64,000 nt of DNA from an uncultured Phycisphaerae bacterium. GTDB taxonomy: Bacteria > Planctomycetota > Phycisphaerae > Sedimentisphaerales > Anaerohalosphaeraceae. Position numbers and translations under genes: made by a program. Each line of letters opens with the position of its first letter. Position 1 is the first letter of the stretch. Positions 1 through 64,000 of this stretch are shown piece after piece. The notes under the pieces were generated by a model that was not told where the DNA came from, made no database searches, and was given only the letters and a program-made list of their open reading frames with translations. The stretch spans positions 1-64,000 of the forward strand of contig CALEDR010000030.1 of assembly GCA_937949545.1 (NCBI GenBank). Direction: 5' to 3'.

Positions 1-584
1 CCGTTATCAAACTGAAGCACAGCAATTCCTTCTCGCAGCCAGAGGGGCTCCGTCTGCGTGTTTAATCGCATCCCCTCCCGCAGCCCCCGTTCCGGAGAGG
101 CCCAGCGGGCGTTCAGGGTCTCCGTCAGCGTCGCGACTTCTTTGCCCTTGCTGCCCGGAACCAGCATCGCATACGCAATGAGAAATACCAATGCCGCTGT
201 GGAAATCAGGAGGGAATAGAGCGAAAACTTGCTGACAACCGTCGGCGTAGAAGCCGCCGGCTTTCGTTCCGGTTCCGGCAAAACAGGGGCCGGTCTTGCA
301 ACCTCCACCGCCTCCGCCTGCTGTTCAAAGACCGACAGGGCCAGCCAGAGCGACGTTTCCAGAACCGGCGAAACCGTCTCCTCAGGCAAATCCACAATCG
401 CAATATCGCCCGGCTGCGTCAGGGCGGAATACTGCATCATATATTCGACATAGTACTCCCTCGCCTCCGGGTCTTCCCGAAGCCATTGAGTCAGACGCCG
501 TCTTTGCTCCGGTGTGCTGACTCCCTCGAGCATCAACAAAATCAGCTCGCCAAGCTGGTACTCCGTCGAAATATCTTTTTTCAT
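1..584 (-). CDS. FecR-type anti-sigma/transmembrane regulator (partial, C-terminus outside window)
   Basis: About 194 residues are visible; the reading frame runs off the left edge of the window. The start ATG (584-582) overlaps the stop of the ECF sigma gene as ATGA, so the two are translationally coupled. The cytoplasmic N-terminus (MKKDISTEYQLGELILLMLE) has the helical form of planctomycete anti-sigma domains. A proline-rich linker follows, then one membrane segment at about residues 127-147 (SLLISTAALVFLIAYAML), then the start of a periplasmic domain. It has the same layout as the complete FecR protein at 21398-23071. Its likely job is to hold the neighbouring sigma factor and respond to a periplasmic signal. 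The family assignment rests on context and N-terminal layout, because the FecR core lies outside the window. Confidence 0.75.
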   Translation of the reverse strand, partial: MKKDISTEYQLGELILLMLEGVSTPEQRRRLTQWLREDPEAREYYVEYMMQYSALTQPGDIAIVDLPEETVSPVLETSLWLALSVFEQQAEAVEVARPAPVLPEPERKPAASTPTVVSKFSLYSLLISTAALVFLIAYAMLVPGSKGKEVATLTETLNARWASPERGLREGMRLNTQTEPLWLREGIAVLQFDN

Positions 585-1120
585 CGAAATCCCCACTGAT
601 GAATTGTCTGGTTGACGCAGCGGTGCAGGACTGTATGGATGCGTGCCAAGGCCTTATAGAGTCCCTGAACCGGACGTTCAATCCGCTCCGCCAGCTCGGT
701 AATCTTCAGACCCTGCTCATAGCGAATCTCAATCAGTTTTTTATCTCGCTTATCCAGCTTCTTCAGACACTCCTGCAGGGCACTGATGCGAATCTTCATT
801 TCATCCATTTTTCGATGATAGCAATCCGAAATCTGCGTTAGAAGCGACTCATCAAACAGCTCTTCATCTCGACTTTTGGATTTGAAATAATTGAGAATCT
901 TAAATCGGGCGATTTTAATCCCCCAGGCCCCGAAGTTGGTCCCCCGCTCAAATTCATCAAAACGCTCCCACATCAGGGTCATCGTTTCCTGCATAATATC
1001 ATCTGCATCGGGGCAGTTATGGACCATCGAGAGGATATAAGCATAAATTACCTTTTGGTTGTTCATCAGCAGTTTGAAGAACTCATCGCTTCGAGACTGT
1101 TCACGTCTTTCGAGGTTCAT
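581..1120 (-). CDS. ECF RNA polymerase sigma factor (Rhodopirellula/Verrucomicrobium type)
   Basis: A 179-residue sigma-70-family factor. Region 2 covers about residues 12-85 (VIYAYILSMV, DADDIMQETM, FGAWGIKIAR). Region 4, about 115-170, has a helix-turn-helix around ELAERIERPVQGLYKALARI. There is no region 1 or 3, as is usual for ECF factors. The ATG at 1120 follows an AAGGGA ribosome-binding site. The stop overlaps the FecR-like gene by 4 bp, the usual sigma/anti-sigma coupling. It probably directs transcription of surface or carbohydrate functions, perhaps the island next to it, but no target promoter could be proven. A second pair of the same form lies at 21398-23619. Confidence 0.9.
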   Translation of the reverse strand: MNLERREQSRSDEFFKLLMNNQKVIYAYILSMVHNCPDADDIMQETMTLMWERFDEFERGTNFGAWGIKIARFKILNYFKSKSRDEELFDESLLTQISDCYHRKMDEMKIRISALQECLKKLDKRDKKLIEIRYEQGLKITELAERIERPVQGLYKALARIHTVLHRCVNQTIHQWGFR

Positions 1121-1274
1121 AAAATCCCTTTCGGAATGGCCGATTCCCTACCCATTCCCTAAATTATTTCTCTATTTTAAAAAAATGGAGGGCCTAATTT
1201 AAAAAAATCTCGCTGGATGGGCTAACTGGGGGGTCCGATAAAAAAAGGGGCCATAAAACCCGGTTCCTTGACCT

Positions 1275-1310
1275 AAAAAACGGAGTCAGCCCGGAAAAGC
1301 ACTGAGCCGG
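1275..1310 (-). terminator. probable intrinsic terminator after the first GH2 gene
   Basis: Read on the minus strand, an imperfect stem (CGG-C-TCAG pairing with CTGA-CT-CCG) is followed directly by six T. It lies 45 nt past the stop of the GH2 gene and closes the minus-strand transcript before the sigma gene. The stem has an internal bulge, so confidence is moderate. Confidence 0.5.
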
Positions 1311-1354
1311 AATGAAACTTTTTTTGAACAGCTACTAATGAAAACTCCTGAAAA

Positions 1355-4300
1355 TTACAAACAGAAAGGATTAGCCGGGTCGCTGCATGCCATCCATTGA
1401 CGCATAAAGAGAGCCAGATCATCCAGATTAATCACTCCATCTGACGTCAGGTCGGCCGGGCGGATCGGCTGCGGGATAACCTGATAGGGCTGCCCCTGTG
1501 CCAAGTAAAGAATTTGCGCCTCGGTGAGAGGTGTGTCATAAATGCGTACTTCGTCGATATTGCCTATCCAGTTCCGTGCAGATGTGGCATTAACGCGGCT
1601 TCCAATGTAAACAGGGTCGCTGGTTGTATTCACGAGCCCTGCCGAGGATTCGGCCTCCAGCCGGCCGTCAATATACAATTGAATTCGGCTTCCGGTATAG
1701 ACACCCGCGATATGATGCCATTGTCCGTCCAGAACCGGCGTCGTTCCGTTGGCTTGATACTCTCCGCCGCCGGCTTTATTGAAATGAAAAGAGACCGAAT
1801 CGGTTTCATTGTTGCGAATCAGCCGCCAGGCATTGACCCCTTTGGTTACCACAGAGGCCCAAGGGTCCGTCATCCCGCTGCTTTTGACCCAGGCACAGAC
1901 CGTCGCCCCCGTTGACAAATGAAGTCCTGAACTGTTCTGACAGTTCAGATAACTCCTATCATCTGTGCCGTCAAAATACACCGATTGACCTATGCGGCCG
2001 TCGTCAAAAACCGGACTGCCGCCTGAAACGGCGGTGTATCCATTGCCCGTTCCATCTTCAAACGTCCCTTCCATCGGCCAGCAGGCCATCAGGCGGCTGG
2101 TCCCCGGGTCCGTCGGCTGGATAGTCTGTCGGTAATCTTCCAGCCACTGACGGGCCATTTCCTGCAAATCATACAAATCCACCCGGCAGTCGGGTTGTCC
2201 CTGCGGACCGTCAAAATCGCACGCATAGCCGCAGTTGACGGAGCGCCAAAAGGCACAATCCGGCGACAGGTTGGTATAGAACCTGACCTCATAAAAACTG
2301 GTCCACGTCGGATAAGGTCCGGTATTGCCGTATCCGTTGATTCGGATATAACGGGCCGTCGTATCCGGAACATCCAACTCCTCCAGACCGCGTGTGGTTC
2401 CGCTGCTCTGAGCGGATGAAATCAGCTCAATCCAGCTGCTCTGGTCACTCGAGGCCTCCACGCCGAACGTATAGCGCCGCTGCTCGCCCAGATAAAAAGC
2501 AATGGCAATCTTCTCTACGCTCCGCGGCAAGCCGAAATCAAACAGAATCCACGGATAATTATTGCCCGCCCATCGGGTTGCCGAATTGCCGTCCACCGCA
2601 TTCTGCGGCGGATTGGCCGCTTCATAATGGCTGGCCGAAACCGCCGCCACCGCCAGCGTATTGTCAATCTCAAACCGCCAGATGCAGGAATCCGCATATT
2701 CCTGACCGTCGGAGATCCCCACCGCTCGAATTTCATTCTCCCCGACTTTCAGATGAATCGTTTCCTCCCACAAAAAGATGCGGTCGCTGCTCGTGCGGGA
2801 GCCGTACGAGCGGCCGTTGACAAACAGCTCCACCGACTCACAGTTGGAATAGACCTTGACATATTTCGGACAGGTCGTCCGAGGCGTAAACCGTCTGCCG
2901 GTGATATACACCATCGGCTCCGTCGTCCAGTTGGCTTTGTACCAGTAAAAGGCATCCTTTTTCAAAGTCCTGTCACGGGTCACCATCCCTTTGTCGTTCA
3001 GACCGGGCTGGCCGCCTTCGTTGCGGCTGTCCACAGCGAAATCAAACCCGTTCCAAATGGTCTTGCACCACAGGAACGGACGGACTTTCATCGCCTTCCA
3101 ATAGATTTCGTGAAACGTGCACTGATACTCCTCCGGATGCCACGGACCGCCGGGGGAAGGCCAGGCGGCGTACTCTTCGTGCTGATAGGGATTGGCGCCG
3201 GCTCCGTATTCCATAATCCCGATTTTGCCGCTCGAGCGGCTGGCATGAATGCTGTCCGCCCAAACGGCGATGTAAGAAGCAGGCGTGCTGCCGTACCAGC
3301 CGAAATACCGGTTGTAGCCCAGTGTATCCGTGATATACGACCAGGCCGCCGTATCAGATGTGTTGTTGTGAGCAACAGAGGTCAGGCGGGTCGGGTCTTC
3401 GGTCTGGGCCAGATTGTGCAGCTGCTGGATAATGCTTTCTGAGCCGCTGGTTGTCAGTTCGTTATAGAGCAGCCAGAAACACACCGACGGATGATTGTAG
3501 TTCTGTCGAATCAGCTCCCGCAGCTGGTCTTTGCAGTTTTCAATGAACGCGGATGTAAAAACCACGCTGTCCACGATCGGGATTTCAGTCGAAAGGACCA
3601 TGCCGAGTTCATCCGCCAGATCGTAGATTTTCTGAGCATGCTGGTAATGACTCAGACGAATCCAATTGCATCCCATCTCGGCCATCAGCTGCATATCTTC
3701 CAGGCGGTCTGGATCGCTGATAGCCCGGCCTTTATTGGTGCGGTCTTCATGAATGGCAACCCCGTGCAGATCCAAATATGACCCGTTCAAGAAGAAGCCC
3801 TCCTTCGCATCCACCCAAAAGAAACGGAAGCCGAGGGGCTGGCGGACAACATCCGTAATCCCCCCTTCCGATTCGATTTCCGTCCGCACGGAATATAAAT
3901 ACGGATCGGCCCGACCGTTCCATAAATGGGGCTGCGTGATTTGGGTATTCATCACGACTGTTTGGGTCGTACCAGCTGGAATCGTCTGCAGGGTTTGGAG
4001 TGTATCAACCAGATTCTGGGCGGCATCATAAATCTTTGCCCGCACCGTTACCGTTCGGGGGGCAGCGGCGGCATTCCGGACCAGCACCTTCACCTGCAAA
4101 TCCGCCGAAGCGGCGCTGACATTGGTCGGAGTCAAATAGACTCCCGGGGAGGCATAATCCAAAAGCGTAATATGAACCGGTTCCGTAATTACCAGCTTCA
4201 CCGGACGGCAGATCCCGCCATACTGATTGAAATCACCCGACAACGGGGCAATCTGCACAGAACTGGAATTATCCGCCCGCACGGCAATCAGGTTTTCGCT

Positions 4301-4711
4301 GCCGAACAACACCCAGTCCGTTATGTCAAAACAAAAAGCCGCGTAGGCCCCTTGATGGGTCCCAACCCGTGTGCCGTTGCAGTACACATCGGCCTTTTTG
4401 CCGACGGATTCGAAAAACAGATACACTCGTTTGCCGGAATACTCAGAAGGAACGGTCAGGCGTTTGCGGTACCAGGCCGGCCCGCGATAATAATTGCTGC
4501 CTCCGTCTTGGCCGTCGAGGGCGTTGTACGTATGCGGAACCGTCACAACAGACCAGTCGGAATCGTCAAAGCCCGGCTCAGCTGCTCCGGCGGCATCGGC
4601 TCGGTAAAAACGCCAGGAATCATTGATTGGGATGGAAAGCCGGTCCGCCCAACTTTGTTGGACCAGACCGCCGGCCAATACCACAGCCCAGACCTGTACC
4701 CACTTTTTCAC
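1355..4711 (-). CDS. secreted GH2 glycosidase with F5/8-C, LamG and two dockerin-like segments
   Basis: A 1118-residue beta-galactosidase-like enzyme of family GH2. The start is taken as GTG 4711, preceded by AAGGAAG; a longer frame reaches further upstream but would run into the preceding gene. A signal peptide covers about 1-22 (ending QQSWA). GH2 sugar-binding and Ig-like domains cover about 24-300 and the TIM barrel about 300-590. The probable acid/base Glu is in LLYNEL near 415 and the nucleophile Glu in IMEYG near 500. A discoidin-type F5/8-C module follows (about 690-807), then a dockerin-like segment (about 830-860), a LamG domain (about 877-1065) and a C-terminal dockerin-like segment (DLTSDGVINLDDLALF). 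It lies 20 nt after the GH16 gene, so an operon is likely. The exact sugar substrate cannot be read from the sequence. Confidence 0.88.
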   Translation of the reverse strand: MKKWVQVWAVVLAGGLVQQSWADRLSIPINDSWRFYRADAAGAAEPGFDDSDWSVVTVPHTYNALDGQDGGSNYYRGPAWYRKRLTVPSEYSGKRVYLFFESVGKKADVYCNGTRVGTHQGAYAAFCFDITDWVLFGSENLIAVRADNSSSVQIAPLSGDFNQYGGICRPVKLVITEPVHITLLDYASPGVYLTPTNVSAASADLQVKVLVRNAAAAPRTVTVRAKIYDAAQNLVDTLQTLQTIPAGTTQTVVMNTQITQPHLWNGRADPYLYSVRTEIESEGGITDVVRQPLGFRFFWVDAKEGFFLNGSYLDLHGVAIHEDRTNKGRAISDPDRLEDMQLMAEMGCNWIRLSHYQHAQKIYDLADELGMVLSTEIPIVDSVVFTSAFIENCKDQLRELIRQNYNHPSVCFWLLYNELTTSGSESIIQQLHNLAQTEDPTRLTSVAHNNTSDTAAWSYITDTLGYNRYFGWYGSTPASYIAVWADSIHASRSSGKIGIMEYGAGANPYQHEEYAAWPSPGGPWHPEEYQCTFHEIYWKAMKVRPFLWCKTIWNGFDFAVDSRNEGGQPGLNDKGMVTRDRTLKKDAFYWYKANWTTEPMVYITGRRFTPRTTCPKYVKVYSNCESVELFVNGRSYGSRTSSDRIFLWEETIHLKVGENEIRAVGISDGQEYADSCIWRFEIDNTLAVAAVSASHYEAANPPQNAVDGNSATRWAGNNYPWILFDFGLPRSVEKIAIAFYLGEQRRYTFGVEASSDQSSWIELISSAQSSGTTRGLEELDVPDTTARYIRINGYGNTGPYPTWTSFYEVRFYTNLSPDCAFWRSVNCGYACDFDGPQGQPDCRVDLYDLQEMARQWLEDYRQTIQPTDPGTSRLMACWPMEGTFEDGTGNGYTAVSGGSPVFDDGRIGQSVYFDGTDDRSYLNCQNSSGLHLSTGATVCAWVKSSGMTDPWASVVTKGVNAWRLIRNNETDSVSFHFNKAGGGEYQANGTTPVLDGQWHHIAGVYTGSRIQLYIDGRLEAESSAGLVNTTSDPVYIGSRVNATSARNWIGNIDEVRIYDTPLTEAQILYLAQGQPYQVIPQPIRPADLTSDGVINLDDLALFMRQWMACSDPANPFCL

Positions 4712-4731
4712 AGGAAATCTTCCTTTCTGAG

Positions 4732-6303
4732 TTATTGGACAGAAGGCGGATAAAGTCCATCTGAAAGCCAGTAATCCATCATCCCGACAATGTCGGTCAA
4801 ATCCACGGCACAGTCCCAATTCAAATCCATCTCTTCCGGATAGGGATTCATACAGTGGGCCGTCTGCTGATACAAAGCCAGGATTTCCGCATCCGTCAAG
4901 GCATAATCGTAGATTCGGATTTCATCCATCATCCCTTGATAGAAGGCATCGGCTGACCAGTTGCTTCGTCCTATATAATTTTTCGTCCGCAGCAGCCCCC
5001 ACGGCCAGGTAGTAGTGCCTGTCTGAATGACTTGGCCGTTTTTGTAAATTTTCACAGCGCCGGAGGTGTTCACAGTCGCGGCAAAAAACTGCCAGCGATT
5101 CAGCTCGATGGCATTGGCGGCTGTAACCGTTCCATCGGAGGTATTCTTACCGTACACCTTAAACAAGAGGTTATTGCTGGTGCCCGAGCGGGCCAGAATA
5201 ATATTGTTGGCCGCCTCCCCATTGCCCAAATCGATAAAGCGGGCATAGTTTTTGACGGCGGTCGGCTTGGCCCACAGAGCGACGGTAAACCCATTGTCAA
5301 ACTCATCAAATCCGGCAGGCAGCTCGATGTAGTCATCCACCCCATCGAACTTCAGAGCCGTTCCGAGATTGCCGTTGACGCGTCCACTGTCAAAAGAAAA
5401 CCCGCCCTTCAATTCTCCATGCATTCCCTTGCCGCTGGAGTCAAAGGCTGCGGTTCCGCTGACTTCATCCAGCGTCCAGCGTCCAATTATCTCTTTGACG
5501 GTATCCTGAATGCGCTGCCAGACCCGCACCCAGTCAATTTTCATCTGGACCAGCGAGCTGGTCGGCGCCGGCCACGTAGCGGGGTTGGGATTGGCCCAAA
5601 CCTGGCCGCTCCAGTCACCGCCGACATAATAATCCAAAATCAAATACATACTTCCGAAATTGTTGGATGGCTCAAAATCACTCAGACTGCGGACAAAACT
5701 GTTGTTGAAGTAATAGGCCACATACCACGGACGCCAGTCCAGCGCATAAATATTGTATCCGGAGGACAGGTCGCTGCTCCTCCAATGGGTACCCATGCTC
5801 GATTGGTTTGACCCCCAGTGAATATTGGTAATATAGCGGTACCGCTGATTGTTGTCGCCTTCCACATCATCCAGCGGAAACTCGGCGATATCAATCTCCG
5901 GCGGCCACCCGTCCGAGAGCATCCAGAAATTGGCCCAGGAGCCCCGGGCGCCGGGCATTTTAATCCGCGCCTCCGCATACCCGTATTTAAAGCGGAACCT
6001 GCTGTAGCCGGTGGAAATCGCCCCTGACGTGAACGAATAGCCCTGATACGATTCCGCCTTGGCCGTTATCGTCAGCACCCCATCAGCCACGGTGATATTC
6101 TCATCCCGGTTGTAGGCAAGCCCCTTAAATGTCCGCCCCCACGGGTGCTGGCTGATCCACTTGGAGCGGTCCAGGGCGATTCCGTCAAACTCATCGCTGA
6201 AAACCAGTTTCCAGCTGTATCCCGGTCCGGGCGGCGGGTCTGCCGGAACAGACAGAGAAAGCACCCCCATCCAGACAGACAGCCCCAAAAGATATGTTCG
6301 CAT
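4732..6303 (-). CDS. secreted GH16 endo-glycanase with LamG and dockerin-like tail
   Basis: A 523-residue endo-acting enzyme. A signal peptide covers about 1-21 (ending SVPA). The GH16 beta-jelly-roll covers about 30-265 and carries the EIDIAE catalytic motif (E-x-D-x-x-E, nucleophile and acid/base) near residues 134-139. A LamG/concanavalin-like domain covers about 280-460, and a C-terminal dockerin-like segment (CAVDLTDIVGMMDYWL) follows. ATG 6303 is preferred over an in-frame GTG 6 nt upstream because AGGGGG is better spaced from it. It sits 20 nt after the GH105 gene and 20 nt before the GH2 gene. Known GH16 substrates include laminarin, agar, porphyran and kappa-carrageenan. The subfamily is not resolved here. 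Confidence 0.9.
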   Translation of the reverse strand: MRTYLLGLSVWMGVLSLSVPADPPPGPGYSWKLVFSDEFDGIALDRSKWISQHPWGRTFKGLAYNRDENITVADGVLTITAKAESYQGYSFTSGAISTGYSRFRFKYGYAEARIKMPGARGSWANFWMLSDGWPPEIDIAEFPLDDVEGDNNQRYRYITNIHWGSNQSSMGTHWRSSDLSSGYNIYALDWRPWYVAYYFNNSFVRSLSDFEPSNNFGSMYLILDYYVGGDWSGQVWANPNPATWPAPTSSLVQMKIDWVRVWQRIQDTVKEIIGRWTLDEVSGTAAFDSSGKGMHGELKGGFSFDSGRVNGNLGTALKFDGVDDYIELPAGFDEFDNGFTVALWAKPTAVKNYARFIDLGNGEAANNIILARSGTSNNLLFKVYGKNTSDGTVTAANAIELNRWQFFAATVNTSGAVKIYKNGQVIQTGTTTWPWGLLRTKNYIGRSNWSADAFYQGMMDEIRIYDYALTDAEILALYQQTAHCMNPYPEEMDLNWDCAVDLTDIVGMMDYWLSDGLYPPSVQ

Positions 6304-6323
6304 AACCACCCCCTGAAATAAGG

Positions 6324-8771
6324 TTACGGCCAGTAGCTGCTGCGCAGCCAGCCCAGTACAAATGCCGCCAAATCTTCCATATCAATCACACCGTTCAGCA
6401 CCAAATCCGCCGGACGGGGTTCCGAAATAATCCGCAAAGGCCCCAGCCCCGCCAAAAAGCGGATATTTCCTTCTGTCAGCGGGAACGTATAAAGTCGAAC
6501 TTCATCAATCCATCCGGTCCAGTTCCGATCAAAAGGGCGGTCCACTCGTCCTCCAATCCAGACCGGGTCCGCCGTCCCATTCACCGGGTTCGGGGTCGGA
6601 CAGGCCGCATCCAGCACCCCGTCCACATACAAGGCGATTCGGCTGCCGTCATAGACCGCCGCCAGATGATGCCATTGATTATCGAGAATGGGCGTCGTTC
6701 CGTTGGCCTGATATTCTCCGCCACCGGCGATATTGAAATGAAAAGACACTGCACTGCTGACATTGTTTCGAATCAGCCGCCAGGAACTGATTCCCTTGCT
6801 GACCACCGAAGCCCAGGAAAAACTTAAACCGCTGCTTTTGACCCAGGCAGTGATGCTCCCGCCCTGCTGCAGTGAAATAGAACCGCTGTTCTGACAGGCC
6901 AGATAAGAAGCGCCGTTGAAATAAACCGACTGTCCGCTTTTGCCGGCATCAAACACCGGAGCGCCCCCCGCAACGGCATCATAGCCGTTCTCGGTTACAT
7001 CCTGAAACGTTCCTTCCATCGGCCAGTAGGCCAGCAGATTGGCCGCACCGGGGTTGGTCGGCGTGACCGTGACAGCATAGTCCTCCATCCAGTCGGCCGC
7101 CAGCAGGGCCAAATCCTCCAAATCCACTTCGCAGTTGCCGGTGAAATCTTCGGCGGCACCAATACATTGGAGCGGCATCAGACGGATATTGTCAATACGG
7201 ACAGTTCCCTGTCCGCCGGCAGAAGAGGCAGATGGACTGCCGATGCCGACAGTCAGTTTCACAATCCGCGTGCAGTCAATCCCTTCAAAACCGGACAGCG
7301 GAAATCCCAGCTCCATCCACACGGCCGTTCGAACAAGATTCGGGTCGGAAGAAAGCGTCTGGACAGCTGTTCGCCCCTGCGCATCCTCCAGACGGACATA
7401 AAGCACATCCGAGACATTGCCGGCCCTTCCGCGCATCAGAATCGACAGATACGCCGAACCGTTCAGGGTAAAGTCTTTGGGGGCGGCAAAAGCCCTCTGA
7501 ATCTCGGAACGATACGGCGTTCGATCGTTGCGGTAGGTCATTTGCAGAAATTTATCCCCAAAAGTTCCCAAAGCAATTTCGGAAGCCGTGCCGTTGGCCG
7601 AGCCGTCCTGCCAGACGGCCTTGAGCTGAGCATCCGTTTGATACGTTTCGAATAAATCGATCGTCGTGGGGTCTTTTTGAAGAATATATTTTTGAACCTC
7701 ACTGCCGGCCAGCAGGTACGCCCCAACACCGAATACATCTGTGGTTGTCGAAGAAGTAGGAGCGGGTCCGGCACCAACCGGCTGCACCCAGCCCAAAAGA
7801 CCATTGGGCTGCACGGCCGACTTCAGGGCCTCCCAGCCGGCCTCTACAGCAGACCAATAAGTCTGCTCATCCAACAATCCGTTATTGATGCCCCAAGCAA
7901 TTCCATAGGTAAAAAAGCCCGTTCCGCTGCTTTCCGGATTGTTATAGCGTTCCGGGCTGAGCAGGTCTGAATGCCAGAAACCGCTGGGCTGCTGAAGCGT
8001 AATCAGCTTGGCCGACATCTCCTGCAGCAGGGTGATATACCGGGAGCGAAGGGGGTCATCGGTCGGCAGATACTGAAGCACACGAGCCGTGCCGGCCAAC
8101 ACCCAGCCGTTGCCGCGTGACCAGAAGACCTTTTTGCCGTTATAGCGAACCGGAATGAACGTAATATCGCGGAAAAACAGCCGCTCCTCTGTATCATACA
8201 GACACGCTTGTGTCTCGCCCCACATCATATGCATCAAATCCGCATACGAGGAGCTGTTCAGAATCCGCCCGAGCCGCACAAAGGCCGGCGGAGCCATAAA
8301 CAGGGCATCGCACCACCACCAGACATTGCTGCCGGAGGCGACGTTGCAGTAAAAATGCCGCGGGTCGTTGACCATGATGTCCGCCACATACTTAAAATGA
8401 GCATACCGGACCGGGTCGGGTTCATCCAGCAGATACAGTTCCAGATAGGTCTGGGCACAGGCCTGATTGTCGGCATGGCGGGAATCGGAGGCCATCCGCC
8501 AGTTGAACTGCTGGGCCCACTGACGGCTCTTGTCCAGATACTTTTCGTCTTTCGTGGCCTCATAACAGGCCATCATTCCGGCGAACAAAGCCCCGCGTTC
8601 CCAGCTGACGGAACTGTTCCAGGTGCTTTGGGTCAGCTGCCAGTCGGCGACTTTCTTCATCCACTGGATATAAGAATTGGACAATTGGGAGGCAGGCCGA
8701 ACTTGGGGACCTTCGGCATAGACGGTTGACAAGGCAAAAATCGTAAGGAAAACTTTGCAGAACAATTTCAT
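6324..8771 (-). CDS. secreted GH105-type unsaturated uronyl hydrolase with LamG and two dockerin-like segments
   Basis: An 815-residue protein. A signal peptide covers about 1-19. An (alpha/alpha)6-barrel of the GH88/GH105 type follows (about 30-375; motifs VSWERGALFAG, HADNQACAQTYLELYLLDEP, WSRGNGWVLAG). This family removes the unsaturated uronic residue left by a polysaccharide lyase, so it implies an acidic polysaccharide substrate. A beta-sandwich module covers about 375-530 (LFETYQTDAQLKAVW) and resembles a module in the protein at 18195-20552. Next come a dockerin-like segment (about 540-565), a LamG domain (about 585-775) and a second dockerin-like segment. The dockerin-LamG-dockerin cassette closely matches that of the GH2 enzyme two genes downstream. 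No lyase gene is in the window. Confidence 0.87.
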   Translation of the reverse strand: MKLFCKVFLTIFALSTVYAEGPQVRPASQLSNSYIQWMKKVADWQLTQSTWNSSVSWERGALFAGMMACYEATKDEKYLDKSRQWAQQFNWRMASDSRHADNQACAQTYLELYLLDEPDPVRYAHFKYVADIMVNDPRHFYCNVASGSNVWWWCDALFMAPPAFVRLGRILNSSSYADLMHMMWGETQACLYDTEERLFFRDITFIPVRYNGKKVFWSRGNGWVLAGTARVLQYLPTDDPLRSRYITLLQEMSAKLITLQQPSGFWHSDLLSPERYNNPESSGTGFFTYGIAWGINNGLLDEQTYWSAVEAGWEALKSAVQPNGLLGWVQPVGAGPAPTSSTTTDVFGVGAYLLAGSEVQKYILQKDPTTIDLFETYQTDAQLKAVWQDGSANGTASEIALGTFGDKFLQMTYRNDRTPYRSEIQRAFAAPKDFTLNGSAYLSILMRGRAGNVSDVLYVRLEDAQGRTAVQTLSSDPNLVRTAVWMELGFPLSGFEGIDCTRIVKLTVGIGSPSASSAGGQGTVRIDNIRLMPLQCIGAAEDFTGNCEVDLEDLALLAADWMEDYAVTVTPTNPGAANLLAYWPMEGTFQDVTENGYDAVAGGAPVFDAGKSGQSVYFNGASYLACQNSGSISLQQGGSITAWVKSSGLSFSWASVVSKGISSWRLIRNNVSSAVSFHFNIAGGGEYQANGTTPILDNQWHHLAAVYDGSRIALYVDGVLDAACPTPNPVNGTADPVWIGGRVDRPFDRNWTGWIDEVRLYTFPLTEGNIRFLAGLGPLRIISEPRPADLVLNGVIDMEDLAAFVLGWLRSSYWP

Positions 8772-8805
8772 CTTTTAGAACACCCCCGAAACAGCACATA
8801 GCATA

Positions 8806-8846
8806 GGAAAAAACCGGAGTCCTTCTGCTAAAGACGGACTCCGGTT
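8806..8846 (-). terminator. intrinsic terminator after the LamG/Ig-like gene
   Basis: Two perfect 11-bp arms (AACCGGAGTCC at 8812-8822 and its complement at 8836-8846) flank a 13-nt loop and are followed on the minus strand by a run of T (8811-8806). It ends the 8880-11141 transcript only about 35 nt before the start of the GH105 gene. Confidence 0.9.
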
Positions 8847-8879
8847 CACTGTTTACAAAATCCCTCTCACAACCGACGG

Positions 8880-11141
8880 TTAGGGATAGAGCCCTTCGGC
8901 CAGCCAACTGCGGGCAAAGGCGGCAAAGTCTGCCAAATCAATGCGGCAATAGGATGTGCCGGTATTATCAAAGTTGTAGGCATTGCCTTCAAAAGCCGGG
9001 TTGATACAGGGCTTAATGCCGGTGGTGCTGTAGTACTCGGAAGCAATTGAATCGGCATCTACTACATAGTTGTATACCCGCAGATTGTCGACGGCACCGG
9101 CCAGAAAGTTCAGCAGGTTGTCGCGGTTGGACGAATCCCGGCTGGCCCCCAGCAGAACCCCGCGCTGCCACGGCAGGAAACGAGCGGATGTGCCGGCTGC
9201 GGCAGAAGCTACCTGCTGACCGTCCACATAAATCCGCAGCGTGCCGCCCTGCGACCAAGTGGCGCCGACCAGATGCCACTGGCCGTTGTACATCCCGAAT
9301 TCCGGACGGGTCGGACGCCCTTCGGAGGTCGCGATTTCCTGATACTCACCCGCCGGACCTTCACCGCGGACATTCAGACGGGCGTTCTGGGCCGCATTCA
9401 CTGAGAACCCCAGACCGGTTGTGGCTCCATCGTTGTAGTTCAGCCAGATAGTTCCGGCAGCCGTCGGCTTGACCCAGCAGAGGATGGAGCCCTCATCCAG
9501 ACCGCCGCCCAGACCGTTCGTCAGCGGGCCGGCCTTCGGATAGGCGTTGGGGCCAAAATCCACATACTGACCGGCGCCGTCCAGCACCACATAGTACCCG
9601 TCAATCCCGCCCACATTGCTGAAGGTCGGCAGAAGACTCGGATTGTTGAAGTTCATCCCGACACCGTGATTGTTTTCCACAGCATCAGTGAAGTTGTTCT
9701 CGAACTGATACTGCGCCACCATCCGCCCGACCTTCAGCCAGACTGCGTTGCTGTACACATCCGGACTGGTGCCGCCGCCGGAGATGGTCGCATTGTTCCA
9801 AATCCGCACGTAGTAGTACCCCTGATTCGCTACGGAGGCATTGACAATGGTCAAATTCGGCGAATCGGTTCCGACCATGGTATCTCCGCCGATCTGGTCA
9901 TCTGCGGAATAATACCACTGGTAATGTTCCGGCGTTGTGGAAACGACGCTCACCGTAAAGGCCGGGGAGGCCGTCGCACCGAGCATGACCGTCTTATTGG
10001 TCGGCTGGCTCAGAATCACCGGAATGCTCGGAACCGTCTCAAAACTCCAGGTATATCCAATCAGATTATTGGGGTCCCCGGGAGCATATACGCCGCCCTG
10101 ACCGTTGTCTAATCCCTCCTCAATCATCCAGAAATACTGCCCGCCGGAGCTGAGTTTCGGATTGGGAACAAACTGAACATCAGTTACAGAAGGACTCGTT
10201 TGGTCCACGCTGCCGGCATAATACAGGTTGGGATCATTCGGATAGACGGTTTGATTCTTCGAAATGTAGACATAATGCTTCTTGATGGCCGGATTGACCG
10301 GATAGGTGCCGGTCAAATCCACGCCGGCTTTCCACGAAAGCACCAAATCCACCTGGCCGATGCCGCTGGGCACCCCAACCAGTGTCGCTCCGTTCGCCGG
10401 AGTCGGGAAATGAGCCCGCTGCTTGGCGACCGGCGGCACAACCAGCGACTCGCCCGGCATAATCGCAATATCATCGACAAAAACTTTCAGAGCCGCGTTG
10501 TTGCTTTGGGCTCTCCAGTAAATGCGGTCGAGGGCTTCTGTGGTCGCTGCGCGGAAACCGAAGGACGTTTGGGTTCCAACGGACAGGATATCGGCTGCTG
10601 TTGCGTCCGCAATCTCTTCTTTCAGATAGACTTTCAATGTATCTGTGGCATTATTAATGACCATCCACACACAATACCACTTGTTGGCCGTGATGGGTCT
10701 CAAATCTCTCCACGTGCCGCCGTCACGAACCCCCAAAATCCCGCCCGTCCACCGAATTTGAGGCCGGAAAGCCCCCCAATCGGTTCCTCCGGTCGGGGGA
10801 GTATCTATGTTTGTCATTCCAAAGGCCTGGTCTGTACTTCCGTTGGTACGAAACCGTAAAAACAGGGTTTTCGTCTCCCCCTCAGGAATAGAGGTCTCAG
10901 AGGAAAGGATACAATAAGCCGCCGACTGCTGAGTGGGAGCTTGCGAAAGACTCATCACTTTATTATCAGCGTTGGCTGGATCCAGTTCGATGACAGCATC
11001 GTTATCGGTTGTATTGGCTTTCCAGTTCGTTGTGGCAGTATCCACAGGCCCCAACTGATAACTTTCAAAATCATCCACCCTTACGGCTTTGCTCAAGCCG
11101 ATAAGCGCAAAGAAAGACAAAATAAGGACAAATTTCTTCAT
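8880..11141 (-). CDS. secreted non-catalytic multidomain protein (FnIII-like, Ig-like, LamG, dockerin-like)
   Basis: 753 residues, with no recognised catalytic domain. A signal peptide covers about 1-19 (ending LSKA). A beta-sandwich module (about 20-230, beginning VRDDFESYQLG-like) is followed by an FnIII-like module (about 235-370, with YFWMIEEG), an Ig-like module (about 375-475, QWYYSADD, GYYYVRIWN), a LamG domain (about 480-700) and a C-terminal dockerin-like segment (CRIDLADFAAFARSWL). AAGGAG precedes ATG 11141. It probably binds polysaccharide or acts as a surface scaffold alongside the enzymes around it. The gene has its own strong terminator and a long AT-rich upstream region, so it is probably a separate transcription unit. 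Confidence 0.75.
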   Translation of the reverse strand: MKKFVLILSFFALIGLSKAVRVDDFESYQLGPVDTATTNWKANTTDNDAVIELDPANADNKVMSLSQAPTQQSAAYCILSSETSIPEGETKTLFLRFRTNGSTDQAFGMTNIDTPPTGGTDWGAFRPQIRWTGGILGVRDGGTWRDLRPITANKWYCVWMVINNATDTLKVYLKEEIADATAADILSVGTQTSFGFRAATTEALDRIYWRAQSNNAALKVFVDDIAIMPGESLVVPPVAKQRAHFPTPANGATLVGVPSGIGQVDLVLSWKAGVDLTGTYPVNPAIKKHYVYISKNQTVYPNDPNLYYAGSVDQTSPSVTDVQFVPNPKLSSGGQYFWMIEEGLDNGQGGVYAPGDPNNLIGYTWSFETVPSIPVILSQPTNKTVMLGATASPAFTVSVVSTTPEHYQWYYSADDQIGGDTMVGTDSPNLTIVNASVANQGYYYVRIWNNATISGGGTSPDVYSNAVWLKVGRMVAQYQFENNFTDAVENNHGVGMNFNNPSLLPTFSNVGGIDGYYVVLDGAGQYVDFGPNAYPKAGPLTNGLGGGLDEGSILCWVKPTAAGTIWLNYNDGATTGLGFSVNAAQNARLNVRGEGPAGEYQEIATSEGRPTRPEFGMYNGQWHLVGATWSQGGTLRIYVDGQQVASAAAGTSARFLPWQRGVLLGASRDSSNRDNLLNFLAGAVDNLRVYNYVVDADSIASEYYSTTGIKPCINPAFEGNAYNFDNTGTSYCRIDLADFAAFARSWLAEGLYP

Positions 11142-11550
11142 TTCGTTCTCCTTTCCAGATTAAAAATATATTTTATATCTTTTGTTGTTCGTGCCCTTTG
11201 AAACCGTGCATAATAAAAACCATCGGCCCGTTTAAGGGTCTTCTAAATACTTCTATCCGCTAAACTCCCTTTTTTACCTAAAATCACACTTTTTTTAGAA
11301 AAAACGAAAAACGAATTAAACTGTTCTTAACCCCTATTAACAACAAAGAGTTATAAAATATCCAAAAAATAGGCCTTCTAGATATAATAGCCATTTCAGG
11401 ACACAGATAATCTGGAAAAGACCACGTTCTTGAAATGAAAACACAGGAGTATATGGAGCTGGATTATCTCTCGTGAATGATTCTGTATAGCCAGCCCTGG
11501 TTTTTCGGGTTGCCCCCGGACGGTCTGCTTCGGCTGCTGGGCCGGATTGA
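11142..11550. other. AT-rich non-coding spacer (409 bp)
   Basis: This lies between the start of the LamG/Ig-like gene (11141) and the end of the second GH2 gene (11551). It is much richer in A and T than the genes beside it and has several TATA-like stretches (for example around 11165-11180 and 11350-11395). It probably holds the promoter of the 8880-11141 gene, but no -35/-10 pair could be chosen with confidence. No clear terminator for the GH2 gene was seen. The short frames here do not look coding. Confidence 0.5.
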
Positions 11551-14076
11551 CTAATCCGCACGGCTGGAAAACGAAGCGCTGCCGGATATCAGGCCCGACG
11601 CGGAAGCCGTCACGGTAATCAGACCCGGCGTTTCGAGAACCCGAATCAGACCGGTTGCAATCCCCGCCTCCGCCCGAATCGAAGCCGGTGAAACCAGTTC
11701 TGCCGGCCCGGAGACAGACAGGGTAACCATAGTACTCGAGGCCGTCGGAACCAGCGTACCATTGGCATCCAGGATGGAGACATACACAAACACCAGCTCC
11801 GAACCATTGGCCGGTACATCGGTCGTATCAAAGGCCGGCGACAAAGACCGGGCTGTGCCGGGGGTCCGCACCTGATGCTGGGCGACGACTTGTCCATTGA
11901 TCAGTCCCTCAGCCCGCAGGACGCCCGAACTCCACGTCAGCCCGCTGAAGGTAAACGGCGGATGCGGCAGATTCGTCCCCGTATCCGGAGAGCGTTCCTC
12001 AATCCATACATCATTCAAATACAGCCGCACCCGCTGACAGTTGCTGTACACCGTCACCGTCGTCGGCGAAGAAGACCGCCAGTAGTTGGCGATAAAGACC
12101 ATCGGCCCGCCGCTGACCCCTTCAATTTGTACATCGGGGTCCCGCTGGCTCTTCCAGAAATAATATGAAAACTTCGGCAGCCGATAAATATCCAGTACCC
12201 CGGACGGATACGGCCCGTAGTCGATGCCCACCCACAGCCCGTCACCGCACAGGTAGTTCATCCCGAGATTTTGGCTGTAGCCGTCCATATGATTGACGAC
12301 CTGCGCCAGCATCGCCGTTTCGCCGTAGGCATATTTATCCCCTACCAACCCCCTCCGCACATCGCTGGCACATCCGTCGCCGCCGTATTCCCAGTGGCCG
12401 TATTCGCTGATGACCAGCGGCTTGGAACCGCTGTAGGTCCGTGCACCGGCCGTGGGAGTGGCAATAAAAATGTCGTAAATCCAGTCATACAGCCAGCCGC
12501 TGATATACGCCCCCGGGTACTCCGCCCGTCCGATATTGACGGCGGTCGAAGCATATGTCGAGTTGAAATCCGTCTCGTTGAGCGACAGCTCCCAGACAAT
12601 CACCGAAGGCCGGCTGCGGTCCCGCCGAATCATATCCCGCATCATCTGATAGGAATGATTGCGAAACGTCGTGCCCCCGATGTACTGAAAGCCCGGAATC
12701 GCATTCATCACCAAAATCCCCAACTCATCGCAGGCGTCCATAAACGCCGGGTCCTGCGGATAATGTGCCGTGCGGATATAGTCAAAGCCCGCTTCCTTAA
12801 GCTTGAGGGCATCGCGCCGCTGCCCGACATTGCCCATCGCATAACCGACAAACGGATAATCCTGCAGCCGGTTAGCCCCCCGGAATTTGAACGGCTGGCC
12901 GTTAATTCGAAATCCGTCGGCCTTGCTGAAGGAAATGCTTCGGATGCCGATTCGCGTCTTCTGCCAGTCCGCCGGACGCTCCCCGTCAAACACTTCCGTA
13001 TAGAGCGTGTAGAGATACGGACTGTGCGGATGCCACAAATTCGGCTGCTGAACGGTCATTGTCTGTGTAACCGTGAAGGCCGCTCCGGCGGCTATGCTTT
13101 GAGCAGAGGAGACCTGGGCAACAATCCGCTGCTGCTTGTCTGCAAGATACGTTCGAACCGTGAAGCTCCGTGCGGTTCCGTAGTCATTTTTCACCTGGGT
13201 CTTGACCTGCACCTGCGCAGCGGAACTGCTCACCGACGGATACGTAACAAAAATTCCACCGCCGGCCGGCGTATTGGCATAGACGGCATCCGTCACATAA
13301 AGCTTGTCCATATAATGCAGCCAAACATCCCGATACAACCCGCCCCAGTTAAACCAGTCCGCCTTGCCGATCGGCACATCCGGATTGTCTGTATTGTCCA
13401 CTTTGACAGCGAGGACATTTTCGCCGCCGTAAACCAGATACCCGCTCAGGTCATACAGAAACGGCAGATATCCGCCGTAATGTGCAGCCAGCTTCGTGCC
13501 GTTTATCCAGACATCCGTAACGGTATTGGCCCCTTCAAACTCCAGAAAGACCTTGCCGCCTGCCGCCGCAGGATCCAACAAAAACCGCTTTCGATACCAG
13601 CTGACCCCCTCATAACTGTAGTTCGGCCAGGCCGGACGCAGCGGGTCCGGACCCGTCTGGCCACTGATGGGCGGATTATGCGGCAGACGCACGGAAACCC
13701 AACCGCTGTCATCATAGGAGGGGGCAGAAGCCGCATCCCCCGCAATCTCTCCCTTATAAAACTTCCAGCCGAGATTGAAGGACACTTTCTGTCGGCGGGT
13801 CGAGATGGGAACATAGTAAACATCGGCCGGGTCATCCAGCCACTGAAAGGCAAACACCGCCAAATCCCCCATCCCCACCTGTTCATCGCGGTCCAAATCA
13901 AACCGGGCATCAAATTCCGCCTGTCCGCCTGCCGTCCGCCAGACACAGGCCATCTGTCCGAGGTCGGCGATGCTGATTCTCCCGTCTCCGTCAAAATCCG
14001 CCGTCAGCGGTCCGGCGCAAACTTCTCCCAGCAGCCAAGCAGCCAGCAGAATCGTCCACCCTGTCTGTTTTTTCAT
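11551..14076 (-). CDS. secreted GH2 glycosidase with N-terminal dockerin-like domain
   Basis: An 841-residue GH2 enzyme. ATG 14076 is chosen because GGGGGTG lies just upstream; an in-frame GTG 6 nt earlier is less well placed. A signal peptide covers about 1-22. Unusually, the dockerin-like pair is at the N-terminus (about 25-82: DFDGDGRISIADLGQM and DLDRDEQVGMGDLAVF). GH2 sugar-binding, Ig-like and TIM-barrel domains follow. The probable acid/base Glu is in LSLNET near 500 and the nucleophile Glu in ISEYG near 557. The last 100 residues look like an Ig/Big-type domain. It lies 39 nt after the GH5-like gene and is probably co-transcribed. It differs in domain order from the GH2 enzyme at 1355-4711, so the two are not recent copies. 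Confidence 0.87.
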   Translation of the reverse strand: MKKQTGWTILLAAWLLGEVCAGPLTADFDGDGRISIADLGQMACVWRTAGGQAEFDARFDLDRDEQVGMGDLAVFAFQWLDDPADVYYVPISTRRQKVSFNLGWKFYKGEIAGDAASAPSYDDSGWVSVRLPHNPPISGQTGPDPLRPAWPNYSYEGVSWYRKRFLLDPAAAGGKVFLEFEGANTVTDVWINGTKLAAHYGGYLPFLYDLSGYLVYGGENVLAVKVDNTDNPDVPIGKADWFNWGGLYRDVWLHYMDKLYVTDAVYANTPAGGGIFVTYPSVSSSAAQVQVKTQVKNDYGTARSFTVRTYLADKQQRIVAQVSSAQSIAAGAAFTVTQTMTVQQPNLWHPHSPYLYTLYTEVFDGERPADWQKTRIGIRSISFSKADGFRINGQPFKFRGANRLQDYPFVGYAMGNVGQRRDALKLKEAGFDYIRTAHYPQDPAFMDACDELGILVMNAIPGFQYIGGTTFRNHSYQMMRDMIRRDRSRPSVIVWELSLNETDFNSTYASTAVNIGRAEYPGAYISGWLYDWIYDIFIATPTAGARTYSGSKPLVISEYGHWEYGGDGCASDVRRGLVGDKYAYGETAMLAQVVNHMDGYSQNLGMNYLCGDGLWVGIDYGPYPSGVLDIYRLPKFSYYFWKSQRDPDVQIEGVSGGPMVFIANYWRSSSPTTVTVYSNCQRVRLYLNDVWIEERSPDTGTNLPHPPFTFSGLTWSSGVLRAEGLINGQVVAQHQVRTPGTARSLSPAFDTTDVPANGSELVFVYVSILDANGTLVPTASSTMVTLSVSGPAELVSPASIRAEAGIATGLIRVLETPGLITVTASASGLISGSASFSSRAD

Positions 14077-14115
14077 GGGCACACCCCCAAATGAAAAATC
14101 CGAAATCCGAAAAAA

Positions 14116-17100
14116 TTACGGCTCTTGTTGGGAAGAACAGACAAGAACAATCTCCTCGATTTCCAGTGCATGCGGTTCGTTGGCAGCTTCCGGAAAGAGC
14201 CGCGCTCCAAAAGAAACCTGCACGGCCTCCAGCCGGCTCCAGTCAGCCGGTCCGCCGTTTCTGTCCGGCTGGTCCCAATAATCCAACCCCACCGTCGGAT
14301 AAGGCCGCGGCAGCCAGCTGGCCGTCATCGGCTCCAGACGGCTCAGCGGGATTTCGTACTCTTTCCATTCCCCGCTCAGCGGAATCTTCACTCCGCGCAC
14401 CCAGCCGTCCCGTCCAATGAAAATCAGTTCCATCTGCCGTGTCTTGGGCTGCACTGCCCGGGCCCGCACCCGAACCGCATCCAGCCTCTTTAAATCCTCC
14501 CGGCGAGGTTCTATTCTCTCATCCAATATCAGACGAAACGACACATCCTGCGGCGCCGGACGAAACGTCGGCACCTCGACCCGCAGCGCCGCGCCGTCCG
14601 CCGTCATCCCGCGAGTCAACCGCCGCGAAAAAGGAACCCGATGCTCTGAATTGGGGAAAATCAGTCGGTCGCTGTCCGCCGACGCCTCAAACAGCACAAA
14701 CTCCGAATCTGCCGCAATCACCGGCACCCGCCAAAGAAGCGGTGAAGGCCGTACGGCAATCTCCTCCAGTTCAAACCCATGAGTCCGACTTTCGGCTCCC
14801 GGAAACAGCCAAGCCCCAAAGGTCAATCGGGCCGTCTTGAGATTCGCAATGCAGACATCTTTCAGATGAATCTCAGTTCGGCCTTTCTGTTTGTCCAGAC
14901 CAATCAGATGCTTGTCCTGCATTCCGTAGCGGTCAATCAGCACAAGCTCCAACCGGTCGGTCTGTTCACTCAGCGGCCGTCCCTTCAAAATCAAAACGGC
15001 ATTTTCGTAGTATTCCTTCTCAAAAACATCGGAACCTTCAGACGGCATCGGACTGTTCAGCGCAAGGTCAATGCTGACAGCTCCGTTGCTCTCAAATCCG
15101 GCTGTCAGCACGCGAAGCCGACGCCGACCGCCTTCTTCCGGCAGCGAAACGGATGCCTGACGGGCGGACCACTGCTTCAGGTCGGGCGTCTGAGAAACCG
15201 CCGCCGCATCAAAAAGAACCAGCGGGGACGCCTCGGCCTTCATTGAAGAAGTCGGCGGCCCGACAATCCGCGCCGGAAACGTAAGCATTTGTCCGTCCTG
15301 AATCACACTCACCGCGTATTCGATGAGTTGCCCCGCTTTGCCCTCTATCGGCGCCTCATAGTCAAACCGCGAAAGCGGCTTCATCGGAATCTTTTCAAAC
15401 TCCGCCCCCGCCTGTTTTCGCACCCAGCAGACCATCTCCTGCGGCTGTTCGTCCCATACCCCTTTGACCCGAATCACAAAGGGTCTTTCCTCCGCAATCT
15501 GCCGAGGCGGACGATGATGAATCCCAACCGGATTTTTCTGCCGAGCCGGTACAATATACTCGCAGCTGAAATCGGCTTCCGTCAAAATCGAGGGGTCTCT
15601 TCGGAGCCGATACACACCCGACTGAACTTCCACCACACCCTGTGCGGCCCTGCCGCCAAGCGAATTGCCTTCATTGAGCCCCTCAAAAGAAAAAGAGGTC
15701 CCCAAATCCGGCACGGCAATTGTCATCCGCCTTGTCCCCCAAACCAGATAGGCCGCCTGACGGCCCCGGCTGGGCCGGCCGAACGGGTCGCGAATCCACA
15801 CGACATCCGGATAGACCTCCAGCCGCCACAAGCCTTCGGCCTGTTTTTCCAGAAAATATGAACCGGTCCCTTCATACTCCAGCATCGGTGAACTGCCGCA
15901 GCCGATAATCCGCTCCAGCTGCGCCGGTTTGGGCGGGACGGTCCGGGTTGTATTGGAATAGAAGAATTCCCGCTCCGTGACCAGCTCGCTCAAGTCCTCC
16001 TCAAAGCTAACCCGCACCGGCCCGAAACGGTCGGCTTCCGAAGCGGCAAAATCCCTCGGCAGACGGCGGAAGGCCTCGGCCGCAATCAGCAGACTGACCG
16101 CTTTGCCGGGCGTATAGACCAGATTCAGACAATGCGTCTGGTACTCCAGATTTCTCGAGGCCAGCGGCAGCGGGTCATAGGAAAACATTGCGGCAAACTG
16201 AGCCCCGCCGCTGCGAAATGTGCGAGCCATCGCCGGATACAGATACGAACCCGCCACATCCGCTGCATCAAATTCATAGATGACCTTGGGCTTATTTTTC
16301 AAAGCCGGATCAAACAAAAGTCGATAGGATTCGACCCGCGGCAGAAAATTGCTCGGGAGCGTAAAGCCGCTGACCAGTCCTGTTGGATACCAGCCGAACG
16401 TAGCCCCATCGGCCAGAGAATCTCGGACCGCCGGAGCAATCGCCATATCCTGACTGACATTGAAAACTATCGGCTTGCTCCAACCGGCGTCCCGAATCGC
16501 CTGAACCAGCGCATTAATGTATTCCACCGGCTTTTGTCCCGGGTGATGATGCGGTTCATTGACAGGTTCTATCAGTACGATAGCCGGCTCATCTTTGTAG
16601 GCCCGCCCCGTATAACGATTGACATGCTGAACAATCTGTGAAAGATACCGCTGCTGAACGGCAATTGCCTCCGGATTGATGCCCAATTCCCGCTTCGAGA
16701 AAAATCGCGGGAATCCCTGGCAGGTGTTCATCTCCTCCGGCTCCGGCCAGACCGGACTGTACAGGGTAATGGGCGTCAGCAGAATAGATATCCCCCTTTT
16801 TCCGGCCTGAGCAATCACATAATCCAGCAGTTCCAGATGCTCATTATCAATCAGATTGCCCTGCCGGTCACTGTTTTCCCAATCACCCCAGAAGCTGAGC
16901 CGAAGCCCGTCCAGCCCCAGCCGAGCCAGATGGGCCATATCCGCCTCCACCGTCTTTTTGCGGTCCGCTCCGACATAGCCGGCGGCCCGGAAACTGTACC
17001 CGGACGGCAGACAGTAATTCACCCCAAACAGGGCGGCCTCCTGCTGCGTATCCCGCCAGCGCAGCACGCCTTCCGCATCTATAGAAAGACCCCTCTGGGC

Positions 17101-17205
17101 TTCAGACCGTCCTGCTCCTTCAGTCCCCAATACACAGACCGCTGACATCCAAAGCAGAACAAAGATCGTTCGAACTCCCTTTGCCATTTTGCCTGATTGT
17201 ATCAT
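14116..17205 (-). CDS. secreted GH5-like (clan GH-A) glycosidase with duplicated C-terminal beta-module
   Basis: 1029 residues. A signal peptide covers about 1-30. A TIM barrel (about 50-360) has the clan GH-A layout: GLRLSFWGDWE, then the acid/base Glu in EPVNEPHHHPG near 216 and the probable nucleophile Glu in VIYEFDAADV near 311. Beta-rich regions follow. Two related modules at the C-terminus (about 708-815 and 888-1025) share the closing pattern FGAWLFPGAES...FELEEI and FGARLFPEAAN...LEIEEI, an internal duplication. Unlike the other enzymes here it has no LamG or dockerin-like segment. ATG 17205 follows GAGAGG; an ATG six codons later is the alternative. The exact GH family and substrate are uncertain. 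Confidence 0.75.
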   Translation of the reverse strand: MIQSGKMAKGVRTIFVLLWMSAVCVLGTEGAGRSEAQRGLSIDAEGVLRWRDTQQEAALFGVNYCLPSGYSFRAAGYVGADRKKTVEADMAHLARLGLDGLRLSFWGDWENSDRQGNLIDNEHLELLDYVIAQAGKRGISILLTPITLYSPVWPEPEEMNTCQGFPRFFSKRELGINPEAIAVQQRYLSQIVQHVNRYTGRAYKDEPAIVLIEPVNEPHHHPGQKPVEYINALVQAIRDAGWSKPIVFNVSQDMAIAPAVRDSLADGATFGWYPTGLVSGFTLPSNFLPRVESYRLLFDPALKNKPKVIYEFDAADVAGSYLYPAMARTFRSGGAQFAAMFSYDPLPLASRNLEYQTHCLNLVYTPGKAVSLLIAAEAFRRLPRDFAASEADRFGPVRVSFEEDLSELVTEREFFYSNTTRTVPPKPAQLERIIGCGSSPMLEYEGTGSYFLEKQAEGLWRLEVYPDVVWIRDPFGRPSRGRQAAYLVWGTRRMTIAVPDLGTSFSFEGLNEGNSLGGRAAQGVVEVQSGVYRLRRDPSILTEADFSCEYIVPARQKNPVGIHHRPPRQIAEERPFVIRVKGVWDEQPQEMVCWVRKQAGAEFEKIPMKPLSRFDYEAPIEGKAGQLIEYAVSVIQDGQMLTFPARIVGPPTSSMKAEASPLVLFDAAAVSQTPDLKQWSARQASVSLPEEGGRRRLRVLTAGFESNGAVSIDLALNSPMPSEGSDVFEKEYYENAVLILKGRPLSEQTDRLELVLIDRYGMQDKHLIGLDKQKGRTEIHLKDVCIANLKTARLTFGAWLFPGAESRTHGFELEEIAVRPSPLLWRVPVIAADSEFVLFEASADSDRLIFPNSEHRVPFSRRLTRGMTADGAALRVEVPTFRPAPQDVSFRLILDERIEPRREDLKRLDAVRVRARAVQPKTRQMELIFIGRDGWVRGVKIPLSGEWKEYEIPLSRLEPMTASWLPRPYPTVGLDYWDQPDRNGGPADWSRLEAVQVSFGARLFPEAANEPHALEIEEIVLVCSSQQEP

Positions 17206-17225
17206 CCGGAAACCTCTCGCTCATC

Positions 17226-17258
17226 AAAAAAAGTCCCCGTCTGTGCTCAGACAGGGAC
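17226..17258 (-). terminator. intrinsic terminator after the prepilin-like gene
   Basis: On the minus strand, GTCCCTGTCTG and CAGACGGGGAC form an 11-bp stem with one G-U pair and a 4-nt loop, followed by seven T. The T-run ends only 20 nt before the GH5-like start codon. Confidence 0.92.
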
Positions 17259-17296
17259 AATACCGCTCCAAAGAAAACTCTCCCCCATTTCAATAA

Positions 17297-18118
17297 TTAA
17301 GAATCCGGATAACGTTTCATCCAGTCCGGCCACTGGCGGCTTTGATTGTTGTTCCACCGCGTGTTCCACTTCAGCCGCCACAATTCCTTGAGGCCGACCT
17401 TTCGGCTCTGCCCATCGACAAACAGCCAGTTGGGACCGCCGTTGTGCCGGTCCAGACAATAGGTGCTCAGTCCGCCGCTGTTGTAGGCGTTCTTGCCTGC
17501 CTCGACTCCCCGCGACGGCGGCGGTGAATCCGTATCGAGCGCATTGGCTCCCTCCCACATCCCGCCGCCCATCAGCGGCACGGCGGACGGCACACGGATG
17601 CGGCTGACCTTCCGCCAGTAATAATCCCGCCAGGCCGGAGCAATGTTGTATGTGCCCGGCACGCCGACATCCAGCGGATTGTGCGCCCAGCCGTTCACGG
17701 AATAACTGCCGTACTGCCCGTGTTCTCCCCAATAAGGCACAGGAATGCCGCCGTACCCATACCGGCCCCAAGCCGTAAACTCATCCGGCACCTGACCGGG
17801 CACCGTATCCAGAAAACGCGCGGCCCGCGGGCAGAGCCGCAGGTCATCCGTATGCTGATAATACGACAGCAAATCCGTCATCCACATCGTGCCGCCGTTC
17901 CAGCCGACCGGAAGACTCGACTCATTATCCTGTGCATAGAGGGTATAGAGGATTCCCCACTGCTTCAGATTGGAAAGGCAAATCACCCCTTGTGACTGCT
18001 CCCGGGCCTTGCGAAGGCTGGGCACCAGCACGGACAGCAGAACGGAAATAATCGCAATCACCACCAGCAGTTCAATCAGGGTAAAGGCCCGTACTTTTTG
18101 CTGCGTTCGAACTTTCAT
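17297..18118 (-). CDS. type II secretion/type IV pilin-like prepilin with H-X9-DG motif
   Basis: 273 residues from ATG 18118, chosen because AAAGG lies upstream and because it puts the prepilin signal near the N-terminus (a longer frame exists upstream). The prepilin N-methylation motif RAFTLIELLVVIAIISVLL is at about residues 10-28. The globular domain ends with H-NGGPNWLFV-DG, the H-X9-DG motif typical of the large planctomycete/verrucomicrobial prepilin-like family (related to DUF1559 proteins). It should be cleaved by a prepilin peptidase and assembled at the membrane as a pseudopilin. It sits between genes for secreted enzymes and LamG proteins, so a role in their export or surface display is possible but unproven. 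Confidence 0.9.
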   Translation of the reverse strand: MKVRTQQKVRAFTLIELLVVIAIISVLLSVLVPSLRKAREQSQGVICLSNLKQWGILYTLYAQDNESSLPVGWNGGTMWMTDLLSYYQHTDDLRLCPRAARFLDTVPGQVPDEFTAWGRYGYGGIPVPYWGEHGQYGSYSVNGWAHNPLDVGVPGTYNIAPAWRDYYWRKVSRIRVPSAVPLMGGGMWEGANALDTDSPPPSRGVEAGKNAYNSGGLSTYCLDRHNGGPNWLFVDGQSRKVGLKELWRLKWNTRWNNNQSRQWPDWMKRYPDS

Positions 18119-18155
18119 GTTTTTGCCTTTCCTTTTTGCCCGCATATTTCCTATG

Positions 18156-18188
18156 AAAAGGGAGGGCTGTTCAAACAGCTCCTCCCTT
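18156..18188 (-). terminator. probable terminator after the LamG/dockerin gene
   Basis: On the minus strand, AAGGGAGGAGCTGT pairs with ACAGCCCTCCCTT with a single bulged A, followed by a short T-run of four. It lies just after the stop at 18195 and about 40 nt before the prepilin start codon. Confidence 0.7.
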
Positions 18189-18194
18189 CCGGTT

Positions 18195-20552
18195 TCAATC
18201 AGGATAAACAGCGGCCTGAAGCCACAGTCGAGCCAGTTCCGCCGCATCCTCTAAATCGATGCGGTTATCGCCGTTGACATCCGACGGTTCAATGAGCGGC
18301 TGAAGCATCGGACTGGAGGCCGCACCGCCTTCCTGAGCCAACCAGAGCACCTCTTCCGGCGAAAGGGCGTAATCATAGACGCGGAAGTCATCAATCCAGC
18401 CGTCCACGAAACCGCCGGCGCCGCCCGACCACCGCCAGGCCCCGATGGAAATGAAGCCGTTTGTATCGTCCACGGCCGGGGAATACGTGCTGAACGCAGG
18501 CATTTCAACGACCAATCGGCCGTTCTGATAAATCCGCATCAGGCCTGCCGAAGCACTCTTGACAAAGGCGTAATGCACCCATTCGTCCTGCGGATGAGAC
18601 GGATTGCTGTACAGGTCCGCAGCGGAAGAATAGCGGCTGCCTGTCCAAATAAGCGTATCGCCGCCCGCCTCATACTCAAACTTGCCCGTTGTATTCATCC
18701 AGTTGCCCAGAACCGCCCCATCCTGGCCGATTTGGAACAGTTCGCTGTCGGCATCCGTCTGACCGGGGTCTTTCACCCAGAGTGAAATTGTGGATTCGGC
18801 TCCCAGCGCCGGCGGGACAGAATTCGGGTCGCCGATATTGGCCGCCGCCGCAGGCACCTGCACATAGGCCCTGTTGTTCAGATACAGACTGTTGGAACCC
18901 CCGATGCCGCTGCCGACACCGCCCCAGACCGCATTGGGGTCTCCACCCGGCACAATCGTGCCGTGATAGCCGAAACCCGACCGGTCGATGACGGTTGCAC
19001 CGGCTCCTTCATCAAAGGCATACCAGAGCACCGGCCCCCGCGAAGGCATCCGGGCCGTTACCCAGCTGCCCTCCTTGAGCCAATTGGTGGCCAATTCCAC
19101 AAAATCATAAATATCCGCCACGCAATCCTGATTGATGTCCGCCGGCACATACCCCCGCAGACACATCGGAGTGCTCAGCCGCAGATTGTTTACGAGAATC
19201 GAACCAGCCCCGCCGGGGGTCGGAGACGCTTTCGTCCCAACACCAATGATAATCCGGCTCACGGCCGTCAGGTCCACTCCCTGTGCCGCGAATTCCTGCA
19301 AATCGATGGGCCAGAAATGGAACCACTCATAGTCCGCCTGCTGATTGAGTTCTCTCACATCACGATATTGAACGGTGCCGCTCTGGGCTCCGCCGTCGGA
19401 TTCAAGCGTCACATAAATGGAATCGACCATATTATCATGGCCCTTGACGTCCAGCGTCAGCAGCCCATTGCCGCCGCGTGTCCAGTCGGTCGAACAGCTC
19501 AGCAAATCCGCATCCGCCGCAACTTCCGTCAGATACGGACCGGCGGTGTGGTCATAGGCAATCTCCATCGCCCCATTGTTCAAAACCGCCCCGCTGCCCC
19601 AAACTGCCTGCAGAGCAGCCGTCGAAGCATAGTCAAACAAATCCAAATCCGTAAACGGACTGATGGTAAACCGCCAGACACCCGCCGCTTTGACGACGCC
19701 GCTCGGTGTGGTTTCATCCACACGCCAGTAATAGGTCTGCCCCTTGACCACCTGACTGAGCGAAAGGACATAATTCGGGTCGCCCAGCGGAACCGTCCCC
19801 AGAAACTCCGGAGAGGAGGTTGTGGCATTCGCCACCGCCTCTGCGCTGGTTCCCAGATACACATAATGAACGCCGGTCGCCTCCTGGGCCGCTTTCCACC
19901 GCAGCGTAGGCCCATAGCCGCATCGGGCCGGGTCCTCCCACGGAATCGTGCTGTTGTTGGCCGGAGAAAGCCACTCCGCCTGCGTCGTTCCGGAGTAGCT
20001 GAGAGAAATATTATCCCAATAAACACCTTTAAGCCAATCGGAGCCGCGCAGCACTAATACGGCCTGTCCGGCACCCGGCGGAACGGAAAAGTCATGATGA
20101 TAGGCTGTCCACACCGTCGGCACCGGATACTGATTATTCGCGAAAAGAATGAATTCATCATACGCCAGATACGTTCCGTTCGGCTCACGGTAGGTAATCT
20201 CGACCGTGGCATCCCCCCAGTTGTTCGAGCTGTACCAGCGCGTAACGACCACACAGCTGAAATGGAGAACCGAAATCGAATTCGGCTCAAAATAAACCGT
20301 TTGTCCCAGCTCTACCCCCGGCCATTCTTCCTGGCTCGGATACATCACCGCACAGGGACTTCCGTCATATGTAAAAGACGTTTCCATCGCAAACCAGGCA
20401 TTATTGGGGTTGGCGATGTACACATACCAGCCGTCCGGCACACCGTTCGTCCAGCTGTTCAGATTCCCGTTAACCAGCAGTTCCACCGCTCCGGCCTGAG
20501 CCGCCAACATCACCGCCAGAACAGCCAGCCCCATTTGTATTCTTCGCCTCAT
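18195..20552 (-). CDS. secreted LamG protein with CBM-like, FnIII-like and two dockerin-like segments
   Basis: 785 residues. ATG 20552 is set by AGGAGG eight bases upstream; an earlier in-frame GTG is too close to that site. A signal peptide covers about 1-22. A CBM4/9-like jelly roll (about 25-180, LLVNGNLN ... YWDNISLSY) is followed by an FnIII-like module (about 190-300), a beta-sandwich (about 305-460, DLFDYASTAALQAVWG), a dockerin-like segment (DINQDCVADIYDFVEL), a LamG domain (about 510-740) and a C-terminal dockerin-like segment (DVNGDNRIDLEDAAEL). There is no catalytic domain. It is probably a polysaccharide-binding scaffold or adhesin. Its first module resembles the body of the PEP-CTERM protein encoded next to it. 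Confidence 0.78.
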   Translation of the reverse strand: MRRRIQMGLAVLAVMLAAQAGAVELLVNGNLNSWTNGVPDGWYVYIANPNNAWFAMETSFTYDGSPCAVMYPSQEEWPGVELGQTVYFEPNSISVLHFSCVVVTRWYSSNNWGDATVEITYREPNGTYLAYDEFILFANNQYPVPTVWTAYHHDFSVPPGAGQAVLVLRGSDWLKGVYWDNISLSYSGTTQAEWLSPANNSTIPWEDPARCGYGPTLRWKAAQEATGVHYVYLGTSAEAVANATTSSPEFLGTVPLGDPNYVLSLSQVVKGQTYYWRVDETTPSGVVKAAGVWRFTISPFTDLDLFDYASTAALQAVWGSGAVLNNGAMEIAYDHTAGPYLTEVAADADLLSCSTDWTRGGNGLLTLDVKGHDNMVDSIYVTLESDGGAQSGTVQYRDVRELNQQADYEWFHFWPIDLQEFAAQGVDLTAVSRIIIGVGTKASPTPGGAGSILVNNLRLSTPMCLRGYVPADINQDCVADIYDFVELATNWLKEGSWVTARMPSRGPVLWYAFDEGAGATVIDRSGFGYHGTIVPGGDPNAVWGGVGSGIGGSNSLYLNNRAYVQVPAAAANIGDPNSVPPALGAESTISLWVKDPGQTDADSELFQIGQDGAVLGNWMNTTGKFEYEAGGDTLIWTGSRYSSAADLYSNPSHPQDEWVHYAFVKSASAGLMRIYQNGRLVVEMPAFSTYSPAVDDTNGFISIGAWRWSGGAGGFVDGWIDDFRVYDYALSPEEVLWLAQEGGAASSPMLQPLIEPSDVNGDNRIDLEDAAELARLWLQAAVYPD

Positions 20553-20666
20553 AACACACACCTCCTAAAACCTATTCTCTTTTTATCCTGCCGGAAAACA
20601 GGATTCTGCATTGACAGATTCTCTCTTTCCACCCGTGTCCTTCGCTGACCACTTCGTTTTTTTAAT

Positions 20667-20701
20667 GCCGGCTGCGGCCGTTTTTCCTCCCCGCAGCCGG
20701 C
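20667..20701 (-). other. strong stem-loop after the PEP-CTERM gene
   Basis: A perfect 11-bp GC-rich stem (GCCGGCTGCGG at 20667-20677 with its complement at 20691-20701) lies 17 nt past the PEP-CTERM stop. On the minus strand it is followed by A residues rather than T. It may therefore be a 3'-end stabiliser or a processing site rather than a standard intrinsic terminator. Confidence 0.6.
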
Positions 20702-20717
20702 TCTTCTCATCGTTCGA

Positions 20718-21284
20718 TTACTTGCGGCGCACCAGCGCAAGTCCGCCCAGTCCGAGCATCACCAGGCTGGCCGGTTCAGGCACCACGCTCACATTGTCCA
20801 CATACAGTGTGCCCCATCCGCCCATCGCAAACTTCACTTCTGCATAAGCCGCACCCGCCGGCGTCGTGAAGGTCTGGACAAACGAGGTCCACTGACCCGA
20901 ATTCGGCGGCGTCAGCAGGGTAATCCACTGATACCCCACATAGCTCCAGCTCGAATCCCAGTATTTCAGATTGATGCCCGCATTAGCCCAATCCGTAGCG
21001 CTGTACACCAGACTGAGCACATAATCCGCTTCAGCCGCCACCGCAAAGGACTGCCCCATCTCCTGCCAGGCCCCATCCGTCGCCGACCACATCTTTGCAT
21101 TCGGGGTTCCGTCATACGTATAGGCGGTCTCAATCGAAATGGACTGGTTGACCGAATCCGGCACCCATGTCCACCAGCTGCTCAAATCACCCGTGTTGAA
21201 ATCCCCGTTGGTCAGCAGATTGGCCCAAACGGAGCCGCCCAGCATCAGCCCGGCCGCCAGCAAACAAACCATTCGTTTCTGCAT
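20718..21284 (-). CDS. PEP-CTERM sorting-domain protein with CBM-like jelly roll
   Basis: 188 residues. A signal peptide covers about 1-22 (ending SVWA). One CBM4/9-like beta domain covers about 23-165 (LLTNGDFNTGDLSSWW ... LYVDNVSV). The C-terminus has the full sorting signal: VPEPAS, a hydrophobic stretch (LVMLGLGGLAL) and a basic end (VRRK). PEP-CTERM proteins are processed by exosortase and are often exported with surface polysaccharide; no exosortase is in this window. AGGAGG lies 9 nt before ATG 21284. It lies between the FecR regulator and the LamG/dockerin protein whose first module it resembles. Confidence 0.93.
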   Translation of the reverse strand: MQKRMVCLLAAGLMLGGSVWANLLTNGDFNTGDLSSWWTWVPDSVNQSISIETAYTYDGTPNAKMWSATDGAWQEMGQSFAVAAEADYVLSLVYSATDWANAGINLKYWDSSWSYVGYQWITLLTPPNSGQWTSFVQTFTTPAGAAYAEVKFAMGGWGTLYVDNVSVVPEPASLVMLGLGGLALVRRK

Positions 21285-21397
21285 CGTTCACACCTCCTCA
21301 ATTCAATTGGTTTTTCTTTCCATCCAGTCTCACACACACCACACTTCACACTTTTGATCGGGAGAAATCGGCCCTGAAGCCGTTTTCTTCTTTTTCG

Positions 21398-23071
21398 TCA
21401 GTTTTCCATCACCAGTTCCAGAACCGGTTCGACAAAAACCACCCAGTCCGCACCGAGACTGTCACCGCTGTCCATCACCGCCAGTGTCAGAAACCGCTGC
21501 GTCGGTTCTATCAGAATCTCAATCTGTTCCGATTCGGAAAACCGTGAAAACGACCGCTTCTCAAATACAGTCTGACCATCCAGAAGCACAAACACATCCG
21601 CCAGCGTATTGCCGACCGTCAAACGAGAACTTTCCTCCGGCGACAAACCGCAAACGGCCCGAAACGTTCGTACCTGACAGCCCGGAACGGCCCGTCGAAC
21701 CGCTTCCAAATCAATCGTAATGCCGGCATTGCCGTAAATGCAAAGGGCCGAACGGTTTCTCGCTGCGGGACTCTCCTCCCATACCAGCCGGAAATATTCT
21801 TCTGCTCTGTTCTGTTCAACCCGTCCGCAGTACACCCCTCCGAATCCAGCTCCGCTGCTGAATGGAGCCTGTTCAAAACGAAGCCCCGTGGAGCTGACAA
21901 CACCGCCGCCGGAGCTCATTCGGCCCGGAACGAATACTCCATCCACAAAAGGATACTCCGGCGTTCTTACAAACATCGCAGGCCGATTGTTCTCAAGTCG
22001 GGCATCCTGAAGCATCGCCGCCCGTCCCGTCTGGGCGCTCAACCCCCACCCCGACCGACCGCCGCCGAAACCCGTCCCCCCGGAGACCGCATCGGCCAAA
22101 TCCAGCCGCTGCCCTCGCCAGACCACACCGGCCCGCGAGGAAATCTGACGGGCAAACATATCCCTCCGAAGACGAATGTCCTGTATCACCCCCTCCGGTC
22201 CCGCCTGCTTGGCTTGTCCCTCCTGCACAAGAACACTCTGACGCGGTCCTCCTTTCATTCCGCCGACAATCACCGACGCCTTGCCTTTAAGCATATGAAC
22301 CTGAGCGCTGCCGACCCCGCTGACCTTTACCCCGAACTCCGTGCCCAAATCAATTACCTTCATAGAAGGTGTGGAAACCGAAAAACCGGTTGCGGAAACC
22401 GGACAGCGTACATAGACCTGCCCATATGAAAGCCCCAGTTCTTCCAACCCCTTAATCTGAAACCGGGCGGGCCCTTCAATCACGGTCTCCGCTCCGTCTT
22501 CATACGTAAGCCGAACATATCCTTCTTTCAGCACAAACGGCCCGCTTCCGGCATACAAAAGCCCTTCCGGTTCCCGTATGCCGGCCCCTTCACTGTCCCA
22601 GACGGCCCCGAGTGTGTCGGCAATCCGCGCCGCCGGTTCTTCCGCATCCGCCGGACGCAGTTCCAGCCAGACCAGCAGAAGCACCATCGCCGCCAAAGCA
22701 GCCGCCGCCGCGGCCAGCGAAAACCGGCTTGTCCGCTTTCGCACCTGTCCAGTCGTCTTCTCTTCCGTCGGCGCCGCGGGTTCCTGCTCCTCAATCTCCA
22801 CCGCCGGTGCTGTTTTTTCATATTCACCCAAGGCCGCCAGGAATTGCGTATCTTCACCCGATTCGCTCTGCATTGCCTCTGCATACAGCGATTGAGCCCG
22901 CCACATCAGCGCTGCGGAGTTCATCACCTCCTCCAGATACTGCTGAGCCGCCGAGGGGTCCGACTGAAGACGCTTTTCCAGCACCGAAAACCGCTCCGGG
23001 GCAATCTCCCCTTCCAGTGCCTCCACAATCAAAAGCCCCAGTTCAAATTCATCGCGGCTAAAAGCCTTCAT
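21398..23071 (-). CDS. FecR-domain transmembrane regulator with C-terminal NPCBM-like domain
   Basis: 557 residues. A cytoplasmic anti-sigma-like N-terminus (1-110) is followed by one membrane helix (about 117-138), then a periplasmic FecR domain (about 150-300, VRLTYEDGAETVIEGPARF, VIDLGTEFGVKVSG). A C-terminal domain (about 400-555) ends with LTLAVMDSGDSLGADWV, a pattern seen in NPCBM sugar-binding modules. The start overlaps the sigma gene stop by 4 bp. This suggests a one-protein sensor: sugar binding outside the membrane could change control of the sigma factor inside. The NPCBM call is from pattern and needs a profile search. The FecR and membrane parts are clear. Confidence 0.85.
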   Translation of the reverse strand: MKAFSRDEFELGLLIVEALEGEIAPERFSVLEKRLQSDPSAAQQYLEEVMNSAALMWRAQSLYAEAMQSESGEDTQFLAALGEYEKTAPAVEIEEQEPAAPTEEKTTGQVRKRTSRFSLAAAAAALAAMVLLLVWLELRPADAEEPAARIADTLGAVWDSEGAGIREPEGLLYAGSGPFVLKEGYVRLTYEDGAETVIEGPARFQIKGLEELGLSYGQVYVRCPVSATGFSVSTPSMKVIDLGTEFGVKVSGVGSAQVHMLKGKASVIVGGMKGGPRQSVLVQEGQAKQAGPEGVIQDIRLRRDMFARQISSRAGVVWRGQRLDLADAVSGGTGFGGGRSGWGLSAQTGRAAMLQDARLENNRPAMFVRTPEYPFVDGVFVPGRMSSGGGVVSSTGLRFEQAPFSSGAGFGGVYCGRVEQNRAEEYFRLVWEESPAARNRSALCIYGNAGITIDLEAVRRAVPGCQVRTFRAVCGLSPEESSRLTVGNTLADVFVLLDGQTVFEKRSFSRFSESEQIEILIEPTQRFLTLAVMDSGDSLGADWVVFVEPVLELVMEN

Positions 23072-23619
23072 CTTTCTCCTCCTTCCGCCTGCAGATGGGC
23101 ATTGACGCAGTGCCTCAGGAAAAGATGGATTCGGTTGAACCCTCGGTACAGACTGTAAACAGACCGCCCCAACTGCTGAGCAATGTCCTTGATAGTCATC
23201 CCCTGTTCATACCGGCGGTAAACCAGCGCCCGGTCCGACGGCTCCAGCCGCTTCAGACACTCCTCCAGCCATTGAACCCGCTGGTCAATCCGGGAAATCT
23301 GCCGGCAGGTCTGCTCAAAAAGCATCTCCATCGTCTCGCTGGAAAACTGGACACGGCTCCGCCGCTGGGTCTTGCGGATATTGTTCAATTCATAGCGGGC
23401 TATCTGAAGAGCCCAGGCCAGAAAACTGGTTCCCGGCTCGAATTCCCCAAATCGTCGGCACATAATCATCACAACCTGCTGGAAAAGGTCCTCCGCATCC
23501 GCATAGTTGGGCACCATCGCCAAGATAAACCCGTAAATCCGCTTCTGATAAACCAAAAGAAGACGGACAAACTCTTCATTTTGTGATGAGCCGTTTTGTG
23601 CTTGGGGCGAATAATCCAT
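23068..23619 (-). CDS. ECF RNA polymerase sigma factor (Rhodopirellula/Verrucomicrobium type)
   Basis: 183 residues. Sigma region 2 covers about 18-90 (RIYGFILAMV, DAEDLFQQVV, FLAWALQIARYEL). Region 4 covers about 118-172 (LVYRRYEQGMTIKDIAQQLGR). It is clearly related to the sigma factor at 581-1120 and has the same ATGA coupling to a FecR gene. It is first in the minus-strand run that continues into the FecR, PEP-CTERM and LamG genes, so it may regulate its own region. The 120-bp spacer upstream (23620-23740) must hold its promoter, but no convincing -35/-10 pair was seen. Confidence 0.92.
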   Translation of the reverse strand: MDYSPQAQNGSSQNEEFVRLLLVYQKRIYGFILAMVPNYADAEDLFQQVVMIMCRRFGEFEPGTSFLAWALQIARYELNNIRKTQRRSRVQFSSETMEMLFEQTCRQISRIDQRVQWLEECLKRLEPSDRALVYRRYEQGMTIKDIAQQLGRSVYSLYRGFNRIHLFLRHCVNAHLQAEGGER

Positions 23620-23740
23620 AAAAGACTTTCCGAACCCTTTCTAAATAGGATAACGTACAGTCGGAGTTTTTTTTGCGGTTTAAATTTTGGAATGACCGAA
23701 AGAAGAGTTTTTCAATCCCCTTTTGCCTGTTTATGGCCGA

Positions 23741-25261
23741 TTAAAAAATGTCTTTCGGCTTGTTCCAGCTGGCTCGGCAAAGCCGATCATTGATTGTCCG
23801 TCCGATGCCTTCATTGGGCACCGCAACAGCAATGATTTCCTCCAGCCCGCAGCGGTCCAGCCGACGCATCGCCGCATACAGATTGCGGGCCGCTTCTTCT
23901 AAGTTCCCCGATTCCGAAAGCACTTCCGCCGCAGCAAAATCCCCCGCATCCGCCGCAGGCCGAAACGTCAGCAGTCCTACCCGACGCCCTTTCGGGGGAT
24001 GTATCAGCTCCGGCGCCAGAAACAAAGGCGTCCGCGGCGCATAATGATGCTCCAGACGGCCCGGCGCCTGCGGAGTATGCTCCGTAAACCCCACACGCTG
24101 CACCGGTCCGATAACTTCTTCAATCTGTTCGGCGGAAATCCCCCCGTACCGCAGCAAGAGAGGCGGCCGAACAGCCAGCGATAGAATGGTTGACTCTACC
24201 CCCACCGAACAGGGCCCTCCATCCAAAAGAAAATCCACCGAATCCCCCAGCTGCTCCCGAACATGTTCGGCACAGGTTGGACTGACATACCCGAACAAGT
24301 TGGCACTCGGAGCCGCCACCGGTACCTCCGCCCGGCGCAGCAGGGCCAGCGCTGCCGGATGCGCCGGCATTCGAATCGCCGCCGTCGGCAGCCCGGCCGT
24401 CACAACATCCGGCACAATCGCCTCTTTGGGCAGCACCAGTGTCAGCGGACCGGGCCAGAACCGTTCCGCCAGCGACTCCGCCTCCCTCGGAAAATCCCGC
24501 ACCAGCCGCCGGGCCTGTTCAATCGTACCCACATGCACAATCAGCGGGTCAAAACTCGGACGTCGTTTGACTTCGAAAATCCGCCGAACCGCCCGTTCAT
24601 TCAGCGCATCGGCACCCAGTCCATAAACGGTTTCCGTCGGAAAGGCAACCAGTCCGCCCCGACGAAGACAATCCGCCGCCCGCGCAATTTCCTCCTCAGT
24701 CGGCAAAAACTCCTTCCAACCAATTCTCCGGAGAATCCACTCGGCCGCTTGCCCGATATGCCGAACGATCGGGGTCCCCGCCGGCACCTCCTCGCGGTGC
24801 TGCTGTCCATGGCCGGTCAGCACATAGACTCCTTCAGCACCGGCATTTCGGGCCAGTTCGATATCGTGAGGATGGTCTCCGATGCAGAACGAACGGCGCA
24901 AGTCTATTGAATACTCCTTCGCGGCCTGCTGCAGATAAAACGGACGCGGCTTGATGCATTCACAGCCTTCCTGCCGCTGATGCGGACAGACATAGACCTG
25001 CGTGATGACAATCCCCGCCTCCCGCAGCGTTCCCGTCACAAAGCGGTTGACGCTCTCGACCTCCTCAGCACGGAGAATCTGCTGGGATATCCCCGGCTGA
25101 TTGGTCACAACAAACAAAACAAAATGCTCCTGCAGACGCCGAAGCGCCTCGAAGGTTTCGGGGAAAAAAACAACCTCGGACGGTTGACGCACATACCCGA
25201 TGTCTTCAATCAGGGTGCCGTCCCTGTCCAAAAAAACCGCCGGGCGACATGTTTGACTCAT
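23741..25261 (-). CDS. fusion of GmhB-type HAD phosphatase and Sua5/TsaC threonylcarbamoyl-AMP synthase
   Basis: 506 residues in one uninterrupted frame. Residues 1-185 form a HAD-IIIA phosphatase: nucleophile motif FLDRDGTLIED, the zinc loop CPHQRQEGCECIKP typical of D-glycero-D-manno-heptose-1,7-bisphosphate phosphatase (GmhB), and GDHPHDIELARNAG. Residues about 190-380 form the YrdC/Sua5 domain that makes threonylcarbamoyl-AMP for t6A37 in tRNA (PTETVYGLGADA, KRRPSFDPLIVHV, SANLFGYVSPT), and about 385-506 the Sua5-specific C-terminal domain. The two parts belong to heptose/LPS synthesis and tRNA modification, which share no step. The gene follows tRNA-Leu, xseB and xseA on the same strand. 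The ribosome-binding site is weak. Confidence 0.9.
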   Translation of the reverse strand: MSQTCRPAVFLDRDGTLIEDIGYVRQPSEVVFFPETFEALRRLQEHFVLFVVTNQPGISQQILRAEEVESVNRFVTGTLREAGIVITQVYVCPHQRQEGCECIKPRPFYLQQAAKEYSIDLRRSFCIGDHPHDIELARNAGAEGVYVLTGHGQQHREEVPAGTPIVRHIGQAAEWILRRIGWKEFLPTEEEIARAADCLRRGGLVAFPTETVYGLGADALNERAVRRIFEVKRRPSFDPLIVHVGTIEQARRLVRDFPREAESLAERFWPGPLTLVLPKEAIVPDVVTAGLPTAAIRMPAHPAALALLRRAEVPVAAPSANLFGYVSPTCAEHVREQLGDSVDFLLDGGPCSVGVESTILSLAVRPPLLLRYGGISAEQIEEVIGPVQRVGFTEHTPQAPGRLEHHYAPRTPLFLAPELIHPPKGRRVGLLTFRPAADAGDFAAAEVLSESGNLEEAARNLYAAMRRLDRCGLEEIIAVAVPNEGIGRTINDRLCRASWNKPKDIF

Positions 25262-25290
25262 TCCGAATTCCGTGCTGGCTGTCTGACCAC

Positions 25291-25374
25291 TGCGAGCGAG
25301 AGGAGTCGAACCCCCACGTCCTTACGGACACAAGGACCTAAACCTTGCGCGTCTGCCAATTCCGCCACGCTCGC
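25291..25374 (-). tRNA. tRNA-Leu (anticodon UAG)
   Basis: 84 nt with a 7-bp acceptor stem (GCGAGCG/CGCTCGC), a D-arm, an anticodon stem CAAGG/CCTTG around the loop TTTAGGT (anticodon TAG), a long class II variable arm (TGTCC gtaa GGACG) and a T-arm with GTTCGACTC. CCA is not encoded. It begins 4 nt after the xseB stop codon and ends 29 nt before the phosphatase-Sua5 start codon. Confidence 0.96.
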
Positions 25375-25378
25375 CTGT

Positions 25379-25729
25379 TTATCCTTTCATCCAATCGCTG
25401 TCTTCCTCCTCTTCAGGGCCGAATTCTTCCTCCGCCTCCTCGTCAATTTCCCTCGCCAGGGCCTCCCGTTCGGCCTCATCCGGGCATGCAGAGGCCTTCT
25501 CTCCTGCGTGCACTTCTTCAATCTGGGCAATTCGCTTCTCGGCTTCCTGAAGGATTTGTCGGCAATGGGCAATCAGCCGCATCCCTTTTTCGTACTGCTC
25601 CAGGCTTTCCTGCAAAGGCACCTGCCCGCCTTCGATTTTTTCGACAATCTGGGAAAGGGCCCGAATCGCCTCTTCAAAACTCAGTTTCGACAGGTCATTT
25701 TGATTCCCGTCGGTTGTTTTTTTGGCCAT
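25379..25729 (-). CDS. xseB: exodeoxyribonuclease VII small subunit
   Basis: 116 residues. The conserved XseB core is at about 14-70 (LSFEEAIRALSQIVEKIEGG, LEQYEKGMRLIAHCRQIL, EAEKRIAQIEE). The protein pairs with XseA to degrade single-stranded DNA in repair. An acidic tail of about 40 residues (rich in Glu and Asp) makes it longer than the usual 70-85 residues. It starts 3 nt after the xseA stop, so the subunits are translationally coupled, and its stop lies only 4 nt before the tRNA-Leu gene. Confidence 0.93.
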   Translation of the reverse strand: MAKKTTDGNQNDLSKLSFEEAIRALSQIVEKIEGGQVPLQESLEQYEKGMRLIAHCRQILQEAEKRIAQIEEVHAGEKASACPDEAEREALAREIDEEAEEEFGPEEEEDSDWMKG

Positions 25730-25732
25730 GGG

Positions 25733-27106
25733 TTACTTCTCCTGCTTTGCCTGGCCGCAGGCTTCCACCCGGCTCGTAAACTGCTGCCTTTGGGCCAGTT
25801 CCGTCAAAATGACATCGCCGACATGAACCTCTTCCAGCCGGCGAACCACCAGTCCGGTCCGCGTGTTGATTGTAATCGTATAACCGCGGCGGAGCACGGC
25901 CCGCGGGTCCATCGCCGTCAGTTTATTTTCCGCCGCCGACAATTGCAACCGCTTTTGCTCAAGGACTTTAGACAGCCCATGGCGGGCCGCCGCCTGCATC
26001 CTCTCCAGACGAATCCTCTGGCCGGCAATCAGCCGAACCGGTTCGAGACGCCGCACGATGTCTTTGGCCTGCTCTAGCCGGCGCCGCAGACGCTCGAACC
26101 GCTCCCGCATCACACTGGCCAGATAGAGCCCAGCCATATCCACACGCTGCCGGGCCCGTTCAACCATTCCCTGCGGTTCACGGAAGACCCGGCTGGCCAG
26201 AATTGTCTGCAGCTGCTCGCAAGCCGTCCGATGCGCCGAACGCATCGAGGATATCAGCCGACGCTGAACCATCTCCAGCTGTTTGAGGACCTCCCGTTGG
26301 TCCGGTACGGCTATCATCCCCGCTTTGGTCGGTGTGGAGGCACGGGCGTCTGCAACCAAATCCGCAATGGTTGTATCAATCTCATGACCTACTGCACTGA
26401 TAATCGGGATTTTTGAGCGGAAAATCGCTCGGGCCAAAACCTCTTCATTAAAGGCCCACAAATCCTCCATGGAGCCCCCGCCGCGTCCGACAATCAGCAA
26501 ATCGAGATTCAGCTGCTTGTTATGGCGATTTATCCAATCCAGTTTCCGGGCAATTTCCTCCGCTGCCCCCTCTCCCTGAACCGGCACATCAAACAAAAAC
26601 AGCCGCACAATCGGCCAGCGATGCCAGATGCTGTCAGCAATATCATGAACAGCCGCCCCGCTTTTGCTGGTGACAATCCCAATTCGTTGCGGAAAGTGCG
26701 GAATCGCCTTTTTATACCGGTCTTCAAAAAGCCCTTCCGCCTTGAGTTTCTCATACATCTGCTGGAAGGCAATTTGCAGGGCCCCAATTCCCGCCGGCTG
26801 CAATTCTTCAGCGCAAAATTGATATTTGCCGTGTGGAGAATAAACCTCGACATGACCGGTCGCCAATATCTCCATTCCGTTTTCCGGCTGAAATTTGATT
26901 TTTTGATATCGACTTGCCCACAAAACACAGGAAATCTGAGATTCTGTATCTTTTAATATAAAATAACAGTGCCCCTTTTGGTGTCGTTTCCAGTCGCTTA
27001 CTTGCCCTTTGAGAATAAAACGCGAAGGCAAATGCCTTTGGATGGCATCATTTACTAACGCATTGACCTGTGAAACAGACAAAATGCGTAATTGTTCTCG
27101 TTTCAT
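25733..27106 (-). CDS. xseA: exodeoxyribonuclease VII large subunit
   Basis: 457 residues from ATG 27106; an in-frame TTG 6 nt upstream is possible. An OB-fold covers about 10-105 (FILKGQVSDWKRHQKGHCYFILKD). The catalytic domain covers about 115-420 (PQRIGIVTSKSGAAVHDI, RGGGSMEDLWAFNEE, SAVGHEIDTTIADLVADARASTP), with long coiled-coil helices after about 270. It forms exonuclease VII with XseB. There is no ribosome-binding site before the start, and a good -10 box (TATAAT) ends 8 nt upstream, which fits a leaderless message. Confidence 0.95.
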   Translation of the reverse strand: MKREQLRILSVSQVNALVNDAIQRHLPSRFILKGQVSDWKRHQKGHCYFILKDTESQISCVLWASRYQKIKFQPENGMEILATGHVEVYSPHGKYQFCAEELQPAGIGALQIAFQQMYEKLKAEGLFEDRYKKAIPHFPQRIGIVTSKSGAAVHDIADSIWHRWPIVRLFLFDVPVQGEGAAEEIARKLDWINRHNKQLNLDLLIVGRGGGSMEDLWAFNEEVLARAIFRSKIPIISAVGHEIDTTIADLVADARASTPTKAGMIAVPDQREVLKQLEMVQRRLISSMRSAHRTACEQLQTILASRVFREPQGMVERARQRVDMAGLYLASVMRERFERLRRRLEQAKDIVRRLEPVRLIAGQRIRLERMQAAARHGLSKVLEQKRLQLSAAENKLTAMDPRAVLRRGYTITINTRTGLVVRRLEEVHVGDVILTELAQRQQFTSRVEACGQAKQEK

Positions 27107-27113
27107 AATCAAT

Positions 27114-27141
27114 ATTATACACGATATCGGATTTTGAACAA
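27114..27141 (-). promoter_or_regulatory. probable sigma-70-type promoter of xseA-xseB
   Basis: On the minus strand, TTGTTC (27141-27136), a 16-nt spacer and TATAAT (27119-27114). Transcription would start close to 27107, right at the xseA start codon (27106). Confidence 0.6.
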
Positions 27142-27245
27142 TCTCTATCTCTGAAGACAGAATATTTGTGCACCACGAATGTTAAAATGGGAAAAACCTG
27201 AAATCTTTTTCGGATTATTAAAGAATCTTTCGTTTTTTCTATCAA

Positions 27246-27353
27246 TGGACCCTTTGTCAGAAACGACTTAACTACAGAAGGTCCACGCCTACCAAGCGCA
27301 TGTGCCAAACCTTCACAAGGCCGAAACAATCGACACGATTGTTTCGGTTTTTT
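27246..27353 (+). ncRNA. candidate structured small RNA ending in a strong terminator
   Basis: A stem formed by TGGACCCTTTGT (27246-27257) and ACAGAAGGTCCA (27274-27285) lies 35 nt before a perfect intrinsic terminator. No open frame precedes the terminator on this strand, so the transcript it ends is probably a short RNA. The sequence does not match 4.5S RNA, tmRNA or RNase P RNA as I know them. The 5' end and promoter were not found; the start given is the first stem. Confidence 0.35.
27321..27353 (+). terminator. perfect intrinsic terminator without an upstream gene
   Basis: CCGAAACAATCG and CGATTGTTTCGG form a 12-bp stem with loop ACA, followed by six T (27348-27353). It points in the same direction as the flagellar cluster and may insulate it from upstream transcription. 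Confidence 0.92.
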
Positions 27354-27422
27354 GTTGTGCTCTGCCTTCTTTGTTCAAAATCAAAACGGCACAAAGAGAA
27401 TTACGACTTGTATACCACCTTG

Positions 27423-27457
27423 AAAAACCGGCTTTTTAAGCAAAAAATCCGGTTTTT
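27423..27457. repeat. inverted repeat upstream of the flgB sigma-54 promoter
   Basis: AAAAACCGG (27423-27431) and CCGGTTTTT (27449-27457) flank a second pairing of T and A runs, giving an almost continuous hairpin with a 4-nt loop. It lies about 30-60 bp before the -24 box. It could be a regulator-binding site or a second terminator. Confidence 0.6.
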
Positions 27458-27485
27458 GCCACAAAAAAACCGCTCGCTGCTTCTC

Positions 27486-27501
27486 TGGCACATTCCTTGC
27501 A
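27486..27501 (+). promoter_or_regulatory. sigma-54 (-24/-12) promoter of the flgB-motB2 cluster
   Basis: TGGCAC-ATTCC-TTGCA matches the RpoN consensus exactly: GG at 27487-27488, ten bases, then GC at 27499-27500. The start of transcription would be near 27511, about 30 nt before flgB. Flagellar cluster promoters of this type need an NtrC-family activator, which is not in the window. Confidence 0.88.
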
Positions 27502-27543
27502 CATCCTCCATTCGACTGATAGTGCCTTTCGGGAGAATCTTCG

Positions 27544-27906
27544 ATGATTCAGGACAAAACAATGATGAATCTGCTGGAAGCGGGAATGAAGGCCGAATGG
27601 CTTCGCCAGCAGACTATTGCCAATAACATTGCCAATATTAACACTCCCGGCTTTCGTCGCTCCGATGTCAAATTTGAAGAGGTTCTCAATGAGATGCTCC
27701 TGAAAAAAGAGTCTCCCGAGCCGGATTCGATAAAACCAGAGATTTATCAGCCGCAGAACACCCCGCTGAATGAATTCGACAATGATGTTTCGCTGGATAC
27801 AGAAATCGGCGAAATGATCAAAAACTCCGTTAAACACAAGGCTTATATGCTGATTTTGAAGAAAAAATATCAGCAGATGGACGCCGCCATCAAAGTATCC
27901 GGCTGA
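27544..27906 (+). CDS. flgB: flagellar proximal rod protein FlgB
   Basis: 120 residues, normal length. The rod-protein N-terminal motif covers about 20-40 (RQQTIANNIANINTPGFRR), and a C-terminal heptad region ends KKKYQQMDAAIKVSG. FlgB builds the proximal rod with FlgC, FlgF and FliE in the periplasm. It is the first gene after the sigma-54 promoter. GGGAG precedes the ATG. Confidence 0.96.
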   Translation: MIQDKTMMNLLEAGMKAEWLRQQTIANNIANINTPGFRRSDVKFEEVLNEMLLKKESPEPDSIKPEIYQPQNTPLNEFDNDVSLDTEIGEMIKNSVKHKAYMLILKKKYQQMDAAIKVSG

Positions 27907-27923
27907 TTCGGAAGGGCTGAAGG

Positions 27924-28337
27924 ATGAAAATCGATCAGACGAATGTGTTCAATCCGATTGACATCGCCACTTCGGGTCTGCGGGCCTACAACAAGCAGAT
28001 GGAGGTCATCGGCTCCAACCTGGCCAACATCCAGACGACAGATGCAGGCGACGGCCGACCCTACCGCCGGCTGGTGGCGGAATTCAAGGCCAAAGAGGAA
28101 GACAATCTGGCGGGCGTTGAACTGAGCGACATTATCCAGGACCCAAACGCTTTTCAGCGGGTCCTGATGCCGGGTCATCCGCAGGCAGACAAAGACGGCT
28201 ACGTCCTGATGCCCAACATCAGCTGGTCCACGGAAATGGTGAATCTGAATCTGGCCAGCCGGGCTTATCAGGCCAACGCCGCTGTGTTAAGACGCTACAA
28301 ACAAATGGTGGAAACCAGCCTCGAATTATTAAGGTAA
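27924..28337 (+). CDS. flgC: flagellar proximal rod protein FlgC
   Basis: 137 residues. The N-terminal rod motif is at about 12-33 (DIATSGLRAYNKQMEVIGSN, followed by LANIQTT). The C-terminal motif is NLASRAYQANAAVLRRYKQM near 110-130. It assembles with FlgB in the rod. It lies 17 nt after flgB and 12 nt before fliE. Confidence 0.96.
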   Translation: MKIDQTNVFNPIDIATSGLRAYNKQMEVIGSNLANIQTTDAGDGRPYRRLVAEFKAKEEDNLAGVELSDIIQDPNAFQRVLMPGHPQADKDGYVLMPNISWSTEMVNLNLASRAYQANAAVLRRYKQMVETSLELLR

Positions 28338-28349
28338 AAAGGATATCGT

Positions 28350-28658
28350 ATGGCTGTACAATTTAATCCGAACATTCATTCCCCCAATCCGGCGATTCCT
28401 GCCGCCCTTCAATCTCCTCTGCTGCAGGAATCCAAAACGCCGTCGTTTACCGACAAGATTCTCGAATCGCTCAATAAGGTCAATGACCAGCAGAATCAGG
28501 CCAATCTGTCGATTCTGGACCTGATGGCCGGCAAGCAGCAGGACATCAATACGGTTGTTGCCGAGGTGGCCAAGGCGGACATGAGCTTTAAGCTTCTTGT
28601 AGGCGTGCGCAACAAACTGGTTGAGGCCTATAAGGAAACCATGCGGATGCAGGTGTAA
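28350..28658 (+). CDS. fliE: flagellar hook-basal body protein FliE
   Basis: 102 residues. The conserved C-terminal half (about 35-102: FTDKILESLNKVNDQQNQA, DINTVVAEVAKADMSFKLL, VRNKLVEAYKETMRMQV) is typical of FliE, which joins the MS ring to the rod. It sits between flgC and fliF in the common order. Confidence 0.95.
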   Translation: MAVQFNPNIHSPNPAIPAALQSPLLQESKTPSFTDKILESLNKVNDQQNQANLSILDLMAGKQQDINTVVAEVAKADMSFKLLVGVRNKLVEAYKETMRMQV

Positions 28659-28693
28659 AGGCTTTTCGCAGACTTCCTCGATGACGGAACGCT

Positions 28694-30229
28694 ATGGGGC
28701 TATTCGATAAAATCAATGCAGTCTGGCAGAAAGTCGGCCTGGTGCAGCGGGCGCTTCTGGCGGCGCTGGTCCTGACATGTATTTTGACGGCTGTTTTGCT
28801 AACCCGCTGGGCCGCACGCCCCGAAATGCGTCTGCTGTTCGGAAACCTTTCGCTCGAACAGGCCTCCAAAATCACCGACAAAATCAGCGAACAGAATATC
28901 CCCTATGAAATCCGCGGCGGGGGCAGCAGCATCTTTGTCCCCGCCGATAAAGTGCATGAACTGCGGGCTTTGGCCGCCCGCGAGGGCCTGCTTCCCCGAA
29001 ACGGCGAGCCCGGCTACGAAATCTTCGACAACGAAAAACTCGGCGTCAGTCCTCTGGTTCAGAAGATGAATTACAATCGGGCCCTGCAGGGGGAGCTGGC
29101 CCGCACGATTCAGGTCTTTGACGGCGTTCAGTATGCCCGCGTGCACATCGTCCGGCCTGAACAAACTCTGTTTACCGGCAGCGAGCAGAAGGCCTCCGCC
29201 TCGGTGATGCTCCAGCTCAAACCCGGCTGGCAGATCAGCCAATCGACCGTCGCCGCCATTGCCAACCTGGTCGCCGGAGCCGTCGAAGGGCTCACACCCG
29301 ACCAGGTCACCGTCGCCGACAGCCAGGGACGCATTCTCACGCAGGCGGGCAAGCTGGACAGTTACGCCGCCGGCGCCAATACCTATCTGGAATATCAAAA
29401 CGCTGTTGAAATTGAGATGGCTAATCGGCTGCAGCGGGCCCTCGAACGCGTGCTTGGACCGAACCGCTCCACCGTGATGGTCAAGGCCACCGTGGATATG
29501 AACAGCGAATCCATCGTCCGAAAAACGTACGAAAAAGGCATTCCGAAAGAAGAAACCGTCGACGAAACATCCACCGTCAAGCAGTCCGCCAAAAGCTCGG
29601 AAGAAGGAGACAATACCCCCTCCTCCACAGAAAAGAAGGGAACCACCACCACGCAATATCAGCTGCCGGAAACCATTACAACCCAGACGAAAATCCCCGG
29701 GCGTGTTACGGCCTGGTCGGTCTCGGTGATTGTGGACCTGTCCAAACCGTCCTCCGACAATCCGGCGGGGGGAACCGACCAGAACCAGCAAACCACACCC
29801 GGAAATGAAAACAACCTGCTGATGTCTCTGGAAGACGTCAAAGAAATTATCCGCACGGCCATCGGACCGGATCTGCTCAGCGAGCAGAATCTGACCGTCA
29901 AACATGTGCCGTTTTATCGTCCGCCGGCCGAGCCCGTTCAGGCAGGTCCCAACTGGGACAGTCTGATTGAAATCGCCCGGCAGCTGTCGATGGGCATTTT
30001 GGCGGTCAGCGCTCTGCTGGTGCTGCGCATCTTCACCCGGGCCGCTGCCAAAACCGCCGCCCCGCCGGCGGCGGGTGCTGAAATGATGCTCAGCGGCGGC
30101 GGAATGCCGATGCTGCCGGCCGGATTGGATTCCCCGGCGGCCATGCGGCGAATGATTGCCGCACAGCTTCAGCAGAATCCTGAACAAGTACGCACGCTCT
30201 TCAGCAGTTGGCTTGCGGAGGAACAGTAA
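28694..30229 (+). CDS. fliF: flagellar MS-ring protein FliF
   Basis: 511 residues, slightly short for the family. A first membrane helix (about 17-39) is followed by ring-building motifs in the periplasmic part (VPADKVHELRALAAREGLLP, MNYNRALQGELARTIQ, ARVHIVRPEQTLF), a variable Ser/Thr-rich loop (about 285-330) and a second membrane helix (about 425-445). The cytoplasmic tail (MIAAQLQQNPEQVRTLFSSW) is the segment that docks on FliG, which is encoded 3 nt downstream. Confidence 0.96.
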   Translation: MGLFDKINAVWQKVGLVQRALLAALVLTCILTAVLLTRWAARPEMRLLFGNLSLEQASKITDKISEQNIPYEIRGGGSSIFVPADKVHELRALAAREGLLPRNGEPGYEIFDNEKLGVSPLVQKMNYNRALQGELARTIQVFDGVQYARVHIVRPEQTLFTGSEQKASASVMLQLKPGWQISQSTVAAIANLVAGAVEGLTPDQVTVADSQGRILTQAGKLDSYAAGANTYLEYQNAVEIEMANRLQRALERVLGPNRSTVMVKATVDMNSESIVRKTYEKGIPKEETVDETSTVKQSAKSSEEGDNTPSSTEKKGTTTTQYQLPETITTQTKIPGRVTAWSVSVIVDLSKPSSDNPAGGTDQNQQTTPGNENNLLMSLEDVKEIIRTAIGPDLLSEQNLTVKHVPFYRPPAEPVQAGPNWDSLIEIARQLSMGILAVSALLVLRIFTRAAAKTAAPPAAGAEMMLSGGGMPMLPAGLDSPAAMRRMIAAQLQQNPEQVRTLFSSWLAEEQ

Positions 30230-30232
30230 TCC

Positions 30233-31246
30233 ATGCGTCTGAAGGGGATTCAGAAAGCGGCTTTGCTTCTGACCAGTTTGGATGCGGCTACGGCCAAAGA
30301 ACTGCTTAAGGGCCAGCCCCAGGAAGTAATTCAGAAAATCGCTATGGAGCTGTCCCAATTGGATGCCCAGGGCAAACAAAACAGTGAACAGGCCTTTCAG
30401 GTGGCCCGTGAATTCTGCGGACACCTTCAGCAGGCCCAGACAGGCACCCTGCATATCAAAAGCTTCGTCAATTCGCTCATTCACGGCACAGCCGGCAAAG
30501 AAAAAGCCGCTGAACTTCAGGCCCGAATGCAGCAGGCCGTGCGGGAAAAGGACCCCCTCCTGGTCATCGCTTCCGCATCGCCGGCTCATATCGCCGCCGC
30601 TCTCGAAAACGAGCCGCCTCAGGCCGTTGCCTTAGTTCTGTCGGCTTTGCCGCCGAAAGTCAGCACCGAAGTCCTGAACCGGCTCCAGCCCGAAAAAAGT
30701 CAGCAGGTCATCTGGCGAATGACCCAAGCCATCGAAGTATCTCCCAAAACCCTGCGGCGCATCGGCGAAATCCTCTGCAAACGAATTATGGACCTAAACC
30801 GGGAGGAATCCCCGATTGTCAAAGAAACGGTTCCAAAAGAAATGCTGCGCAAGGTGGCTCTGGTTCTCAGCGGACTCGATAAGGAAAAACGGGATGCTCT
30901 TTTGAAAGAAATTGAAGCCCGCGACAAGGAAACCGCCAAAACCGTCAAAGCCCTGATGGTAACCTGGGAGGATATTGTCAAGATCGAAGACCGCTCTCTG
31001 CAGCAGGTTCTGCGGAATGTAGAGCCGACCGTTCTGGCCAAGGCCCTGCACGGAGCCGATCCGGCGATTGTCGCCAAAATCCGTTCCAACATTTCTGAAC
31101 GGGCCTCACAGATGGTTGATGAAGAAATCTCCCTGATGGGCGAACCGCGGAAGAAAGATGTTCTGGCGGCCCGTGAAGAGGTTGTCAAGCCGCTGCGGGA
31201 AGCCAATGAGACAGAAGAACTGCTCTTTATCGAGGAGGAAGGATGA
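30233..31246 (+). CDS. fliG: flagellar motor switch protein FliG
   Basis: 337 residues, normal length. The N-terminal FliF-binding domain covers about 1-95 (GIQKAALLLTSLDAATAKEL). The middle domain carries ENEPPQAVALVLSALPP near 123-139, the counterpart of the EHPQ motif that binds FliM. The C-terminal torque domain covers about 200-330 (MVTWEDIVKIEDRSLQQVL, DEEISLMGEPRKKDV). It couples the stator to the rotor. The stop overlaps the fliH start by 4 bp. Confidence 0.95.
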   Translation: MRLKGIQKAALLLTSLDAATAKELLKGQPQEVIQKIAMELSQLDAQGKQNSEQAFQVAREFCGHLQQAQTGTLHIKSFVNSLIHGTAGKEKAAELQARMQQAVREKDPLLVIASASPAHIAAALENEPPQAVALVLSALPPKVSTEVLNRLQPEKSQQVIWRMTQAIEVSPKTLRRIGEILCKRIMDLNREESPIVKETVPKEMLRKVALVLSGLDKEKRDALLKEIEARDKETAKTVKALMVTWEDIVKIEDRSLQQVLRNVEPTVLAKALHGADPAIVAKIRSNISERASQMVDEEISLMGEPRKKDVLAAREEVVKPLREANETEELLFIEEEG

Positions 31247-31821
31247 AAACGACGGTTGTCCATCTGCCCTCCGGGGCACCGATTTCATCCGCCGCCCTTG
31301 TGGCCCGTCCGACGCGCCCTGAACCGCAAGCCCCTCGGCCGGCACCGACCCCGCCGAACCGGCAGATTCAGCAGGCCCTGGCTGCTCTTCAAAAGGCTGC
31401 CGAACAGATGCAGGAAACCGCCCAGCGGCTCTTCGCCTCTCACCGCGAACAGCTGATCCGGCTCAGTATCGAAATTGCCGCTAGAATCCTGGCTAAAGAG
31501 ATTCAGGACCAAAACTATCAAATCGAGGCAATTCTTCGGCAGGCCCTGGAGGGGATTGGACCGGATCGGCCTATGACCGTTCGGCTCAATCCGCAGGACC
31601 TGCAGACCCTTCAGCAAACCGGCGCAAAATCCGACGGAACGGATACGCCGCTGATTCGCTGGATTCCGGACCCGACAATTCAGCCGGCCGAATGCGTCAT
31701 CGAAACCGAAGAAGGGATTATTGAGTGGATTATTGAAGAACATTTACGGCGAATTTCCGACGCCCTGCTGAGCGGGGTTCAAACGCATGATAAAAACGGA
31801 AATAAAAACCTGCTCGATTGA
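31243..31821 (+). CDS. fliH: flagellar export ATPase regulator FliH
   Basis: 192 residues. A proline-rich start is followed by a long helix with Gln- and Ala-rich heptads (about 40-85) and the FliH C-terminal domain (RLSIEIAARILAKEIQDQNY, MTVRLNPQDLQTLQQTG, IETEEGIIEWIIEEHLRRI). FliH forms the FliH2-FliI complex at the export gate. It overlaps fliG by 4 bp and fliI by 35 bp. Confidence 0.9.
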   Translation: MKTTVVHLPSGAPISSAALVARPTRPEPQAPRPAPTPPNRQIQQALAALQKAAEQMQETAQRLFASHREQLIRLSIEIAARILAKEIQDQNYQIEAILRQALEGIGPDRPMTVRLNPQDLQTLQQTGAKSDGTDTPLIRWIPDPTIQPAECVIETEEGIIEWIIEEHLRRISDALLSGVQTHDKNGNKNLLD

Positions 31822-33211
31822 TTTTGAGCCGCTCTGCCAAACAGTGCGGACGCTTCGTCTGGCCGAACCGAAAGGCGTGCTGGTTCGTGTCTCCGGCCTG
31901 ATCCTCGAAAGCAGCGGCCCGTCCGTCGGTCTGGGCAGACTGTGCCAAATCCGGATGCGGTGCGGACGCACCATCGAGGCCGAGGTCGTCGGATTCCGGG
32001 ACGGCCATGTCATCCTGCTTCCGCTGGATACCCTCGACGGAACGGCCCCGGGCGATGTCGTCACCGCCCTGGACAAGCCGCGGATGATTCCCGTCAGCCG
32101 CTCCCTGCAGGGACGCGTATTGGACGGGCTCGGACGGCCCATTGACCACAAAGGCCCGATTCCGGTGGAGGAGCTTCGTCCTCTGCAAAGCACAAGCCCC
32201 GACCCCCTGCAGCGGAAGATGATTGACCAGCCCCTACCGCTGGGCATCCGCGCCATCGACGGGTTGCTGACCTGCGGGAAGGGACAGCGCATCGGTGTCT
32301 TCGCCGGCAGCGGCGTCGGCAAGAGCGTGCTGCTGGGGGAAATTGCCAACGGCAGTGCCGCCGACATCAATGTCGTTGCCCTGGTCGGCGAACGCGGACG
32401 CGAAGTGCGGGAGTTCCTCGAAAAAGACCTCGGCCCGGAGGGCCGGGCCCGCAGCGTGATTGTCGTGGCAACCTCCGATTCGGCGCCCATCCAGCGGGTC
32501 AAAGCCGCCTTTACTGCCGTCACAATTGCCGAATACTTCCGCGACCTGGGCTGCAGCGTCCTGTTTATGATGGATTCCCTGACTCGGTTTGCCCAGGCGC
32601 AGCGGGAAATCGGTCTGGCCGCCGGCGAGCCCCCGACCACCAAAGGATACTGTCCGAGCGTCTTTGCGATGCTGCCGCGGCTGATTGAGCGGCTTGGGTG
32701 CTGTCCGCACGGAAGTATTACCGGCATCCTGACGGTTCTGGCGGAAGCCGATGACCTCAACGACCCGGTGGCCGACAGCGCCCGTTCGCTTCTGGACGGA
32801 CACATTGTCTTAAGCCGAAAACTGGCGGACCGTGGACATTATCCGGCGATTGACATTCTCCAAAGCATCAGCCGGCTGATGCCGTCGGTGGCATCGGAAG
32901 AGCACAAAAAGGCCGCTTTGAAACTGCGGGAAATTTATGCCACTTATACGGATGCAGAAGACTTGATTCAAATCGGCGCTTTTGCTCCCGGAAGCAACCG
33001 CCGCATCGACGGCTCGATTGCCCTGATAGACCGCATCCGCCATTTCCTCATTCAGCCCATCCGCCGCCGATGCCCCTTTGAGCAGACTGTCCAGCAGATG
33101 AAGGAGATTGCGGACGCCTGGGACCGGCTGCTTTCTGACGGAGCCGCCGAGAAAACCGCCGCCAAGCCCAAAGGCCGGCTGAATCCGCCTGCGGCAGGAG
33201 GTCCGAAATGA
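31787..33211 (+). CDS. fliI: flagellar type III export ATPase FliI
   Basis: 474 residues. The Walker A motif is GSGVGKS near 175. Walker B is LFMMDSLTRFAQAQRE near 260-275, and the family motif GEPPTTKGYCPSVFAMLPRL follows. The protein is related to the F1-ATPase beta subunit and powers or regulates substrate entry to the flagellar export gate. It begins inside the fliH gene and its stop overlaps the fliJ start by 4 bp. Confidence 0.97.
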   Translation: MIKTEIKTCSIDFEPLCQTVRTLRLAEPKGVLVRVSGLILESSGPSVGLGRLCQIRMRCGRTIEAEVVGFRDGHVILLPLDTLDGTAPGDVVTALDKPRMIPVSRSLQGRVLDGLGRPIDHKGPIPVEELRPLQSTSPDPLQRKMIDQPLPLGIRAIDGLLTCGKGQRIGVFAGSGVGKSVLLGEIANGSAADINVVALVGERGREVREFLEKDLGPEGRARSVIVVATSDSAPIQRVKAAFTAVTIAEYFRDLGCSVLFMMDSLTRFAQAQREIGLAAGEPPTTKGYCPSVFAMLPRLIERLGCCPHGSITGILTVLAEADDLNDPVADSARSLLDGHIVLSRKLADRGHYPAIDILQSISRLMPSVASEEHKKAALKLREIYATYTDAEDLIQIGAFAPGSNRRIDGSIALIDRIRHFLIQPIRRRCPFEQTVQQMKEIADAWDRLLSDGAAEKTAAKPKGRLNPPAAGGPK

Positions 33212-33660
33212 AAAAGTTTGTCTGGAAGCTTCAGCAGATGCTGACCCTGAAGGAAAAGCAGGAAAATGCCCTGCGGGCCGACATCGTCGCCCTGACGGAA
33301 CAGACGATGGTCGTAAAAGGACGCATTCGGGCGATGCAGATGAGACTGCGGGTTCATCAGCAGGAAATCCAATCTCTGCCGGAAGAACAGCGGATCGCGG
33401 CTCAGGCCCTTTACCTGCAGCAGGCCCCTGTGGCAGATGCCGTTCTTCGGCAGCTGGCCGAACAGGCCCGGGCTTTGGAGCAGCAGCGCCGCCGGAAGCT
33501 GGATGACTATCTGCAGGTCCGAAAATTCCGCAAGGGGCTGGAGCGGCTTCGGGAAAAGGCCCGGCAGCGCTACCAATACGAAATGCTTTTGGAAGAACAG
33601 AAACAAGCGGATGATTATACCCATCTGAACTGGAACCGTCCGGCGGCGGCTTCTGCCTAA
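33208..33660 (+). CDS. fliJ: flagellar export chaperone-like protein FliJ
   Basis: 150 residues, almost wholly helical and rich in Gln, Arg, Leu and Lys (LQQMLTLKEKQENALRADIV, RLREKARQRYQYEMLLEEQK). This fits the two-helix coiled coil of FliJ, which lies in the centre of the FliI ring. Sequence identity in this family is always low, so the call depends on position after fliI and on the coiled-coil form. Confidence 0.85.
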   Translation: MKKFVWKLQQMLTLKEKQENALRADIVALTEQTMVVKGRIRAMQMRLRVHQQEIQSLPEEQRIAAQALYLQQAPVADAVLRQLAEQARALEQQRRRKLDDYLQVRKFRKGLERLREKARQRYQYEMLLEEQKQADDYTHLNWNRPAAASA

Positions 33661-33693
33661 CCTTTATCCGCCCGAGGACAGGAGACAAACGGT

Positions 33694-34368
33694 ATGAAAA
33701 AACTTCAATTGCTGATTCTGATTGCGGCCGGCATCGTATGCTTTGCGACGGCGTTCGGCATCAGCTGGCATCTGAAAAAAAAGCGTGCCGCTCTGGCTCA
33801 GCCGCCTGCGGCGGGGGCTCCGGAAAGCCCCGCTGTGGCCGCTCCAAAATCAGGGCCTTCGTACCTCCTGGCGGTCCCCCATGATGATTCCCCCGGTTTA
33901 TCCGAACGGCAGCTGCAGAACCTGATGGAAGAACTTCGCGCCCGCATGCAGGACTATCGAGCCAAGGAAAAACAGCTGGCTCAGGAGGAACAGCGGATTC
34001 AGATGGCGCACCAAACTATCCAGAAGGAAATCGACCGGCTCAATCAGCTGCGTGCCAAACTGGCTGTGCTGGCACAGGACATCGAGCAGAAACAGCAGCA
34101 GCTCCAGAACAGCATCGTCCGGATTGATGCGATCGAGCAGGCCAATTTTCAGCGTCTGGCCGCCACCTATGACAAAATGGATACCACTCAGGCCGCCCGC
34201 ATTCTGGCGGCAATGGCCGCCGGACCCCAGGCCGCCGACGCCGTCAAAATCCTCTACTACATGTCGGAACGAACCACTGCCAAAGTCCTCGGAGAAATCG
34301 GAACGGCCCAGCCCGAACTGGCTTCCGCCATCAACCTGAAACTGAAACGAGTTGAGGAGATTCGCTGA
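33694..34368 (+). CDS. MotE-like flagellar motor/stator-associated protein
   Basis: 224 residues. One N-terminal membrane helix (about 5-25) is followed by a Pro/Ala-rich linker, a long coiled coil (about 70-150, many Gln, Glu and Lys) and a C-terminal domain like the N-domain of MgtE (AARILAAMAAGPQAADAVKI, YYMSERTTAKVLGEIG). This layout fits MotE, a periplasmic chaperone or partner of the stator in several bacteria. It sits directly before motA. The gene name is not assigned because MotE-type proteins are poorly separated from other MgtE_N proteins by eye. Confidence 0.8.
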   Translation: MKKLQLLILIAAGIVCFATAFGISWHLKKKRAALAQPPAAGAPESPAVAAPKSGPSYLLAVPHDDSPGLSERQLQNLMEELRARMQDYRAKEKQLAQEEQRIQMAHQTIQKEIDRLNQLRAKLAVLAQDIEQKQQQLQNSIVRIDAIEQANFQRLAATYDKMDTTQAARILAAMAAGPQAADAVKILYYMSERTTAKVLGEIGTAQPELASAINLKLKRVEEIR

Positions 34369-34374
34369 ACCCGT

Positions 34375-35145
34375 ATGGATATTGCAACTATCATCGGTTT
34401 GATTTTCGGCTTTGCCGTCATCATCGTCTCGATTGCCATGGGAGGCGGGGCGATGGCCTTCGTCCATATCCCCTCCATGTGCATCGTCGTGGGAGGAATG
34501 CTCTGTGCCACCATGATTCATTTCTCGCTGCCGCAGTTTCTGGGCATCTTCTCCGTCATCAAAAAAGCCATTTTAGTCAAAGTCCCTTCTCCGAATGAAC
34601 TGATTCAGCAAATAGTCAATTATGCGGCCATCAGCCGCCGCGACGGCGCCCTGGCCCTGGAAGAACACATTCGAAAAACCGACATTCCCTTTCTGGCCAA
34701 AGGGCTCCAGATGCTCGTGGACGGCCAGGACGAAGAAAAGATGCGGGAGATGCTTTCGCTGGAAATCGATGCACTGCAGGAGCGGCACGCCCGCGGCAAA
34801 AAAATCCTCGAGTTTATGGGAGCCTCCGCACCGGCCTTCGGCATGCTCGGCACCCTCATCGGCCTGGTGCAGATGCTCCGCAACCTCACCTCGCCCGACC
34901 AGATCGGAGCCGGAATGGCCGTCGCCCTCATTACCACTTTTTACGGAGCGATTCTGGCCAATCTCATCTTCATCCCGCTGGCCGGAAAACTCGGGCTGTA
35001 TTCGCAGGCGGAAATCACCGCCATGCAGATGATTCTCGAAGGCATCTGCACCATCAGCCGCGGCGAAAATCCCACCATCGTGCGGGAAAAAATGCAGGCG
35101 TTTCTGGCTCCCAATCACCGCGAGGAAATTAAAGCCAATATCTGA
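34375..35145 (+). CDS. motA: flagellar stator protein MotA
   Basis: 256 residues with four membrane helices (about 3-22, 30-50, 150-172, 185-205). The cytoplasmic loop has the family pattern RRDGALALEE and the later helices carry FGMLGTLIGLVQML and MAVALITTFYGAILANLIF. It forms the ion-conducting stator with MotB. The motB gene starts 3 nt after its stop. Confidence 0.96.
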   Translation: MDIATIIGLIFGFAVIIVSIAMGGGAMAFVHIPSMCIVVGGMLCATMIHFSLPQFLGIFSVIKKAILVKVPSPNELIQQIVNYAAISRRDGALALEEHIRKTDIPFLAKGLQMLVDGQDEEKMREMLSLEIDALQERHARGKKILEFMGASAPAFGMLGTLIGLVQMLRNLTSPDQIGAGMAVALITTFYGAILANLIFIPLAGKLGLYSQAEITAMQMILEGICTISRGENPTIVREKMQAFLAPNHREEIKANI

Positions 35146-35148
35146 CCT

Positions 35149-35802
35149 ATGGCCGCTGTCAAAAAAAAAGTCGAGGAAGAACAGGCGGGCGCTCCCGAGT
35201 GGCTGGTCACCTTCAGCGACTGCATGACGCTGCTGCTGACCTTCTTTGTCCTGCTGATCAGCTTTGCCACGTTCGAAAAAGAAACGTTCGAATCACTGGC
35301 CCAATCTTTCGCTCAATCCCTGCCTTCTATCGGATGGACCCGAATCAGTAATCGCGACTCGTTCCAGAAAAAACAGCAGACCAAAGACCAGGTGGACCAA
35401 ATCAAAGGAACCGAAATCCGCACCAACATCACACGATTGACCAGCAACTTCATGAAGGAAAAAAAGCCGCTGGACTTCCGAAACCTGAAAGTGTTTACGG
35501 TCCCTTCGGACCAGTTCTTCTGGGGACAGGGCGCCGCCGTTTCCCAATCCGGACGGGAAGTTCTGACGGCGCTAGCCAAATTTCTCGGCTCCGTCACCGG
35601 ACGCATCGTCATTGCGGAAACCGGTCCGGAGGAGAAAACCGAACTGTCGCTGGCCCGCTGTATGGCCGTCCTGGACTACCTAACCCAGGAAGGAGGGCTC
35701 CCTCCGGAACGCTTCAGCATCTCGCCGGCCACCACCCAGCGAACTCCCCCGGCGGTGCGGCAGCTGGAAATCACCCTGCTGGAACGGAGCATCTACGAAT
35801 GA
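35149..35802 (+). CDS. motB: flagellar stator protein MotB (first copy)
   Basis: 217 residues. The single membrane helix has the ion-binding Asp24 in VTFSDCMTLLLTFFVLL. The C-terminal OmpA-like domain (about 125-210) is divergent: the usual GHTD-type start is replaced by AETGPEE, and the helix motif reads LSLARCMAVLDYL. The stop overlaps the second motB-like gene by 4 bp, so the two are made together. Confidence 0.92.
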   Translation: MAAVKKKVEEEQAGAPEWLVTFSDCMTLLLTFFVLLISFATFEKETFESLAQSFAQSLPSIGWTRISNRDSFQKKQQTKDQVDQIKGTEIRTNITRLTSNFMKEKKPLDFRNLKVFTVPSDQFFWGQGAAVSQSGREVLTALAKFLGSVTGRIVIAETGPEEKTELSLARCMAVLDYLTQEGGLPPERFSISPATTQRTPPAVRQLEITLLERSIYE

Positions 35803-36536
35803 GTCAAGGGAAAAAACAATCCAGCTCCAGCGGCGGCGGGGCCCCCGCCTGGATTGTCACCTATTCGGATATGGTTACCCTGCTGCTGACCTTCTTCGTA
35901 ATGCTGATCAGCATGGCCAGTTATCAAGTCGAACAGCATAAATTCCTGGCTGGGACCAACTCGTTCCGCCGTGCTCTGACCGATTTGGGCTTAAGCGGCT
36001 TTCTGATTGAAAACAAAAGCAGCCAGGAATTCGAACACCCTAAGCCCACCTACAACATCGATGAGGGCAAGGATGAGGAAAAAGACCGCTCCATCGACGC
36101 CCGCACGGAAATGCTCCGCCGAATCCTGTTCGAAATTGAACGCAAAATGAAAATTTCCCCTTCGCAAATTGACGGGGTTTCCAAAACCTTCCTTCCTATG
36201 AAAATCCAGTTTGCTCCCGGCAGCGCCGCACTGGATGACAAAGCCCAAAAAGACCTTCAGACAGCCTGGAATCAAATCCGAATCTCCACCACCGGACGAA
36301 AGGCCATGCTTTATATCCTCGGATTAGCCGCCGATGAAAAGACCCCTGCCGCTCAATTCATCCTCTCCGCCCGGCGGGCCAAAGCCGTAAAAGACTATCT
36401 GGAAACCCTGAATCCCTCTGATAAAAAAATTCCTATTTTCTGCTGGGGAGCCGGACGCGGCGGGGAATGGACCAGCCGGAACGGCTTAATCACCCCCCAA
36501 ACTCAGATTTTAATAACCCTGATTATTGAAAAATAA
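35799..36536 (+). CDS. second MotB-like stator protein
   Basis: 245 residues. The membrane helix again has Asp24 in the form VTYSDMVTLLLTFFVML. The OmpA-like domain (about 130-240) keeps the LSARRAKAVKDYL motif better than its neighbour but has LGLAADEK in place of GHTD. A charged linker lies at about 70-110. It starts inside the first motB gene (ATGA). Two MotB proteins next to one MotA suggest a mixed stator or one copy with an accessory role. It is the last gene before the fliO promoter. Confidence 0.9.
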   Translation: MSQGKKQSSSSGGGAPAWIVTYSDMVTLLLTFFVMLISMASYQVEQHKFLAGTNSFRRALTDLGLSGFLIENKSSQEFEHPKPTYNIDEGKDEEKDRSIDARTEMLRRILFEIERKMKISPSQIDGVSKTFLPMKIQFAPGSAALDDKAQKDLQTAWNQIRISTTGRKAMLYILGLAADEKTPAAQFILSARRAKAVKDYLETLNPSDKKIPIFCWGAGRGGEWTSRNGLITPQTQILITLIIEK

Positions 36537-36627
36537 CTCGTAAAACCCTTGTACAACTTTGTTCGTTTTCCTGACGCTGGTCCTTCCCAATCGCCCGGAA
36601 ATAGCGAAAAATGCCCTTTTGTCCCGT

Positions 36628-36643
36628 CGGCACAGATTTTGCA
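36628..36643 (+). promoter_or_regulatory. sigma-54 (-24/-12) promoter of the fliO-flhB cluster
   Basis: CGGCAC-AGATT-TTGCA: GG at 36629-36630, ten bases, then GC at 36641-36642. It differs from the consensus only at the first base. The transcript would begin near 36654, about 35 nt before fliO, within the 152-bp spacer after the second motB. Confidence 0.83.
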
Positions 36644-36688
36644 CACTTTCTGCAGCAAACACGTTTTTTCCCTGCAGGAAACGGTTGA

Positions 36689-37147
36689 ATGCTGAAAAAA
36701 AGATTCATCGGGCTCGGATTGGCCTTTGCCGTATGTCTGGCTGGACAATGGGTCCTGTCCGCCCATCCAAGCGAAGCGTCCGGACCCGCCCAAATCGCTT
36801 CGCCGAACTGGCGGGAGTCCCCTCAAACGCCCTCTCAACCCCAAAATCTGGACAATCTACATCAAAACCTTGTCCGACAACTGATAGTAATGACCCTCAT
36901 CGTCGCCCTGTTCGGCGGCGGGCTCTGGTGGTTTGTCCGCAAATACAGCAAAGGACTTCTCGTCGGCAAAGGACGATTCATTACGATCCTCGAAACCATC
37001 CCTCTGGGGCCTCGAAAAACGGTTCATTTGCTCGAGGTCGGCCGCAAAAAACTTCTGATCGGCAGCACGCCGGACAGCATCCGCCTTCTGGCTGACCTGA
37101 CAGAACCTGACCGGCCGGACTCTTCTCAAAAGGATTCCTCGCAATGA
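36689..37147 (+). CDS. fliO: flagellar export apparatus protein FliO
   Basis: 152 residues. A signal-like N-terminus (about 1-27) and one central membrane helix (about 68-88, LIVMTLIVALFGGGLWWFV) are followed by the FliO cytoplasmic pattern (ILETIPLGPRKTVHLLEVG). FliO helps assemble the FliP ring. It is the first gene after the second sigma-54 promoter and overlaps fliP by 4 bp. Confidence 0.9.
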   Translation: MLKKRFIGLGLAFAVCLAGQWVLSAHPSEASGPAQIASPNWRESPQTPSQPQNLDNLHQNLVRQLIVMTLIVALFGGGLWWFVRKYSKGLLVGKGRFITILETIPLGPRKTVHLLEVGRKKLLIGSTPDSIRLLADLTEPDRPDSSQKDSSQ

Positions 37148-37947
37148 GACGTATTGGATTCCTTCTCTGTCTGCTGGTATGGGTTCAAAACGTCTGGGCG
37201 GCACAAAGTCCCGCCCCGACGCCTGCTGTTGCGGCCGGTCAGACCGCCATGCCCACCCTCGAAGACCTGCTGAATCTGATTGACAAGGCCTCGACCGACC
37301 CCCAGCAACAAACGCCGACGCCCTGGAGCGGACCGATTCGTTTGGTCTTCCTCTTTACGCTGCTGGCCCTGCTGCCCAGCATCCTGGCGATGATGACCTC
37401 CTTTACCCGAATCGCCATCGTGCTCGGGTTCGTCCGGCGGGCCTTAGGCACCCAAAACATCCCGCCGAATACCGCTCTGCTGGGGCTGGCGCTTTTCCTG
37501 ACCCTCTTTACAATGGCCCCCACATTTTCCAAGATCCATCAGGAAGCCATCCTACCGTATCTGAACAATCAAATGGAGCTTCCGCAGAGCACCGAAATCG
37601 CCAGCGCCGCCCTGAAAGACTTTATGCTGCGTCAGACGCGAACCTCCGACCTGGCGGTGTTTGTCAACATGGCCCGCATCAGCCCCCCCGCACAGGCACC
37701 GGACCTGCCTTTGCATATCGTCACACCGGCCTTTGTCATCAGCGAGTTTCGAACCGCTTTCGAAATCGGATGCCTGATGTTTGTTCCCTTCCTCCTGCTG
37801 GACCTGGTGATTTCGAGCATCCTGCTCAGCGCCGGAATGATGATGCTGCCGCCCGTAATGATTTCACTGCCGTTTAAACTGATTCTATTTATTCTCGTGG
37901 ACGGCTGGGGAATCCTGGCCCAGGGATTAAGTTTGAGCTTCAAATAA
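37144..37947 (+). CDS. fliP: flagellar export gate protein FliP
   Basis: 267 residues. A cleavable signal peptide covers about 1-19 and four membrane helices follow. Family motifs are MTSFTRIAIVLGFVRRALGT, NTALLGLALFLTLFTMAPTF, EFRTAFEIGCLMFVPFLLLD and MMMLPPVMISLPFKLILFIL. FliP builds the core of the export gate with FliQ and FliR, encoded next. Confidence 0.97.
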   Translation: MRRIGFLLCLLVWVQNVWAAQSPAPTPAVAAGQTAMPTLEDLLNLIDKASTDPQQQTPTPWSGPIRLVFLFTLLALLPSILAMMTSFTRIAIVLGFVRRALGTQNIPPNTALLGLALFLTLFTMAPTFSKIHQEAILPYLNNQMELPQSTEIASAALKDFMLRQTRTSDLAVFVNMARISPPAQAPDLPLHIVTPAFVISEFRTAFEIGCLMFVPFLLLDLVISSILLSAGMMMLPPVMISLPFKLILFILVDGWGILAQGLSLSFK

Positions 37948-37959
37948 AGGAACAGACAG

Positions 37960-38229
37960 ATGACAGCAGACTATATCCTCTACCTCGGACGCCATACGAT
38001 GGAAACCGCCCTGCTGGTCTCGGCACCGATTCTGATTGTCTGTGCCGGACTGGGCATTCTGATCTCTCTGTTTCAAACCGTCACCTCCATCCGCGATATG
38101 ACGCTGGCCACAGCCCCGAAACTCATCGGCGTGGGCATCACCACGCTGTTCTTCGGACACTGGATGCTGCAGATTCTGATGAAGTTTACCTACGAAATCT
38201 TTACCCAAATTCAGACCTACGGACAGTAG
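37960..38229 (+). CDS. fliQ: flagellar export gate protein FliQ
   Basis: 89 residues, the usual size. Two membrane helices cover about 14-38 and 53-75. Motifs: ALLVSAPILIVCAGLGILIS, LFQTVTSIRDMTLATAPKLI. It is the small subunit of the FliPQR gate, 12 nt after fliP. Confidence 0.96.
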   Translation: MTADYILYLGRHTMETALLVSAPILIVCAGLGILISLFQTVTSIRDMTLATAPKLIGVGITTLFFGHWMLQILMKFTYEIFTQIQTYGQ

Positions 38230-38232
38230 CGT

Positions 38233-38982
38233 ATGGACCTGTTCGGCGGGAAACTCTTCGGTTTTTTTCTCATTCTGACCCGATTGGGGGCCTTTTTTGC
38301 AGCCGCTCCCATGTTCAGATGGGAAGTGCTTTCGGTCCAGCTGAAGATTGCTGTGGCGGTCGTCCTGAGTCTGTTTTTCACTCTGCTGGCTCCCGCACCG
38401 GCGCCGGCCGCACCCGCCCCTATCGAAACGGTTTTGCTGCTCAGCCAGGAAGCCCTCTACGGATTGGCAATGGGAATTACCGCCTATTGCCTCTTCAGTG
38501 TAATCCACATGACCGGTCAATACATCGAACAGGAAATGGGCCTGAGCATGGCCCAGATCTTCGACCCGTTCACCGGCGAAGAAGGACACCCGCTGGCCCT
38601 GCTGCTGGAGGTTCTTTTTATCCTCCTTCTGTTTACCACCAACAGCCATCTGCTGCTGGTGCAGATTCTCTCCCGCAGTTTGGAAAGTTATCCGCCGACG
38701 AGCACGCCCCATCTGGGCCGGCTGACCGAAAGCATCCTGCAGGCCGGCTCGGCGATGTTTCTGCTGGCCCTGCAAATGGCCGCACCGCTTCTGGCGGCCT
38801 TTATGCTTCTGATGGTCGTTTTGGCCTTTATGGCCCGGGTCGCTCCCGAATCCAACGTTCTGTTTCTCAGCTTTCCCCTGCGAATCGGAATGGGTCTGAT
38901 CATGCTTGGATTCTTTGTTCCCTATCTCCATGACTATCTGCAGCACTTCGCCCGGTGGCTCGATCGCCTGCTGCCCCTCTAA
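38233..38982 (+). CDS. fliR: flagellar export gate protein FliR
   Basis: 249 residues with about six membrane helices. Family features are ILTRLGAFFAAAPMF near the start, LYGLAMGITAYCLFSVIHMT, GQYIEQEMGLSMAQIFDP and FPLRIGMGLIMLGFFVPYL near the end. It completes the FliPQR gate. It starts 3 nt after fliQ and ends 6 nt before flhB. Confidence 0.96.
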   Translation: MDLFGGKLFGFFLILTRLGAFFAAAPMFRWEVLSVQLKIAVAVVLSLFFTLLAPAPAPAAPAPIETVLLLSQEALYGLAMGITAYCLFSVIHMTGQYIEQEMGLSMAQIFDPFTGEEGHPLALLLEVLFILLLFTTNSHLLLVQILSRSLESYPPTSTPHLGRLTESILQAGSAMFLLALQMAAPLLAAFMLLMVVLAFMARVAPESNVLFLSFPLRIGMGLIMLGFFVPYLHDYLQHFARWLDRLLPL

Positions 38983-38988
38983 AACCCT

Positions 38989-40044
38989 ATGTCCGAACTC
39001 AACCGTACAGAACACCCAACCCCGCGGCGCCTCGAGAAGGCCAGAGAGGAAGGACATTTCCCCCAGAGCCAGGAAATGCTCTCGGCTGTCTCGCTGATTG
39101 CCCTGACCCTTATAACCGTCCTTTGTGCCCCCTGGCTTATCCGTTGGTCCAAACAGCAGCTTTTGTCGGGGCTTTCCTGTCAGACACTCTGGCTGGACAA
39201 CCCGCAATCCTTTCTGAAATTCGCCGACTCCCTCGTCCTCGAAGTCCTGAAAGTGACCGCCCCGTTTCTGCTGGTTTTGACGGTGGCCGGAGCCGCCGGA
39301 TGCATCGCCGTCAGCGGCTGCGATTTTGCCCCCAAAGCGCTGGCCTGGAAACTGGATAATCTCAATCCGATGCGGGGCCTCAAATCGCTCTTTTCCCCTG
39401 AATCCCTGATGCGGCTGGGGCTGTCTGTTGCGAAAATCCTCTTTTTAGCCCTTATTGTCTGGCTGTATGTACACAATAAACTTTCCTCCCTGACCACCTT
39501 TCAATGGATGCAGCCCGAACAGATTCTGGCCTCCATCGGGCGGCTGCTCTTTGGGATTTCCATCCGCATCTGCGGAGGCCTGCTGGTTCTGGCGATTCTG
39601 GACCTTCTTTATCACCGCTGGCGATTCATCGAAAACCTCAAAATGACCAAACAGGAAGTCAAAACCGAGCACCGCGACACAGAAGGCGCCCCGGAAGTCA
39701 AATCCAGAATCCGCCAAAAGCAGTTTGAAACCGCCATGCGGCGGATGCTTCAGGAAGTCCCGAAGGCCAATGTGGTCCTTGTCAACCCCGACCACGTCGC
39801 CGTCGCACTTCGATACGACCCATCCAAAACCCCCGCCCCCATCGTGGTCGCCAAAGGGGCCGACCACCTCTGCGAAAAAATCAAAGAAGTGGCCCGCGCC
39901 TACGGGGTACCCATCCTGCGGCGTCCACCTCTGGCACGCGAGCTGTATGCTACGGTCAAGCTGGGCCAGCCCATTCCGGAAAAACTGTACACCGCCGTCG
40001 CCGAAATCCTCGCCCTGCTGCATCGGCTCCGGCACAGCAGATAA
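38989..40044 (+). CDS. flhB: flagellar export substrate-switch protein FlhB
   Basis: 351 residues. The N-terminus EHPTPRRLEKAREEGHFPQS is typical. Four membrane helices lie in the first 210 residues, then a linker with MTKQEVKTEHRDTEGAPEVK. The autocleavage site reads NPDH (near 266) where NPTH is usual, and is followed by VAVALRYDPSKTPAPIVVAKG. The Asn-Pro bond that is cut is present, so cleavage is likely, though its rate may differ. FlhB changes export from hook to filament proteins. Confidence 0.97.
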   Translation: MSELNRTEHPTPRRLEKAREEGHFPQSQEMLSAVSLIALTLITVLCAPWLIRWSKQQLLSGLSCQTLWLDNPQSFLKFADSLVLEVLKVTAPFLLVLTVAGAAGCIAVSGCDFAPKALAWKLDNLNPMRGLKSLFSPESLMRLGLSVAKILFLALIVWLYVHNKLSSLTTFQWMQPEQILASIGRLLFGISIRICGGLLVLAILDLLYHRWRFIENLKMTKQEVKTEHRDTEGAPEVKSRIRQKQFETAMRRMLQEVPKANVVLVNPDHVAVALRYDPSKTPAPIVVAKGADHLCEKIKEVARAYGVPILRRPPLARELYATVKLGQPIPEKLYTAVAEILALLHRLRHSR

Positions 40045-40104
40045 TCCTTGCCCGCTCCCGCCGGCCGGCTATACTGAGGGCAGTTTTGAACGAGGAAAAT
40101 CCCG

Positions 40105-41664
40105 ATGAACGCCCCGTTAACCGGCATACCCATCGAAGACAGAGCCGGCTGGAGCCGCACCGAACGGCTGTTCGTCAGTACGGCTGCCATGCTCCTTGTC
40201 GGCATTCTTCTGCCCTGGTCTTCTCCGGTGCTGGATATCCTCTGGATTCTTCATCTGTCCCTGACGGCGGCCGTAATTTTGACCTGCATCGGGGCCCGAA
40301 ATACCAGCCAGCTGGACGGTTTTCCCCTGCTGACAGCCGCCGCTTCCATGCTCGGTTTTCTGACGGTCGCCGGCTGCCTGAGAGCCGTTGTTTTTCGCCG
40401 TCAGGCCTGCGGGCGGCTGGTCGGGATGCTCGGAGAAGCCCTCACCTCGTTCGAACCCCTGCTGGCCCTGCTGACCGTCTTTGTCCTCGGTTTTTTTCTG
40501 CTGTATCTGGTTCGGCTGGCAGGGCGGCGGATGCACGCCGCCGTCGAAGACTACTTCTTTCGGGTGCTTCCTTTTAAAAAGGCCGGACTGGAAACAGACT
40601 GCTCTCTGCAGCTGCTTTCGGAGGAACAGGCCCGTCTGCTGGCCGACAAAATCCGGCAAGAAGTGCGATTCTATGCCTCCATGGAGCAAATTCGCAAGCT
40701 GCTGCTGGCTCAAATCGCCGTCCATATCTTCTTGCTCCTGACGGCCTGGCCGCTGGCCTGGACCGCCGAATGGCTTCAATCCGCTTCCAGTCCTCCTGGA
40801 CTGTCGCCCCTTGCTGCCGCAGCCGCCGCCCTGACGGGGACGGCTCTGCTGGCCTGGATTCCTCCGGCTGCCGCGGCCGCCGCCTGCGCCGCCCTGCTGT
40901 CCAAAGACTCACTGGCCCTGCCTCGAGCCGACAACCCGGAACAATCCGCTCAAAGCCGCACCATACGAATCCAGTCCTCTGTTTCAGGCCGAACAGAAGA
41001 AATTGAAATTCTGAATCCGCAGTCCCTGCAGGAACCGCCGAAAAACCCTTCGGTCCCTGAGCAAATTGCCAATTTTGAGCCCTCCGGTTCGCCGGATTCC
41101 TCCGGCCCCCTTCCGGAAATTCGTTTGCTGACGTTTCAGAGCACCTGCCCGGAAGAGTATTATGCCCATCTGGCTGAGCTGTTCAGCCGGCCTGAGTTCC
41201 GGCAGTCTTATCTGCTGCTCACATCCGAATCCGTCAAAGACCTGCCCGTCAACACGGCGGTTCATCCGGCCCTGCATCTGGCACGACGGCAAAAGAAAGT
41301 CCTGCTGCTGGATGCCGACCCCCGAAATGCCGCCGCCAAAGTCTTTGCCCTCCGGCCGGAAACGCTGACCATTCCGACAGCCGTTCCTCGCCTCAATCAT
41401 TTTTGGCTTCAGACAATTCAGCTGGAAGAATGGATGCAGAAAACGGCGGAAGTGCCCGCGGATGATTTTTTCTGCCGGCTGATTTATGCTCCTCAGAAAC
41501 TCCCCCTGCCTTCCCCTCCCCGGCCCTGTGCAGAAACATCAGCCGCTGCAATCCGCATTCTTCTCTTCAGCACTAAAACAGCGGAACAGATACGCCCCCT
41601 GGCCGCCGGATGGCCCTGCCTCTATCTGCTGACTCCTCTTCCCGCCACTCGCAGGCTCGATTAA
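40105..41664 (+). CDS. FlhA-like membrane domain fused to a P-loop-less MinD/BY-kinase-like domain
   Basis: 519 residues. The first 215 follow the order of FlhA: GILLPWSSPVLDILWILHLS (FlhA: LPLP...LD-LL-NI), then QLDGFPLLTAAASML (FlhA: LDF..FPT.LL), then a further membrane helix pair. Next come RVLPFKKAGLETDCSLQLLS, EEQARLLADKIRQEVRFYAS and MEQIRKLLLAQIAVHIF, matching the FlhA stretch from MPGKQMAIDADLNAG through EADFYG.MDGA.KFV to the next helix. The strongly conserved Gly, Arg and Asp residues of FlhA are mostly lost, and its C-terminal export domain is absent. Residues about 340-519 include LLLTSES and KKVLLLDADPRNAAAKVFAL, like MinD or BY-kinase ATPases, but without a Walker A loop. It sits where flhA often lies, after flhB. 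The FlhA relation is my alignment from memory; function is unknown. Confidence 0.65.
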   Translation: MNAPLTGIPIEDRAGWSRTERLFVSTAAMLLVGILLPWSSPVLDILWILHLSLTAAVILTCIGARNTSQLDGFPLLTAAASMLGFLTVAGCLRAVVFRRQACGRLVGMLGEALTSFEPLLALLTVFVLGFFLLYLVRLAGRRMHAAVEDYFFRVLPFKKAGLETDCSLQLLSEEQARLLADKIRQEVRFYASMEQIRKLLLAQIAVHIFLLLTAWPLAWTAEWLQSASSPPGLSPLAAAAAALTGTALLAWIPPAAAAAACAALLSKDSLALPRADNPEQSAQSRTIRIQSSVSGRTEEIEILNPQSLQEPPKNPSVPEQIANFEPSGSPDSSGPLPEIRLLTFQSTCPEEYYAHLAELFSRPEFRQSYLLLTSESVKDLPVNTAVHPALHLARRQKKVLLLDADPRNAAAKVFALRPETLTIPTAVPRLNHFWLQTIQLEEWMQKTAEVPADDFFCRLIYAPQKLPLPSPPRPCAETSAAAIRILLFSTKTAEQIRPLAAGWPCLYLLTPLPATRRLD

Positions 41665-43742
41665 CGGACCATATTCAGACCGGACATCTGCTGCTGAATC
41701 AGCTGCAGCGTCCTCTCCAGCCGTGCATATTGATTCTTCAGACGCGTCTCCACCCGGCTGAGCCGCGATTCCTCCCGGCTGATCTGGCTGTTCGTGCTGT
41801 CAATCCGGCCCTGCACACTTTTCTGAACCAGCGGCACACGCCCGCCGCCGACCTTCAGCAGATTGTCCACGGTATCGTACAGACTGCCCGCAAAGCCCTG
41901 TTTGAGACTCACCATCGCCTCAAAGGTCCCGTCCTGCGACGGATCCACCGTCAGCACCAGGCTGTATTCCGGATATCTCGGATACCCGCCGCTGCTGGTG
42001 GTTTCCGTACTCCCATACAGGGTATTGCCTTCAATCCGCATCGAACGAGCCGCCGTCCAGTCCTCTGTTTTGAGCTTAATCTGGGCAGAGGCAATGACCC
42101 CTCCCTCCACCGTCACCCGCACATCATATTGTCCGCCCTGGGTGTAGCTGCTGGCCTGATAAAATTTGATGGTATTCGAATTGCTCGAGCCTGTCTTTGT
42201 GGCCCCGATGAGAGACAGCACCCCCTGATAATCCTCCACCAGGGCCTTTTCGAGTTTGCTGCTGTCCAGCATCAGAGTCCCGTCGGCCTTGAACTTCAGC
42301 CCGATATCTGCCGACTTGACAAAGGTATCTTTGTCCGTAAAGCCGGCTGCATTAAAGAGAAGCGGCGATCGAAGCAGACTCGTAATCGTTGTCAGACTGT
42401 ATTCCGAAGACAGAATTCCCGTCTTCTTTTCCTTTTCATTATACGTTGTCTTTTCTTTCAGAAAAGAAACTGCCGCGTTATACGCATCCACCATCGCCTG
42501 CAGCTTATCTTTCAGTGTGGTCGTGTCGCGGTTGAGCGTCACTTCCACAGAACGGTAGCCGTCGGTGTCATTGCCGGTAGCACTGTGCAGATTCAGCGTC
42601 ACACCCGCAATCACATCATCAATCGTATTGGTGCTTCGGCGAATCCAAGTGTTTCCATCCGCATCATCTCCCAGCGGATATCCATCCACCTTAATCAGTG
42701 CATCCTGAGCCCGCTGGGTTTCCAGAAACGTGGAGGGAGCCAGCAGCGCCAGATTCGAAACAGTCGAACCGCCGACCGTCGTTTCCGTAAAGGTCGGAGC
42801 CGTCCAGACCGCCGAAGAGCCGTCGCCGGGCACCAGCTGCAGCGAAATCGATAAATCGCTGGCCCCGCTGGTTCGGTCCGTCAGAATCAGCGCCCCCTCT
42901 TCCAGCCGAATGCGGACCGTTCCTCCATAGGCATTTTCTACGGCACTGATGAGCTCTTCCACCGTGGTGTACTGATTGACCTCAAAAAATGATTCCACCG
43001 GCGTTCCGTCCCGCAGGGTCCCCTGAATCCGAATCCGGTCCGGCGTCGAACCCGTCCCGAAGCCCGAGCTGCCCTGCAGCTGGGACAAACGCGTAGTCAG
43101 CGAGGCATTTTTCCCGTTGGTTGTTTTCAACACGGACGATGTATGAACATCTGTATTGCTCGAGTTGATCGAAATCTGATAATTGGACCCGCTTTCCCGA
43201 CCGCTCAAAACCAGATGATACCGGCCGGCAGGCGACTGATAATCCAGGATGCTCGCCGTAATTCCCGGATTATCCGGGTCATTGTTAATCAAATCCACAA
43301 GCTCCTGCAGTGTCGTTGTCGCGGTAGTCTGAACCACAAATTCTTTGCTGTCATACGACAAAATCAGATTCCCTTCGCCGACATACTGCGTTTTGTACTG
43401 AAAGCCGTTATGAACCCAGCGATTGGCCGTAGCCAGCTGGCGAATCTTTACATTGTGCGTTCCCTCAAAGGCACTGCCGGAGGCCGTGGCCGTCAGCATA
43501 TCTTCGTTGCCCGTCTTGGCCTGATAAGTACGCAGCTGACTTGAATCCGACAGCGCACTCAGCGCCGTCCGAAACGACGACAGCTTGCTGTTTAAATCGC
43601 TCACCGCCGTCCGTTTCTCTTCCAGAGTCTTCAAACTCGACTGCAGACTGCTCAGACGGCGTCGCTCAACCTTCATCAGCTGCTCCACAATCGCCGCTGT
43701 ATCAATCCCCGTCGAAAGGCCGGTCAGTTGTATAGAAGACAT
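41661..43742 (-). CDS. fliD: flagellar hook-associated protein 2 (filament cap) FliD
   Basis: 693 residues from ATG 43742, chosen because GGGGA lies 5 nt upstream; a TTG 39 nt earlier extends the frame. The N-terminal domain has IQLTGLSTGIDTAAIVEQLM and a coiled coil (about 25-60). The C-terminal D0/D1 region is helical (SRVETRLKNQYARLERTLQL, QQQMSGL). The middle has beta-rich insertions. FliD caps the filament and guides flagellin folding. It is the last gene of the minus-strand flagellar/glycosylation array. Its stop is interleaved with the stop of the convergent FlhA-like gene. Confidence 0.95.
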   Translation of the reverse strand: MSSIQLTGLSTGIDTAAIVEQLMKVERRRLSSLQSSLKTLEEKRTAVSDLNSKLSSFRTALSALSDSSQLRTYQAKTGNEDMLTATASGSAFEGTHNVKIRQLATANRWVHNGFQYKTQYVGEGNLILSYDSKEFVVQTTATTTLQELVDLINNDPDNPGITASILDYQSPAGRYHLVLSGRESGSNYQISINSSNTDVHTSSVLKTTNGKNASLTTRLSQLQGSSGFGTGSTPDRIRIQGTLRDGTPVESFFEVNQYTTVEELISAVENAYGGTVRIRLEEGALILTDRTSGASDLSISLQLVPGDGSSAVWTAPTFTETTVGGSTVSNLALLAPSTFLETQRAQDALIKVDGYPLGDDADGNTWIRRSTNTIDDVIAGVTLNLHSATGNDTDGYRSVEVTLNRDTTTLKDKLQAMVDAYNAAVSFLKEKTTYNEKEKKTGILSSEYSLTTITSLLRSPLLFNAAGFTDKDTFVKSADIGLKFKADGTLMLDSSKLEKALVEDYQGVLSLIGATKTGSSNSNTIKFYQASSYTQGGQYDVRVTVEGGVIASAQIKLKTEDWTAARSMRIEGNTLYGSTETTSSGGYPRYPEYSLVLTVDPSQDGTFEAMVSLKQGFAGSLYDTVDNLLKVGGGRVPLVQKSVQGRIDSTNSQISREESRLSRVETRLKNQYARLERTLQLIQQQMSGLNMVR

Positions 43743-43833
43743 AGGTTTCCCCGTTCGAACTATCTTGCCGAAATTTGACAACTATCCTATTTTAAATTAT
43801 CGTCATCAGACTCCTTTCTTATAATCTTGTCTC

Positions 43834-46800
43834 TTAAGCTCGGCCACACATCTGAAAAACCGGTTCTTTATCCGGATGGTTCGCTTCCAGCTGCAGGAGG
43901 ATTTGCTGAAGCATTTGCCGGCAGTCCTCGGACAAATTCAGCGTTTTATCGGACAGCAAATCCCGACATATCCGAACCGCTTGCCGGACATTCTTCTCTC
44001 CGATTGCTTCCTGTATAAGATGGAAACCTTCTCGGACCAAAATTTCCGCCCTTTTTTGTCTGTATTTTTCGGCACATTGGGCAAAAATTTCTCCGTTTCT
44101 GTCCGCATAGGTCTCCGCATGTTTCTCAAAAATGGAAACCACATAATCCCAAAAAACCCGCCGGCGATCAAATGCATCGCGCACCGTCGCCACAGACAGA
44201 CACAGCTGCTCTGGAGAATATCGTTCGAGCATTTCCTCCAGACATCGAACCGTAATGGAATGACGCTGCTGAAAGCAGACCGTGTTGGCACCGGACAACT
44301 TTCGATAGAAATAGTCGGCAATCCCCCCGACCATTTGAAACCGTATCTGAGAACCGCAGCGGCACAGAAAGTCAAAATCCTCCACATTGTCCAGCTCTCT
44401 GTACAGTCCGGTCTTTTCGAACAGGGCCCGCCGCTTCAGCGAGCCGGCATTCGGAATCGGCGAATTGCCCCGCGCAAACAGCAGCGCCGGCAGAGCCGCA
44501 GAGCTCTCGATCGGTTCATATTTCCAGAGAATTCCGGTCGGCCTGCCGAATTCATCCACCAATGTCAGTTTTTCAGGGTAATAATAATCATATGCCGGAT
44601 TCTGCACGGCAAAAGCAACCATCCGCTTCAGATAATCCGGTCCGATGAAATCATCCGAATCAATCATCATTACAAAATCGCCGCGGGCCTTTTGAATTGC
44701 CCGATTTGCGGCAGCCGCCGCATTTTTGTGCGGCTGAGAGAAAAATCGTATGCGCCGGTCCTGAAAGGACTGCACCACAGCCGCCGTCCCGTCTGTACTG
44801 CCGTCATCCACAATAAGCAGCTCAAACTGTTCATACGTTTGAGTCAGAACTGATTCGATTGCCCGCCGGATAAACCGCTCTGTGTTGTACGCCGTCATAC
44901 AGATACTCACCAACGGAGTCGAATCCAGCCGGGGACGCACATCAGAAGTTGATGAAGAAGGCGGCGGCACTGAGTTGGGTTCAGATGCCACCGCATATTG
45001 GCCGAGAACACCGTGCTCTTTCAGAACAGAGACGACCTGCCGAATTGGGGCATCTACTGCCATCCACAGTACGATTTCGCTGACTGTCTGAGAACGAACT
45101 GCCGGCGGAATTGCAATCTTCTGAACCAGCAGTTTCCGGTTTTCCCGAAGAAGCCAAACCAAAAACTGAATATGGAAATCCTTCTGAAGAGCTTCCCGAA
45201 GCCGCCAGATAAATACCTCCTTCGGATTCCGTTTCTCTTCGGCGGCCGCCGACTGACTTCGCCGCCAAAGAGCGTTGATTTTAGCCCGTCCCCAGTACAG
45301 CCATCCGGAAGCAGGCTGATGACTCCCAAGACTCAGCGAGTTCGGCAGCTGGCGGATCAGATACAGCGGCTCCGGAACAAACCAGATGCCTGTCACCTCC
45401 TCCATCTTATGATAGATATCTTTGTCCTCTGCGCTTTCCAGTTCGACATCGTGCATCGGGGTCCTGAAATAATCCTTCCGTTTGTAGGTGCGAAATGCGC
45501 TGATAAAACCGCCTGCCTCCAGCGTCGTCTGATCGGGAGGAATCGGCCGGCAGAAACCGAGCCTTATCGGCTTCAGGTCCCGGTCGCAAAGAATGTGCTG
45601 CGCATAAATAAAGCCGCATTCGGGATGCGCCTCGTGGGCCTCGAGCATCCGTTCCAGAGCCCTCGGAAGCAGGGCGTCATCACTGTCCAGTTCTCCGAAT
45701 ACCTCGGCTCGAACAGCCGCTGCACCGGTCAAAATCGCCTGCGAGGCCCCCCGCTGAACCGGATGACGAATCAGCCGGATGCGCGGGTCGGACAAATAAG
45801 ACTCCATAATTTCCACAGAGTTGTCTGTCGAGGCGTCATCGACAATAATCAATTCCCAGTCCGATACCGTCTGAGCCAGAACCGACTCGATGGCCTGACG
45901 AATGTACGGCCCTTTGTTGTAATTGCGCATAATCAGAGAAAAACGGGGTCTGGAGCCGTCTGACGGCTTCCGGAGGCTTTCTTTCACGCCTGAAATGGCA
46001 TTGGGACCCTTGTCCGCTGCCGGGTTCTGAATCCCCCCAGCGGTTTCCTCCGATTCCGGCACAAACGGACGGCGAATGTATCCGCAGGCATTCGCGTACA
46101 GAGCACGAATCTGCTCATCTTCGCCTCTGCCGGCCCCGGAACTGTTTTCAATGCCGTTGGGATTCTGGTAATACAGCCCCAAAACCTCCGGCACAAGCAT
46201 CAGTCTGCGGGTCTGGGAAATCCGCAAGGCAAACTCGTAGTCGCCGGAGGACTTCAGCCGGCCGTCAAAATAGCCGTATTCTTCATGCACATCCCGACGC
46301 CACATCGGCTGCGGACCGCAGTAATATTTCTTCAACAGCAGCTCCCGCGAATACGGCGGGAGCTTCATCACCCGAGAGGGCGTCTTGTTCTGCCAGGTCT
46401 GATTGGGAATTCGGGTGACATAAAAATAGGAATACACATAGCTGACATCCGGATTCTGCTCCAGAACCGAGGCCAGTTTTTCCAGCATGTCCGGCGCATG
46501 GCGGTCATCCGTATTGGCATTGGTTATGTATTTTCCTCCGGCCAGCCGGATTCCCCGATTCCACGCCGCATACACCGTTTCCCGCTCCTCCGTGCGGACA
46601 TACCGAATGTTCGGATAGCGGGCCTGAAATTCCTGAATAATTGCTCGTTCGTTCTGCCTCGAGCCGCTGTCCACAACAATGATTTCCATCTTTCCTTTTT
46701 GGAAAAGCGTCTGTTCAACCAGGTCCTGCAGACATCCGCGGATGAATTCCTCGCTGTTGCAGGCGGAAACAATGGCGGACACCAGACAGTCCCCGCTGCC

Positions 46801-49800
46801 TGCGGCGTACAGAGACTGGCCCAGAACATCCTCAATATCCAGACCCCGGAAATACTCGGGCCCGTATTGCTTCAGCCAATCCCGAACCTGCCGTTCATAC
46901 CAGGGATTGGGGCGCTGATACACCGTCGGGTCAAAATCGGCATAGTGCCGGAGCCACTCCGGATCCGCCGGTTCCAGATGAAGGTCCCGTTCATCCTTGC
47001 TGGGGGCATAGAGTTTGTTGATCTCCGCCGCGGACTTCTGCGGGTTGCGAATCCGCTCCAGGCAGCGATACCACGCCTGCTTCCAAAGCAGATTGTTCCA
47101 GTTGACGAACTGAAAGTGCAGCACTCCGTGCGAATATCCTTTGAAAGTTAATTTCCGTCCTCTCAGATTGGAAGGAACGCGCGGCGTGTGGATAAAATCA
47201 GAGGCATACGAACACCGCCCGTCGTCGCAAAAGACAAAGGGTTTGTAGTTATGGGTCCAGACCGACGCGTCCCGGCGATACTGGTGCAGACTTCGCCACA
47301 GAGCAATCCAGTTCATCCACAAATGGTCTCCGGGCTGCATCGCCAGAATCATTTTCCGCAAAAAATTGTCCGTCAGACAATTGGAAGTGAACGCCTCATC
47401 CGCATCCAGAATAATAAAATGAGTCCCCCCGATTTCCCGGCCCGCCTGAAGCACCCGGTTTCGATCGCCCGGTTCGTCCCGGTACCAGCGATCTTTGGTC
47501 AGAATCCGTTCCACCCGGCAGGTTTCCGCCAGACCCCGGACAACCTCCAGCGTCCGGTCTTCCGAACAGTCATCCAGAAACACAATTGCATCCGTAAAGT
47601 TTGACAGCAGACGAAGGCATTGCCCGATGATCGGTTCCTCATTCCGCGCCGTCACCAGCCCCACAATTTTGGGCCTTCGTTCCGACAGCTTTTCTGCTTC
47701 CGGGGCCGGCCGGATGCTCAAATATGGTTTCATTCGGAGTACATCCGCTTTGTCTTTCGATTCCGCTCGGTTCATCTTCATTCGGAATAATCCTTGCAGC
47801 GAAACAAACTTCAGCCCTTCATAATAAAAATGATTCTCCGGATTAAAAACGGTATCCTCGAGCGGCTCTTGGTAATAAACGGCCTCTTTGTTATGGCTGT
47901 CGAGCCGACAGGAAGCTTTTGTCGGCAGGGCCTCATATCCCACATGCAGGTAATCGATGTCCTGCGACGGCCGGATCCCATAAACCGCCATCACTGAACT
48001 TCCGTCAATGCAGAAACACTCCGGGTCAACACCGCTCTCCTCCAGAAGCGCTCGATACTCCTGCAGATGATGATAAAACGGTTCAAAATAGACCAATTCA
48101 GCATGATTGAGAAAATGGATGCTGTTCTCGTTAAAACACACCCCAGCCAGCTGAAGGGTTTCTTCGTACGAGTCATTAATATGAACCGCATTCTGATTCA
48201 AACCGAACAGAGATCGAATCTCCTGTTTGCAGCTTCGAACCGCCTCCGGAGAATCCGCTTCAATCAGATACACCCGAAGCGGCCCCCTCCCGCAAAAACA
48301 GTTGACGGCCTTGTCCTTACATCCCCGAAAACCGTCGGACGGACTGCCGAGCCAGGGCTCACCCAAATAGGCCTGTTTGATATAGAAAAACGGTCCGTTC
48401 TTCCTCAGAACCAGTTCTTTTCGATACACAAGCCGAGCATAACGGCACAGAATGGAAACAATCTCTTCCTCCCCACCCTCGGCACACGGAAATACGGATA
48501 CAATATATGTATTTTTCTTGATTTTGCAGTATTCATAGGCCATCGCATCCGCATATTTGGGCTCCAGACCTCGTTGCAGAAACCATGAAAAATCATACCG
48601 GCGAGCCGAACGGTCAAAGACCGCTGTGTCCACATTCTGCCCGGTCACATAAGCCGCCGCCACTCGATGGCCGCCGTCTATAATCACTCCATCCTGACCG
48701 ACCGGAAGAAGCGAGCGGTTCGGGTCGAACCCATGTGCCGCGAAAGACTCCAGCAGAGAATTATACCGCTTCAAAAAAATGTCAGGACCTGTCTTGCCGG
48801 ACCCATCTTCTTCAAAAAAGTTATTGAAAGCCCTCAAGTGAGCCAAATAAATCCGCCGACCCCAGTCGCTGTTCAGCCGCCTGCGGAAAAAGCGTCCATA
48901 GATAATTTTGGCCATCAGGTCAAAACGATGGGCATGAATCAGTGCGGACGGGCAAATCCGCTGTTTTTTTGCAAGCCCTTCTTCCGGCAGATACCCGATT
49001 CGGAAGAGAGCCGGATTGAGCAGAGGACGAATCTCTTCAATCCGGTGAAAAGACTCTTCCAACGGCCTTGCCTGCCGAATTCTCTGGTTCAGCCACAAAG
49101 CGTTGCCGCTGCCGTTTCCGAATTGATGATTGAGCCCGATTCCGGCCAGCACAAAACCTCGCCCCGCCAGAAATCCCTCCAGATCAATCAGCCGGGCCTG
49201 TCCCTCATACAGCGTTGCGTAGGTCCACACTTCCAGAAACACAGCACAGCAGTTGGCCAGAACCCGCCTGGCCCCCTGCAGCACCGACAACTCCGCCCCC
49301 TGTACATCGCACCACAGCAGGTCCACCGTCTTGTTTTTCAGCGGCTCAAACTCATCCAGTCGAATGCACTCTACGGTAAACGTTTCCTGAGACCGAATGC
49401 CGAACTGTTCGGCTGTTTTCTGTCCGAAGTCTCCGCGGGGATCGGACCGAAGCGGCAGAAGAGACCCCGTCCCCGGCAGGTTGTTTTCATAAAAAACCAT
49501 CGTCCCCTTCCGGTTGGAAACCGCAAAAAGGTAACAGTGAACCCGCTCCTGGCAGCGGTATCGCTGTTCGAGCAGGGCAAACATCTTCGGATTCGGCTCA
49601 AAGGCAAAGATTTCCGCATGGGGATACCGCTGGAGAAGCCGCTCGATTTCCTGTCCCAGGCAGGCCCCCACAATGACAATCCGCAAAGGCGTGTCCGACG
49701 GCTTGCCGACCAGAGAACACAAATTCTCTTCGACATCCTCCTGAATTTCCTGATACGGCTCCTTCCGCTGCCCTGAGTAGTTTTTCGCAGCCACACCGCC

Positions 49801-50991
49801 CCGAATCGGCTGGATGTCGGCCAAAAACAAATCCTGCCGGTTGTCCCATATCAGACTGTATCCCTGCGACGATACATACCGAAGAATCTCCTGCCGCCGT
49901 GAGCCGTATTCCGCTACAATCAGCTGTGGCCTGTACTTCGCAAAATCCAGTCCCCGCAGCACTTCCCAGTCATGTCCCTCTGTATCAATCGAAAGCAGCG
50001 CCACATCTTCGAGCCCCTGTTCCTCCAGAATCTCCGTGAGGGTCCTGGCTTCCACCGTCTCCTTTTTCCAGCGCGCCCCGTAGGTCTTTGTCCAGCGGTC
50101 CCTCTCCGCGCCGTCCAGCGAAGCCACATCACTGCCCCAGTCCGGCAGATGCGGATACTCCGACACATGCAGATCAACCGGCCCGCTCCGGTCGGATACA
50201 GCCGCCCGAATACATCGCACATCCCAGCCCAGCCAGGCCCGCCGCAGTTTCCGGAAATTCATCTCCGCCGGCTCAATGCACAGCCCCGTCCAGCCGTACC
50301 GCTCCGCCAGCCGACGGACATTGCTGTAATGAATCCCGTCAAAGGCGCCCACATCGACGAACACTTTACAGCGGGCTTTTCGCTCCGCAAAATACTGTTC
50401 AATCACCGCATCCTGTCCGTTCTGAGCATAATAACCGCGCAGATGCTTGGGCAGTTCCCGTGCATACCAGAATTCCGGATTCAGCGCCAGCACTGTCCTG
50501 CAGGCTGCTTCGACCGCCTCCGTCCGGCCCAGCTTCGCCGCCGCCAGCGCCATCAGCCAAAAATATCTCCCGTTCCTTGGGGATTCAGCGGCCAAATTAG
50601 AAGCCGTGCTCAGGAGATGCTCAAACAGACAGGACGGATAGGCCCGCAGGCATGGGTCCTGAAGAATACGAACGGCCTCCTCTGTGCGGTTCCGAAGGTA
50701 GTCCGACAAATCTCCTGTATGGGCCTGCACCGAGGACACCCAGGCATGGAAAAAGGCAATCTGCGCATCGGACGGCTCCAGCCGAAACGCCGTCTCCAGA
50801 GCCGTCCGGGCCTCCTTCAGCTCCTTTTTAAGCAGAAACGCCCGCCCAAGCGAATAAAAGGCAAAAGCATCCGCCGGCTCCGTCTTCAGCCGGGCTGCAC
50901 AGTCCCGGCAGACAGGCTCCGCCTCGCCCCGAGCAAGGTGCCGTTCAATCTTTTCTATCCAGTCTGTTGGAATAGACAGCGCAGTTTTCAT
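43834..50991 (-). CDS. giant multi-enzyme glycan-modifying protein: TPR, 2x FkbM methyltransferase, ParB-like, nucleotidyltransferase-like, 4x GT2
   Basis: 2385 residues in one frame. TPR-like helices cover about 1-180. FkbM methyltransferase 1 covers about 209-362 (VFVDVGAFDG, SIDTEGHDWEVL) and FkbM 2 about 435-615 (IVIVGACLGQEI, DVQGAELSVLQGA). A region of unclear fold has a ParB-like motif near 770 (GQDGVIIDGGHRVAAAYV). A nucleotidyltransferase-like motif lies near 1004 (GSSVMAVYGIRPSQDIDYL). Four GT-A (GT2) domains begin near 1112 (VGLVTARNEE, LDADEA), 1407 (VSAIVSACNSEEF), 1685 (SLIMRNYNKG, DSDD) and 2030 (VSICMTAYNTERF, DSDD). A helical tail closes it. There is no signal peptide. It lies between a FliT-like gene and fliD in a flagellar array, so flagellin or a cap/hook protein is the likely acceptor. 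The acceptor is inferred, not shown. Confidence 0.85.
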   Translation of the reverse strand: MKTALSIPTDWIEKIERHLARGEAEPVCRDCAARLKTEPADAFAFYSLGRAFLLKKELKEARTALETAFRLEPSDAQIAFFHAWVSSVQAHTGDLSDYLRNRTEEAVRILQDPCLRAYPSCLFEHLLSTASNLAAESPRNGRYFWLMALAAAKLGRTEAVEAACRTVLALNPEFWYARELPKHLRGYYAQNGQDAVIEQYFAERKARCKVFVDVGAFDGIHYSNVRRLAERYGWTGLCIEPAEMNFRKLRRAWLGWDVRCIRAAVSDRSGPVDLHVSEYPHLPDWGSDVASLDGAERDRWTKTYGARWKKETVEARTLTEILEEQGLEDVALLSIDTEGHDWEVLRGLDFAKYRPQLIVAEYGSRRQEILRYVSSQGYSLIWDNRQDLFLADIQPIRGGVAAKNYSGQRKEPYQEIQEDVEENLCSLVGKPSDTPLRIVIVGACLGQEIERLLQRYPHAEIFAFEPNPKMFALLEQRYRCQERVHCYLFAVSNRKGTMVFYENNLPGTGSLLPLRSDPRGDFGQKTAEQFGIRSQETFTVECIRLDEFEPLKNKTVDLLWCDVQGAELSVLQGARRVLANCCAVFLEVWTYATLYEGQARLIDLEGFLAGRGFVLAGIGLNHQFGNGSGNALWLNQRIRQARPLEESFHRIEEIRPLLNPALFRIGYLPEEGLAKKQRICPSALIHAHRFDLMAKIIYGRFFRRRLNSDWGRRIYLAHLRAFNNFFEEDGSGKTGPDIFLKRYNSLLESFAAHGFDPNRSLLPVGQDGVIIDGGHRVAAAYVTGQNVDTAVFDRSARRYDFSWFLQRGLEPKYADAMAYEYCKIKKNTYIVSVFPCAEGGEEEIVSILCRYARLVYRKELVLRKNGPFFYIKQAYLGEPWLGSPSDGFRGCKDKAVNCFCGRGPLRVYLIEADSPEAVRSCKQEIRSLFGLNQNAVHINDSYEETLQLAGVCFNENSIHFLNHAELVYFEPFYHHLQEYRALLEESGVDPECFCIDGSSVMAVYGIRPSQDIDYLHVGYEALPTKASCRLDSHNKEAVYYQEPLEDTVFNPENHFYYEGLKFVSLQGLFRMKMNRAESKDKADVLRMKPYLSIRPAPEAEKLSERRPKIVGLVTARNEEPIIGQCLRLLSNFTDAIVFLDDCSEDRTLEVVRGLAETCRVERILTKDRWYRDEPGDRNRVLQAGREIGGTHFIILDADEAFTSNCLTDNFLRKMILAMQPGDHLWMNWIALWRSLHQYRRDASVWTHNYKPFVFCDDGRCSYASDFIHTPRVPSNLRGRKLTFKGYSHGVLHFQFVNWNNLLWKQAWYRCLERIRNPQKSAAEINKLYAPSKDERDLHLEPADPEWLRHYADFDPTVYQRPNPWYERQVRDWLKQYGPEYFRGLDIEDVLGQSLYAAGSGDCLVSAIVSACNSEEFIRGCLQDLVEQTLFQKGKMEIIVVDSGSRQNERAIIQEFQARYPNIRYVRTEERETVYAAWNRGIRLAGGKYITNANTDDRHAPDMLEKLASVLEQNPDVSYVYSYFYVTRIPNQTWQNKTPSRVMKLPPYSRELLLKKYYCGPQPMWRRDVHEEYGYFDGRLKSSGDYEFALRISQTRRLMLVPEVLGLYYQNPNGIENSSGAGRGEDEQIRALYANACGYIRRPFVPESEETAGGIQNPAADKGPNAISGVKESLRKPSDGSRPRFSLIMRNYNKGPYIRQAIESVLAQTVSDWELIIVDDASTDNSVEIMESYLSDPRIRLIRHPVQRGASQAILTGAAAVRAEVFGELDSDDALLPRALERMLEAHEAHPECGFIYAQHILCDRDLKPIRLGFCRPIPPDQTTLEAGGFISAFRTYKRKDYFRTPMHDVELESAEDKDIYHKMEEVTGIWFVPEPLYLIRQLPNSLSLGSHQPASGWLYWGRAKINALWRRSQSAAAEEKRNPKEVFIWRLREALQKDFHIQFLVWLLRENRKLLVQKIAIPPAVRSQTVSEIVLWMAVDAPIRQVVSVLKEHGVLGQYAVASEPNSVPPPSSSTSDVRPRLDSTPLVSICMTAYNTERFIRRAIESVLTQTYEQFELLIVDDGSTDGTAAVVQSFQDRRIRFFSQPHKNAAAAANRAIQKARGDFVMMIDSDDFIGPDYLKRMVAFAVQNPAYDYYYPEKLTLVDEFGRPTGILWKYEPIESSAALPALLFARGNSPIPNAGSLKRRALFEKTGLYRELDNVEDFDFLCRCGSQIRFQMVGGIADYFYRKLSGANTVCFQQRHSITVRCLEEMLERYSPEQLCLSVATVRDAFDRRRVFWDYVVSIFEKHAETYADRNGEIFAQCAEKYRQKRAEILVREGFHLIQEAIGEKNVRQAVRICRDLLSDKTLNLSEDCRQMLQQILLQLEANHPDKEPVFQMCGRA

Positions 50992-51037
50992 CGGACTTTT
51001 CCCCGGCTGTTTCTTCGAGTCAATTCAGCCCTCGTGC

Positions 51038-51382
51038 TTATTTCCCATAAGCCGACAGCGTCCGAATCCCCTCCCGAATCTGCCGCAGTTTGTCCGCCAC
51101 CTCCTGCCGTTCGGCGGCAATCACTAGACAGATGTCCTGATACAGTCCCTGGATTTTCTGCCTGCAGGCCGCATATTCAGGCCGCTCCAGAATCCCTTCC
51201 CCGGCAAGCCGTTCGGCAAACCGATGCGACTCCTCCGCCAGCCGAACCGCCCCGTCCAGGTCATACCGGCGCAGCTTCTCCAGCTGCCGTTCCAGCAGCT
51301 CGGTCAAATACGCCAGCTTCCGTCGGTCTTCTGTCGTCCCTTCGGCCGCCTGAATTCCCGTACAATCCGCCGCTTTGCTCAT
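51038..51382 (-). CDS. small helical protein, FliT/FlgN-like export chaperone candidate
   Basis: 114 residues, predicted nearly all helical (LTELLERQLEKLRRYDLDGA, RQEVADKLRQIREGIRTLSA, ending YGK). Length, acidic/basic heptads and the ending resemble FliT or FlgN chaperones, which hold FliD, FlgK or FlgL before export. It starts inside the TPR gene stop (ATGA) and is 46 nt before the giant enzyme; fliD comes next after that. A FlgN-type gene is already present at 61096-61605, so this one would more likely serve FliD or flagellin. Recognition is by form and context only. Confidence 0.55.
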   Translation of the reverse strand: MSKAADCTGIQAAEGTTEDRRKLAYLTELLERQLEKLRRYDLDGAVRLAEESHRFAERLAGEGILERPEYAACRQKIQGLYQDICLVIAAERQEVADKLRQIREGIRTLSAYGK

Positions 51383-52008
51383 CGCTCATTCCCGCCTTTC
51401 TGTTGGGCCTTGTGCTCCAGTTCCTCCAGCAGCTGCCGAGCATCGGCATGCTCCGGTTCCAGCGCCAGAATATCCTTCAGCAGCTCCTGTGCCTGCCGCG
51501 TTTGGCCTTCCCTTGCATACAGCGCCGCCAGACAGAACATCACCGATGTGTCCCCCGGATGCATCTGCAGATACACCTGCAGATAGTGGATAACCTGGCG
51601 AAATGTCCCCATCTGGCAGGACACTTGAAACAGCCCCAGCAGCGCCGTCAGATGATTGTTGTCCAGTTCCAGACTCTTCAGATAATAATCAAACGCCTCC
51701 TGCAGCCGTCCGCACTGCTGGGCAATCATCGCCAATCCCGCCCAGGCCCGGCTGTTGCACGCATCCAGCCGAAGCGCCACCCGAAACGCCAGTTCTGCAT
51801 CCTCCAGCCGCCCCTGCTGCAGTTCAATCACGCCGGTGCCCACATACGGCCCCGCCTCATCCGGCTCCAGCCACGAGGCTTGCTCATAGCATCGGCGGGC
51901 ATTCTCATATTCGCCCACCGAGGCATAACAGTCTCCCAGCTCCTTGACAATCTCATACCGCTGCATCCATCCCTGATCGGGATTCTGCAATGCACCCGCT
52001 AAATCCAT
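51379..52008 (-). CDS. TPR protein of the flagellar glycosylation array
   Basis: 209 residues made of about five tetratricopeptide repeats (KELGDCYASVGEYENARRCY, GTGVIELQQGRLEDAELAFR, AMIAQQCGRLQEAFDYYLKS, AALYAREGQTRQAQELLKDI). There is no signal peptide or membrane helix. AGGAGAG precedes ATG 52008, and the start overlaps the GT2-TPR gene by 10 bp. It probably acts as a scaffold for the glycosyltransferases or their protein acceptor, since TPR segments recur in the proteins around it. Confidence 0.85.
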   Translation of the reverse strand: MDLAGALQNPDQGWMQRYEIVKELGDCYASVGEYENARRCYEQASWLEPDEAGPYVGTGVIELQQGRLEDAELAFRVALRLDACNSRAWAGLAMIAQQCGRLQEAFDYYLKSLELDNNHLTALLGLFQVSCQMGTFRQVIHYLQVYLQMHPGDTSVMFCLAALYAREGQTRQAQELLKDILALEPEHADARQLLEELEHKAQQKGGNER

Positions 52009-53654
52009 GGTCGGCTCTCCTGGCTTGACAGCACCGGCTCGTCTGCGGCCGGCTTGGCTGCTCTTCGTCGAATCGCTGAAGTCTGCGTTTTTCTCGCCTC
52101 CGTTCCATCCAAAATCCGACAGGCGCGCTGGTAGCAGTCAATCGCCCGCCGGCAATCCTTTTGCTCCTGAAAGATGCGGGCGGCCAGCTGCAAAGTAAAA
52201 ACCGTCGGCCGGACCGTCTGCACCGGCTCGAGCACTTCCAGCGCCTGCCGAAAACGCCCCGCTTTGTACAGGGCGTACGCCTGCTGGGTCCGCATCCACA
52301 ACTCATTCCCGAAATGCTCCGCCAAATAGGCATACAGGGAAGCAGCGGATTCCCATCCCCCCTCCCGCTGAAGCTGTTCCGCCGCCGCCAGCATCCGGTC
52401 AAACTGAAACGGATAGTCCTCCGTCTTCGGCCTGCGAATCGAAAAGCCGGCGGCCTCCAGCGATGCCCGCAGAGGCAGACGGCCGTACTGCCGACGGGCC
52501 TGCCGAAGTTCCGCTGTACGGAAAACCGCCCCCCAGCCGCCCTCGGTCGCCTCAACCAGCTCAAACGCCTCCCGGGGCTGTCGGCTGTTCAGCAGCGGAC
52601 AGAGAGAGCGTTCCAGCCATGCTGTTTCATCCATCTCCGCCGAAAGACCGGCCGGAACCACCGCGGCATACGTCCCTTCGCAAACCGACAGCATCCGGTC
52701 CAGACGCGCTTCGAGAGAGCTGCCCGCCTCCGCCGGCACAATCGTCACATTCGGAACCAGCGTATGCCAGCCGGCAGCCTCCTCCGGCGCCAGCGCTGCA
52801 TAAATCCGCTGCGGATAAAAGGTATGCGACCACAAATCCCGAAGCGTCCGATCCAGCGATTCATCCGCACGAGCCGTCAAAATCAGAACCGACAAATCCT
52901 CCACACACGGCCACGGCTTGGGCGGACGTGTGGTCCGGATGGTCAGCACATTTCGAAGATAGTCCGAGACATTTTTCCGGCGCCGCACGGAAATCCGGTC
53001 GCTGTCGCCGACCGGGGTATAGTATTCCCCCGTAATTGTCGGAACATGAAGGAAATCCGTATAAAAACAAAGTTTCCGATGCAAATCCCAGTCTATCAGA
53101 ACATTCAGATTTTCGTTGTATCCCCCCGCCCGCTCCAGCAGTTCCTTGCGGTGCAGAATGCTCACATGAAGCACATGATTAAACTGAAGCATCATCATCC
53201 GGTCAAAATCCCGTGAGACCTCCACGTGCTTGCCGAGCACAATCCGCCGCCCGTCCGGCCTGACGCGGCAGTACACCTTGTACAAATCGCTGTACACCGC
53301 CCCGCAGCGGTCCTGACTTTCAACCGCCCGGACCAGCGTCTCCAGATGATGCGGGTAATACTTATCATCGTCATCCAGATGGCACAGATACTCTCCGCGG
53401 GCATAGCCCAGCGCCTCATTAAACGAATACCCCGGCCCGCGGTTTTCCGAACGGTTGATAAAGGTCAGCCGGCGGTCTGAAAACCGCCGCACCACCTCAT
53501 CCACCGGACAGCCCCCGTCCCGAACCAGCACAATCTGAAAGTGCGGCCAGGTCTGAGCAAACACACTTTCCAGCGCCTCGGCCAGATACCCGGGCCGGTT
53601 GTATGTGTTCATCAGAACCGTCACCAGCGGACCATGTTGAGAACGTCGAACCAT
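51999..53654 (-). CDS. GT2 family glycosyltransferase with C-terminal TPR-like repeats
   Basis: 551 residues. A GT-A domain covers about 8-230 (VTVLMNTYNRPGYLAEALES, the metal-binding LCHLDDDDKYY, then LIDWDLHRKL). A second, divergent domain of similar origin covers about 260-420 (LSVLILTARADESLDRTLRD) but lacks a clear DxD motif. TPR-like helices cover about 435-525. There is no signal peptide, so it acts in the cytoplasm with nucleotide sugars. It starts 7 nt after the GT9-like gene. Donor and acceptor sugars cannot be read from the sequence. Confidence 0.85.
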   Translation of the reverse strand: MVRRSQHGPLVTVLMNTYNRPGYLAEALESVFAQTWPHFQIVLVRDGGCPVDEVVRRFSDRRLTFINRSENRGPGYSFNEALGYARGEYLCHLDDDDKYYPHHLETLVRAVESQDRCGAVYSDLYKVYCRVRPDGRRIVLGKHVEVSRDFDRMMMLQFNHVLHVSILHRKELLERAGGYNENLNVLIDWDLHRKLCFYTDFLHVPTITGEYYTPVGDSDRISVRRRKNVSDYLRNVLTIRTTRPPKPWPCVEDLSVLILTARADESLDRTLRDLWSHTFYPQRIYAALAPEEAAGWHTLVPNVTIVPAEAGSSLEARLDRMLSVCEGTYAAVVPAGLSAEMDETAWLERSLCPLLNSRQPREAFELVEATEGGWGAVFRTAELRQARRQYGRLPLRASLEAAGFSIRRPKTEDYPFQFDRMLAAAEQLQREGGWESAASLYAYLAEHFGNELWMRTQQAYALYKAGRFRQALEVLEPVQTVRPTVFTLQLAARIFQEQKDCRRAIDCYQRACRILDGTEARKTQTSAIRRRAAKPAADEPVLSSQESRPWI

Positions 53655-53661
53655 CTCCGTC

Positions 53662-54561
53662 TCACAAAACAGATTCTTCAGCGGGCTTCTCCTTCGTCCA
53701 GGAAATCTTGAGCCGTTCCGCCGCCTCCAGCACCTCCTGCGGCTGAGCCGGACAAACAGACACCATTCCGCTGCCCTCCTTCATCGGCCAGCAGTCCCAG
53801 GAATTCTTTCCCAGATACACCATCGGCAGGTGAATTGCCGCCGCCAGCGCCGCAATCTCCTCATCCTCGCTGATCAGCAGCTCACACTGCCGCAGAACCG
53901 TTGCAATCTCACGGGCCGTCAGCTTGCCGCGAAGGTCCTTGGCCTCCGGAGCCGCCGGACCGCTTCCTCCGCCCACATACACAAGACTGGCCCCCCATTT
54001 TTCTTTCAGAAGACGCCCCACTTCGGCCCCCTGAGACGACAGCCAGCTCGGACAGTCCGCCGATATCGGCGCCAGCACAATACGCGGACGAGCCAGTTTC
54101 GACAGGCCGAACCGCTGGGATCGGACAAAATCGAAACTGTTTAAAAGAATCTGAGGCGTCTGCTGCTCCAGACGCACGCCCAGCTGTCCCGCCGCATCAA
54201 ACATCCAGTCCATACCGGCTCCTTTCCGCGGTGCACCCCGCAGGTATATCACCTTGTCAAACGATTCCTTCAGCTCTCCGGCATCGCCGTAGGCCAGACC
54301 GCGTACCCCGGGATGCCCGATGTATAAATCCGCATATTCATGGCAGATGGTAATTTCCTGCTCCGAGGCGAACGTCTGGCCGAACAGCCGAATCGCCGGC
54401 TCGGCCAACAGGGCCGCCAGCAGCCCCGCCGGCGGCACAATCAGCACCCTGCGAAGGGCTCGCTCGGAACCCGCCGGTCCGTCTAACCTGCTCGGCGGTT
54501 CCGCCGACAAAGCAGACGTTTCCGCTAAAAAGGGGCCGCAGAAGGACTCCTTCCCGAACAC
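53662..54561 (-). CDS. GT9/heptosyltransferase-like protein
   Basis: 299 residues of a GT-B form. The N-terminal Rossmann start is RRVLIVPPAGLLAALLAEPA. The C-terminal half carries SWLSSQGAEVGRLLKEKWGA, YVGGGSGP and a late CELLISEDEEIAALAAAIHLP, as in GT9 proteins (ADP-heptose:LPS heptosyltransferases). The frame opens with GTG 54561 and overlaps the previous gene by 37 bp. The first 35 residues look unlike the family, so the true start may be further in. The presence of a GmhB-type phosphatase at 23741-25261 makes heptose a possible donor, but this is a guess. Confidence 0.65.
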   Translation of the reverse strand: MFGKESFCGPFLAETSALSAEPPSRLDGPAGSERALRRVLIVPPAGLLAALLAEPAIRLFGQTFASEQEITICHEYADLYIGHPGVRGLAYGDAGELKESFDKVIYLRGAPRKGAGMDWMFDAAGQLGVRLEQQTPQILLNSFDFVRSQRFGLSKLARPRIVLAPISADCPSWLSSQGAEVGRLLKEKWGASLVYVGGGSGPAAPEAKDLRGKLTAREIATVLRQCELLISEDEEIAALAAAIHLPMVYLGKNSWDCWPMKEGSGMVSVCPAQPQEVLEAAERLKISWTKEKPAEESVL

Positions 54562-56207
54562 GAGCAGACCAACTCGTTTTCTTCCGAGGAAGCCGAACTT
54601 CCCGAACTCTTCAGCCGCTGCGCCGCCTCCAGTGCCCTCCGGGCCAGCTCCTCAATCGAAGCCGAGACCGCCGGCTGCGAACCAGCCGCCGCCGGTTCCG
54701 ACGGCTGCGGTCGGACGGAAGTCGGCGAAGAAACAGAGACTGCCGGCTCCAGCGGTCTGGATGCACCGGTCTGCACAGAGCCCGGCATCGGCGAGCCGCT
54801 CTCCTTTCTGTCCGAAACAAAAGTCAGACTGCGTTCCAGCTCCGAAAGAATCCGAACCAGCGGCAAATACGCCTGGATCGGGGAGAAGCGGTTGATTACC
54901 CAGGTGCGGTAGCGCATCGGTTCATATGCTCCTTCCAGAATCTGCCGGCAGAAATCTTCCGCCAGAACAAACACAAACTCCTTCTCCACATATTCGCAGA
55001 CCCCCGGGAAATGATGAACAACCGGACGCAGCCCCGCCGCCATCCCCTGAAGAACCGACGGCATCGCCCGACCGTCCACCGCCGCCGATACGATATAATG
55101 CTTATCCTTCAGCCACCGGGCCCAGTTGCGGGGAACTCCGTCCAGAAAAACGACATTTTCCAGCCCCATTGTCTCAATCAGGGACTCGACATAAGCCCGC
55201 ACGCTCTCATCCTCAAATTCCCCGGCCAGATGCAGCCGCATATCCGCATCCAGATAATGGAGCTTCTGCATACACTGAAGCAGAAACATCGGATTCTGAT
55301 GAGCCGTCCACGGTCCGACGGCCGCCAGCCGTTTGCCCTTTCGGCGTTCGGCAAATACAACTGTCTCGGCATCCACACCCGGTCCCATCGTCAAAAGCTG
55401 CACAGAGGAAGGAACACCGCCCAAACGCAGACGAACCTGCTCCGCCGCCGATTGGGAAGGAAGCAAAACAGCACGAACACCCGCCCAGTCTATCCGTTCC
55501 AGCGCCGGATGATTCAGGTCCTCATAGTCCAGAACCAACACGGCGGGGACGTCGCGACGCCGCTCATCCAGAAAGGCCCGGCTGATGCCGGCAAACATCG
55601 AAACGCTCCGTAAATGCCTCCCCTCCAGCGCAGCAGACGTTTGCCCGCCGATACTTACTGACAGCGGATATCGAGTCTCCAGATACTCCCGAAGACCTTC
55701 CAGACGCCGCTCCTGCTCGGCATGCAGACAAATCGAAACCCGTTTGCGGCGGATAATTTCAATCATCGGACGAAGGATTTCCTGATTCGGAGCCAGCCGC
55801 AGCGAATACAGCAGCATTTCAATCGCCGGCCCCAGGGAACCCTTGTCCACGAAACAATTTGCTATCCGATTCAGTGTATCCACATTCAGAATGTCTCGGT
55901 CCGCCATCTCATCCAGCAGTCCGACGGCCTTTTCCGGCTGATGCTCGGCGATATAGGTCTCACACAGATTAAAAAGAACCTGCGTGAGCATGTCGCCGCT
56001 ACACAGACTGCGGGCCTTCTGGAAATATTCGACTGCCTCGCGGCCCCGATGCAGACAATACAAAATCGTACCGGCGTCATTGAGGGCTTCCGCATCGTTC
56101 GGCTGCTCCCTCAAATATCCCTGCAGAAGCCCCAAAGCCTGCTCATAACGTCCCTGTTCCGCCAGTTCCGCGGCCTGTCTGACCGCTTGTCTATCGTGTC
56201 CTGACAT
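54525..56207 (-). CDS. TPR + GT4-like glycosyltransferase with altered EX7E motif
   Basis: 560 residues from ATG 56207, set by GAGGAG 7 nt upstream. TPR repeats cover about 1-110 (QGRYEQALGLLQGYLREQPN). A GT-B domain covers about 140-440 and is clearly related to the neighbour at 56362-57810 (both have NPMFLLQCM and MAAGL.PV.HFPG). The GT4 catalytic EX7E pattern, intact in that neighbour (ESQGMGALE), reads DGRAMPSVLQ here. This suggests changed or lost catalysis. The last 90 residues are a Pro/Ser/Ala-rich tail. A sigma-54 promoter match lies about 50 nt upstream. Confidence 0.82.
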   Translation of the reverse strand: MSGHDRQAVRQAAELAEQGRYEQALGLLQGYLREQPNDAEALNDAGTILYCLHRGREAVEYFQKARSLCSGDMLTQVLFNLCETYIAEHQPEKAVGLLDEMADRDILNVDTLNRIANCFVDKGSLGPAIEMLLYSLRLAPNQEILRPMIEIIRRKRVSICLHAEQERRLEGLREYLETRYPLSVSIGGQTSAALEGRHLRSVSMFAGISRAFLDERRRDVPAVLVLDYEDLNHPALERIDWAGVRAVLLPSQSAAEQVRLRLGGVPSSVQLLTMGPGVDAETVVFAERRKGKRLAAVGPWTAHQNPMFLLQCMQKLHYLDADMRLHLAGEFEDESVRAYVESLIETMGLENVVFLDGVPRNWARWLKDKHYIVSAAVDGRAMPSVLQGMAAGLRPVVHHFPGVCEYVEKEFVFVLAEDFCRQILEGAYEPMRYRTWVINRFSPIQAYLPLVRILSELERSLTFVSDRKESGSPMPGSVQTGASRPLEPAVSVSSPTSVRPQPSEPAAAGSQPAVSASIEELARRALEAAQRLKSSGSSASSEENELVCSCSGRSPSAAPF

Positions 56208-56258
56208 CTTCAAACTCCTCAAAGAGATTGATAATCCGCATCCATATCACCGCGCTTG

Positions 56259-56274
56259 TGCAAATCTTATGCCC
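56259..56274 (-). promoter_or_regulatory. sigma-54 (-24/-12) promoter inside the glycosylation array
   Basis: On the minus strand GGGCAT-AAGAT-TTGCA: GG (56273-56272), ten bases, GC (56261-56260). The elements fit the RpoN consensus apart from the first base (G for T) and the T that closes the -24 block. The start of transcription would be near 56247, about 40 nt before ATG 56207, in the 139-bp gap between the two GT4-like genes. Confidence 0.7.
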
Positions 56275-56361
56275 GACTTCAAAATCGCCCCTTTTCGACG
56301 AAAACAAACCCATTTCCCACCCTATGAACCGACCCTTTGTCAAATCTTCAAACACCCTCCT

Positions 56362-57810
56362 TCAAATCGAAACAGGTTGAGTCGAAACGTCCTGTCGCTG
56401 CCCTTCAAACCGGCCCTGTTCGAAGGAGGTCAGCAGTTCATCAACCAGACGGAGAGTCCGGCTTATCGGATATCGCCTCTCTACAAACTCCCGATAGGCA
56501 TACGGTTCATATTCGTCCGATAATATCTGCTGGCAGAACTCTTCAGGCGTTGTAAACAGATAATTCTTATCGTAAATTTCTTCCGCCCCGGGAAAATGAT
56601 AAATCACCGGTTTCAGACCGGCTGCCATCGCCTCCAGCGCCCCCATCCCCTGACTTTCAATCACGCTGGTTACCGCCAGATAATGTTTGTCGGCAAGCCA
56701 GGAGAAAATATCCTCCTGCCAGCCTTCAAAATGAACAGACCCTTCTAGACCCAGAAGCCGAATTTGATGGTCCAAATACTGTTTCAAAAGCAAATCATCC
56801 ATTCGCCCAGCCATATACAGCTGATAATCCGGTTCTATCTGATGCAGCTGATGCATACACTGGAGCAGAAACATCGGGTTCTTGACCATTCGGAGATTTG
56901 CCACAAAGGCAATCTTTTTCCCTCGCTCCCGCCGGACAAACGGTATCCTGTCCACATCGACTCCATTGGGAATCCGGACAATTGCCACCTGTTTTCGGAT
57001 ATCGGCCTCCCACTCTTCGAGGGCCTTTATCACATAAGAATTCCCGACTGTAACCAGCACATCCACATTCGGCCAGTGAATCTGTTTAGGCCAAGGCATA
57101 TAGGCTTCATAGCGATGCAGCCGAACCACAATCCGGCAGGTCTTCGGCAAATGCGTACCGATCTGGGCCAGATTCGTCGCCCACTCAAACCAGGAAATAT
57201 CGCTCCAATTCATCAAAGCCTGCACATCCTCCGGACGGGAACCGCTGAAAACCCGAACCGGATAACGCTGCCGGAGATAGTCCAGAAGCGGCTTGAGAAA
57301 TGTCGGACCGTCCGCCCCGCAGAAGAAGGCCAGCTTAGGCCGGCAGGCCTTCAGCTGTTCAATCGGCGCATCATAAATCAAAGGGTCTTTTGATGCGCTG
57401 CGGCCTATTTGAAACACATCCATCGCACGAGCCGGCTGATGCCGACGGAGGAAACAGCCTGCCGTTTCCAGAACCGCCGAATCCCGCCAGACACCCTCCT
57501 GCCGCATCCGACGAAGCAAACCGGCGGCCTGGTCCGGACGATTCAGCTTCAGCCAGACCTCCGCCAGGTCGGCCAGCGCCTCCTTCGGACCGTCCAGCAA
57601 AGAAAGACACCGCTGAAAACACCGAACCGCCTGACGAGAATCCCCTTCCGCCATTGCCAGCCGGCCCGCCAGATGCCAGCCTGGTCCGTAGGAGGGACGC
57701 AGCCGTAAATAGGAATCCAGGCAGGACCGGGCGGCGGAGATTTGTCCCTCCTTCGCCAGACGCACCGCCTCCTGATACAGTCGAGTCGGAGATTCTGTTT
57801 CCGCTGACAC
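56362..57810 (-). CDS. TPR + GT4 glycosyltransferase
   Basis: 482 residues from GTG 57810, with AAAGGA eight to ten bases upstream. TPR-like helices cover about 8-130. A GT-B domain covers about 155-460 (IPNGVDVDRIPFVRRERGKK, NLRMVKNPMFLLQCM). The EX7E catalytic motif is intact in VIESQGMGALEAMAAGLKPV. It is cytoplasmic. It starts 14 nt after flgL and is probably read through from the flgA-flgL transcript, which ties the array to the hook-filament junction genes. Confidence 0.9.
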   Translation of the reverse strand: MSAETESPTRLYQEAVRLAKEGQISAARSCLDSYLRLRPSYGPGWHLAGRLAMAEGDSRQAVRCFQRCLSLLDGPKEALADLAEVWLKLNRPDQAAGLLRRMRQEGVWRDSAVLETAGCFLRRHQPARAMDVFQIGRSASKDPLIYDAPIEQLKACRPKLAFFCGADGPTFLKPLLDYLRQRYPVRVFSGSRPEDVQALMNWSDISWFEWATNLAQIGTHLPKTCRIVVRLHRYEAYMPWPKQIHWPNVDVLVTVGNSYVIKALEEWEADIRKQVAIVRIPNGVDVDRIPFVRRERGKKIAFVANLRMVKNPMFLLQCMHQLHQIEPDYQLYMAGRMDDLLLKQYLDHQIRLLGLEGSVHFEGWQEDIFSWLADKHYLAVTSVIESQGMGALEAMAAGLKPVIYHFPGAEEIYDKNYLFTTPEEFCQQILSDEYEPYAYREFVERRYPISRTLRLVDELLTSFEQGRFEGQRQDVSTQPVSI

Positions 57811-57824
57811 CGCCGAAATCCTTT

Positions 57825-59012
57825 CTATTTCAGAAAATCCAACAATGAGGTCGAGAAAATCTTTGAAGCCGCTGTCAGCGACATCTCATACAGCAGCTGA
57901 TGACGCGCCAAATCAATGGACAGCTGGGTAATATCCGCATCCAGCAGGCGGCTGATTTCATCTTCGGAATTGACTTTCATATTCTCCATACTGTCTTTGA
58001 GGTTTGTGAGCGTTTCAATCCGCCCCCCGATAATCGGAAACGAGCGCACCAGCTTCTCTTCCACCTCCTGCATCGAAACCAGTATCGCCCCCAGCAGATT
58101 CTCCAGCGTCTTGTCGTCCAGGTTCTGCGAATTGTTCAGCAAATCGCGGGCGGAAATCAGAATATTGAAAATGTCATAGGTACCGGGGATACGAACCGGC
58201 TCTGTTCCTGTCTGTCGAATTTCACTGACATCCACATACAGAACCTCTCCGGTCTCAGAATGAATGACTGCTGCATTGGTCTCCGTTCCGGCGACCGTCA
58301 CCCAGGAAGCCCCTCCGTCAATGGACAGCCGCCAGCTGCCCGGCCCCCCCTCCACCGTCAGATACAAATCCCCGCGGACACTCGACGTGCCGCTGCCCGC
58401 CTTCACGCCCGTGGACCCGTAAAAAACGGGTGTCTGCCGGCTGTCATCCCGAAACAGACGATCCCCCACCAGCAGGGCCGAAATCTCCATCCCGTCAATC
58501 ACCTCCACCTTCTGCTCCTCCTGGCTGCCCTGATACGTTACCCGGACAATCCGGCCGTTTCCGTCCCGTTCGACAGTATACGGCGCCTGTTCGGCTTTCG
58601 CCCCTCCGAACAGGTACTGACTGAGCCGGGTGGAGTTAGCGAACGAAATGACCTGTTCGAGCGCATTGTTGATTTCGGCCGCCAGTGTGCGCCGAACCTG
58701 GGAATTTGTTGTCCCTGACATCGTAGACGCCAGCGAGGCACGGGCGTTGGCCATCTCCTTCATTATGCTCTGTACCACAGACGAACTCAGGTCCAGAATG
58801 CTGACAGCCTCCCCCATGGTTTTGACATAAACTTCTTTCTTCCGCTTGTCAGTCTGAAAACCGAGAATCTGGTTGGTCCGGCTCGGGTCATCCGATATCC
58901 GATTCAAATCCTGACCCGTGGCCGCCTTCTGCTGAAGAATATTCAGCTTCTCCGAATGCCGGGTGACAGCCCAATAGGTTGTTTTGAATATCGATTCGAG
59001 GGAATAACTCAT
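57825..59012 (-). CDS. flgL: flagellar hook-associated protein 3 FlgL
   Basis: 395 residues. The flagellin-like N-terminus reads YWAVTRHSEKLNILQQKAAT, then GQDLNRISDDPSRTNQILGF. The C-terminal helix reads RLLDADITQLSIDLARHQLL, then YEMSLTAASKIFSTSLLDFL. The variable middle (about 140-270) is beta-rich. FlgL joins the hook-filament junction to the filament. GAGGAG precedes ATG 59012, and the gene follows flgK by 26 nt. Confidence 0.95.
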   Translation of the reverse strand: MSYSLESIFKTTYWAVTRHSEKLNILQQKAATGQDLNRISDDPSRTNQILGFQTDKRKKEVYVKTMGEAVSILDLSSSVVQSIMKEMANARASLASTMSGTTNSQVRRTLAAEINNALEQVISFANSTRLSQYLFGGAKAEQAPYTVERDGNGRIVRVTYQGSQEEQKVEVIDGMEISALLVGDRLFRDDSRQTPVFYGSTGVKAGSGTSSVRGDLYLTVEGGPGSWRLSIDGGASWVTVAGTETNAAVIHSETGEVLYVDVSEIRQTGTEPVRIPGTYDIFNILISARDLLNNSQNLDDKTLENLLGAILVSMQEVEEKLVRSFPIIGGRIETLTNLKDSMENMKVNSEDEISRLLDADITQLSIDLARHQLLYEMSLTAASKIFSTSLLDFLK

Positions 59013-59038
59013 CCGTTCAGCTCCTCTGTCACATCCTT

Positions 59039-61066
59039 TCAGGTCAGCAGGCCCATAATCGTATCAATCGACGAATTGACGCTGTTCATATATTTCGCCA
59101 TCGCCTGAAACAGCCGCTCAAACATAATCATCAGACTCGCCTGTTCATTGACATCCACGCTGCTGACAATATCCCGCTGTTCCTCCAGGCTGCGGACGAT
59201 CTCCTGCGTATTGTTCGACTGCATCTGGAGAATCGAAATCTTCTGTCCGATATCCACGGCAATCTGGCGGTAATATTCCTTGGTGGTCAGCCCGTTCAGC
59301 GGCGCCAGGGCCCGGTCGCCCAGCTGCGCCATCGCGGCGCAGTTGCGGTTGTCAGCCCCCTCCGCTCCGATCGCAACGGCGATTCGCGAGACATTCCGCC
59401 GAATGTCATCCGATACATCAATCGAAGCGGCATCCCGCCCGCTGAAAAAGCAGTTGATGCCCGTCGCCGCCAGGAATCCTGAGGTATCCGAGGTTGCCAG
59501 GGCCTCGATCGCTATTACTTCCCCGTCATTCAGATAGCCCGGACTGATGCCGTTGGTCCCCAGCGTGATGGAAATGCCGTGCTCCAGCAAAATCGCTGTT
59601 CCCGGCACATACTCCTGTCCCAGCTGAACGGTGGCCACAACGGTGCCCGAACCGTCCCGGACTTCCAGCGACATCGTTCCGTTTCCGACTGCCAGCGTCT
59701 GTCCGGGCGGATTCGTCCGAACGGTGCAGGTATAAACCTGATTAACCGAAGCGGTATATTGACCGGAAATGGTGATTGTCGGCGGCTTCTGGTCCTCCCC
59801 TGAACCGGCTCCAGCCAGCACCGGCGGCACCGTAAATGTCGGCGAGCTCAGCACACCCGGTAGAAAGTCAAACCGGTAGCCCGTATTGGCCACAATCTGC
59901 AGCCGTCCGGCATAAACTCCCGTCGCTCCATCCAGTCCCGGAATCGAGGCCAAATCCGCCGCCACGCTTTCCAGCGTGCTGGTTTCATCAATGCCGATCG
60001 CATACCGCCGGGCCGTCCCATCCGGGTCAATCACCCGAACATACAGCGTCCCGGCCGACACCGGCGGCTGAAAATCCGCCACACGGCTTTCCGTCATCGT
60101 CCAGCCCGTCAGACTCGTAAAGGAACCCCCGGAACCGATTCCCTGAACATGCAGCCGGTTTATCTGAGAAATCAGCGTCACGGCCAGCATATCCAGTTTG
60201 TCCATAAATTCCGCCAGGGTCTCATTCCGCAGGTCCAAAATCGCTCCCAGCACGCCGTTCTGAAAACGGGTCTCGTAATTCTCCGTTCCAACCGCTGCAA
60301 TTCCCAGACGGCTTTTCCCCCCTTCCTCCACTACCCCCAGACGAATGGTGCTGATATTCGATCCGATGACAATCGGAATATCCGCCACGGACACATCCAC
60401 CACCCCGTACTCCCGACGATGCGTCCGAATATCGATGTAGCTGCCCAGCTGTCCAATCAGCACATCCCGCTGATCCATCAGATTGCCGCCTTCCTGCCCC
60501 TGGACCCCCAGCGTAAAAATTTCCTGATTCATCTGGGCAATCTGCGAAGCCAGCTGATTAATTTCGGACACAACCTCCTGCGCTTCCGTATAAAGGGCAT
60601 CCTGAAGATTGTCCACAATGGACGCCAGATTGCGGAACTGGCTGGTCAGCGTCTCCGCCGACGCCAGAACCGACGTCTGATAGTTCACGTCCTGCGGACG
60701 CAGAGACAGACTGTGCAGAGAGGCGTAAAAATTGTCCAGACTCTCACTGATGCTGCTCAGCGACAGCTCCCCCATCGCACTTTCCACAATCCGCAGAGCA
60801 TCCAGCTTGCGGGACATCGAAGACAGCGCGGAATTGTACTGAAGAATCTGCGACTCCAGAAACACATCAATCTGCCGCTGAATCCCGACGAAATCCACCC
60901 CCTGACCGGTCATCATCCCGTTCATATACGCATCCCGCGCCGGACGCAAATCCACCCGCTGGCGGTGATAGCCCGGTGTAGCGGCATTGGCCAGATTGTT
61001 GCCGATGACATTCAGCGCCTTCTGGGCCGCGCTGATTCCGCTCATTCCGATATTATATCCGGCCAT
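59039..61066 (-). CDS. flgK: flagellar hook-associated protein 1 FlgK
   Basis: 675 residues. The rod/hook N-terminal motif is at about 8-35 (GMSGISAAQKALNVIGNNLA, NAATPGYHRQRVD). The FlgK helical region follows (SQFRNLASIVDNLQDALYTE, INQLASQIAQMNQEIF), then a large beta-rich insertion (about 330-510). The C-terminal motif reads SVDVNEQASLMIMFERLFQA. FlgK is longer than in enteric bacteria because of the middle insertion. It lies between flgN and flgL. Confidence 0.96.
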   Translation of the reverse strand: MAGYNIGMSGISAAQKALNVIGNNLANAATPGYHRQRVDLRPARDAYMNGMMTGQGVDFVGIQRQIDVFLESQILQYNSALSSMSRKLDALRIVESAMGELSLSSISESLDNFYASLHSLSLRPQDVNYQTSVLASAETLTSQFRNLASIVDNLQDALYTEAQEVVSEINQLASQIAQMNQEIFTLGVQGQEGGNLMDQRDVLIGQLGSYIDIRTHRREYGVVDVSVADIPIVIGSNISTIRLGVVEEGGKSRLGIAAVGTENYETRFQNGVLGAILDLRNETLAEFMDKLDMLAVTLISQINRLHVQGIGSGGSFTSLTGWTMTESRVADFQPPVSAGTLYVRVIDPDGTARRYAIGIDETSTLESVAADLASIPGLDGATGVYAGRLQIVANTGYRFDFLPGVLSSPTFTVPPVLAGAGSGEDQKPPTITISGQYTASVNQVYTCTVRTNPPGQTLAVGNGTMSLEVRDGSGTVVATVQLGQEYVPGTAILLEHGISITLGTNGISPGYLNDGEVIAIEALATSDTSGFLAATGINCFFSGRDAASIDVSDDIRRNVSRIAVAIGAEGADNRNCAAMAQLGDRALAPLNGLTTKEYYRQIAVDIGQKISILQMQSNNTQEIVRSLEEQRDIVSSVDVNEQASLMIMFERLFQAMAKYMNSVNSSIDTIMGLLT

Positions 61067-61095
61067 AGATTCCGTCCCTTCCGGTATCTGCTTTG

Positions 61096-61605
61096 CTATC
61101 CCTGAACACTCATCAGCCCCGTCGAAGCAACTCCGCCTGAACGGCCGTGCGCATCATACAGACGGCCCTGTCCCCGAGAGCCTGTCAGAACTTCCAGCAT
61201 CTGCCGATTCAGCCGGGCGTACTCCCGCACCAGCAGCTCCGTCGCCAGATGCTGCTGGCGAAGCCGCTCCGTCAGGTCCTTCAGGCGGGCCTGCCGCTCC
61301 TGCAGCCGTTTCTGCTGCATCGGTTCCGCCCGCCGCCCAATCGCCGACAAACAGACCTCCTCCGCCCGGCATCCGAACACAGCGGCAAACCGTTCCGTCA
61401 GCCGACGGCGGTGCATTTCCATCTCAGTCCACAGGCGTCCTTCCTCCTCCAGCTGCCCTTGCATCCGCTCCAGCGCCGCCGCATCCCGGCGTATCAGGGA
61501 GCCGCGAAACGCATCCAGAAATGCTAGAACCCGCTCCAGCACCTGTTCCTGACGGTCCAGATAGGCCAGCAGCTCATCGATCCACTGCGGGCTGATTGTG
61601 TTCAT
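61096..61605 (-). CDS. flgN: FlgN-like chaperone for FlgK/FlgL
   Basis: 169 residues, mostly helical (LAYLDRQEQVLERVLAFLDA, LQERQARLKDLTERLRQQHL), with the FlgN-type pattern LLVREYARLNRQMLEVLTG near the end. FlgN proteins hold FlgK and FlgL before export, and flgK follows directly. The start overlaps flgJ by 4 bp. Family identity is low, so position supports the call. Confidence 0.82.
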   Translation of the reverse strand: MNTISPQWIDELLAYLDRQEQVLERVLAFLDAFRGSLIRRDAAALERMQGQLEEEGRLWTEMEMHRRRLTERFAAVFGCRAEEVCLSAIGRRAEPMQQKRLQERQARLKDLTERLRQQHLATELLVREYARLNRQMLEVLTGSRGQGRLYDAHGRSGGVASTGLMSVQG

Positions 61606-62000
61606 AGTCGTTCATCCAATCTCATCACGCCGGCGGCATCCGAAGCGGCCTGAACGGACTCCTGCCGCGTCCACTGGCGAACCATCTCTTTCCAGTAGCC
61701 TATTCCGCCTTCGCGAGTAATCTGCTCTCCCAGAAACATCCAAAACAGACTTTGAATCTGCTCCCCGAAAGCGGCTTCTTCGCCTTCGTCTTCCTCATCG
61801 GCCTTCAGGGCTTCCGTGGTCTCTTTCATCTGCTTGAAAATCTGCTGCAGCAGAATTCCTTCGAACTGTTTGGCCGCTTCCTCCGGCTCTCGGATTTGTC
61901 CGGCGGACTCCCGCCGTGTTCCCAGACGCTCCGCCGCCGTCAAGGACGGCAAAGAAGCAGACGGCATCAACGATTCGACGGGAAGGTCCGCCGCCATCAC
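61602..62000 (-). CDS. flgJ: FlgJ-type rod-binding protein (no muramidase domain)
   Basis: 132 residues. The rod-binding domain covers about 40-115 (AAKQFEGILLQQIFKQMKET, FGEQIQSLFWMFLGEQITRE, GGIGYWKEMVRQW). The peptidoglycan hydrolase half found in enteric FlgJ is missing, as in many other phyla. A separate enzyme would then be needed to open the wall. It overlaps flgI and flgN by 4 bp at its two ends. Confidence 0.9.
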   Translation of the reverse strand: MMAADLPVESLMPSASLPSLTAAERLGTRRESAGQIREPEEAAKQFEGILLQQIFKQMKETTEALKADEEDEGEEAAFGEQIQSLFWMFLGEQITREGGIGYWKEMVRQWTRQESVQAASDAAGVMRLDERL

Positions 62001-63124
62001 ATCATCTCCAGTCTGGCCTGCAGAGCGCCGGCCCGATTCAGCGCATCGAAAATGGAAATCAAATCCCGCGGGGATGCCCCGATGGCATTCAGCGCCCGGG
62101 CCAGCTCCTCGACCGTTACCGTTCGCGGAACGGGAATCAGATACCCCTGACGCTCCTCCACCGAAAGCGCCGAATCATCAATAATCGCTGTCGTGGCCGA
62201 ATCCGTAAACGGCGTGGTCGGCTGCGAAACATACTGCTGCTCCTTGATTTTCACCACCAGGTCTCCCTGAGCGACGGCCGTTTCAGAAATGCTCACCGTC
62301 CCCCCGACCACAATCGTTCCCGTGCGCTCATTGATTACCACAATGCCCGGCAAATCCACCTCCACCTCCAGCTGCAGCAGCGAATCCACAAATTTCAGAA
62401 TGTCCGGATCCGGCACCGTATCCGGAATCCGCACCCGAATTGTGCCCGGGTCCTCTGCAAAGGCACAGTCCAGGTACAGCCGGTCTATGGCCGCCCGAAT
62501 CCGCTGGGCCGTCGTGAAGTTGTGGTGCCGAAGCGACAGGGTAATATACCGCTGATTGCCGATCAGCTGGACAAATCGGGATGTTTCCGCCCGCTCCACA
62601 TACGCCCCGTTCGGAATCCGTCCGACCGTCGGATGATTCTTGGCCACCTTGCTGCCGGTTTTGCCCTCCACCGTCCACGAACTGGTCGAAACCGCCGCCA
62701 CGCGGGCCACGGCATACACCTCTCCGTCCAGACCTTTGAGTTCCGTTGCCAGCAGCGTGCCGCCCTGCAGACTCTTGGCCGGCCCCAGCGCCGAAATATG
62801 GATGTCAATCAGCGACCCTTCCCGGTCCCACGGCCCCAGCTCCGCCGTGACCATCACCAGCGCAATATTCTCCGACTGCAGCATCTCCGGCGACAGACTC
62901 ACCTGCCCTTCCCGCTGCAGCAGACTCGTAAGCATCTGTGCGCTGGGCATCGAGCCGTCGCCCGTTCCGTTCAGCCCGACCACCAGTCCCGTGCCGAACA
63001 GCGGGTTGCCCCGAATTCCATGCACCTGCACAATGTCCGCCACGCGGGCCGCCAAAGCCGCCGCTGTCCATCCCGCCAGACAAACCGCCGCTGCCAGCTT
63101 CTGCATTCCGCTCTGTGCCTTCAT
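61997..63124 (-). CDS. flgI: flagellar P-ring protein FlgI
   Basis: 375 residues. ATG 63124 is preferred because GGGAG lies 7 nt upstream; an ATG two codons earlier is also possible. A signal peptide covers about 1-25 (ending AALA). FlgI motifs: ARVADIVQVHGIRGNPLFGT, GLVVGLNGTGDGS, NIALVMVTAELGPWDREGSL, GVSIDVHVS-like IDIHISALGPAKSLQGGTLL, and VEELARALNAIGASPRDLIS at the end. It forms the P ring around the rod in the periplasm. Confidence 0.96.
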   Translation of the reverse strand: MKAQSGMQKLAAAVCLAGWTAAALAARVADIVQVHGIRGNPLFGTGLVVGLNGTGDGSMPSAQMLTSLLQREGQVSLSPEMLQSENIALVMVTAELGPWDREGSLIDIHISALGPAKSLQGGTLLATELKGLDGEVYAVARVAAVSTSSWTVEGKTGSKVAKNHPTVGRIPNGAYVERAETSRFVQLIGNQRYITLSLRHHNFTTAQRIRAAIDRLYLDCAFAEDPGTIRVRIPDTVPDPDILKFVDSLLQLEVEVDLPGIVVINERTGTIVVGGTVSISETAVAQGDLVVKIKEQQYVSQPTTPFTDSATTAIIDDSALSVEERQGYLIPVPRTVTVEELARALNAIGASPRDLISIFDALNRAGALQARLEMM

Positions 63125-63138
63125 CCTCATTCTCCCGA

Positions 63139-63777
63139 TCAGAACGGCCAGATTTTATCCAGAAACTTGCCCAGCCAGCCGGGCTTGGTAAAATCTTTTG
63201 TAACGCCTTCGTTCACGGCCACCATCTGAAAATTCGCCACCTGCTCACTGCGAACGGTATTGTCAAACCGAATATCCCGCGGACGGACAATTCCGCTGAC
63301 CTGAATCGTCTGCATATCCCCGTTGACCTCGCGCGTCCGCGTTCCCATCACCACCAGATTGCCGTTCGGGTGGATGTCCATCACCACCACCGTAACCCGG
63401 TCTTCAATCTTCCGTTCGTCCTTGTAGTCCGACTTGCCGCTCAGACTTTTCTTGGAATCCAAATCCGCTTTCACCTTGCTGACGCTCGGAAGCACATGTC
63501 CGATGGAGATGTCATCGCCGCCGACTTCGAAACTCCGCTCGCTGCTGCGGCTTAAATCCTGCTTGACCTTGTTGTCCACCTTATGGCTTTCGCTGATGAC
63601 AATCGTCAGCACATCGCCGATTTGATTGGCCTTGTCATCCGCATACAGCGGCTTGGCGTTTGACGCCCGCTTGGCCCAGATTGACCCTGCTTGAACCGGC
63701 ATACAAAACAGACAGACAAGTGCCGCCGCCAAAAAACTCCGTTCCCATCCATACCGTTGCTGCCGGCCTGTCTTCAT
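63139..63777 (-). CDS. flgH: flagellar L-ring protein FlgH (no lipobox seen)
   Basis: 212 residues from ATG 63777, set by AGGGAG and the ATGA overlap with flgA. FlgH motifs: SIWAKRASNAKPLYADDKAN, GDVLTIVISESHKVDNK, GNLVVMGTRTREVNGDMQTI, QVSGIVRPRDIRFDNTVRSE. The signal peptide (about 1-30) ends PVQA-G. Its Cys residues (LVCLFC) do not sit in a lipobox, whereas enteric FlgH is a lipoprotein. The L ring may therefore be held in the outer membrane in another way. Confidence 0.95.
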   Translation of the reverse strand: MKTGRQQRYGWERSFLAAALVCLFCMPVQAGSIWAKRASNAKPLYADDKANQIGDVLTIVISESHKVDNKVKQDLSRSSERSFEVGGDDISIGHVLPSVSKVKADLDSKKSLSGKSDYKDERKIEDRVTVVVMDIHPNGNLVVMGTRTREVNGDMQTIQVSGIVRPRDIRFDNTVRSEQVANFQMVAVNEGVTKDFTKPGWLGKFLDKIWPF

Positions 63778-64000
63778 TTGTTCTCCCTTTCCCAAATGGG
63801 CTGAACGGTTCCGTCTGCCATCACCCGCCCCAGCACAATCCGTTCATCCGGCCGCTGCCCGCGCCGGACACGAATAATTTGCCCTTCCGCACCGTCATCG
63901 AGCGCCTCGCCGGCGGCGGTAATCTGCATCAGGCCTGTGTCAATTTTCAATACCACTTTCTGACGCCGCTGAACCAGAATCGGCGGCGCCGGCTTCTGAA
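63774..64000 (-). CDS. flgA: P-ring assembly chaperone FlgA (partial, N-terminus outside window)
   Basis: The last 75 or so residues are visible; the frame runs off the right edge. The SAF-like C-terminal domain is clear: ILVQRRQKVVLKIDTGLMQI, TAAGEALDDGAEGQIIRVR, then RIVLGRVMADGTVQPIW. FlgA helps FlgI assemble in the periplasm. The stop overlaps the flgH start as ATGA. The rest of the operon (probably rod genes) lies beyond the window. Confidence 0.88.
   Translation of the reverse strand, partial: QKPAPPILVQRRQKVVLKIDTGLMQITAAGEALDDGAEGQIIRVRRGQRPDERIVLGRVMADGTVQPIWERENK

Follow-up and report, generated by a model that had tools for sequence, protein, structure and literature searches.

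A run of flagellar genes in an uncultured Phycisphaerae bacterium holds, beside fliD, one very large open reading frame. Our reading of the partial 16S suggests Planctomycetota, probably Phycisphaerae, and a family expected to be rich in planctomycetes gave marginal hits only. As a rule, the building of a flagellar glycan is shared among several separate enzymes. The locus raises the question of whether this frame is one real gene and, if so, what a single protein of this size does among flagellar genes. The original prediction, made from the window (the whole stretch of 64,000 nucleotides that was analysed), was a single-chain glycan synthase/methylase linked to flagella. Our analyses lead to a related reading: we consider it fairly probable that the protein, hereafter the giant, works in the cytoplasm as a single-chain assembly line for a glycan and belongs to a flagellar glycosylation island. 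The coordinates are collected in Table 1.

Table 1 Features of the giant gene and its neighbours, with positions in the window and the evidence for each
Feature	Position	Strand	Evidence or remark
fliD, filament cap	41661..43781	minus	FliD_C, FliD_N
Giant modular glycosyltransferase/methyltransferase gene	43834..50991	minus	2385 aa; colinear G029 orthologue
N-terminal helical region, residues 1-200, with TPR-like repeat 42-75	50392..50991	minus	TPR_1 match
FkbM methyltransferase domain 1	49855..50355	minus	PF05050 65 bits; VDVGAFDG, IEP, IDTEGHDWEVL
FkbM methyltransferase domain 2	49150..49671	minus	PF05050 67 bits; FEP, DVQGAELSVL
Central block (CEN), residues 650-1110, three domains	47662..49044	minus	no Pfam family; relatives found
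CEN part 1, possibly ParB-like, IDGxHR motif	48550..48987	minus	helix/strand order in model; motif
CEN part 2, NDK-like, His937	48121..48522	minus	VIA-align Z 12.3, rmsd 2.6, 116-129 aa
CEN part 3, nucleotidyltransferase-like, DxD 1011-1013	47707..48096	minus	VIA-align TM1012: Z 10.6, rmsd 2.8, 116 aa
GT2 domain a	47371..47655	minus	LDDCSED, LDADE
GT2 domain b	46276..46779	minus	VDSGS, NANTDD, SGDYEF
GT2 domain c	45475..45939	minus	VDDAS, LDSDD, AEDKDI
GT2 domain d	44590..44907	minus	VDDGS, IDSDD, VEDFDF
114-aa protein, perhaps FliT-like export chaperone, adjoins giant	51038..51382	minus	FliT E 0.019, below cut-off
TPR protein, 209 aa	51379..52008	minus	87-98% identity in three siblings
GT2 with C-terminal TPR-like region, 551 aa	51999..53654	minus	
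299-aa conserved protein, perhaps degenerate GT9	53662..54561	minus	GT9 E 0.12; sibling 0.014; both below cut-off
TPR + group 1 glycosyltransferase, 565 aa	54525..56222	minus	
TPR + group 1 glycosyltransferase, 482 aa	56362..57810	minus	
flgL-type	57825..59012	minus	Flagellin_N
flgK	59039..61066	minus	

In the ORF listing the giant is a single frame read from an ATG, in which no internal stops have been found, and the plus-strand reading of the same interval was rejected because of its many stops. Of 22 GT2 matches across the genome, no other belongs to a frame of such a size. The original prediction had itself named an assembly join of separate genes as a possible source of the frame; chance read-through would have the same effect, and related modules do occur as separate shorter proteins in sibling species, e.g., one of 623 aa in G028. 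However, the sister species G029, from a separate assembly, has a colinear frame of 2381 aa, with 86.9% identity end to end and 4 gaps only in the alignment. Since G029 has the whole protein as well, the uninterrupted frame is a real gene, the join is rejected at the sequence level, and an artefact of either kind is extremely improbable. Between the two orthologues dN/dS is 0.19 overall and 0.10–0.27 per domain, which indicates that all the modules are under purifying selection.

Two FkbM stretches (E 1.3e-36) and four GT2 stretches (E 3.5e-106) are recognised by Pfam in the giant, as had been predicted. Both FkbM domains are above the PF05050 cut-off of 22.7 bits and contain the SAM-site motifs, and each of the four GT2 domains has its nucleotide motif and keeps its own DxD-type motif intact, the latter in the giant and the G029 protein alike. 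GT2d matches chondroitin synthase (2z86/2z87) and heparosan synthase (8vh7) in sequence. The predicted TPRs fared less well: one TPR-like repeat was found (TPR_1, residues 42–75, E 2.4e-6), whose 27.6 bits lie just under the curated cut-off of 27.8, and the plural is weakly supported for the giant. Residues about 142–200 are conserved in an Omnitrophota protein described below.

The block between the second FkbM domain and GT2a, here CEN, had been called undefined. This is right insofar as no Pfam model was matched by giant residues about 650–1110 or by the 12 family members, and a PDB sequence search with CEN gave chance matches only. On the other hand, CEN (461 aa in the giant, about 410–460 aa in the family) belongs to a distinct and wide-spread multi-domain family. 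Its members, some stand-alone and others fused, come from Bacillaceae-type, delta-proteobacterial, Omnitrophota, Chlamydiae and Pacearchaeota records, and one other genus of the same phylum also has the family.

AlphaFold modelling, which had been proposed as a check, was run on CEN with an alignment of 12 sequences and gave a mean pLDDT of 91. In the model, the three parts look ParB-like (not proven), NDK-like and nucleotidyltransferase-like, respectively. For part 1, the hhalign probability against the ParB N-terminal profile is 0.2%, which is not significant, with GxHR in register, and the structural matches to phage ParB-like proteins are weak. Part 2 is colinear with the NDK profile over 115 columns at a marginal P of 0.042, and His937 is aligned to the NDK catalytic His; PF00334 (NDK) was matched by none of the 12 members, and the NDK IKPD lysine motif is missing, the aligned position of the window protein being VFP. 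Part 3, folded alone before the structural comparison, matches MenT1 (Z 9.3), ANT(2'') (8.0) and FKRP with CMP (only 5.0) in addition to TM1012, and contains the [GST]S...DxD motif as in the nucleotidyltransferase superfamily.

The His937 equivalent is found in 10 of the 12 CEN members and so is the DxD, and the same two members lack both. These two Bacillaceae proteins, from Aquibacillus (L019:9902-11386) and Salipaludibacillus (L020:1183-2601), have also lost the KD..D signature, which suggests that they may be inactive or changed paralogues; the joint loss of His and DxD is suggestive only, the members being from related taxa. Such losses would fit a flagellar glycan synthase in which some modules only are active, CEN or some of the GT2 and FkbM domains being structural or dead remnants of shuffling. 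The missing lysine motif, the acidic residue of the second FkbM motif, which is Ala in G029, and the gain and loss of modules between siblings point the same way. Considering the DxD-type motifs kept in both species and the purifying selection on each domain, we regard this reading as quite unlikely.

The position of the giant directly upstream of fliD is as predicted, with a gap of 52 bp, and flgK and flgL lie on its other side. Read along the minus strand, the run goes flgK, flgL, TPR-GT4, TPR-GT4, the 299-aa protein, GT2-TPR, the TPR protein, the 114-aa protein, the giant and fliD. True GT9 domains sit in sibling giants, while the match of the 299-aa protein to GT9 is sub-threshold. Both true flagellin genes are elsewhere, on contig C3 and outside the flgK–fliD run, which counts against the flagellar reading; the two flagellins (271–272 aa) have 15–18% Ser+Thr in the middle region, which makes them candidate acceptors.

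Comparative genomics of the gene upstream of fliD, also proposed with the original prediction, was run on six members of the genus, and glycosyltransferase/methyltransferase giants (one or two of roughly 1,800–2,600 aa, plus smaller proteins) precede fliD in every one, in five different sets. The slot holds proteins of 2620, 312 and 623 aa in G028, 1827 and 942 aa in G030, 1894 and 1262 aa in G026, and at least 1809 plus 898 aa in G027, and the modules of the sibling giants are GT2, GT9, NKWYS and several methyltransferase families. GT2d, on the fliD side, is present in all siblings at 44–88% identity, GT2b shows 61–94% identity in the siblings possessing it, and the N-terminal half (TPR-FkbM-FkbM-CEN-GT2a) is within the genus confined to the genome of the window (G000) and G029. 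In the stretches compared, the order flgK-flgL-TPR/GT-(giant)-fliD is common to G000, G029, G028 and G030, and in the latter three the accessory genes, flgL through the 114-aa gene, show 65–98% identity. The fliD slot is modular, with GT2, GT9, NKWYS and methyltransferase modules shuffled around conserved fliD-side GT2s. As the giants of close relatives in this slot are assembled differently, the giant resembles an exchangeable assembly line for flagellar decoration.

Related proteins are also found outside the genus. An Omnitrophota MAG encodes a 1023-aa TPR-FkbM-CEN-GT2 protein, with 55% (FkbM1) and 42% (CEN) identity to the giant, which suggests that the N-terminal half may have been acquired as a ready-made set. 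The lower G+C of the CEN region (0.48–0.53, versus 0.51–0.59 for most of the chain) is in line with a separate origin of CEN, a sign that is weak taken alone. A 2077-aa CEN-bearing giant in a delta-proteobacterial MAG adjoins an FlgL-like flagellin gene, flgK and flgI, and another MAG has a 2583-aa relative of it with TPRs, GT10, CEN and GT2 domains. A CDP-glycerol glycerophosphotransferase-like gene (L017:5963-7237) immediately precedes the gene for the TPR-FkbM-CEN-GT2 protein, which hints at phosphodiester chemistry.

Most CEN relatives outside the genus are in polysaccharide or viral clusters. The stand-alone relatives occur in polysaccharide clusters together with flippases, GDP-mannose dehydratase and GT4 genes. 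On IMG/VR contigs, several copies of CEN adjoin a GT2 gene, and the one in L074 is fused with GT2. In addition, the matches of the CEN model to viral predicted structures span most of the model (E 5e-16 to 9e-14); the CEN-like proteins are those of Catovirus (A0A1V0SAX2) and Yasminevirus (A0A5K0UAL1), both named glycosyltransferase, and of Mimivirus LCMiAC01 (A0A481Z0W0), which are viral, uncharacterised and 14–19% identical to CEN. Since CEN is adjacent to or fused with glycosyltransferases across these records, it is a repeated glycosyltransferase partner, in bacteria and an archaeal MAG as well as in large viral contigs and giant viruses. Two further observations concern the CEN clusters. 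In L072-L077 (IMG/VR, contigs up to 185 kb), CEN is inside long gene runs containing GT2 genes; in the CEN cluster of G078, a MobA-like nucleotidyltransferase is fused to a class V aminotransferase (L027:6719-8527), which recalls aminoethylphosphonate cytidylyltransferase/transaminase fusions.

The polysaccharide clusters would agree with a different reading, namely that the product of the giant is a polysaccharide of the cell surface (LPS-like, capsule or holdfast), its place next to fliD being a transcriptional or insertional accident. Another point on this side is a locus in G126, a member of another family of the same phylum (L124:4569-11514), where a DegT aminotransferase, a methyltransferase and a 1678-aa NKWYS/TPR/GT2 giant resemble the flagellar set of G026 and have a DDE transposase, rho and polA as neighbours. 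Because this giant sits outside a flagellar locus, the giants are not strictly tied to flagella. The G126 trio is possibly a mobile giant-glycosyltransferase cassette. We nevertheless consider the surface-polysaccharide reading unlikely: giants fill the slot in all six genus members and are flanked by conserved TPR-GTs in the flagellar run, a CEN giant lies beside flgK and an FlgL-like gene in another phylum too, and in the genome of the window dTDP-rhamnose-type genes (judged from ORFs), glycosyltransferases and one FkbM form a cluster of their own. Overall, a single-chain glycan synthase/methylase linked to flagella is still the best reading, while its link to flagella does not extend to all giants.

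The sequences establish the frame, its domains and intact motifs, the purifying selection, the flagellar slot and the replacement of modules in siblings. For this assembly line we infer the acceptor, the order of action, the sugars, the methylation positions and all of the CEN chemistry, and the scheme would be as follows. The acceptor would be a flagellin or a hook-associated protein, given that the giant shares its gene run with flgL, fliD and flgK. Before export, this flagellar subunit may be held by the TPR-like N-terminal region of the giant and by the TPR proteins encoded nearby; the TPR-GT proteins would probably prime the glycan, GT2a-d of the giant would then extend it, and the two FkbM domains would O-methylate its sugars. 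As the original prediction has it, the giant could perhaps complete an entire O-methylated oligosaccharide on a single acceptor without letting it go. CEN, beside GT2a, may add or activate a phosphate- or nucleotide-linked substituent via its nucleotidyltransferase-like and NDK-like domains, and we propose this chemistry only tentatively. A wider statement, that CEN is a new NDK-like/nucleotidyltransferase-like/ParB-like family which, together with GT2s, furnishes glycans with a phospho- or nucleotidyl-linked group and is a swappable flagellar-glycan module in the genus, is possible and is likewise put forward with caution.

One chain of up to eight modules, exchanged as a whole between sister species, would allow the sugar coat of the flagella to be altered by swapping modules, and the giant would offer a natural assembly line that is tractable. 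CEN is a concrete unstudied family with clear catalytic candidates (His937 and DxD 1011-1013). A biochemical answer on CEN would apply widely because it recurs beside glycosyltransferases in bacteria, viral contigs and giant viruses.

Several known systems can be compared with the giant. The module swapping of polyketide synthases may be likened to that of the proposed interchangeable glycan assembly lines. Bifunctional GT2 synthases (chondroitin, heparosan) have more than one glycosyltransferase domain per chain and make repeating polymers; unlike the giant, they have no methyltransferase, TPR or CEN block. FlmG of Caulobacter (596 aa) has one C-terminal GT-B domain, and its TPRs are the flagellin-binding part (PMC7591256). 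The likeness lies in the idea of a cytoplasmic flagellar glycosyltransferase with acceptor-binding TPRs, and here the neighbours of the giant are TPR-GT proteins; the giant itself, however, has four GT2 domains and a weak TPR region. As Pfam found neither a GT-B family match nor a Maf family in the whole protein, identity with FlmG and with a Maf transferase was rejected. VioT, of the VioT/Fgt1/Fgt2 set of Pseudomonas syringae, is also a large flagellin-glycan transferase (1,173 aa), and its glycan is methylated (PMC3927599); it is half the size of the giant, and a separate gene, vioM, is responsible for the methylation. For the type A flagellin glycan of C. difficile (CD0240-CD0244), nucleotidyltransferase and phosphotransferase steps have been proposed, plus methylation (PMC10714395), which sets a precedent for such steps on a flagellin sugar. 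That pathway consists of separate small proteins, among them the pyrophosphorylase-type CD0242, and a kinase/cytidylyltransferase link between it and CEN is one of analogy only.

The original prediction held that no known protein has this full set in a flagellar operon. We have found no description of a comparable protein in open-licence papers, but the uniqueness is limited by the multi-module giants in siblings and elsewhere, by VioT, and by glycosyltransferase-methyltransferase fusions in flagellin glycosylation islands (PMC4875605). Such islands, in Enterobacteriaceae and Geobacillus, have variable sets of GT2 and methyltransferase genes, including FkbM, have probably spread by transfer, and contain some GT41 or GT2 proteins fused to methyltransferase domains; the enterobacterial ones have one to three glycosyltransferases each and are at the fliC locus (PMC4875605, PMC5109656). 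Here, by comparison, one chain carries four GT2 domains, two FkbM domains and CEN and lies between flgL and fliD. The glycosyltransferase genes are inside the flagellar run, and their content varies between close relatives. By position and variability, the locus belongs with the flagellin glycosylation islands, and what is new is the eight-module single chain and CEN.

Follow-up and report, generated by a model that had tools for sequence, protein, structure and literature searches.

The locus described here, part of a window of 64,000 nucleotides from an uncultured Phycisphaerae bacterium, is best read as a flagellar glycosylation island. As such it belongs to a known kind of locus, and its unusual features are a fixed core and a conserved pseudo-glycosyltransferase. 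The seven genes between flgL and fliD probably form a soluble, cytoplasmic system for the glycosylation of flagellar building blocks, which would have grown round a gene pair encoding a TPR-only protein and a small FliT-like protein. This reading is drawn from the sequence, namely from gene order, conservation, a core that occurs free of glycosyltransferases, catalytic loss under selection, variable sugar genes and the lack of membrane proteins.

Gene content and borders of the island

The window is part of a 2.84-Mb genome of 52 contigs, and its nearest named relatives are MAGs of uncultured Phycisphaerae/Sedimentisphaerales. On the minus strand, the gene order is flgI, flgJ, a gene for an FlgN protein, flgK, flgL, TPR-GT4a, TPR-GT4b, GT9-like, GT2-TPR, TPR-only, FliT-like, giant and fliD. 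The FlgN protein encoded upstream of flgK matches PF05130 at 4e-14. The gene flgL directly follows flgK and is the module border in relatives too. The island and its borders comprise the following features:

57825..59012, minus strand: flgL (P0006), hook-filament junction protein, upstream border (Pfam Flagellin_N, 3.1e-9)
56362..57810, minus strand: TPR-GT4a (P0005), N-terminal TPRs and GT4 domain (Pfam, 2.7e-17)
54525..56222, minus strand: TPR-GT4b, paralogue of GT4a, predicted pseudo-glycosyltransferase (Pfam, 4.3e-7)
53662..54561, minus strand: GT9-like protein with an eroded motif (weak match of the window's protein to Pfam GT9, E=0.12)
51999..53654, minus strand: GT2-TPR, with a GT2 domain (residues 12-132), a degenerate middle and C-terminal TPRs (about 430-515) (Pfam GT2, 3.6e-23)
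51379..52008, minus strand: TPR-only protein, flagellar core (TPR matches down to 7e-20)
51038..51382, minus strand: FliT-like small helical protein, its gene overlapping the TPR-only gene by 4 nt (Pfam FliT in homologues; structural model)
43834..50991, minus strand: giant of 2385 aa, variable part of the island (Pfam)
41661..43781, minus strand: fliD (P0007), filament cap, downstream border (Pfam FliD_N, 2e-24; FliD_C, 1.5e-38)

All seven genes listed between flgL and fliD in the initial annotation are present on the minus strand. Of the extent given there, 46000-57810, the right edge is accurate and the left edge is not, as the giant gene ends at 43834 and the true span is 43834-57810. The gaps from flgL to fliD measure 14, 139, -37, 7, -10, -4, 46 and 52 nt, preceded by -4, -4, 29 and 26 nt from flgI onwards. 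No sigma-70-like site was found on the minus strand between 43500 and 59100, and a search for a sigma-28-like promoter pattern also gave no hit. The absence of an internal sigma-70-like site fits a single predicted transcript and is not proof of it.

The island in relatives

The comparison comprised 58 genomes of relatives and 80 named loci of uncultured Phycisphaerae. These loci were collected in a scan with an alignment of the TPR-only protein, and nearly all of them are labelled Planctomycetota or below. GT4a (P0005) and fliD were each searched in the same 58 relatives. Genes similar to GT4a/GT4b occur in 25 of the 43 relatives with fliD and in one of the 15 without it (Fisher p=6e-4), and the TPR-only gene in 34 of 43 and one of 15, respectively (p=1e-6); both counts assume independent relatives, which are in fact related. 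Nine fliD-bearing genomes have no TPR-only gene. Five of these represent a single family (f5), in which fliD adjoins fliS and the TPR/FliT-like core is absent, and the other four are 68-88% complete.

The block consisting of flgL, GT4a, GT4b, in some cases GT9, GT2-TPR, TPR-only and FliT-like is conserved in the regions of relatives that were read out. Dozens of genomes show this gene order again, which is therefore not due to chance. In both the window and the relatives, flgL and fliD flank the glycosyltransferase genes, while the content between them varies. Among relatives, as little as 3 nt and as much as about 38 kb separate the FliT-like gene from fliD, long stretches end in giant GT2 genes, and the giant is swapped for different giants even in relatives of the same genus. 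Where this distance is at most 329 nt (23 loci), GT2-TPR is never present, whereas it occurs in all eight loci with at least 3.2 kb. Because the distance splits by the presence of GT2-TPR, this gene appears to arrive together with the extension region. Insertion between flgL and fliD, as described in the initial annotation, is one of two possible directions of change.

Sugar genes and the absence of membrane proteins

Among the proteins encoded in the variable regions of relatives are NeuB/PseI, LegC/PseC-type aminotransferases, NeuD, methyltransferases and formyltransferases. The window's own island contains no glycan-biosynthesis genes, and the search for the NeuB family in its genome returned one weak, partial match that is not convincing. 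A search of the genome for PF01973 (Maf, now MptE-like) gave no match, which is a modest test given that the control genomes contain no known Maf; the family is also missing among the Pfam matches of the island. The flagellins are encoded on another contig (C3) beside fliS and are minimal, with 271-272 aa. No glycosyltransferases beside the flagellin genes are evident from the ORF starts.

GT2, GT4, GT9 and FkbM are families usual in loci for surface polysaccharides, and the island might make such a product (LPS O-antigen, capsule or exopolysaccharide) and lie between flagellar genes by accident. Several of its proteins match models of EPS/colanic-acid glycosyltransferases, all far below the cut-offs, and a Capsule_synth domain is present in the giant of one relative. 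However, a simple hydropathy scan predicted two or more membrane spans in none of the seven island proteins and in none of 50 variable-region proteins of relatives, while the controls FlhA, FlhB and FliP gave 6, 4 and 5 spans. A Wzx/Wzy or ABC polysaccharide locus is disfavoured on this basis (0 of 57 proteins with at least two spans), there being no sign of a flippase, a polymerase or a phosphoglycosyl transferase. Since multi-span membrane proteins are absent, a locus for LPS, capsule or another lipid-linked surface polysaccharide is unlikely. In addition, different genera share both the place of the island and its link with fliD, and the TPR/FliT-like core exists without glycosyltransferases. 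Taken as a whole, an accidental polysaccharide locus is very improbable. The reading as a flagellar glycosylation island, already proposed in the initial annotation, is upheld by synteny, co-occurrence with fliD, the nonulosonic-acid genes of relatives at the same spot and the lack of membrane export machinery. Counting against it are the flagellin genes on a separate contig, the missing glycan-biosynthesis genes of the window's island and the f5 family with fliD but no core; an arrangement of genes is, moreover, no proof of what they do.

The TPR/FliT-like core

In 77 of the 80 loci, some of them without glycosyltransferases, the TPR-only gene and the FliT-like gene lie side by side. In the 63 loci in which flgL is visible, the interval between flgL and the TPR-only gene holds no gene in 6 cases, a TPR stub in 10, one GT4 without GT2-TPR in 6, and sets with GT2-TPR in 41. 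Both members of the pair are kept in the 6 loci that have neither a glycosyltransferase nor a stub, as well as in the 10 loci in which a stub matching the TPR part of GT4b stands alone. Because it is kept in loci without glycosyltransferases, the pair belongs to the flagellum and not to glycosylation.

The TPR-only protein is under the strongest constraint in the locus (dN/dS 0.06-0.085 against two relatives) and has 29 invariant columns among 22 sequences. A draw of about 240 genomes from the phylum, in which the 12 best candidates of each were scored, gave no member of its family outside the order. An assignment to the type III secretion chaperones SycD/LcrH was rejected, as the score for NCBIfam TIGR02552 (64.6 bits) is below the cut-off of 104.8 and other TPR models score higher.

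The FliT-like protein of the window has a weak match to FliT (E=0.019). Among 53 homologues, 22 match FliT (PF05400; best 1.4e-6) and 12 match FlgN. The structural model consists of three helices (pLDDT 78.5), and its fold resembles FliT (3a7m; probability 0.97, TM 0.67, with a Foldseek E of 0.9 that is not significant) and a flagellin assembly related protein (5gna; 0.90, TM 0.61, likewise with a non-significant E-value). FliT and FlgN are related chaperone families, and a FliT/FlgN-type chaperone is the best reading of the small protein. The pair stands immediately before fliD, as would suit a substrate chaperone.

FliT and GmaR can act as regulators, and Salmonella FliT has regulatory partners. 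The pair could thus be a regulator that couples late-gene expression to export, with the glycosyltransferases as secondary users. Neither the TPR-only nor the FliT-like protein has a DNA-binding or antirepressor-like part, however, and the place directly before fliD speaks for a chaperone, so that a regulatory role is unlikely.

A predicted active GT4 and its catalytically eroded paralogue

GT4a and GT4b align along most of their length with 29% identity. The GT4a of the window has intact E385 and E393 (E-x7-E) and K310, while G, Q and Q occupy these places in GT4b. Thirteen loci, window included, carry both copies. GT4a keeps the lysine and both glutamates, as expected of an active GT4, in all 13. 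GT4b has lost the lysine in all 13, both glutamates in 11, and one of them in the other two. GT4b has an Asp one residue off the catalytic place, by which compensation is possible.

The reading frame of GT4b is intact in 13 of 13 two-copy loci. Its model (pLDDT 86) comprises a TPR part (10-160) and a GT-B part (161-470), the latter resembling BshA and similar GT4 enzymes with a Z of about 27 over residues 157-466. The Foldseek matches of the model include the TPR-bearing OGT/SPINDLY. According to dN/dS values computed against two relatives, the GT domain of GT4a (about 0.11) is more constrained than its TPR part (0.165-0.18). In GT4b, the TPR part is at 0.09-0.12, the GT domain at 0.19-0.25 and the C-terminal tail, nearly unconstrained, at 0.82. 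With the TPR part below the GT domain, constraint in GT4b has therefore moved to the TPR. In three relatives, the stubs share 42-47% identity with the N-terminal TPR of GT4b versus 21-25% with that of GT4a. An eroded GT4b-type protein is the sole GT4 of the block in eight loci. In a tree of the GT domains built without the catalytic columns, the intact GT4a proteins group in a single clade that includes two recent losses (L122 and L149), and the other eroded copies fall outside. As most dead copies lie outside the GT4a clade, the divergence is old. Judged by residues and substitution rates, GT4b is a predicted pseudo-glycosyltransferase on which purifying selection still acts, most strongly in the TPR part.

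The lost catalytic residues and free-running tail of GT4b, together with the eroded motif of the GT9-like protein, could alternatively mark both proteins as functionless, decaying relics of old duplications. Such decay is at odds with the intact frames, with the dN/dS of both the dead GT domain and the TPR part, with the loci that rely on an eroded copy as their only GT4 or retain the TPR stub alone, and with the age of the divergence. A relic status is hence improbable, and GT4b is treated below as a retained pseudo-glycosyltransferase.

Further glycosyltransferases and the TPR segments

In relatives, homologues of the GT9-like protein give GT9 E-values of 1e-11 to 1e-16. The protein of the window shows D-x4-A where a D-x4-H-like motif is expected and is, by its sequence, probably weak or inactive. 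Among 20 homologues of GT2-TPR, almost all retain its DDD motif. According to Pfam, the giant consists of an N-terminal TPR, two FkbM methyltransferases, a middle part without assignment and four GT2 stretches.

TPR-like repeats had been expected in at least four proteins and were found in five, namely GT4a, GT4b, GT2-TPR, the TPR-only protein and the N-terminus of the giant, the matches of GT2-TPR and the giant staying below the Pfam cut-off. The further claim that the island is built on shared TPR segments is not supported, as clear paralogy is limited to the GT4a/GT4b pair. The TPR part of GT4a scores 17.9 bits against the repeats of GT2-TPR and 26.9 and 21.6 bits against TPR proteins elsewhere in the genome. 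Bit scores and identity thus do not bear out a single duplicated TPR unit for any but this pair.

The proposal of a TPR-based assembly line stands in part. TPRs as binders of acceptor or partner are plausible in view of FlmG and Maf-1, while the TPR-only protein and the FliT-like protein do not belong to such a line as enzymes. For enzymes gathered in a complex, the support consists of two fusions, each in one genome: GT2-TPR with the TPR protein (L093) and GT4a with GT9 (L133). These fusions hint at physical closeness of the fused partners.

Relation to known systems

Flagellar hypervariable regions or flagellin glycosylation islands are known in Geobacillus and Clostridium, and the Clostridium region ends at fliD, may contain fliT and commonly holds NulO genes (PMC5109656, PMC13317340). 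The Phycisphaerae island similarly has variable sugar-biosynthesis and glycosyltransferase genes within a flagellar gene cluster. In contrast, it lies between flgL and fliD with the flagellins elsewhere and no PF01973 in the genome, and its fixed TPR/FliT-like core persists without glycosyltransferases.

Flagellins are minimal in Caulobacter, as they are in the window's genome. The joining of a soluble glycosyltransferase to TPRs is shared with FlmG and Maf-1. The TPR part of FlmG of Caulobacter binds flagellin (PMC7591256), Maf-1 is TPR-bearing according to work cited in PMC13317340, and Maf glycosylates before the hand-over to the chaperone (PMC4065374). Unlike these enzymes, the present system has GT4 and GT2 domains and two TPR-GT4 paralogues, one without catalytic residues.

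A further parallel is GtfA/GtfB (Gtf1/Gtf2), with one of the GT-B partners serving as chaperone or acceptor binder. The apparent active/inactive split of GT4a and GT4b, as read from their residues, resembles this arrangement; TPRs are absent there and present here. GT4b is likened to GtfB without a claim of specific homology, and GtfA/GtfB is not among the fold matches listed for GT4b, which has no bearing either way. The O-GlcNAc transferase of serine-rich adhesins is a two-protein complex of GtfA and GtfB (PMC5207161). Maf-2 has a co-encoded factor, GlfM, according to work cited in PMC13317340. The enzyme family here is different.

GmaR of Listeria, which acts on flagellin, combines a GT2 domain with TPRs and an antirepressor (PMC9638930). 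GT2-TPR also has an N-terminal GT2 domain followed by TPRs, but it is shorter (551 versus 637 aa) and carries its repeats at the extreme C-terminus. GmaR was rejected as a relative, as it is not among the PDB sequence matches of GT2-TPR (P0002). With FliT, the export chaperone of FliD, the small protein shares its size, three helices, a gene near fliD and the fold matches described above; the weak sequence similarity and the nearly constant pairing with a TPR protein set it apart.

Proposed mechanism and significance

The following model proposes an acceptor, a sequence of sugar-transfer steps, complexes between the proteins and a hand-over. The TPR-only protein and the FliT-like chaperone, translationally coupled, would take charge of a substrate exported late, for which FliD is the likeliest candidate and flagellin or FlgK/FlgL are possible ones. 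TPR-GT4a and GT2-TPR would begin a glycan on the exported subunit, with the catalytically dead TPR-GT4b, by analogy, binding or presenting the acceptor as a partner. The FkbM/GT2 giant would then lengthen and methylate the glycan. The decorated subunit would pass to the TPR/FliT-like pair and on to the flagellar export gate, so that decoration would precede export. FlgL and FliD are the island's neighbours, and candidate acceptors are flagellin, FlgK/L and FliD.

It is conceivable, if rather doubtful, that the TPR-only and FliT-like proteins form a clade-specific export chaperone to which TPR-bearing glycosyltransferases were recruited, the dead paralogue serving as an acceptor-presenting pseudoenzyme that elsewhere occurs as the TPR alone. 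If true, glycosylation would be physically coupled to export via an adaptor system not previously described.

Flagellar glycosylation has hardly been studied in Planctomycetota, and a full-text literature search on it returned unrelated papers only. The loci form a natural series from the bare TPR/FliT-like core over the TPR stub and one TPR-GT4 to the full island, and the tie between glycosylation and flagellar export is therefore directly testable. The pair of active and dead GT4 proteins, with the TPR under the strongest selection, offers a clear case for a pseudo-glycosyltransferase role.

Host genome

The middle of the giant 2385-aa island protein (residues 640-1115; window 47647-49074, minus strand) lacks a Pfam match over about 470 residues, and GSSVMAVYGIRPSQDIDYL within it, read by eye, looks like a nucleotidyltransferase motif. 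Two minimal flagellins of 271-272 aa are encoded on another contig, distant from the island:

G000:C3:16616-17026 (L153), minimal flagellin
G000:C3:97109-97516 (L154), minimal flagellin

Each has its own fliS nearby, and no glycosyltransferase is evident beside them, as judged from ORF starts.

Elsewhere in the window, reading by eye only, a large secreted-looking protein with the dockerin/EF-hand-like repeat ADFDGDGRISIADLGQMACVW is found at 11551-14082 (minus strand), with ECF-sigma-like genes nearby at 581-1120 and 23068-23619.

Relatives

Related loci encode fused proteins, and also lone proteins of the TPR-GT4 type GT4a:

L098:3226-5130, fused TPR-methyltransferase-GT9
L133:5613-8423, fused TPR-GT4-methyltransferase-GT9
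L122:8350-9891, lone GT4a type, GT4 lysine recently lost
L149:8327-9838, lone GT4a type, GT4 lysine recently lost

The two lysine losses are possibly independent moves towards a pseudoenzyme.

The flgL-stub-TPR-FliT-like-fliD module, otherwise seen in Phycisphaerae, also occurs at L151:4219-7466. This contig bears the label Candidatus Kuenenia stuttgartiensis, but the MAG has probably been mislabelled or mis-binned.

In genomes of family f5 (L060, L069, L070), the TPR/FliT-like pair is absent and a FliD of approximately 1050-1180 aa adjoins FliS; this family, although from the same order, has a solution of another kind.
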